Under the pieces are notes generated by a model. That model was not told the DNA's origin. It saw only the letters and a list, made by a program, of their open reading frames with translations, and did not search any database. 26,729 nt of DNA. Origin: a virus. Positions 1 to 26,729 of this stretch are shown here, in pieces (the first letter of the stretch is position 1; the number at the start of each line of letters is the position of its first letter). The translations under genes and the position numbers were made by a program. Location of the stretch: IMG/VR virus record IMGVR_UViG_3300047564_006411, positions 1-26,729 of that record; one strand, 5' to 3'.

Positions 1-35
1 GCGCTCCCCGCCGCCCCGGGGGCGCCGGGGAGCGC
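1..35. repeat. Very GC-rich inverted repeat (hairpin) at window start
   Basis: Arms GCGCTCCCCG (1-10) and CGGGGAGCGC (26-35) are perfectly complementary, and part of the 15-base interior can also pair. The first 41 bases are almost entirely G and C, unlike the mixed composition that follows. No T-tract follows on the plus strand, so a standard intrinsic terminator is not supported. It could be an operator, the remains of a terminator read from the left, or a feature of a contig end. Confidence 0.5.
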
Positions 36-72
36 GGCGCCGAACCTGGCAAGACATCAAGTGAGGTTTATT

Positions 73-1179
73 GTGGAAGAGAATGTTTTTTCTTTATCGC
101 CGCTGTATTCCAGGACCGAGACCGGAGCAATCCAGGTATGGACAATAGAGGTCGAAGGTAATAAGTTCCGAACAATCAGCGGACAACTGGATGGTAAAAA
201 GATCACGTCCGAGTGGACTGTTTGCTTTGGCAAAAACTCTGGCAAAAAGAATGCGACCAGCGATAGCCAGCAAGCTGCCACAGAGGCAAAGGCCAAGTGG
301 AAAAAGAAGCTTGAGAGCGGCTATCGCGAAAGCATTGACCAAATTGACCAGCGAGCATTCATTGAGCCAATGCTTGCTAAGAACTACGAAGATTACTCGC
401 AGGATATAAAGTTCCCCGTATTTTCTCAGCCTAAATACGATGGCATCCGCTGCGTAGTAGATGCTGCCTCCATGCGCACAAGGAATGGCAAGGCGATAGT
501 CAGTGCCCCTCATGTACAGGAGGCACTGCAGCAAATTTTTGCAAAATTTCCAAATTTGGTGCTTGATGGCGAGCTTTATTGTGACAAGCTGGCAAACGAC
601 TTTAATAAGATTTGCTCCCTTGTAAAGAAGACAAAACCGGGCGAAAGCGATCTCGCAGAGAGCGCAGCTAGCATTCAGTACTGGATTTACGATATTGCTG
701 ACGCCAGCATGAGCTTTTCAGAACGAACTGCCTGGATTAGCGCCAACATAAAGCAAAGCGACTGCATAAAAGTGGTCCCAACCGAGACCGTTGATAGTAC
801 AGAGCGCCTGGACGCCCTGTACTCCCAGTATATGAATGATGGCTACGAGGGCCAGATGGTGCGTCTGGACGGCAAGTATGAGTTTAAGCGCAGCCGCTAC
901 CTGCTAAAGCGAAAAGAATTTGTAGACGAAGAGTTCGAGATCCTTGGGCTGATCGAGGGCGAAGGCAACAAGACTGGCATGGCAGGATCTATGATATTTA
1001 AAAATGCCGCCGGAACGCAGTTTAATTCCAATATCAAGGGCGACCGGGACTACTTGCGAGGTCTGCTGCAAAACTCTGGCAGCCTTGTGGGAAAGCAAGC
1101 CACAGTAAAGTATTTTAATCTAACGCCAGACGGCGTGCCGCGATTTCCTTATGTTGTCGCGATCAGAGACTATGAGTGA
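73..1179 (+). CDS. ATP-dependent DNA ligase with N-terminal WGR-like domain
   Basis: Seals nicks in duplex DNA through a covalent lysine-AMP intermediate. An N-terminal stretch of roughly 65 residues resembles a WGR domain (VWTIEVEGNKFRT, then QQAATEAKAKWKKKLESGY). The nucleotidyltransferase core follows. Motif I is KYDGIR with the adenylated Lys near residue 121, motif III is LDGELY, IIIa is YWIYDI, IV is EGQMVR and V is LLKRKEF. An OB-fold-like C-terminus completes it. About 368 residues is a normal size for a phage ligase. I prefer the GTG at 73 because GAGG lies six bases upstream of it; an in-frame GTG at 61 would add four residues and has no evident ribosome-binding site. The endolysin gene starts three bases after its stop. 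Function is well supported; the role of the WGR-like part (probably DNA binding) is inferred. Confidence 0.93.
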   Translation: MEENVFSLSPLYSRTETGAIQVWTIEVEGNKFRTISGQLDGKKITSEWTVCFGKNSGKKNATSDSQQAATEAKAKWKKKLESGYRESIDQIDQRAFIEPMLAKNYEDYSQDIKFPVFSQPKYDGIRCVVDAASMRTRNGKAIVSAPHVQEALQQIFAKFPNLVLDGELYCDKLANDFNKICSLVKKTKPGESDLAESAASIQYWIYDIADASMSFSERTAWISANIKQSDCIKVVPTETVDSTERLDALYSQYMNDGYEGQMVRLDGKYEFKRSRYLLKRKEFVDEEFEILGLIEGEGNKTGMAGSMIFKNAAGTQFNSNIKGDRDYLRGLLQNSGSLVGKQATVKYFNLTPDGVPRFPYVVAIRDYE

Positions 1180-1182
1180 CCA

Positions 1183-1641
1183 ATGAAAATAACAAAAACA
1201 TCAAACGCTGGAATCGAACTAATCAAAAAATTTGAATCCTTTGCTGCAAAGCCATACAAGTGTAGTGCTGGAGTTCCAACAATTGGTTATGGCGCGACAT
1301 ACTATCCCGATGGCCGCAAGGTCACACTCAACGACCCGCCTATCACGGAAGCATACGCGGTCTCGCTACTAGAGGAAATGCTGAAAACTTTTGAGAAATC
1401 GGTTGACTCTTTTTGTCGAGACGACGTTACACAGAATCAGTTCGATGCACTTGTATCATTTTCATACAATGTTGGTACAGCGGCCCTAAAGAAGAGCACT
1501 CTGCTAAAGAAAGTAAATGAAAATCCTGCAGATCCAACGATCCGCGATGAGTTCTTGAAATGGAACAAGGCTGCTGGGCGGGCACTCAAGGGCCTGACGC
1601 GACGCCGCGAAGAAGAGGCAAGCCTTTACTTCAAGAAATGA
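1183..1641 (+). CDS. Endolysin, GH24 (T4/P22-type) lysozyme
   Basis: A 152-residue muramidase that would cut the peptidoglycan glycan backbone at the end of infection. The family triad E-x8-C/D-x5-T is visible as Glu18 (KKFESF), Cys27 and Thr33 (PTIGYGAT). Further family hallmarks are QFDALVSFSYNVG and the C-terminal GLTRRREEEASLY. The N-terminus has no hydrophobic signal or signal-anchor-release segment, so it should stay cytoplasmic until a holin opens the membrane. The start lies three bases after the ligase stop, so the two are probably co-transcribed. No certain holin is adjacent; the small protein at 1938 is a weak candidate. Confidence 0.93.
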   Translation: MKITKTSNAGIELIKKFESFAAKPYKCSAGVPTIGYGATYYPDGRKVTLNDPPITEAYAVSLLEEMLKTFEKSVDSFCRDDVTQNQFDALVSFSYNVGTAALKKSTLLKKVNENPADPTIRDEFLKWNKAAGRALKGLTRRREEEASLYFKK

Positions 1642-1651
1642 GAAGTGGCTT

Positions 1652-1987
1652 ATGACAGAGATACTGCATATTCTGCCTGGGCAATCAGTAGTCGTTCGCT
1701 TTAAAAGCGACTACTGTTACGACGACAGCGGAGCGGCACTCTTTGAGGTTGAGCGGCAGGATATTCCATGGCAAAATAAATATACTCTGGAGTGCAGCGC
1801 TGAGCTGTTCGAAGAAATACAGCGCCTTCGGGAAAAATACGATTTTGCAAGCTGGGAGTTCGAGCTGTGCAACCGCGGTAATAACGAATTGACGATCCTT
1901 GCAAATCAAGAAATAGATCACACAAAGGAAAGCAAAGATGAAAAAGATCACACACAGCTGGCTCCAGAAGAATCGCGACTTCCATGA
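1652..1987 (+). CDS. Hypothetical protein, 111 aa, acidic C-terminal tail
   Basis: I do not recognise this family. It starts 10 bases after the endolysin stop, with a purine-rich stretch (AGAAG) upstream of the ATG. The first 85 residues look like a small mixed alpha/beta domain with several aromatics (FEVERQDIPWQNKY, ASWEFELC). The last 25 residues are charged and probably disordered. There is no signal peptide or membrane segment. Its 3' end overlaps the start of the small gene at 1938 in another frame. Position next to the endolysin does not by itself imply a lysis role. Confidence 0.6.
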   Translation: MTEILHILPGQSVVVRFKSDYCYDDSGAALFEVERQDIPWQNKYTLECSAELFEEIQRLREKYDFASWEFELCNRGNNELTILANQEIDHTKESKDEKDHTQLAPEESRLP

Positions 1988-2096
1988 TCGCTATGGCATG
2001 AAGCCGGTTATTAGCCGGGCGCCATGGTATTGGCGGCTTTGGTTTGCGGTAACCAACCCAATAACATACGTTCTGTTTGGGTTCAAGCGCCTATGA
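1938..2096 (+). CDS. Small putative membrane protein, 52 aa
   Basis: A short frame starting MKKITHSWLQ and ending GFKRL. GGAAAG lies upstream of its ATG. The stretch from about Trp30 to Phe49 (WYWRLWFAVTNPITYVLFGF) is aromatic and hydrophobic enough to be one membrane-associated helix, with basic residues on both sides. Its TGA (2094-2096) overlaps the ATG of the next gene at 2093, as expected of a coupled operon member. It overlaps the end of the 1652 gene by 50 bases. A holin or other small lysis or membrane protein is possible given the nearby endolysin, but this is only an inference. It could also be non-coding. Confidence 0.4.
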   Translation: MKKITHSWLQKNRDFHDRYGMKPVISRAPWYWRLWFAVTNPITYVLFGFKRL

Positions 2097-2518
2097 TGCC
2101 GCGACTCTCCCTGCGCGCTGTTGCGGCACCCGGCTGGCGCTGGATGCCCGGAATGCTTGCAAATGGGCGCATCCTAGACTTCAGCCCAGCTGGAAGCGAA
2201 GTCATTAAAAGCAATTTTATTGTGACTAGCGTAGAGGGCAGCATCCCTAAGACGTCATGGGGATCGCAGTCTATATTGGATGCCTCACCGATCCTGGAAG
2301 ATCCCGCGACACGCGGCTGCCTGCTGCAGCTAGTTCGTGAAGCAGCGCCCGGCGCGACGGCCACTACGTTTGTGACCCGCACATGGAGCGAAGCAGAGCG
2401 ACGCGAGCGGCTGCGATGGATTTGTAACTATTTTATGAATGGCGAGTTCCACCAGGCTTCTGGAGAAACAGAAGAAGAAGCACTGGTCGTCGCATTAGAG
2501 CTAATCGGAAGGAAATAG
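2093..2518 (+). CDS. Hypothetical phage protein, 141 aa
   Basis: The N-terminal part reads APGWRWMPGMLA and the middle ILEDPATRGCLLQLVREA, a pattern I associate with a recurring small phage protein of unknown function. The C-terminus (ETEEEALVVALELIGRK) resembles the end of proteins that describe a padded, age- or size-dependent value, but I assign no function. The frame is open back to 2024, but the ATG at 2093 is preferred because it overlaps the preceding TGA (ATGATG) and the family-like sequence begins just after it. An ATG at 2096 is also possible. The next gene starts two bases after the stop. Confidence 0.65.
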   Translation: MMPRLSLRAVAAPGWRWMPGMLANGRILDFSPAGSEVIKSNFIVTSVEGSIPKTSWGSQSILDASPILEDPATRGCLLQLVREAAPGATATTFVTRTWSEAERRERLRWICNYFMNGEFHQASGETEEEALVVALELIGRK

Positions 2519-2520
2519 AA

Positions 2521-2730
2521 ATGAAAAATACTGCGAATATGTCTGATGAAATCGAGCGAATCGCCAAGCAATATTTCCATGTAGATACGATGGAAACGCG
2601 CCGATCAGACAGCGAAGACTTTTATGATGTTGCCATTTGGAGCATCAAGTCTGCGCTAACAGCCGCGTATATGGCGGGCGCGTCTGCTCGGCCACAGAAA
2701 GCAGAAGTAAATAAGCACGGAGAAACATGA
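2521..2730 (+). CDS. DUF6900-like small protein, 69 aa
   Basis: The pattern IERIAKQYFHVDTMETRRSD followed by SEDFYDVAIWSIKSALTAAY matches my recollection of the DUF6900 family found on phages and plasmids (consensus-like TLETR.SDS.DF..V.VW....AL..AY). Function of that family is unknown. A strong ribosome-binding site, GGAAGGAAA, lies just upstream of the ATG. The stop overlaps the ATG of the next gene (ATGA at 2727-2730), which suggests translational coupling. The family name is from memory and should be checked with a profile search. Confidence 0.65.
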   Translation: MKNTANMSDEIERIAKQYFHVDTMETRRSDSEDFYDVAIWSIKSALTAAYMAGASARPQKAEVNKHGET

Positions 2731-3101
2731 AGCTGGTATACGTGGCTGGGCCATATCGCGGCAAGTCAACTTGGAAAATCGACCGTAATATTAACGCAGC
2801 CCGCGAATGGGGAATGCTTGTCGCTCTATGCGGCGCCTACCCGGTCATACCACATTCAAATACCGCTCATTTTGATGGCACGCTGGATGATAAATTTTGG
2901 CTAGATGGCACACTAGAGCTGCTGTCGAGGTGCGATGGCAGCATATTTATCCCAGGCTGGATAGCCTCTTCTGGCTCACGAGGCGAGTGGGCGCTAGCAG
3001 AGCGCCTGAATATACCAGCTCTGGATCTAGAAGAAGTGCCGCACGCGTCTTATCAGCCGACTCTTTCGGCGTGGATAGCCGGAATCAAGAAGGCAAAATG
3101 A
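2727..3101 (+). CDS. DUF4406 / nucleoside 2-deoxyribosyltransferase-like protein
   Basis: A 124-residue Rossmann-like protein. The N-terminus VYVAGPYRG, the central PVIPHSNTA and the C-terminal SSGSRGEWALAERLNIP are the three hallmark segments of the DUF4406 and nucleoside 2-deoxyribosyltransferase superfamily. In true deoxyribosyltransferases the Glu of the last segment (SRGEW) is the nucleophile that takes the deoxyribosyl group. It is present here, so a role in nucleobase or nucleotide salvage or modification is plausible, but the substrate cannot be told. It overlaps both neighbours by ATGA, so it belongs to the same operon as the genes at 2521 and 3098. Confidence 0.75.
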   Translation: MKLVYVAGPYRGKSTWKIDRNINAAREWGMLVALCGAYPVIPHSNTAHFDGTLDDKFWLDGTLELLSRCDGSIFIPGWIASSGSRGEWALAERLNIPALDLEEVPHASYQPTLSAWIAGIKKAK

Positions 3102-3541
3102 ATCAGTTGCTACTGCCCAAGATAAAAGCTATAATAGATGAGCTAGATGCCACCTATTTGCCAGAAGGGGCGCTTGCATGCGGCCCGTCGCGTCGCTGGA
3201 CCCCGGCTGCACTCGACACCGAGCTGCTGCTTTGCAAGGCTGAGATAACAGGCTCTATAGGATTTGATGAAACTCTTGCGCTATGCAACAGGCTACATGA
3301 GCTAGAGGCGGAGTTAGATTTTATCAACTCGACATACGCTATCGACGATGATAGCCATCTGACAGATGGCGGCCTAAAAATGGCAAGAAACGCGCGAGCC
3401 CTGCTAGCACTTAAAAACAAGAACGCTAAATTGGCTGAAGCCTGCCGGGCAGCGCTGCGAGCAGTGGTAACTGCTGGCGAATTGTCAGAAGGCAGTAGAG
3501 ATGCAATACTGCTTTCAATGTCCGCAGCGCTCGCTGATTAA
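3098..3541 (+). CDS. Hypothetical helical protein, 147 aa
   Basis: Not recognised. It starts [20 protein letters not shown] and is predicted from composition to be mainly helical, with long Leu/Ala/Glu-rich stretches ([38 protein letters not shown]). No membrane segment or signal is seen. The ATG overlaps the preceding TGA (ATGA). The frame is open further upstream to 2897, but that extension would lie wholly inside the preceding gene and is rejected. A hairpin follows 24 bases after the stop. Confidence 0.65.
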
Positions 3542-3565
3542 ACCCACCGTCTGTTGATTTATCCC

Positions 3566-3597
3566 GAGCCGATCCAGTTTGCACAACGGATCGGCTC
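3566..3597 (+). terminator. Possible intrinsic terminator or hairpin before lon
   Basis: GAGCCGATCC (3566-3575) and GGATCGGCTC (3588-3597) form a perfect 10-bp stem with a 12-base loop. The following bases, AAATCTTTAATCT, are AT-rich but not a clean T-tract, so termination may be weak. It lies in the 116-base gap between the small-gene operon and lon. Confidence 0.5.
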
Positions 3598-3657
3598 AAA
3601 TCTTTAATCTGTAAGATATTGAGACAAATTATGCTGCATGGTGCAGCTGGAGTAAAA

Positions 3658-6078
3658 ATGACATCAAGTAGTCGGCCAGAATTTAATGTTAGCGATGTGC
3701 CAGAGCAGCTACCAATCCTGCCTCTGCGCAATAGCGTGTTTTTCCCAGGCGCGGTAATGCCGCTCACCATTGGTCGTCCAAAGACGATTCGCCTTATTGA
3801 GGAGACCATGCGCGAAAACTCTCTAATTGGCATTGTTGCGCAGCGCTCGCCAGAGATTGACGATCCGACTCCAACGGACCTTTATCAGGTAGGCACAATT
3901 GCTCGAGTAATTAAGCTTACGCGTACCGGCAAAGAGGGTTTTTCAATTGTAGTCGAAGGCCTTGCCCGCTTCAAGACTGACGAAGTTACCCAGACCGACC
4001 CTTATTTCTTTGCTCGCGTCACGCCGCTACTTGACGTAGGCGGCAGCGATCCAGATGCCGCTACTCTGGCCACTACAGTAAAAACCACTGCTCGCGAAAT
4101 TGTCGACATGTTGCCAGAGATGCCTGTTATGGCCAAGCAGCTTCTCGAGAGCATCTCTGATCCCGGCCATCTTGCAGACCTGATCACTGCGAATATGGAT
4201 GCGATGATCGAAGAAAAGCAGGAAGTCCTGGAGTCACTTAACGTCAAGAATCGCTTGAAGACCGTTCTCAATCTACTTAACCAGCAGGCAGAGGTTGCCA
4301 AGCTATCGAACAAAATTAACTCGCAGGTTAAAGGCGAGATGTCGAAGTCGCAGCGCGAGTACTACCTGCGTCAGCAGATGAAGGCCATCAAGGACGAGCT
4401 CGGCGAACGAGAGGATGACGAGAGCGGCCTAGAAGAGCTCGAGCGCCGGCTCCGCAATGTTGGCCTTTCGGAAGAGGCCGAGAAGGCGGCCAACCGCGAA
4501 CTGCGGCGCCTGCGCAATATGCAGCCAACACAGGCCGAGTACACGGTGGCGCGCACCTATCTCGAGTGGCTCGCCGATATGCCGTGGTCAACCTCCTCGG
4601 TTGACAACCTTGATATCAGCAATGCCCAGCGTCAGCTTGACGAGGATCACTATGGTCTTGAGAAGATCAAGAAGCGTATCGTCGAGTACCTTGCTGTACG
4701 CAAGCTGAAGAGCGACATGAAAGGCCCAATCCTGTGTTTCGTCGGTCCTCCAGGCGTAGGCAAGACGTCGCTCGGGCGTTCAATTGCCGATAGCCTTGGC
4801 CGTAAATTCGGCCGCATTGCCCTTGGTGGTGTACGTGACGAAGCCGAGATCCGCGGTCATCGTCGTACCTATATCGGCGCACTACCTGGTCGCCTTATCC
4901 AGGCGATGAAAAAGGCCGGCACAACAAATCCAGTTATTCTGCTGGACGAGATCGACAAGCTTGGTCATGACGTTCGCGGTGATCCCGCTGCGGCTCTGCT
5001 AGAGGTTCTTGATCCAGAGCAGAACAATAGCTTCAATGATCACTACCTTGATCTTCCATACGACCTGTCGAAAGTACTCTTTATTGCCACCGCGAACCAG
5101 CTCGACACGATCCCGGCGCCGCTCCGCGACCGCATGGAAATTATCGAAGTTCCAGGCTATACATTTGAGGAGAAACTCAATATCGCCAAGCAGCACTTGG
5201 TGCCAAAGCAGATGCGCGAGCACGGCATTACGGATGCCCACATCGAGATTCCTGATGCGACGCTGCTCAAACTGGCGACGAGCTATACGCGAGAGGCCGG
5301 GGTGCGCAATCTTGAGCGCGAGGTAGCTGGCGTTTGCCGGGGCGTAGCGGTTGATGTGGCGAAGCACGACGAGAGCGCCGGAGCTTTTAATCGAGTAACC
5401 GTAGATGTATCGAAGCTAGATGATATCCTCGGTGCCGAGCGCTACTTCAATGAGACCGCCGAGCGCACATCTGTTCCTGGCGTTGCAACCGGACTTGCCT
5501 GGACGGCAGCAGGCGGCGACTTGCTTTTCATCGAGGCAACGCGGATGGGCGGCAAAGGCTCGCTTATCTTAACAGGTCAGCTGGGTGATGTCATGAAAGA
5601 GTCAGCGCAGGCTGCTATGTCATGGATACGCAGCAATGCTGTCGACCTAGGAATTTCGAATGACCAGTACGATCACTTCCTCGAGAAGAGCGACCTACAC
5701 CTGCACTTCCCAGCAGGCGCAATTCCAAAAGATGGTCCATCGGCAGGAGTAACAATTACTACCGCAATTGTTTCCCTATTAACTGGAAAGAATGTGCGTT
5801 CAGATACTGCGATGAGTGGAGAGATTACTCTGCGCGGACATGTTTTACCAGTAGGCGGCATAAAGGAAAAGGTTCTTGCTGCGCACCGTGGAGGCGCTCG
5901 CAGGGTAATTCTGCCCGCCCGAAATGAAAAGGATCTGCGGGACATCCCAAAGAATGTTCGTGAAGAAATGGAGTTCATCTTTGCCAAGACGGTTGACACC
6001 GTGCTGGAGAATGCACTCGAAGGCGGGTTTCATTTCCGGATGACCGGGGATGCGACCGTGCCACGGGCCGATGCCTGA
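3658..6078 (+). CDS. lon: ATP-dependent Lon protease, full length
   Basis: An 806-residue bacterial-type (LonA) protease: N-terminal substrate-binding domain ([19 protein letters not shown]), helical linker, AAA+ module and Ser-Lys peptidase. Walker A is GPPGVGKT at residues 363-370; Walker B LLDEID has Asp430 and Glu431; sensor-1 region is FIATANQ. The peptidase dyad is Ser695 in KDGPSAG and Lys738 in GGIKEK, 43 residues apart, as in E. coli Lon (784 aa). All catalytic elements are intact, so it should degrade unfolded or specific regulatory proteins in the cytoplasm. The ATG at 3658 has GGAG five bases upstream, and the first Lon-like residues follow it; ATGs at 3619-3631 lack a good site. 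It appears to be a single-gene unit ended by the terminator at 6084. Phage-borne full-length Lon is unusual. Confidence 0.97.
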
Positions 6079-6083
6079 ATCCT

Positions 6084-6113
6084 AAAAAAGGGCCTCTTGC
6101 GAGGCCCTTTTTT
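6084..6113 (+). terminator. Strong intrinsic terminator after lon
   Basis: Stem GGGCCTC (6090-6096) with GAGGCCC (6101-6107), loop TTGC, flanked by A6 on the left and T6 on the right. It begins six bases after the lon stop codon. The A and T tracts make it usable in either direction. Confidence 0.93.
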
Positions 6114-6131
6114 ATTACATAGAGGTGCTAC

Positions 6132-6725
6132 TTGATAAAAGGAAGATTTATAGTTATTGAGGGTGCAGATGGAGTGGGCTCTACTACGCAGGCCAAAGCG
6201 CTTGTTTCTTATCTAAACGAGGCAGGCCGTAAAGCCGTTTTTACTGCAGAGCCATCAGGCGGAGACATTGGAAAGCTGGCACGCAGTTATTTGCGCGCAG
6301 GCAGCGAACAGGCCAAGGAGACGCTGGCACTGCTGTTTGCGGCCGACAGGCTGCAGCATTATCATAGTGAAATCGCCCCGGCACTCGAAGCCGGGGTCGA
6401 TGTAGTCTCGGATCGGTATGTATTGTCAAGCCTAGTGTACCAGTCCCTGGATCTGCCGACCGCCTGGGTTAAACAGCTTAATCGATTTGCACCGCCACCG
6501 GACGCAACCATCCTAATTGCCTTGCCATTTTTAACTGCCTGGAATAGGATTTGTGGCCGGCTGGAGTCTGGCAGCACAAAAGAGATTTTTGATAGGCGCG
6601 ATCTACAGGAAAGAATTCACACTTTATATGAAGAATTGTTGCATGAAGTAAGCGGAATTGTGGTCGATGGTCGTGGCTTTCCAGAAGAAGTACTAGAAAG
6701 GGTGAAAGGAGTACTTCCGCCATGA
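6132..6725 (+). CDS. tmk: Thymidylate kinase-like protein with atypical P-loop
   Basis: A 197-residue dTMP kinase family protein; the family phosphorylates dTMP to dTDP for DNA synthesis. Visible hallmarks are FIVIEGADG at the start, TAEPSG near residue 40, SDRYVLSSLVYQ (Asp94-Arg95-Tyr96) and a LID-like EIFDRRDLQERIHTLYEE. The P-loop reads GADGVGSTTQ, so Ser17 sits where the phosphate-binding Lys is expected. Some family members may lack this Lys, so activity is uncertain but not excluded. The start is TTG at 6132 with GAGGTG upstream; no ATG fits the conserved N-terminus. It follows the lon terminator, so it begins a new unit with the small genes downstream. Confidence 0.87.
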   Translation: MIKGRFIVIEGADGVGSTTQAKALVSYLNEAGRKAVFTAEPSGGDIGKLARSYLRAGSEQAKETLALLFAADRLQHYHSEIAPALEAGVDVVSDRYVLSSLVYQSLDLPTAWVKQLNRFAPPPDATILIALPFLTAWNRICGRLESGSTKEIFDRRDLQERIHTLYEELLHEVSGIVVDGRGFPEEVLERVKGVLPP

Positions 6726-6746
6726 CATACGGCCGCCGAGGGCCCT

Positions 6747-7079
6747 ATGAGCGATGCCGACAAACTCTTTTTTGAAGCCTTAAATGCATTAAAGGCAGCC
6801 TCTGATAATGGGGTTGGCGTATTTAGCAGCAATAAGCAGCGCGTAGCTGCAGCAAAAAAGGACATAGATGAGGCCCTCTCGGCACATGGAATAGACCTAA
6901 TTCTTCAGGCACTTGTCCTGGATATCCAGGAAGACATCGACTTACGAAAAAAAGTTGGCGTTGAATATCGTATCGCAGAGAAAAAAGCTGAATATTTAAT
7001 GAAAGCGCTTTACTGCTCGATACGAAATGCAGATAAGCAGGTAGAGGAGGCGGAACCGCTGGGCGAAGCGGACGAATAG
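6747..7079 (+). CDS. Hypothetical protein, 110 aa, helical
   Basis: Not recognised. It begins MSDADKLFFEALNALKAASD, has a helical charged middle (AAKKDIDEALSAHGID, RIAEKKAEYLMKALYCSIRN) and an acidic C-terminal tail (EEAEPLGEADE). There is no signal or membrane segment. GAGGG lies just upstream of the ATG, and it follows tmk by 21 bases in the same direction, so it is probably co-transcribed. Confidence 0.65.
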   Translation: MSDADKLFFEALNALKAASDNGVGVFSSNKQRVAAAKKDIDEALSAHGIDLILQALVLDIQEDIDLRKKVGVEYRIAEKKAEYLMKALYCSIRNADKQVEEAEPLGEADE

Positions 7080-7159
7080 GCCCGCGCCTACCGCCTGCAG
7101 CAATAGCCGTCCGGGGCAAATTCCGACCGGGCTACATGCAGCAGCAGCTCAGCACGAGC

Positions 7160-7175
7160 CTGTTCAGTTGAACAG
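7160..7175. promoter_or_regulatory. Palindromic operator-like dyad
   Basis: CTGTTCA-GT-TGAACAG is a perfect 7-bp dyad with a two-base centre in the 118-base gap before the gene at 7198. It is followed directly by TAATATAA (7176-7183), which could be a promoter -10 element, although I see no matching -35. The geometry resembles a dimeric-repressor site; the protein that would bind it is unknown. Confidence 0.35.
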
Positions 7176-7197
7176 TAATATAAGATAGGAGCAAGAA

Positions 7198-7470
7198 ATG
7201 ACAGCTAGAAAGATGACTCGAGACCGGGCCAAGGCCGCACTCAAGAAGCTTAAGAAGGAAGGCCGCTTACCGCGTAACTATCCACTTGCGGCCTACTATA
7301 AGCTGCATATGCTGCAGGAAAAGGGCGAGCGTCTACTTGCCCAGACGCGACTAGCCATTGGCGAACGCGAGGTTTCTGATGTAGACGGCCTCCTTGCAGA
7401 CACGTCCCTTGAAGCCAACCTGATCGAAGTAACTGATGACACCGTAGTGGCCGAAAGCGTTGGCGAATGA
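7198..7470 (+). CDS. Hypothetical protein, 90 aa, basic N-terminus
   Basis: Not recognised. The first 30 residues are strongly basic (RKMTRDRAKAALKKLKKEGR), which could bind nucleic acid or protein; the last 35 are acidic. Length resembles a GroES co-chaperonin but the sequence does not: there is no mobile loop or GroES beta-barrel motif. The ATG has AGGAG upstream (TAGGAGCAAGAA). Its stop overlaps the next ATG (7467-7470). Confidence 0.65.
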   Translation: MTARKMTRDRAKAALKKLKKEGRLPRNYPLAAYYKLHMLQEKGERLLAQTRLAIGEREVSDVDGLLADTSLEANLIEVTDDTVVAESVGE

Positions 7471-7883
7471 CGATCCGTCGTATAAACGAGGAACTAGCAG
7501 CGGGCAAGCTATTGCCCGTTGTTTTTCCTTTTCCACCTGCAAAAGTACCAGTAGATGATTCGCTAAATGTAAGCAGCACTGGACCGCACATACTGTATAG
7601 CGCACTAGTGTGGCTAGTCGACGAAGCGGCATGGGGTATCCTTGAATTCGATCAAACTCTTCATGATGCTCTCACTGGATACGCATTTCGAAACGGCGGC
7701 ATGCAAAAACTAGAGTGTTTGCTCAGCCGATACGCAGACGGGAGTCTGCGAATAAATGCCGGAAGAATCTTATCACCTGCTATTGACGTAATTGGAGAAG
7801 GCGCTTACAATGAAATGCGTGGGCGTGCTGAGCGCCTCAAAGATCGCTACCTAAAGTTTGAAAAGTATACCTTTATGGTATAA
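7467..7883 (+). CDS. Hypothetical protein, 138 aa
   Basis: Not recognised. It overlaps the preceding stop by ATGA and ends 10 bases before groEL, so it is probably in the same transcript as the chaperonin. There is a Pro-rich segment near the N-terminus (VVFPFPPAKVPVD), a hydrophobic-aromatic helix (LYSALVWLVDEAAWGILEF) and a basic C-terminus (RAERLKDRYLKFEKY). No signal peptide or clear transmembrane helix. Whether it works with GroEL is unknown. Confidence 0.65.
   Translation: MTIRRINEELAAGKLLPVVFPFPPAKVPVDDSLNVSSTGPHILYSALVWLVDEAAWGILEFDQTLHDALTGYAFRNGGMQKLECLLSRYADGSLRINAGRILSPAIDVIGEGAYNEMRGRAERLKDRYLKFEKYTFMV
7866..7882. promoter_or_regulatory. Inverted repeat immediately upstream of the groEL ribosome-binding site
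   Basis: TATACC (7866-7871), loop TTTAT, GGTATA (7877-7882). The repeat ends two bases before the GGAG (7885-7888) of groEL. It could be a small RNA hairpin modulating translation or an operator. It is not a CIRCE element. A perfect TATAAT (7879-7884) is embedded, but a start point from it would leave almost no leader. Confidence 0.35.
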
Positions 7884-7893
7884 TGGAGATAAA

Positions 7894-10569
7894 ATGAAAG
7901 CAAGAGAAATTGCATTTGGTAAAGAGGCGCAAGACAAGATCGTTCGCGGCCTCGAGAAGACAGCAAAGGCCGTGCAGAGCACACTAGGTCCTCGCGGCAG
8001 GAATGTTCTTATTCAGACACCAACTGGGTATCAGTTTACTAAAGACGGCATTACTGTTGCCAAGAACGTAGAGTTTAAAGATGCATTCGAGAACATGGGT
8101 GCGCAGCTGGCTCGTGAAGCCGGCAATCGCTCGGTACGAGCTGCGGGCGATGGCCCGCAGCCCCTTTATGCCAAGGTTCTAACGCCCAACGGCTATGTGG
8201 CTATTTCTGATCTAAAGGTCGGCGATACTGTTTGCGGCACCAACGGCACGCTTCAAAAGGTCGAGGGAGTATTTCCAAAGGGAGTACGGAAAGTTCTAAA
8301 GGTTAAGCTGACAGACGGGCGCGTTGCAGAGTGCTGCGAAGACCATCTATGGTCAGTTGTCGACTATTTCGACACGCCCCGCACCCTCACCACAAAAGAG
8401 ATTATGAAGAATGGCCTGCGAATAAAGAGCAACAATGGCCACCGCTACTTTGTGCCTGTATCACATGCCGAGTTTGAGACAAAAGACCAGGCCCTTGATC
8501 CATATCTAATTGGCCTTCTTCTGGGCGATGGCTCTCTTACTGGCACCGGCTCAGTAGAGCTGTCGCTTGGCTACAAGAAAGAGCACGTAATTGATAAAAT
8601 TCGCTTGCCTGATGGCCTGTACCTTAAGGCTAGAAAGATTCCTGGCAAGAATTATATTCGAGTAAAGATCCAGGGCACTACTGCAGACGGGCGCTCTATT
8701 CGTGATATTCTCGAAAACATAGGACTCTTTGGCGTAAATAGCCTTGAAAAGAGCATCCCTAAAAACTATCTATACGGAGATCGACAGCAGCGCACACAAC
8801 TGCTACAGGGCCTTATCGATACGGATGGACACATCAATGACCGTGGATTGGCTGAGTTTACGTCATTTAGCAAGCAGCTGGCTGATGACGTACTCGAGCT
8901 CTACCGTGGACTGGGCTTCCAGACCTGGAGTGGCACGATTGAGCGCAAAGGCTATTCGTCGAACCCCAGTCACCGTGTGTTTCAGCTGAAGGGCAATAAG
9001 CATGGACTGGCCATTACTGAGATCGAAGATACGGGTATTTCCACTGAGATGATGTGCATCAAGGTCTCAAATCCTGATCACCTTTATTTCACAGACAATT
9101 ACGTTCTCACGCACAACACCACTTCCACGATCACACTGCTAAATGCAATTGTTCAAGAAGGAAAGCGCCAGATTAGCCTTGGCACAGACCCGATGAGCTT
9201 GCGTCGAGGTATTGATGCTGCATGCTCGCGTATTGTAAAGTGGGTTGAAGACCAGGCCGTGCCAGTAAAGGGCATGGAAGACCTGCTGCGTGTTGCCACT
9301 ATCTCTGCTAATGGTGACGGGGAAATCGGCAGGATTATTGCCGACACACTTGACAAGGTAGGCGCGGATGCGACCGTTACCCTTGAAGAGGGCAAAGGCA
9401 ATACAACCAAGGTCACGCTTACAAAAGGCTTCGAGTTCGACCGCGGCATGGTAACCGAGCACTTTATGCGCGATTTTGAAAAACAGCGTACCGTATATGC
9501 CGACTCGATTGAGGACGGCATTCTTGCCCAGACGGATGCGCGTTTTTCAAACGCAGAAGATCCACGAAGCGCCTACGTCTGGCTAATTAATGGTCGACTC
9601 GGCAGCCTGGCTCAGGCAGAGGTTCGTGAGTCATTTACTGCAATCCTTAACATGATTCACCAGACGAATGTTCCTCTGCTTATTGTTGCAGAGGCAATCG
9701 AGGGCGACGCCCTAAAGCTGCTCGCACAGAACGCTATGCGCGGCATTCTTAATGTAGTTGCCGTCCGTGCGCCTGGCTTTGGTCAGGATCGGCGCGACCT
9801 AATGGAGGACCTTGCTACTGCTACCGGTGCCAAGGTTCGACGTACCGATGCCGGCGACTCGCTATTTGAAGACTTTTCTCTTGCTGAGCTTGGCACTGCG
9901 CGCTTCGTCCAGGTTGGGCTTGACAAGACGATCATCATTCCCCCAGATGCACAGGCCGAGTCAATCGAGCGCCGCGTATCTGAGATTGACGCTAAAATTG
10001 CCGTCACAACAGAAGATGACTTCCGTCATACTCTTACTCGTCGCCGGTCGATGCTGACGGGCGGCGTCGCAAACATTATTGTCGGAGGTCGATCTGACGC
10101 AGAGGTGCGCGAGAAGCGCGATCTTTATGAAGATGCTCTGCTCGCTGCCCGGGCGGCTGCGCAATCTGGCATTGTACCTGGCGCAGGCACTATGCTTATC
10201 CGCGCTTCAGACATGCTTGGTGAATTTAGTACCGAGAATGAAGAGCAGAACGTAGGCGTGCATATTCTTAAGAAAGCGCTGCTTGTGCCATTCCAGGAGA
10301 TTATCAAGAATGGCGGTGGCAGTGCCGAGGTTGTGCTGCATAATGTTCGTACTGCTGGTGATCGCCATGCCGGCTACGACAGCAATCGCAACGAGTACTG
10401 CAACCTGCTCGACCGCGGTATTATTGATCCTGCTCGAGTAATCGTAAGCGAGGTCGAGCATGCCTGCAGCATGGCGGGACTACTCCTTAGTACTGACGTG
10501 GTTATCGGGTTCGCTGATGAGCCCGACCTGGTGAGAGCACTGTCTGCCGCAAAAGCGCAAAATGCTTGA
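7894..10569 (+). CDS. groEL: GroEL-type chaperonin precursor containing an intein
   Basis: An 891-residue precursor: a 60-kDa-type chaperonin split by a 321-residue intein (residues 88-408). Joined exteins give a 570-residue protein. N-extein hallmarks are TLGPRGRNV, TKDGITVAKN (Asp51, equivalent to ATPase Asp52 of E. coli) and FENMGAQLAREAGN ending in AAGDG (Asp86, equivalent to Asp87). After the intein come TTSTITLLNAI, FDRGMVTEHF, AMRGILNVVAVRAPGFG and EDALLAARAA (equivalent of Asp398). The apical domain is about 28 residues longer than in E. coli between HF and PLLIVAEAIEG, and the C-terminus lacks the Gly-Gly-Met tail. ATG 7894 has GGAG six bases upstream; a start at 7858 would overlap the preceding gene. 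No groES is seen in this window; some phage chaperonins are known to work without one. A strong terminator follows. Confidence 0.96.
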   Translation: MKAREIAFGKEAQDKIVRGLEKTAKAVQSTLGPRGRNVLIQTPTGYQFTKDGITVAKNVEFKDAFENMGAQLAREAGNRSVRAAGDGPQPLYAKVLTPNGYVAISDLKVGDTVCGTNGTLQKVEGVFPKGVRKVLKVKLTDGRVAECCEDHLWSVVDYFDTPRTLTTKEIMKNGLRIKSNNGHRYFVPVSHAEFETKDQALDPYLIGLLLGDGSLTGTGSVELSLGYKKEHVIDKIRLPDGLYLKARKIPGKNYIRVKIQGTTADGRSIRDILENIGLFGVNSLEKSIPKNYLYGDRQQRTQLLQGLIDTDGHINDRGLAEFTSFSKQLADDVLELYRGLGFQTWSGTIERKGYSSNPSHRVFQLKGNKHGLAITEIEDTGISTEMMCIKVSNPDHLYFTDNYVLTHNTTSTITLLNAIVQEGKRQISLGTDPMSLRRGIDAACSRIVKWVEDQAVPVKGMEDLLRVATISANGDGEIGRIIADTLDKVGADATVTLEEGKGNTTKVTLTKGFEFDRGMVTEHFMRDFEKQRTVYADSIEDGILAQTDARFSNAEDPRSAYVWLINGRLGSLAQAEVRESFTAILNMIHQTNVPLLIVAEAIEGDALKLLAQNAMRGILNVVAVRAPGFGQDRRDLMEDLATATGAKVRRTDAGDSLFEDFSLAELGTARFVQVGLDKTIIIPPDAQAESIERRVSEIDAKIAVTTEDDFRHTLTRRRSMLTGGVANIIVGGRSDAEVREKRDLYEDALLAARAAAQSGIVPGAGTMLIRASDMLGEFSTENEEQNVGVHILKKALLVPFQEIIKNGGGSAEVVLHNVRTAGDRHAGYDSNRNEYCNLLDRGIIDPARVIVSEVEHACSMAGLLLSTDVVIGFADEPDLVRALSAAKAQNA
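8155..9117 (+). mobile_element. Class 3-type LAGLIDADG intein within groEL
   Basis: Inserted exactly between the GDG and TTT-equivalent codons of the chaperonin ATP site. The first intein residue is Pro, not Cys or Ser; the last two are His-Asn and the +1 extein residue is Thr. Splicing block B (GRVAECCEDHLWSV) has His64 and Trp66 in intein numbering. Block F begins MCIKV with Cys301, and block G is LTHN with Thr319. Trp-Cys-Thr at these places is the signature of class 3 inteins, in which the block F Cys is the first nucleophile. The homing endonuclease is a two-motif LAGLIDADG type, LIGLLLGDG and LQGLIDTDG, with both acidic residues (precursor Asp212, Asp311) kept, plus a block D-like KSIPKNYLYGD. 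It appears intact for both splicing and homing; neither activity is shown by sequence alone. Confidence 0.93.
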
Positions 10570-10570
10570 A

Positions 10571-10604
10571 ACAAAGGGCCGACCCAACGGCCCTTTGTTT
10601 TTTT
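10571..10604 (+). terminator. Strong intrinsic terminator after groEL
   Basis: ACAAAGGGCCG (10571-10581) and CGGCCCTTTGT (10588-10598) form an 11-bp stem with loop ACCCAA, followed by a run of T up to 10604. It begins one base after the groEL stop. The ribosome-binding site of the next gene (GGAGAG, 10605) abuts it, so the downstream gene relies on read-through or on a promoter inside groEL. Confidence 0.93.
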
Positions 10605-10612
10605 GGAGAGCT

Positions 10613-11671
10613 ATGATAAATCTAGATCGCGCAGCATTGAATTCACCTTTTCCAAGGGTAGAGAGTACAATTGCAAAAGCGCTGCGCTTGCACAGGCCAG
10701 CGTCTAATTATATGGGTCAAGAGGCAAGAGATGCAATACTAGAGTGGAAAAAAAATATTGCAGATCAGCTGCAGCGCGACCATACGGATCTTAGTTTTTT
10801 TGGATCTGCAACTGCTGCAGTCAGATTTCTCACTGACAAGCTAAAGGGCAATGGCAATATCATATATTGCTCAGAAGTAGAGCACTCATGTTCCAGAGCT
10901 GTCGCAGACACGCTTCTGCCAGTAGACAGAGGCGGGCAGATTTCAGGTCGTTTGTGCGGAGAAGAACATGCACTTATAGTGAGTGCCAAGAATAATGAAA
11001 CAGGTCTTCGTTTAAGCGAAGATGCACGAAGAACTGTATCAGAGTTTCGTGATCGGGGAGGGATCTGCATTGTAGATGCAACAGGGGCCGACTGGAGAGA
11101 TCCGCTTGTCCTGGAGGCAGATTATATATTTGCATCAGCTGGCAAGTGGCACGGCTTGCCAGGACTGGGTTTGCTGGTTGGAACAAAAGGCATCTGGGAC
11201 AATCAAAATACAGAAGGTCTCGGCGGACTGGTCGCTGGCACACCTAACGCCCTTGGTATTGCATGCCTTGCTGATGCAATGGCTTGGATAAGTAGTTCAC
11301 ATGGAGTTGCATTAAAAGAAAAAGCAAAAAACTATAATGCAGTCTTTGATGAGGTTGCAGAGTCGCTTGGGTGGGAAAAGAATGGCTCAGGCGACTTTAT
11401 CACGAACTACTGCACAGGAATACCTTCAGAGCTTTTTGTTCATGCGGCTGGTGAAAAAGGTTTGAATATAAGTGCTGGGTCTGCTTGTAACTCCGGATTC
11501 ACTACAGGATCGCATGTCATCGGTGCAATGTTCGGAGAAGAGCGTGCGCAATGCAGTGTACGATTTAGTTGGGACAGGCTAACAAAAGAAACTGAGATTG
11601 CGGATGCTGTCGCAATTGTAAGAGAGATCGACAATGAACTAAAGGCACTTTTGCCTAAAGGAGATAGATAA
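10613..11671 (+). CDS. Cysteine desulfurase-like (NifS/IscS family) PLP enzyme
   Basis: A 352-residue class V aminotransferase. The family removes sulfur from cysteine as an enzyme persulfide for tRNA thiolation, Fe-S clusters or other sulfur transfer. Key places are kept: His91 (VEHSCS, stacks on PLP), NNETG (residues 127-131), Asp155 (IVDATGAD), the PLP Schiff-base Lys178 (ASAGKWHG) and the catalytic loop Cys292 (SAGSACNSG), with Arg317 in the following VRFSW strand. E. coli IscS is about 50 residues longer. The usual RSGT segment is VAGT here, so substrate binding may differ. ATG 10613 has GGAGAG two bases upstream, right after the groEL terminator. Its stop overlaps the next start (TAATG). 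No Fe-S scaffold or thiouridylase gene lies in the window, so its partner is unknown. Confidence 0.88.
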   Translation: MINLDRAALNSPFPRVESTIAKALRLHRPASNYMGQEARDAILEWKKNIADQLQRDHTDLSFFGSATAAVRFLTDKLKGNGNIIYCSEVEHSCSRAVADTLLPVDRGGQISGRLCGEEHALIVSAKNNETGLRLSEDARRTVSEFRDRGGICIVDATGADWRDPLVLEADYIFASAGKWHGLPGLGLLVGTKGIWDNQNTEGLGGLVAGTPNALGIACLADAMAWISSSHGVALKEKAKNYNAVFDEVAESLGWEKNGSGDFITNYCTGIPSELFVHAAGEKGLNISAGSACNSGFTTGSHVIGAMFGEERAQCSVRFSWDRLTKETEIADAVAIVREIDNELKALLPKGDR

Positions 11672-12267
11672 TGTCTAAGTCAAAGAAGAATGAGGCCGCC
11701 ACAGAAGCCAATGTTGAGCCAGTAGCTGCTCAGGAAGATACCCGTTTCGCAGACCTAGCTGCCCTGCTCGAGGCTCTAGATACACGCGTCTCGGCTCTTG
11801 AGAGTGGTCTTAGCAAGCTGGCTACTCAAGCACCCGCCGCGACTGCAGGCACTGCTGCTACTGCGGAGACCAAGCGCAAGGCTGCTAAGATTGCTGCCGA
11901 GGCTCGTGGCGGTGCTACGACTGATGGCGGCTTTAATCCGGCTGTTGGCGGCGCCGCTCTTGCCCCAGACGTACTTGCCAAGTACGCCGAGCTACAGGAG
12001 AAGCGTCAGCGTGACGCTGCTGCTCGTGCCGATTCCCGAATCCGCAAGGTAGCTGAGCCAGGCCGCCTAGAGCAGCTTGCTCGTGAGTTCGAGGGAGCCA
12101 ATGTGACCTCGGCCCGCATGCGTCTGCAGGATCTGCAGACAAAAGGCACGATTTCAGATTTCCGTGTTCTTCCTCCTGGTTCGGCCATGCCAGCGGACAC
12201 AAATCCTGCTCGCATCCTACTGACAACTGACGCGCACGGATTTATCATCAGCGCCGACGTCGGCTGA
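11671..12267 (+). CDS. Ala-rich coiled-coil protein of unknown function
   Basis: A 198-residue protein I do not recognise. Residues 1-22 are charged and probably disordered; residues 24-50 (FADLAALLEALDTRVSALES) form a clear heptad coiled coil. An Ala/Thr-rich linker follows, then a helical basic region (KYAELQEKRQRDAAARADSR) and a C-terminal small domain ending ILLTTDAHGFIISADVG. The strong ribosome-binding site AAAGGAGA lies upstream, and the start overlaps the cysteine desulfurase stop by one base, so it is coupled to that gene. High Ala content, strong site and its own terminator would fit an abundant protein. A link to sulfur chemistry is not visible in its sequence. Confidence 0.7.
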   Translation: MSKSKKNEAATEANVEPVAAQEDTRFADLAALLEALDTRVSALESGLSKLATQAPAATAGTAATAETKRKAAKIAAEARGGATTDGGFNPAVGGAALAPDVLAKYAELQEKRQRDAAARADSRIRKVAEPGRLEQLAREFEGANVTSARMRLQDLQTKGTISDFRVLPPGSAMPADTNPARILLTTDAHGFIISADVG

Positions 12268-12286
12268 ATACAGGCACAAACAGAAT

Positions 12287-12313
12287 AAAAAAGCGGGCCT
12301 AGCCCGCTTTTTT
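12287..12313. terminator. Bidirectional terminator between convergent genes
   Basis: GCGGGC (12293-12298), loop CTA, GCCCGC (12302-12307), with A6 before and T6 after. It ends the plus-strand unit finishing at 12267 and, read the other way, the minus-strand fibre block finishing at 12343. Confidence 0.93.
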
Positions 12314-12342
12314 ATATTTAAGCCGTACTCTAGCAAATCACT

Positions 12343-14817
12343 TCATGGTGAAGACGTGAATGCGGTGGTCACTGCTAGTGCCGTCAGAGTGTTTTGTATC
12401 TTTACGTTGTACGTAGCCACCGACGAATTGGAGTAGATGTTGTTGGAGTGCAAGAAGACGCCCGTGCCCTTTACGCAGTAGCCGGCCTGCTGCGTAACGG
12501 CTCCTCCCGTCGTCATGGTGCCCGTGCCCCCAGAGCAGCCGGTAAATGAAGTCGGCGTCTTACCTGTGTAGGTCACTACCTGAATTCCAGCAGAAGTGGT
12601 CACCAGCAGACTACCTGATGTCGTGAATGCAGACGTATTCGCAACGTTAATGGTGGCCTGCGGTAGTGCTTGTCCGTTACTGCCTGCGGCAATCGTCGTC
12701 GCTGCGCTCGATGCTACGGCGAACGTCGTCACGCCCGCACCAAGGGCTGCGCCAGCACCAACGGTAACGCCGCTGCCGTTGGTCGTGCTGTTCTTGATGG
12801 TGCTATAACCGAGCAAGACTGTCGTGCCTGCACCTGATACATCGACTACGCTGCCTGCTCCGTTCATTTCAATAAACGCCCCAGTAGATTCGACCGTTCC
12901 TGCTGTCGCCACTATTGCGCTCGCGCCACCAGCGAGCTCGCAACGATTTTTGATGAATGTATATTGGCCCGATTGACGGATCGCCGCCGCGCTCGTCGAC
13001 GTGATCTGCACAAGCGTATTGTCGAGCCAGATGCTCGACGTCGTACCACCCGATGAATATGTGTTGCTGTTGACGATGCCGTCGCCCGTAGCACTCGTAT
13101 TGTTAATATAGCAACCAGCGAAGCGCATACGGCCAGCTCCTGAGCCGCTAAATAGAACTGCCTGAGAGGCAAAAGATCCGTTGATCATCAGGTTCGAGAA
13201 GAAGTGCTCGTTTCTGTTTATGTTCATGCCACCAGTGGTCGGGCTAAATGTTATCGCTCCTATTTGAACCTGCTTGCCATTAACACCATTTAGGCCAACG
13301 AATGACATAGTCTTGTTTTCTGATAGCGTGACATCGCCCCACGTACCACTTGATTTTGGGCCGATAAGAATTACGTCGCCTTCGCCTGCCGCCGCATACG
13401 CTGCTGCAAGGCTCGCGTACTTGCCGCCCTCGACTAGCCAGAAGATATTCTGGCTTGCCCCTAGAGCAGGCATAGCGGAAAGCTGGCCCAGGTTAACCGC
13501 GTCTCCTGTAGCGCTACCGTCCGCAACATTCCTTATTTGGACTCCATTTGCATCGATTTCTAGTGCGTCCAGCTTTAGTGGTACTGGTGAAAAATAGCCG
13601 TCTTTGGCTACGATTGTCGGCACAACAGCGCTTGCAGGCGGGACATACAGATCAACGTTAACATATGAACCATCTGCTACCGATAGCTGTGCAGTGTGAC
13701 CGGCATCGGTTATATTTATATTTGCTGCATCAATCGTCACTATGCCGGTTGATACGCTGCTCTGTACGGTTAGGGCTTCGACTGAAGCGTCGTAAAAGAA
13801 AACTTCTGTTGCATCAAGAATATCCTTTACGACTAGTGCTCGCGGATCTCCGCCAGAGATATTCACCGCGCCTGTAACAGAAAGCGTCTTAGATGCATCA
13901 CTCCAAGCGAACTCAGCGCTGCCGCCAAAGCCTCCGGCGCCATCATTAAATTGTACGGAGTCTGCTGAGCCGCCTGGCGAACCAGAGCCGGCTGCTGCCC
14001 ACGATAGACTGCCGGCGCCATCTGTAGTAAGCACCTCTCCGGCAGCACCATCAGCCGTGGGCATGGTAAATGCACCGCCAATGCTGACTGCTGCCGTACC
14101 GCCGACCTGTACCGTAGTGGATGCGTCAACTGTCAGCGTGCCGGCATCGGTGACTAGAGATGTCGATGTGAGCGTAGCTGTATTGCCGCCATCGGTAACA
14201 TTAATTGTATTCGTGACCTCCAGGGAAAGAGTACCGCTGTTGTAGGCAAGGTCTGAGCTGCCTGTTATTCCAGTTCCGTCACCTACAGCAATATTTGTTA
14301 GGCCAACGTTCGTGCTTGCAGGAGTAGCTGCTGCCCATGCGCTACCGTTATAAGTCAGCACATCGCCAGTTGCTACGCCTGTAGTGCCGATAGAGATTGT
14401 TGGAGTTGTTCCACCAGAAGACACCAGAGGTGTAGATGCACCAACGGAGGATACGCCGCCACCACCACCTGATAGCCACTTGAGTTCGCCGCCTTCAAAA
14501 CCCAGAACGGCGCCTTCGAAATAGGCATTCGATGTCGAAAATGAGTCCGCTGATACCCCCGACCCTACGTGCGTAGGGTTTACAAAATCAATGACTCTGA
14601 TGGCATTTAAGACCTTCCAAAGTCTATAGATTTCGCCGCCAGGCGATTCTAGTTCTTTCAAAACTGTCGAGGTCAGTGAGCCAAACTCATTGTACTCTAA
14701 TTCGGAGTACAGATCTCTTTCCTCGCCAGGACGAAGCTTTACTTTGCCGAGTATGTTTACGTCATAGCGTGATATATTCCTTATAACAAGCCTAGGTCTA
14801 AGTGGATTAAAAACCAT
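12343..14817 (-). CDS. Tail fibre / adhesin with beta-helix C-terminal half
   Basis: An 824-residue structural protein. Residues 1-116 form a domain shared without gaps with the neighbouring 14833-17175 gene (74 of 116 identical by my count), probably the part that attaches to the tail. Residues about 120-450 are fibre-shaft repeats rich in Gly, Ser, Thr and Ala (for example SPGGSADSVQFNDGAGGFGG). From about 450 to 680 the short strand-turn pattern (FFSNLMINGS, MRFAGCYINNT, SIWLDNTLVQIT, TFIKNRCELAGG) looks like a right-handed beta-helix, a fold common in receptor-binding or polysaccharide-degrading tips. A Ser/Thr-rich module (QATINVANTSAFTTSGSLLV) near 725 precedes the C-terminus. GGAG is upstream of the start. 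It is the last gene of the minus-strand block, before the terminator. Enzyme activity cannot be claimed. Confidence 0.85.
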   Translation of the reverse strand: MVFNPLRPRLVIRNISRYDVNILGKVKLRPGEERDLYSELEYNEFGSLTSTVLKELESPGGEIYRLWKVLNAIRVIDFVNPTHVGSGVSADSFSTSNAYFEGAVLGFEGGELKWLSGGGGGVSSVGASTPLVSSGGTTPTISIGTTGVATGDVLTYNGSAWAAATPASTNVGLTNIAVGDGTGITGSSDLAYNSGTLSLEVTNTINVTDGGNTATLTSTSLVTDAGTLTVDASTTVQVGGTAAVSIGGAFTMPTADGAAGEVLTTDGAGSLSWAAAGSGSPGGSADSVQFNDGAGGFGGSAEFAWSDASKTLSVTGAVNISGGDPRALVVKDILDATEVFFYDASVEALTVQSSVSTGIVTIDAANINITDAGHTAQLSVADGSYVNVDLYVPPASAVVPTIVAKDGYFSPVPLKLDALEIDANGVQIRNVADGSATGDAVNLGQLSAMPALGASQNIFWLVEGGKYASLAAAYAAAGEGDVILIGPKSSGTWGDVTLSENKTMSFVGLNGVNGKQVQIGAITFSPTTGGMNINRNEHFFSNLMINGSFASQAVLFSGSGAGRMRFAGCYINNTSATGDGIVNSNTYSSGGTTSSIWLDNTLVQITSTSAAAIRQSGQYTFIKNRCELAGGASAIVATAGTVESTGAFIEMNGAGSVVDVSGAGTTVLLGYSTIKNSTTNGSGVTVGAGAALGAGVTTFAVASSAATTIAAGSNGQALPQATINVANTSAFTTSGSLLVTTSAGIQVVTYTGKTPTSFTGCSGGTGTMTTGGAVTQQAGYCVKGTGVFLHSNNIYSNSSVATYNVKIQNTLTALAVTTAFTSSP
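14470..14817 (-). repeat. Fibre N-terminal anchor domain, copy 1
   Basis: Encodes residues 1-116 of the 12343-14817 protein, alignable without gaps to the copy at 16828-17175. Shared blocks include YDVN, DxYSELEY, FGSLTS and YFEGAVLG, with GGELKWLS at the end of the homology. Confidence 0.85.
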
Positions 14818-14832
14818 AACTCTCCTCGCGGA

Positions 14833-17175
14833 TCAAAGTCCAGATGCCGTTATTGCTTTCTCTGCTTGGACCCATCTACCCGTATTATTGGTTGCTACTG
14901 GTAGCCATATAAACTTTATGATTGTGTTAGGCGTCAGCGTAATTGCCGCCCCGCCTTCGGTCCAGGTATTTGTGCTTGATGCCGGTATAATTATATTTCT
15001 GCTGCCAACATTGTGCAGAATGAGCTGGCGGCCCCATGCAGTGTTAAGCGGAGGCGCGCCTATGGGCGCCGTAGTCGACATCGTTAGACCTGCTGCGACA
15101 TTAGTTCTTATAGGTAGATAGCCTATGTCCGTGATTGCTGCAGTTGATATTGTATTTGACCCAGGAGAGAGTAGAAGCGAAGTAGTGCCAATCGGCGTAG
15201 TTACGTTATTAGGCACTATCAGGGGGCGCTCACTTCGAGTCTCTGGCATAACATATATGGACCCGCTGATTGCATTAACTGAAACAATAACGCCAACCAT
15301 TCTTGGGTAATACGGCTCTATTGGTCTTGCTGTGGTAAATCCGCCGATTACCGTAGGAGATACATATACTATGTCGCCGGACGACAACCCCACCGTGTTA
15401 AATCCAGTAACAAGCCCGCGTATTGCAATCATTATCTGACTGCCTGCATTTCCACTTGTTACTGCTATACCGAAAGTTGTATCTACTGACTCGAGCTCAT
15501 CTGCTTGGGCAAGAGATGCTGCGACATTATTATTGCTACCTGTGACATACACAATTTGCAGTGCATTTATCTGTGGCTGCTGAGTAGAAACCTGTGCCAT
15601 TATGTACTGTATTGATCCGGCAAGCGTTGGCTCGTATTGACCTGTAGCAGAATTATATTGCAAGACCTGGCCGTTAGCTGGTGCAGTTGTCGATACGCCG
15701 GTTCCATTTATTCCGGTCACAGTCAGCTGCCCCGAGGAGTTTAGGGTGGCGTCTTTGGACACAGGAACCGAAGCGAAAGCTGCGCCATTTGACACGAGAA
15801 TGTTGCCGGCGGCGCCACTTGCCGAAAGACCTGTTCCACCATTTGATACCGACAATATGCCAGACACCTCTGAAGAGTCTAATGCAACTGGAGATGCTGG
15901 AGACTGAAGTACACCATTTATGACGTGCACTATGCCGCTTCCCACTACTGCGGGAATTGTCGTATGTACGTGCGTAGGAGTGTCGTCACCAAAATAAAAA
16001 GAAACATCTACTCCAGCTGATATTGCAGTTGCCTCTAGCACAATATAGATGCGATCAGTTACTAAAATAGTTGTCTGCGGAAATGCAACTGATATTACAT
16101 ACTGAAATACGTCGGGTGGATGTACAACCGGTATTGGAGCAGATGAACCTAGAAGCACAGGAGCTACACCATCGTACTTATATATCTTGACTCTTACCAG
16201 GCACTCTCCGGCAACCATCGCAGTACTGGATGCCCAAATGTTAAAGTCCCATAGACCTGCTGGTAGGGTTGGTGTTCCAGGTATATTTATATCTGTCACA
16301 AATCCGACTACCTCGTCATAGATGCCTCCGGTAGATAGGTCGATCTTTGTCGCAAGCGTCTGAGGCAACTCTGGAGAGATGTTTAATTCCTGTATGCTGG
16401 GCGCTGTTAAGCCAGTTGTAGGTATATCTGGCGTTGTGCTATTATTAAAGAAATAAACAACACCGCCGCCGCCACTGCCACCTGCGGGAATTGCACCCGG
16501 CACCCAATCTGAGCCGTTGAATTGCAGCACCTGTCCTATTGCCGGAGTGATATCAGGAACAGGCCTGCCTTGCAAACCTGATACCGATGGAGAAGGATAC
16601 GTTCCGGACAAATCTCCTGAGGCTGCGCCAACAGGCTCTGCTGTAGAGGGAAATGTAATATCTATGTCTTCAGCATAGATTACTCTGCCTTTTGAGTCAA
16701 CAGTTATTCGTGGTACTATGGTAGGTGCTCCATAAACTCCTGACGCTACTCCAGTAGAGGCAAGTGATGGACTTGGGTACATGCCCGTTAAGTCTCCAGA
16801 GGCGGGGCCGACCGGAGGGGCGGACGGACTTAGCCATTTTAGCTCGCCTCCCTCCAGGCCCAGTACGGCACCCTCGAAATAGTCATTTGGAGTTTTAAAT
16901 GCGGTTGCCTCTATTCCGCTACCTGCAAATCCTGGATTTTCAAAATCCAGAATCTCTATATGACGACGAATCTTCCAGAGTAGGTATAGCTCTCCTTCGG
17001 GATTCTCAAGCTCTTTTATTATCTTGGAAGTAAGTGAACCAAAAGCATCGTACTCCAGCTCTGAGTAGATATCTTTTGTGTCGCCGGGTCTAATCTTGAC
17101 ACGATCAAATATATTAACGTCGTATTTTGAAATATTTCTTACTCTAAGTACTGGCCTAATTGGATTAAAAGACAT
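14833..17175 (-). CDS. Tail fibre protein, paralogue of the downstream fibre
   Basis: A 780-residue structural protein. Residues 1-116 match the N-terminus of the 12343-14817 protein; the rest is unrelated or weakly related. Two GDL(T/S)G.YPSPS segments (residues about 125-215) are typical phage fibre-shaft motifs. From about 240 to 420 an all-beta domain (VVYFFNNSTTPDIPTTGL, LPAGLWDFNIWASS, VSFYFGDDTPTHVHT) could be a lectin-like or knob domain. GILSVSNGGTGLSASG starts another shaft stretch. The C-terminus (TEGGAAITLTPNTIIKFIW) looks like a trimeric tip. AGGGG lies upstream of the start. Sharing an anchor with a different tip suggests two fibre types on the same attachment point, or successive parts of one fibre. 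Confidence 0.85.
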   Translation of the reverse strand: MSFNPIRPVLRVRNISKYDVNIFDRVKIRPGDTKDIYSELEYDAFGSLTSKIIKELENPEGELYLLWKIRRHIEILDFENPGFAGSGIEATAFKTPNDYFEGAVLGLEGGELKWLSPSAPPVGPASGDLTGMYPSPSLASTGVASGVYGAPTIVPRITVDSKGRVIYAEDIDITFPSTAEPVGAASGDLSGTYPSPSVSGLQGRPVPDITPAIGQVLQFNGSDWVPGAIPAGGSGGGGVVYFFNNSTTPDIPTTGLTAPSIQELNISPELPQTLATKIDLSTGGIYDEVVGFVTDINIPGTPTLPAGLWDFNIWASSTAMVAGECLVRVKIYKYDGVAPVLLGSSAPIPVVHPPDVFQYVISVAFPQTTILVTDRIYIVLEATAISAGVDVSFYFGDDTPTHVHTTIPAVVGSGIVHVINGVLQSPASPVALDSSEVSGILSVSNGGTGLSASGAAGNILVSNGAAFASVPVSKDATLNSSGQLTVTGINGTGVSTTAPANGQVLQYNSATGQYEPTLAGSIQYIMAQVSTQQPQINALQIVYVTGSNNNVAASLAQADELESVDTTFGIAVTSGNAGSQIMIAIRGLVTGFNTVGLSSGDIVYVSPTVIGGFTTARPIEPYYPRMVGVIVSVNAISGSIYVMPETRSERPLIVPNNVTTPIGTTSLLLSPGSNTISTAAITDIGYLPIRTNVAAGLTMSTTAPIGAPPLNTAWGRQLILHNVGSRNIIIPASSTNTWTEGGAAITLTPNTIIKFIWLPVATNNTGRWVQAEKAITASGL
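16828..17175 (-). repeat. Fibre N-terminal anchor domain, copy 2
   Basis: Encodes residues 1-116 of the 14833-17175 protein, the paralogous partner of 14470-14817. Similarity stops sharply after GGELKWLS, where the two fibres change to unrelated shafts. Confidence 0.85.
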
Positions 17176-17233
17176 ACCCCTGCCCCCTCATCTATAATTT
17201 ATTTAATTTTGAAACCTAGGCTCGCATACCATC

Positions 17234-20200
17234 CTATTGAGAGCTCAATCTCAATATGGCTGCCTCGAGAGCTGCTATTCTGGCTTCGGCGGCATCAGCA
17301 CGGGCTTCTGCGGCAGTAGCCTTAGCCGCGAGCTCCTGGCATGCTGCCACCACCAGCGGAACCAAGCGGCCCTGGTCAAGTCCTTGGTAAACCGGGTTGC
17401 CTTCGGCGTCCGCGGCGTCTTTCACACCTGACACTGCTTCTGGGACAACCGCCTGCACTTCATGCGCGATGAAGCCTTCGACCCGCGGGGCGTCAGTCGC
17501 AATACCCGTCATGCGAAAGCTGCACGGGCGCAAAGAGAGCAACCGAGTCAGCGGATCTGCAATGCCTTCGACCTCGCTCTTGACCCGATAGTCGGAGATT
17601 GAAGTGAAGTTGACGCCCCCAGCTCCGTTGCCGCCGATCAGACCCCGCGTTCCGCCGCCTCCGTAGAATACAACGAAGTTTGATCCTGTCGTCGCGCTTG
17701 AGTGCCCAATGCGAAAAACAGGAGTTGCGCCGACGCCAAAGCCGCCCGACTCTGAAAAGTCAATTCCGGGATTTGGCGTAGTTGTAGAAGTCGTGCCAAG
17801 ACGAAGATAGTCGTTGGTGCTGTTTCCGAGCGTGATGGAGTTTGTCAGTACCGAGGGCGAAGAAGCGCCTTGACCAATGACAATCGTGTTGTCACTGTTG
17901 CCGAAACCAACAGGTACGTCCGCGCCGTTGCCGATAATAACATTGTTGTCACCCGTGGTGATGCGAGAACCTGCCGACGTTCCTATCAGCGTGTTACCCG
18001 TCCCCAATGTGACGGTGCCTCCTGCTCCTGAACCCACAGCGACGTTGTTCATCGCAGTCGCCGTCGTGGGATTCTGTACGTCCAATGCACGGTAGCCGAC
18101 AGCAACGGAATCCGTGCCCTGCGTGTCAGCCAGTAGGGCAGCTTGCCCTACTGCAACGTTGCGCGTGCCTGACGTAGACGCGCCAAGTGCAGAATCGCCG
18201 ACAGCCACGTTGACCGACCCCGACGAAACAAGTTGTCCAGCAGAGGCGCCGACGAAAGCATTTTGAGAGCCCGTCGTAACAGCCTCGCCGGCCTGCCTGC
18301 CGACGGCTACGTTGGCCGAACCTGTCACGCTCGAATTCACGCCGAGCGCCCGGTATCCCAGCCCTGTATTTGAGCCACCGTTTGCCTTCCAGCCTGACTG
18401 ATAGCCGACGTAGGTAGACTGAGAAGCTGTAGAGTTCAAGTTGCCGGCAAAGTAACCAATGGCTGTATTTCCGCTGCCACTGGTATTTCCCGCCAGAGCG
18501 CCGGCGCCAATCGCCGTAACACCGTCAGCCGCGGCCGTCAATACAGCCGCCACCGCGCCCCAACCGATAGCCGTTACATAGCTTCCAACACTATTCGCAA
18601 ACAAAGATTGATAACCGACCGCCGTATTAAACTGACCCGATGTGTTAGCTGCTGAAGAACTCGACCCCACAGAAGTATTCTGACTTCCTGTGTTCGCGGC
18701 AAGGGCCGAATGCCCAACGGCAGCGCAGTCCGTTCCCGTCGTCACCGTGCCAAGCGCGTTGTATCCGACCGCGACGTGCCCAGTACCTGTCGTGTTCGCA
18801 TCAAGCGCGCCCGAGCCGACTGCCGTCAATTCCGATGCCGTATTGACAAGAAGCGCAGCTGCGCCGAGAGCGGTGTTGTCCGACGCTGTCGCCGCTGCGC
18901 CGAGGGCCGACGACCCTACGGCGGTGTTGCTCGCGCCCGTGGTGACTGCGTCGGCTGCTGAGGCTCCGACGGCGGTATTACTAGCGCCCGTGGCGACGGC
19001 AAGCGCCGACACGCCAAGGGCAGTCGAGGTCGCTGCGGCGCCTGCGTTTCCCCTGCCTATGGCAAGGCCGTTAATCTTGGCATCAGCACCTGAAACATCA
19101 AGCGCCGTGGACGGGACGCTTGTCCTAATGCCGAGTCTATTATTCGCCGCGTCCCACGTTAAGGCATCGCTACCAACCGCAGTTTCTGATCCAAGTGCCG
19201 CAGCCCCGGTAAAATACGCAAGCTGCGTTGCCGTGCCAGATCCGCTTACAATACTTATGTTGTCTAGCGTATCAAGTGCTGCCTGCACCGTATTATCAGC
19301 AGAGGAGAGGTTGCCGTTAAAAAGCGCAGTATTGGTATATATAGCGGTAGCAGGATGATCTGCATCAGAAAGCCCAGAGAGATTTCCATGATCATTTATC
19401 TGGCCGATTGGTAGAGCTGCAACATTTCTAAAATCGACATAGTCTTCGCCAGTATCTGTTGATACTATTCTGCCTTTAATTGCGTTAGTATAGCCGCTTG
19501 ATGTTTGAAATATAACAGTGCCAACTGGCACAAGCTCTGCAAATGGCAGGCCCGATAGCGTAGCCAGCTCGGTAGTTGCACCAGTTCTGGCGGCATTGGA
19601 ATTGTTATATTCATTTGTACCAAGTATTGCTATAACAGGATGAACTTTGTCATTTGTTGCCAATACGTGTACCAATACATAATTGTTGTTCGCCACTTCC
19701 TGGAGGCTCCAGGTTGTGCCATTGAAGTTATTATAGGCGAGTAGCGTGTTGCTTAAATCGTAACCGGAGACTGACCCCGGATACACGACAGGAAATGGAT
19801 CTATTGGTTTTCTTCGCCAGTCTCCGGCGGTACCTTCACGAAAAAACACAGGCAACCTGGATATTGGTGCCAGATCTTGTGGCGATCCATCAGTAATCGT
19901 ATGGATTATATCTTCATCATAGATTATGCCGTTTGCTACAGAAAAGTAGCCGTCGGCGCTGATGCCGCCCGAGCCATCGATTGAAAAATCGCCCAAACCC
20001 AGTCCATTTATATAGACCGCACCATTCGTATTGTGCAGATATATATGGGTGGCCCCATCCATGGCCATGCCGTGACGCTCTTCTCCGAAATAGATAGCTT
20101 GATTATTTGCAGCATCCCAGTATATAAGAGCTACATACGCATGATCTGTTATTATTGCCTGTGTAAAAGCCTGAGTATTTTGAAGTGTGTAGCCGTCAAA

Positions 20201-20425
20201 ATAGAAATGCCACAGCCCCTCTGTATCTGTGATCTGTGAGGTGGCTGCAGACAGATGCTTGTATTTTACGCCCTGTACATAGTATTCAAATGAATCAGAG
20301 ACTGGCGCAACTGAAAGTGTGCGAGTTCCATTGTCAAATGTCACGGCCGAATCAGTTCTATTGGGAAAACCGCTCGGTTCCTTAGACATGCCATATATTG
20401 TTTTTACGTTTGGATTATGTGACAT
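17234..20425 (-). CDS. Tail fibre with YadA-like repeats and C-terminal S74 chaperone
   Basis: A 1063-residue fibre protein. The N-terminus (MSHNPNVKTIYGMSKEPSGF) and first 350 residues are the presumed attachment and shaft part, including HGNLSGLSDADHPATAI, a recurrent fibre motif. Residues about 440-860 hold some two dozen imperfect repeats of the type NTAVG-SALG, like the head repeats of YadA-type trimeric adhesins. The last 120 residues are a peptidase-S74 intramolecular chaperone: SISDYRVK has the Ser944/Lys949 pair, then FIAHEVQAVVPEAV, and a C-terminal coiled coil (AARADAAEARIAALEAAI-like). Known members cut themselves just before this Ser after guiding trimer folding. The repeat and S74 half is distinctly GC-richer than the N-terminal half. 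GGAGG is upstream of the start. Confidence 0.93.
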   Translation of the reverse strand: MSHNPNVKTIYGMSKEPSGFPNRTDSAVTFDNGTRTLSVAPVSDSFEYYVQGVKYKHLSAATSQITDTEGLWHFYFDGYTLQNTQAFTQAIITDHAYVALIYWDAANNQAIYFGEERHGMAMDGATHIYLHNTNGAVYINGLGLGDFSIDGSGGISADGYFSVANGIIYDEDIIHTITDGSPQDLAPISRLPVFFREGTAGDWRRKPIDPFPVVYPGSVSGYDLSNTLLAYNNFNGTTWSLQEVANNNYVLVHVLATNDKVHPVIAILGTNEYNNSNAARTGATTELATLSGLPFAELVPVGTVIFQTSSGYTNAIKGRIVSTDTGEDYVDFRNVAALPIGQINDHGNLSGLSDADHPATAIYTNTALFNGNLSSADNTVQAALDTLDNISIVSGSGTATQLAYFTGAAALGSETAVGSDALTWDAANNRLGIRTSVPSTALDVSGADAKINGLAIGRGNAGAAATSTALGVSALAVATGASNTAVGASAADAVTTGASNTAVGSSALGAAATASDNTALGAAALLVNTASELTAVGSGALDANTTGTGHVAVGYNALGTVTTGTDCAAVGHSALAANTGSQNTSVGSSSSAANTSGQFNTAVGYQSLFANSVGSYVTAIGWGAVAAVLTAAADGVTAIGAGALAGNTSGSGNTAIGYFAGNLNSTASQSTYVGYQSGWKANGGSNTGLGYRALGVNSSVTGSANVAVGRQAGEAVTTGSQNAFVGASAGQLVSSGSVNVAVGDSALGASTSGTRNVAVGQAALLADTQGTDSVAVGYRALDVQNPTTATAMNNVAVGSGAGGTVTLGTGNTLIGTSAGSRITTGDNNVIIGNGADVPVGFGNSDNTIVIGQGASSPSVLTNSITLGNSTNDYLRLGTTSTTTPNPGIDFSESGGFGVGATPVFRIGHSSATTGSNFVVFYGGGGTRGLIGGNGAGGVNFTSISDYRVKSEVEGIADPLTRLLSLRPCSFRMTGIATDAPRVEGFIAHEVQAVVPEAVSGVKDAADAEGNPVYQGLDQGRLVPLVVAACQELAAKATAAEARADAAEARIAALEAAILRLSSQ
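17594..17596 (-). other. Predicted S74 self-cleavage serine codon
   Basis: This codon gives Ser944 of the fibre protein in the motif SDYRVK, five residues before Lys949. In characterised S74 chaperones (endosialidase tail spikes) the chain is cut immediately before this Ser, releasing the C-terminal chaperone. Cleavage here is inferred from the motif. Confidence 0.65.
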
Positions 20426-20441
20426 ATTTCCTCCGAACCGA

Positions 20442-23400
20442 TCAGATTATCCACCAAGCTGTGCCGTCAGACTGTATCTTTATTGCTTCGTACTGCGTAC
20501 TGAGGGGATAGGTCGTAGATCCATCTATTAGCTCAGAGGCATTTGCATCAACTGTAACAATGTTGGCCGTGACATCTTTTTTCTTGATGGTGAATATGCG
20601 TTCCGCTGATGAGGCCGCTGCTGGGAGTGTTATTGTTATTGCGCCCGAGCTAGCATCTACCAAGACAGTGCCGTCTGAAGAAGTCATTGTATAATTTGCA
20701 GTTTTTGTTGCAATCGGCGCAGTGTTATTCTGCGAGCTGGCAGAGACCCATGCTAGATTGCCGCTACCATCATTTGTCAATACTGAATTTAAAGATCCTT
20801 GGGTCGCAGGCCAACTTGTAGCGACATTATTGATTTTCAATATGTTGCCGTTGCTATCAACCTGGAACTTCTCAGCAACGGAAAAAGTTGCAGTAGGGGA
20901 TGCTGTAGAAATGCCCACTACATTTGCACTAGCATCGACGAACAGCATGTGCGTGTTCGTGTCGCTCTGCACCACGAAATCGACGTTCGGCGACCCGTCA
21001 GGGTTTGCCGTGACGGGACCGCCGTTCGCCGCAATCAAAAATGCGCGAGCGTTGCCTGTGTTTGAGTTTGTCCCGATGTGAATAGGCGTCGAATCGCCTG
21101 TCGTTCCGATAAACAGGTTTTGCGCTGATCCAGCGTACAGAGCAACGCCATTGTTCTGCAAGATACCCCAAGATGAGTTGCCGTTTGCCGACCCGTAAGC
21201 CGCCAAATACGCTTCGACGCCTACCGTATTCCCGGCGACGCGAACCTGCGACTGCGCCGCTGCGCCCGACGACGTATTCTTAGTCAGTGACGAAACGGTT
21301 ACTGCAGACTTCTCTACGGTCAAATCGGCAGACGGCGTCGACGTGCCGATGCCGACGTTGCCGCTGCTACCCTCGACGAACAAACCGTTTGCGCCCGCCG
21401 TGGTGGCGACGCGGAAATCAATGTCTTGCTGCTGCTTATTGACTACGACTTCCGTACCATCCGCGCGCAGTCGTTCGACATTCGCGGTTAAGCCGGGATT
21501 GCCGCCTTGCGCAAGCACTATGGGCGCGGAGGCTTCCACCGCAGCGATGACGATTCCGCCCGTCGCATTTGCATCGGAAAGAATCGTTCCTTGACTGTTG
21601 CCAAGAACACCACCGACACCTGCGCTAGAGTTTCTATACCCGAAACCAATGCTCTGCTGCGCGCCTTGTTGGAGGTAGAAGCTATGAGAGGCAGTTGCAG
21701 ACGGCTCAATAATCCCGACGTCGCCTGCCTGCACATGCAGCGCACTCGTCGGTGTCGAAGTGCCAACGCCTAAGCGGTTGTTCGCGGCATCCCAGGTGAA
21801 AGAATCGCTACCCACCGCTGTCTCGGAGCCAATTGACGATGCGCCCGAAAAGTACGCAATTTGCGTTGCAGTTCCAGAACCACTTATTGTGCCGCTTGCT
21901 GCTGGAGACCAAGACAGATTGCCTAATCCATCATTTGTTAAAACCGTGCTAGCAGCTCCTTGCAATGCCGGAAAACTGGTTGCAACATTATTAATCTTTA
22001 AAATATTACCATTATCATTAACCTGAAATTTTTCTGCGACAGACAGAGCTGTTGTAGGCGATACTGTAGCGATACCTACAGCATTTGCGCTCGCATCGAC
22101 GAACAACATATTCGCATTCGCGGCGCTCTCCACGCGGAAATCGACGTTTTCGCCATTTCCGTTGACGCCAACTTCACTCGATCCGAACCGCAGGCGTTCG
22201 TTGGCCGCCAGAAAGCCACCAGAACAAAAAACGATTGGGGCAGAAGTCGATAGCGAGCCGATCAGCAAACCTCCCGTTGCTCCGGTATCCGCGAGTAGCA
22301 GACCCTGTGAAGCGGTGAAAAGGCCGGCTGTGGCCGAAGCTTGATTGCGATACTGCCATGATACATTTCCGCCGGTAGCAGGCTCGATAAGATTAAGATA
22401 AGAAACGCCAGTTGTACTTGTATTGGTAATCGACTGACCGACTGTAGCTGAATTGCCATTGACCTGCAAGTTTGCCGTAGGAGTTGTAGTGCCGATACCA
22501 ACATTACCAGTCGCCGTAATCCTCATTCTTTCGTTAGCATCATTGAGCGCGCCCGTAATAAAGTTTATAGAGCCGGCTCCATTACTCGCAACAAGTGTAA
22601 CACCATTTGTACTGATATCGAGCAAGGCAGTACGGCCCGCTGCAAAGAGTGAGCCAGTAGAAAAGTGAACTAGGCCGCCATAATTTGACGAGTCCTGCGT
22701 TAGATAGAGGGCTGCCTGCGCAAATAGTCCTGTGCTGCTATTGTAGACATTGATCGAGGTGCCGGCATCTTGATTTCTTAGAACTGTTACAGGGGCTAGC
22801 GGTGAAGATGTACCTATTCCCAAATAGTTATTAGCATCGTCCCAAAACAGATTAGCATTATCTTGCGAGTAGACGCCGCTTGCACCAGCAAATACAACGC
22901 TGCCAGGCGTCAATGCGGTCGACGTACCCGTGCCGCCATTTGCAACAGCAAGCGTGCCGCCCAAAGTAAATGTACCAGAAGAGGTTATTGTCTGCGATGA
23001 TCCGCCAGAGACTGTGAGGCCCGTCGTGCTCGCATCTAGGGTAACCGATGTTACTGACCCGCCGCCAGCGGGCGCTGACCACGATAGATTTCCTGATCCG
23101 TCATTCGTCAGAACAGTGCCTGCCGCACCTGCCAGCGCGGGCCATAATACGTCTTGTCCGCCGGCCCCAAGAGTAAGGCTTCCCAATGCGGTTAAATATA
23201 CATCTGCATCACTAGAAAGTAATACATCCTCTGTTCCGGATACTGAAAATGAGCCATCGGCAGCACTTGTAGTAATCGAATTGCCGGCCTCATAAGCTGC
23301 CTGAAGACTGCTGCTTGCAGAAGATAGCAGGGCAAGCAGGCTATCTACGCTTATTTTGTTTAGCTCGGTAGAAGTATAATCTATGTACGCAAGGTAGCCA

Positions 23401-23618
23401 TCTAGTATCGGTGGGACGATTGGTGCCGCCAGGAACTCATCAAATAAGTAGCCATCTGCCCCGCCTCCGAGCCCCTGGTAAGGGCCTCCATCAAGCGAAA
23501 GCTCTATTCTGCCTAGCCCATAATTATACCTAATTATGGCGAATCCGGCCTCTGGCGTACCAAGACCCTCTCCAGATCTAAAAGTTAAAAAGGGCACCGT
23601 TTGTTTTTTCTGCGTCAT
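20442..23618 (-). CDS. Large tail fibre protein with duplicated modules
   Basis: A 1058-residue fibre protein, first gene of the minus-strand block. The N-terminus (PFLTFRSGEGLGTPEAGFAI, then IELSLDGGPYQGLGG) is typical of fibre attachment regions. The shaft is built from repeated modules: VLTNDGSGNLSW occurs three times in variant form, VGIGTSTP-like strands many times, and a 70-residue unit from MLFVDASANAVGI to GNLSW is present twice. One module (GSGTATQIAYFSGASSIGSE) is shared with the 17234-20425 protein. The last 90 residues (KTANYTMTSSDGTVLVDASS to SDGTAWWII) are a familiar fibre-tip domain. Start has GAGGAG upstream. Receptor unknown. Parts around 20940-21760 are GC-richer than the rest. 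Confidence 0.9.
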   Translation of the reverse strand: MTQKKQTVPFLTFRSGEGLGTPEAGFAIIRYNYGLGRIELSLDGGPYQGLGGGADGYLFDEFLAAPIVPPILDGYLAYIDYTSTELNKISVDSLLALLSSASSSLQAAYEAGNSITTSAADGSFSVSGTEDVLLSSDADVYLTALGSLTLGAGGQDVLWPALAGAAGTVLTNDGSGNLSWSAPAGGGSVTSVTLDASTTGLTVSGGSSQTITSSGTFTLGGTLAVANGGTGTSTALTPGSVVFAGASGVYSQDNANLFWDDANNYLGIGTSSPLAPVTVLRNQDAGTSINVYNSSTGLFAQAALYLTQDSSNYGGLVHFSTGSLFAAGRTALLDISTNGVTLVASNGAGSINFITGALNDANERMRITATGNVGIGTTTPTANLQVNGNSATVGQSITNTSTTGVSYLNLIEPATGGNVSWQYRNQASATAGLFTASQGLLLADTGATGGLLIGSLSTSAPIVFCSGGFLAANERLRFGSSEVGVNGNGENVDFRVESAANANMLFVDASANAVGIATVSPTTALSVAEKFQVNDNGNILKINNVATSFPALQGAASTVLTNDGLGNLSWSPAASGTISGSGTATQIAYFSGASSIGSETAVGSDSFTWDAANNRLGVGTSTPTSALHVQAGDVGIIEPSATASHSFYLQQGAQQSIGFGYRNSSAGVGGVLGNSQGTILSDANATGGIVIAAVEASAPIVLAQGGNPGLTANVERLRADGTEVVVNKQQQDIDFRVATTAGANGLFVEGSSGNVGIGTSTPSADLTVEKSAVTVSSLTKNTSSGAAAQSQVRVAGNTVGVEAYLAAYGSANGNSSWGILQNNGVALYAGSAQNLFIGTTGDSTPIHIGTNSNTGNARAFLIAANGGPVTANPDGSPNVDFVVQSDTNTHMLFVDASANVVGISTASPTATFSVAEKFQVDSNGNILKINNVATSWPATQGSLNSVLTNDGSGNLAWVSASSQNNTAPIATKTANYTMTSSDGTVLVDASSGAITITLPAAASSAERIFTIKKKDVTANIVTVDANASELIDGSTTYPLSTQYEAIKIQSDGTAWWII
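20747..20957 (-). repeat. Intragenic fibre module, C-terminal copy
   Basis: Encodes the unit MLFVDASANVVGIST through FSVAEKFQVDSNGNILKINN to GNLAW. A second copy lies about 1.15 kb away in the same gene (21903-22113). The two are similar at both DNA and protein level. Boundaries are approximate. Confidence 0.75.
21903..22113 (-). repeat. Intragenic fibre module, central copy
   Basis: Encodes MLFVDASANAVGIAT through LSVAEKFQVNDNGNILKINN to GNLSW, paralogous to 20747-20957. A shorter relative of its C-terminal end is seen near 23045-23160. This suggests growth of the fibre by internal duplication. Boundaries are approximate. Confidence 0.75.
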
Positions 23619-23678
23619 ATGCTCCTCAGCGCCAGGCAGCCCGGCCCATTACAATGCACGGAGAACCATAGTTATTAA

Positions 23679-24377
23679 ATGCAGCGGCTAAAAACAATTA
23701 GCCTTGCTGCAGCATATGGTGCCCGAACAGGCGTCTACAGCATTAGCGCCCTGGATCTACTAGGCATGAATAAAAACAAACCAACATTTTCCCTTGAATC
23801 ATCCGCATGGGCGGAAGATCGCCTTTTTGCGGCCTGCGATGAGGCAGGATTCGGCACAGCCGCGGGAAGCATGTGGATCGCTGCAACGATATGGCCAAAG
23901 AATAGCATCATCACGCCAGCTATGTCTGGCATAAAAGACAGTAAAAAGACTACTGCCGAGCAGCGAAAAGAGGCCGTCAAGCTAATCAAAGACAGTTGCC
24001 AGTGGTTTTTATGGGAAGTGACCGCAGAACAAATAAACAATGGCAATCCATATTGGCTGCGATACGAGGCGGCAGATGCCGGACTAGACCACCTAGAGCC
24101 GTTAGTAACCTGTTTTGACGGAAACGTCTGTCTTAAAAATAGCAAGCATCGCAATACCTGTCAGGTAAAAGGCGACTCGGTAAGTATCAGCATAGCCGCC
24201 GCATCTATTATAGCGAAACATGCTAAAGATTTAGAATGTAAAGAACTACATCGAAAATACCCAGAATACGGATTTATAAATCACAGCGGATACTTAACAG
24301 AAGAGCACATTAAAGCACTTAAGACGTTTGGCCCAGCGCCCTGTCATCGCAGCAAATACATCTCAGCTCATATCTAA
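23679..24377 (+). CDS. rnhB: Ribonuclease HII
   Basis: A 232-residue RNase HII, which cuts RNA in RNA-DNA hybrids and at single ribonucleotides in DNA. Motifs are CDEAGFGTAAGSMWIAA (catalytic Asp-Glu), IKDSKKTTAEQRKE, CFDGN (third Asp), and KGDSVSISIAAASIIAKHAK (fourth Asp), followed by KYPEYGFINHSGYLTEEH and GPAPCHRSKY. All metal-binding acids are present. The start is uncertain: ATG 23679 gives a 29-residue extension with no good ribosome-binding site, while ATG 23766 begins closer to the conserved core. A small inverted repeat at 23686-23703 lies inside the extension. It is divergent from the fibre block and 45 bases upstream of the polymerase-like gene, with which it is probably co-transcribed. 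Confidence 0.94.
   Translation: MQRLKTISLAAAYGARTGVYSISALDLLGMNKNKPTFSLESSAWAEDRLFAACDEAGFGTAAGSMWIAATIWPKNSIITPAMSGIKDSKKTTAEQRKEAVKLIKDSCQWFLWEVTAEQINNGNPYWLRYEAADAGLDHLEPLVTCFDGNVCLKNSKHRNTCQVKGDSVSISIAAASIIAKHAKDLECKELHRKYPEYGFINHSGYLTEEHIKALKTFGPAPCHRSKYISAHI
23686..23703. promoter_or_regulatory. Inverted repeat in the divergent start region
   Basis: GGCTAA (23686-23691), six-base loop, TTAGCC (23698-23703). It lies between the fibre block start (23618, minus) and the RNase HII core. If RNase HII starts at 23766 this would be intergenic and could be an operator for the divergent units. Weak evidence. Confidence 0.25.
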
Positions 24378-24422
24378 ACCGCGCGGTCGTCTGCAGCAAA
24401 TAGGCAAAATGATAGGAAAGAT

Positions 24423-26117
24423 ATGAGTGCGCAATGGCTGCCAGTGCTGGCCAGCCCAAAAACAAGCAACAAGCATATAGGCAGGAAAGGTCAAATGACT
24501 TTTTCTGCTGATAGCTTTGATAAGCTTGTGTCAAGCGCAGCCGTGCATCTGCAGTCCTGGCCACGAATAATACCGGACTCTGACCAATTCAGGGTAGCGG
24601 TCGAGACAGCATTTCCGGGATTTTGGATTGCCGCGGAGTCAGTTGGACGCGAGTTATCAAGCAGACTTGTAATGGCTGCAGGCAAAGCCGCAGAAACCGG
24701 CGCCGCCGTAAAAATTCCTGCTGGCGAAGTTTTTCTATATAAGGCTCAGCAGCTTGGGTTCAAGAAAAAGCGCAATCACTCATACCTAGCAGAATATGAG
24801 CGGGCACGTCAGTTCGTGCAGCGCAGAGGCGGCGGCAGCAGCGCTGCTCGCATATTAAAGAGAGCTGTGTCCGATCTTGGTCTATCCAGCCACTGCAGCA
24901 TTGCTATTTATGCAGAGCCGGGTGCAACTCACATTGTACTTATTCCATCTCCAGCTGATGCGGATATTGGTAGAATTTATACAGCAGGCTGCAGCAGCTC
25001 TTTTCGCCTTGCATTGAGCGAAAAAGTGTCGGGCGACAACCACGTCTCCGATTATATGAGTACTGTACCTGTGCAGCGCCACGTTTCGTGCACAAGCCGA
25101 GCGCAGATATTTAAGCTTATCGATGAGCGCTGCCAGCATCCAGGCTACCGAGCCCTTCTTAAAGAGAGCGTAGCCACTGGTCTTGCATCCGACTTTAGGT
25201 CAACTTATGCGCAGGAAGCACAATCATCAAGAATTTTTGCCACAGGCGCAAGCATGCAATTTATGCCAGGCTGGCTGCGCAGCGCTCTGTTTCCTGATTG
25301 GTTTGAGATGGATTTCTCAAACATGCATCTGAGTATCCTGAATAGCCAAGCAAATCTGGGACTTGACCTCAGCACGTCGATTTGGAATCAGATCCTAGAT
25401 GCATGGGAGCCGACAGTCACGGCAGCCGGCGACGCCCTGGGGCGCGAGAGCATGCTGACTGCAGCTGGCATCCGACATCTATTTACGGGGCAGATGAACA
25501 GCGGCAGCAGCAAGAGCTACTTCTTTGATGCGTCCAAATTTGATCGAGCAGCTCTAAAGAAGATCTTAAAGGTCAGTCTTTATAGCCTACAATTCGGCAT
25601 GACTGCGCCTGCTGCGCGGCGCGCATTTACTGGCGACCTACTGGGCCTTGGCTTTTCACGCGCAGAGGCAACGTTTCTTGGGAACCTCTGGTCAGCTGAT
25701 CCACTGCTGCAAAAGATAGCAACAGGCATAAGCGCATTTTGTAAAGAAGCCGGTCTGAATCCAAGCGAGCTAGCTCTGCGGTGCCAGGCATTTGAAACAG
25801 ATCTGGTTAAAGAAATATACGCCACGGCGCGTAGCTTCAGCAGAAATGATATCTGCATCACGCTGCACAGTCATGATGGCGTCTCTGTATGGGCAAGAAA
25901 GCCCGGCATAGGCCGCCGATTTTATCGCAAATGCGTAGCACGCTGCGCGCGTGCATTGCAAAAAGCCGGCATTCAGTCACGACTAGAGGCAAAAGGCTTG
26001 CCGGCTTCGGCAAAGATCGTGCGGGCGCCAGTGCGCCAGATTGCGACAAGGCTTGTCTCATATTCAGAGCCAGCAATGACAGCCCGCCCTCAGCCACGGG
26101 CCGCCGGCCCTCCCTAA
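24423..26117 (+). CDS. Divergent family A-like nucleic-acid polymerase
   Basis: A 564-residue protein whose C-terminal half has the palm and fingers signature of the PolA / T7-type polymerase superfamily. Residues 270-285 (RIFATGASMQFMPGW) recall the template-binding segment before motif A. Motif A is EMDFSNMHLSIL with Asp297. Motif B (O-helix) is KKILKVSLYSLQFG, keeping Lys379, Lys383, Tyr387, Phe391 and Gly392 in the spacing of E. coli Pol I Arg754, Lys758, Phe762, Tyr766 and Gly767. Motif C is LHSHDGV with His484-Asp485. The usual motif A Glu (Pol I Glu710) is His302, and the residue after His-Asp is Gly rather than Glu. I see no 3'-5' exonuclease motifs; residues 1-260 are unrecognised. 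Start 24423 has AGGAAAG upstream, but ATG 24495 (GGAAAGG) is an alternative. DNA or RNA product cannot be decided from sequence. Confidence 0.78.
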   Translation: MSAQWLPVLASPKTSNKHIGRKGQMTFSADSFDKLVSSAAVHLQSWPRIIPDSDQFRVAVETAFPGFWIAAESVGRELSSRLVMAAGKAAETGAAVKIPAGEVFLYKAQQLGFKKKRNHSYLAEYERARQFVQRRGGGSSAARILKRAVSDLGLSSHCSIAIYAEPGATHIVLIPSPADADIGRIYTAGCSSSFRLALSEKVSGDNHVSDYMSTVPVQRHVSCTSRAQIFKLIDERCQHPGYRALLKESVATGLASDFRSTYAQEAQSSRIFATGASMQFMPGWLRSALFPDWFEMDFSNMHLSILNSQANLGLDLSTSIWNQILDAWEPTVTAAGDALGRESMLTAAGIRHLFTGQMNSGSSKSYFFDASKFDRAALKKILKVSLYSLQFGMTAPAARRAFTGDLLGLGFSRAEATFLGNLWSADPLLQKIATGISAFCKEAGLNPSELALRCQAFETDLVKEIYATARSFSRNDICITLHSHDGVSVWARKPGIGRRFYRKCVARCARALQKAGIQSRLEAKGLPASAKIVRAPVRQIATRLVSYSEPAMTARPQPRAAGPP

Positions 26118-26182
26118 TAAGACCTATAATCAAGACTGCGCAGCTGCCTGGAATACCGGCGGCTTTTTGTGTTTGTTTTTCA

Positions 26183-26226
26183 TGAAAATAAGCACAAAAT
26201 CTGCAAACTTGTACTGCTTGTTTTCA
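26183..26226 (+). repeat. Inverted repeat, 11-bp stem
   Basis: TGAAAATAAGC and GCTTGTTTTCA with a 22-base loop; one pair is G-U. It overlaps the palindrome TTTTCATGAAAA (26177-26188). There is no T-tract after it, so a terminator on the plus strand is not supported. Confidence 0.45.
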
Positions 26227-26249
26227 CAAAGCAGCGGCATCCGGGTGCC

Positions 26250-26292
26250 CTGTACGCACGCACTAATATAACGGAACTAGACTGGCGTACAG
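26250..26292 (+). repeat. Inverted repeat, 8-bp perfect arms
   Basis: CTGTACGC and GCGTACAG separated by 27 bases that include TAATATAA. The right arm ends 27 bases before the ATG of the next gene. It may be an operator pair or an RNA leader structure. Confidence 0.45.
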
Positions 26293-26319
26293 CTTAGGTA
26301 GAATGACTAGGTCCTGTCT

Positions 26320-26709
26320 ATGAAGTTAAATCATTATCTCCATCTGTTAAGCCCATCTTCTCTTGGAGATTTTCTTGTTCTCTACGGCGGATTTCCTCCT
26401 ATGCTCGCGCCATTTAGTATTCTTGATGTCGCTGATGCCTTGCTGCACAAACAGATCCGCGAGATTGAAATTGTTAAACCAGGCGAGTATTCAGTGTTTG
26501 TGTTCTGGAGTTCTGGGCGCCTTGTTATGGGTCGGCGTCAGCTAGACTGCGCTTATTATGGGCCGCAGCTCTTAATTCTTTCTGCCTACAGGGGCAGCGC
26601 GTTCACATTTGACCCACGACTGATTGGCCGCAGCAGCTCTATTCATCCTTTTGCTTATAATCCTGAATGGGTGGAGTGCTTTGTACTTAAGGGGGAAGAG
26701 GCAATATGA
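26320..26709 (+). CDS. Hypothetical protein, 129 aa
   Basis: Not recognised. It is rich in aromatic and hydrophobic residues (FLVLYGGFPPMLAPF, YSVFVFWSSGRLVMG), more like a compact beta-rich domain than a membrane protein. The C-terminal part reads SIHPFAYNPEWVECFVLKGEE. There is only a weak AGG upstream of the ATG. Its stop overlaps the next ATG (26706-26709), so it heads an operon that continues out of the window. Confidence 0.6.
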   Translation: MKLNHYLHLLSPSSLGDFLVLYGGFPPMLAPFSILDVADALLHKQIREIEIVKPGEYSVFVFWSSGRLVMGRRQLDCAYYGPQLLILSAYRGSAFTFDPRLIGRSSSIHPFAYNPEWVECFVLKGEEAI

Positions 26710-26729
26710 AAAAAACGCCTGGCGATAGA
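26706..26729 (+). CDS. Start of a further gene, cut by the window end
   Basis: ATG overlaps the preceding stop (ATGA), with GGGGAAGAGG upstream as a strong ribosome-binding site. Only eight codons (MKKTPGDR) are visible, so nothing can be said about its product. Confidence 0.5.

Follow-up and report, generated by a model that had tools for sequence, protein, structure and literature searches.

Class 3 inteins are defined by a Trp at position B:12, a Cys at F:4 and a Thr at G:5; further marks of the class are a non-nucleophilic residue 1 and a +1 residue that is usually Ser or Thr (PMC5222942, PMC7664689). The class is described as monophyletic (PMC3196547), and its splicing proceeds through an obligatory branched intermediate at Cys F:4. 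Its members in P-loop NTPases (phage and bacterial DnaB, terminase and other ATPases) have in common with the element described here the Trp-Cys-Thr (WCT) residues, a non-nucleophilic residue 1, the Thr-His-Asn end, a Thr or Ser at +1, the layout of a HINT domain plus a LAGLIDADG endonuclease, and an insertion point immediately ahead of a Thr within an ATP phosphate-binding loop. On the host side, GroEL-like chaperonins occur in large phages, as here, examples being gp146 of phage EL and the chaperonin of phage AR9 (PMC7185714, PMC9598537). The EL chaperonin shares only 22% with GroEL, and the paper describing it mentions no intein (PMC7185714).

The window, that is, the whole stretch of DNA analysed, is a 26,729-bp virus record of IMG/VR. 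On its plus strand an open reading frame runs from an ATG at 7894 to a stop codon at 10569 and translates into a protein of 891 residues. Its outer parts are GroEL (Pfam Cpn60_TCP1, 3e-58; NCBIfam GroEL models, about 1e-136 to 1e-140). The N-extein (7894..8154, plus strand; residues 1-87, ending in AAGDG) aligns to residues 1-88 of GroEL in PDB chains, and the C-extein (9118..10569 including the stop, coding 9118-10566, plus strand; 483 aa, GroEL residues 88-570, beginning with TTSTITLL) matches GroEL in both PDB and NCBIfam. Between them lies an insert of 963 bp (8155..9117, plus strand) that encodes 321 residues, PQPLYAK to VLTHN, without any internal stop codon, so that the frame is kept throughout. 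The junctions, GDG/PQP and THN/TTS, correspond to the bond between Gly88 and Thr89 of E. coli or enterobacterial GroEL (Salmonella reference). Removal of the insert would give a GroEL of 570 aa (87 + 483) that retains the ATP-site residues Thr30, Gly32, Pro33, Lys51, Asp52, Asp87, Gly88, Thr89, Thr90, Asp398 and Asp495, including all five that we used to recognise the host protein as GroEL (Asp52, Asp87, Thr89, Asp398 and Asp495, E. coli numbering). The first-pass annotation had proposed that 321 residues split a phage GroEL between GDG and TTS, and our coordinates, the reading frame and the intein-free alleles described below all agree with it.

The insert carries every mark of class 3. Residue 1 is Pro, hence not Cys, Ser or Thr. 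Block B (residues 55-68, 8317..8358, plus strand, as are all features that follow) contains His64 at B:10 (8344-8346) and Trp66 at B:12 (8350-8352); block F, EMMCIKVSNPDHLYFT (residues 298-313, 9046..9093), contains the putative initiating Cys301 at F:4 (9055-9057); block G, NYVLTHN (residues 315-321, 9097..9117), provides Thr319 at G:5, His320 and Asn321; and the +1 residue directly 3′ of it is a Thr (9118-9120). In HMMER alignments Trp66, Cys301 and the terminal Thr-His-Asn share columns with those of the class 3 intein MchDnaB1 and of the gp41-1 intein engineered to carry WCT, Cys301 falling on the catalytic Cys of MchDnaB1. The residue numbers given in the first-pass annotation for Cys301, Thr319 and Asn321 were correct, and the three diagnostic residues are in register at blocks B, F and G, which it had named as the point to check.

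Between blocks B and F the insert contains two LAGLIDADG motifs, both intact: LIGLLLGDGSLT (residues 118-129, 8506..8541), with the acidic Asp125, and LLQGLIDTDGHIN (residues 216-228, 8800..8838), with the acidic Asp224, the second lying within a match to Pfam LAGLIDADG_3 (residues 214-262). HMMER searches also matched the insert to intein structures, including class 3 ones. An AlphaFold model of the intein reached a pLDDT of 94.2 and a pTM of 0.91, and its best matching PDB folds were PI-SceI and TliVMA, both of the HINT-LAGLIDADG type, while the splicing part matched the class 3 DnaB inteins 6rix and 6bs8. The alignments, the model and the fold matches point to a HINT fold with blocks A, B, F and G; the two helices, their acidic residues, the Pfam match and the fold match likewise identify a predicted LAGLIDADG homing endonuclease. 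The model of the whole precursor reached only a pLDDT of 75 and a pTM of 0.53 and was set aside.

Several other genes of the window were recognised. A full-length Lon protease (3619-6078; TIGR00763, 4e-304) lies a short distance upstream of groEL on this phage contig, and a class V aminotransferase or NifS-like gene (10562-11671) starts within the 3′ end of groEL. The minus strand carries a row of four large tail-fibre-like genes (12343-23618); two of them (12343-14817 and 14833-17175) have a common N-terminal stretch, NP.RP.L..RNIS.YDVNI, and another (17234-20425) ends in a Peptidase_S74 domain. An ORF of 564 aa (24423-26117) had no match in NCBIfam, PHROGs or Pfam; by eye, some of its stretches recall motifs of family A polymerases (MDFSNMHLSIL, KKILKVSLYSLQFG, HSHDGV).

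Close relatives of this GroEL exist with and without the insert. In L004, encoded on a contig of 371,675 bp, and in L005, proteins 95-96% identical in amino acids, GDG is directly joined to TSS; the same holds for L179 and L180, at about 90% identity. On the other hand, L002 and L003, also on viral contigs, carry the intein. Since the gene is uninterrupted in close relatives, 8155-9117 is an insertion, and the empty alleles match, to the exact length, what splicing would leave behind. The element is hence an in-frame insertion with exact junctions that is absent from homologous alleles, as expected of an intein. In the clade of the window the intein-free alleles read GDG/TSS and the intein-bearing ones TTS at the C-junction, a difference that could reflect co-conversion or resistance of the site. 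GroES-like genes were seen both in the 371-kb intein-free relative (L182, G001:C1:330550-330798) and in an intein-bearing contig (L181, G008:C1:5112-5354). In the 371-kb relative, PF03237 and PF07068 had no match; a hit to phrog_2 (1e-11) was dropped as a phage marker because this family also matches 11 of 14 cellular control genomes.

The first-pass annotation had suggested looking for insertions at this position in other GroEL proteins, and the intein proved to be no singleton but one of a family of at least 29. Scans with the protein, with an intein profile and with a GDGPQP DNA pattern (a C-extein profile was too diverse for scanning and was set aside) yielded 29 distinct GroEL inteins, all of the form GDG/P...THN/T, interrupting GroEL at one identical bond and agreeing in their catalytic residues. 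Pro1, His64, Trp66, Cys301, Thr319, His320, Asn321 and Thr+1 are each present in 29 of 29, far beyond chance. The invariance of TEMMCIK and GDGPQP is partly a matter of ascertainment, because both also served as search patterns, whereas Trp66 and His64 never formed part of any pattern. The acidic residues of the endonuclease are less constant (Asp125 in 25 of 29, Asp224 in 27 of 29), and in L013/L035, L032, L219 (263 aa) and L243 the endonuclease is decayed or shortened while the splicing residues remain intact, as expected if splicing, and not homing, is indispensable. All but one of the 29 inteins lie on viral contigs. The exception, L095 (JAGYLR010000027.1), is binned as a bacterium; its GroEL groups with the viral L189 in the GroEL tree and, as judged from ORFs read by eye, apparent terminase, GroES-like, intein-split GroEL and portal genes adjoin one another, so that this contig is probably a phage too.

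The distribution of the intein on the tree of GroEL exteins requires nine changes, at least eight gains or losses being forced by starred branches, and close pairs that differ in its presence are L007/L301, L011/L377, L003/L179 and the window/L004. Within a lineage the intein diverges 1.3-1.6 times as much as its exteins. Between far lineages the ratio of intein to extein divergence falls to about 0.2-0.4 (medians of 1.5-1.6 versus 3.6-6.6 changes per site); these low intein distances fit horizontal spread, with the reservation that saturation may compress them and that several GroEL branches are very long. In the comparison of the window with L003, dN/dS is about 0.05 for the intein (0.02 for the splicing domain) and 0.04 for the exteins, at a dS near saturation.

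A lower intein dS was found between the window and L002 (0.05, versus 0.42 for the exteins), and recent homing was considered as its cause. This was rejected: sliding nucleotide identity stays at 97-99% between about 3.0 kb and the point where the intein ends, so that some 6 kb upstream are as close as the intein itself, and directly behind the intein, at about 9150-9300, it drops to 75-90%. Because the break in identity lies only on the 3′ side, it marks a recombination boundary and no homing island. Considering the whole family, an element that occupies the same spot in all its members and is missing from near-identical relatives looks like a mobile parasite that, judging from these sequences, would have jumped once into chaperonin genes and then spread.

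To place this jump we compared the family with related inteins of other proteins, of which 127 of 134 are inserted at GK/T or GK/S, in the Walker-A loop; residue 1 is Ala in 122 of these 134 and Pro in none. The site in GroEL is not of this kind, the host being a chaperonin and the target GDG/TT. In an unrooted tree of the 29 GroEL inteins and 41 P-loop inteins, which comprises only class 3-type relatives from this analysis, a branch with full support (SH-aLRT 100) separates the GroEL inteins from all the others. These sequences are most simply explained if the intein once left a Walker-A loop and entered the GDG-TT loop of chaperonins, which is unrelated to it; we only infer this direction, because the tree is unrooted. 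The N-junction would then have changed from Lys-Ala to Gly-Pro after the move, presenting an imide bond to the attack of Cys301. The Gly-Pro scissile bond, unlike the Lys-Ala of the relatives, might slow the first step.

We therefore consider it very probable that the element is a mobile class 3 intein which entered an ATP loop of non-P-loop type a single time and spread among phage groEL genes, and that the chaperonin can bind ATP only once the intein has spliced out. Following class 3 chemistry, Cys301 would attack the N-junction at its Gly-Pro bond, the chain would then be transferred to Thr+1 and Asn321 would cyclise, releasing a GroEL of 570 residues and an intein of 321 residues. Because the insert parts Gly88 from Thr89 (E. 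coli numbering), the precursor is soundly predicted to be unable to bind ATP; only after splicing would the GDG-TT phosphate loop be continuous and binding possible. As for mobility, the LAGLIDADG endonuclease would cut intein-free groEL genes at the conserved codons for GDG-TT, into which the intein would be copied. The lineage would thus lead from class 3 inteins at Walker-A GK/T sites, through one entry into chaperonin genes, to moves among phage groELs.

The first-pass annotation had correctly seen that the ATP site of this phage GroEL is interrupted by a class 3 intein, and sequence, predicted fold, homologues and empty-site alleles all support this assignment well. It had gone on to propose that splicing could act as a switch on the chaperonin. 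In a rival reading built on this idea, conditional splicing, for instance redox control through Cys301 and the nearby Cys60/Cys61, would time chaperonin activation and the intein would be kept for this purpose. The insert does block the ATP loop of an ATP-driven machine, and a precedent exists in the class 3 intein DnaBi1 of M. smegmatis, also located in an ATP site, which H2O2 inhibits by way of a Cys48-Cys118 disulfide (PMC6195587). Furthermore, Cys60 is conserved in 29 of 29 GroEL inteins and position B:7 is Cys in 20 and Ser in 9 of them, both positions lying in or beside block B. A disulfide partner like Cys48 of DnaBi1, however, is not conserved at the aligned position, which is Tyr or Leu in 26 of 29 (register through the MchDnaB1 alignment). 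Near relatives of several bearers have a GroEL without the intein, as a mobile selfish element predicts, and with so many relatives doing without it, the intein is unlikely to have a regulatory role that the phage needs; most members retain intact endonuclease motifs, which accounts for their persistence even if the phage gains nothing from them. We thus find no support for the switch and hold it to be very unlikely that the intein is retained as one. Our analysis leaves only slightly more room for a domesticated form, in which slow or redox-gated splicing across the Gly-Pro junction would set the timing of chaperonin activity during infection, and this too we regard as improbable.

It is highly improbable that the element is class 2-like or does not splice at all, folding but then only cleaving or remaining in place, so that GroEL would be dead or split. 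In favour of this reading, splicing is so far a prediction, and grafting of the WCT motif onto gp41-1 gave mostly cleavage (PMC7664689). Against this, dN is low in both exteins and intein, the exteins keep all ATP-site residues, and the catalytic residues persist in 29 of 29 even where the endonuclease has decayed (L013, L032, L219), which is expected only if splicing is needed. As every copy comes from metagenomic assemblies, an assembly chimera or a frame artefact was also weighed; we give it almost no credence, since one and the same junction recurs in 29 distinct sequences that come from many samples, their frames are free of stops, the splice boundaries are exact and the empty alleles are just as long as expected; these independent copies refute it. 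The mobile class 3 intein thus stands as our preferred reading.

The guess that such an intein had not been described before also held over what we searched. With two family members as queries, no GroEL intein was found in 50,697 phage records, the best matches being terminases and helicases at about 36%, and none was found in 72,556 plasmid records. No intein in GroEL or another chaperonin was found in the open-access literature searched, and where papers there on jumbo phages or phage-encoded chaperonins mention inteins, these lie elsewhere. The range of hosts of class 3 inteins is hence extended to a chaperonin. An intein lineage specialised in ATP phosphate-binding loops would have left P-loop NTPases for a nucleotide loop unrelated to theirs, in what looks like a single event, with a change of residue 1 from Ala to Pro. 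This makes testable how class 3 chemistry acts on a Gly-Pro scissile bond and whether splicing serves as a timer of a self-spliced folding machine, and the many pairs of alleles with and without the intein are natural substrates for homing.

Compared with known systems, the P-loop class 3 inteins reach at best 38% identity to the GroEL inteins, from which they differ in their host, in their site (GK/T and not GDG/TT) and in residue 1, Ala in most of them (122 of 134) and Pro in all 29 GroEL inteins. MchDnaB1 (6rix, 6riy) and Msm DnaBi1 (6bs8) have their active-site residues in register with those found here and a HINT fold like that of our model; unlike the GroEL intein, they are mini-inteins without an endonuclease and their host is a bacterial replicative helicase. 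The closest type of structure over the whole length is the VMA1 intein PI-SceI, with HINT and LAGLIDADG domains, but this is a class 1 intein (Cys1) in a eukaryotic V-ATPase. The class, its chemistry and a P-loop-like placement were thus already known, whereas the host family, the site, the clade with Pro1 and its spread are, as far as we have found, new.
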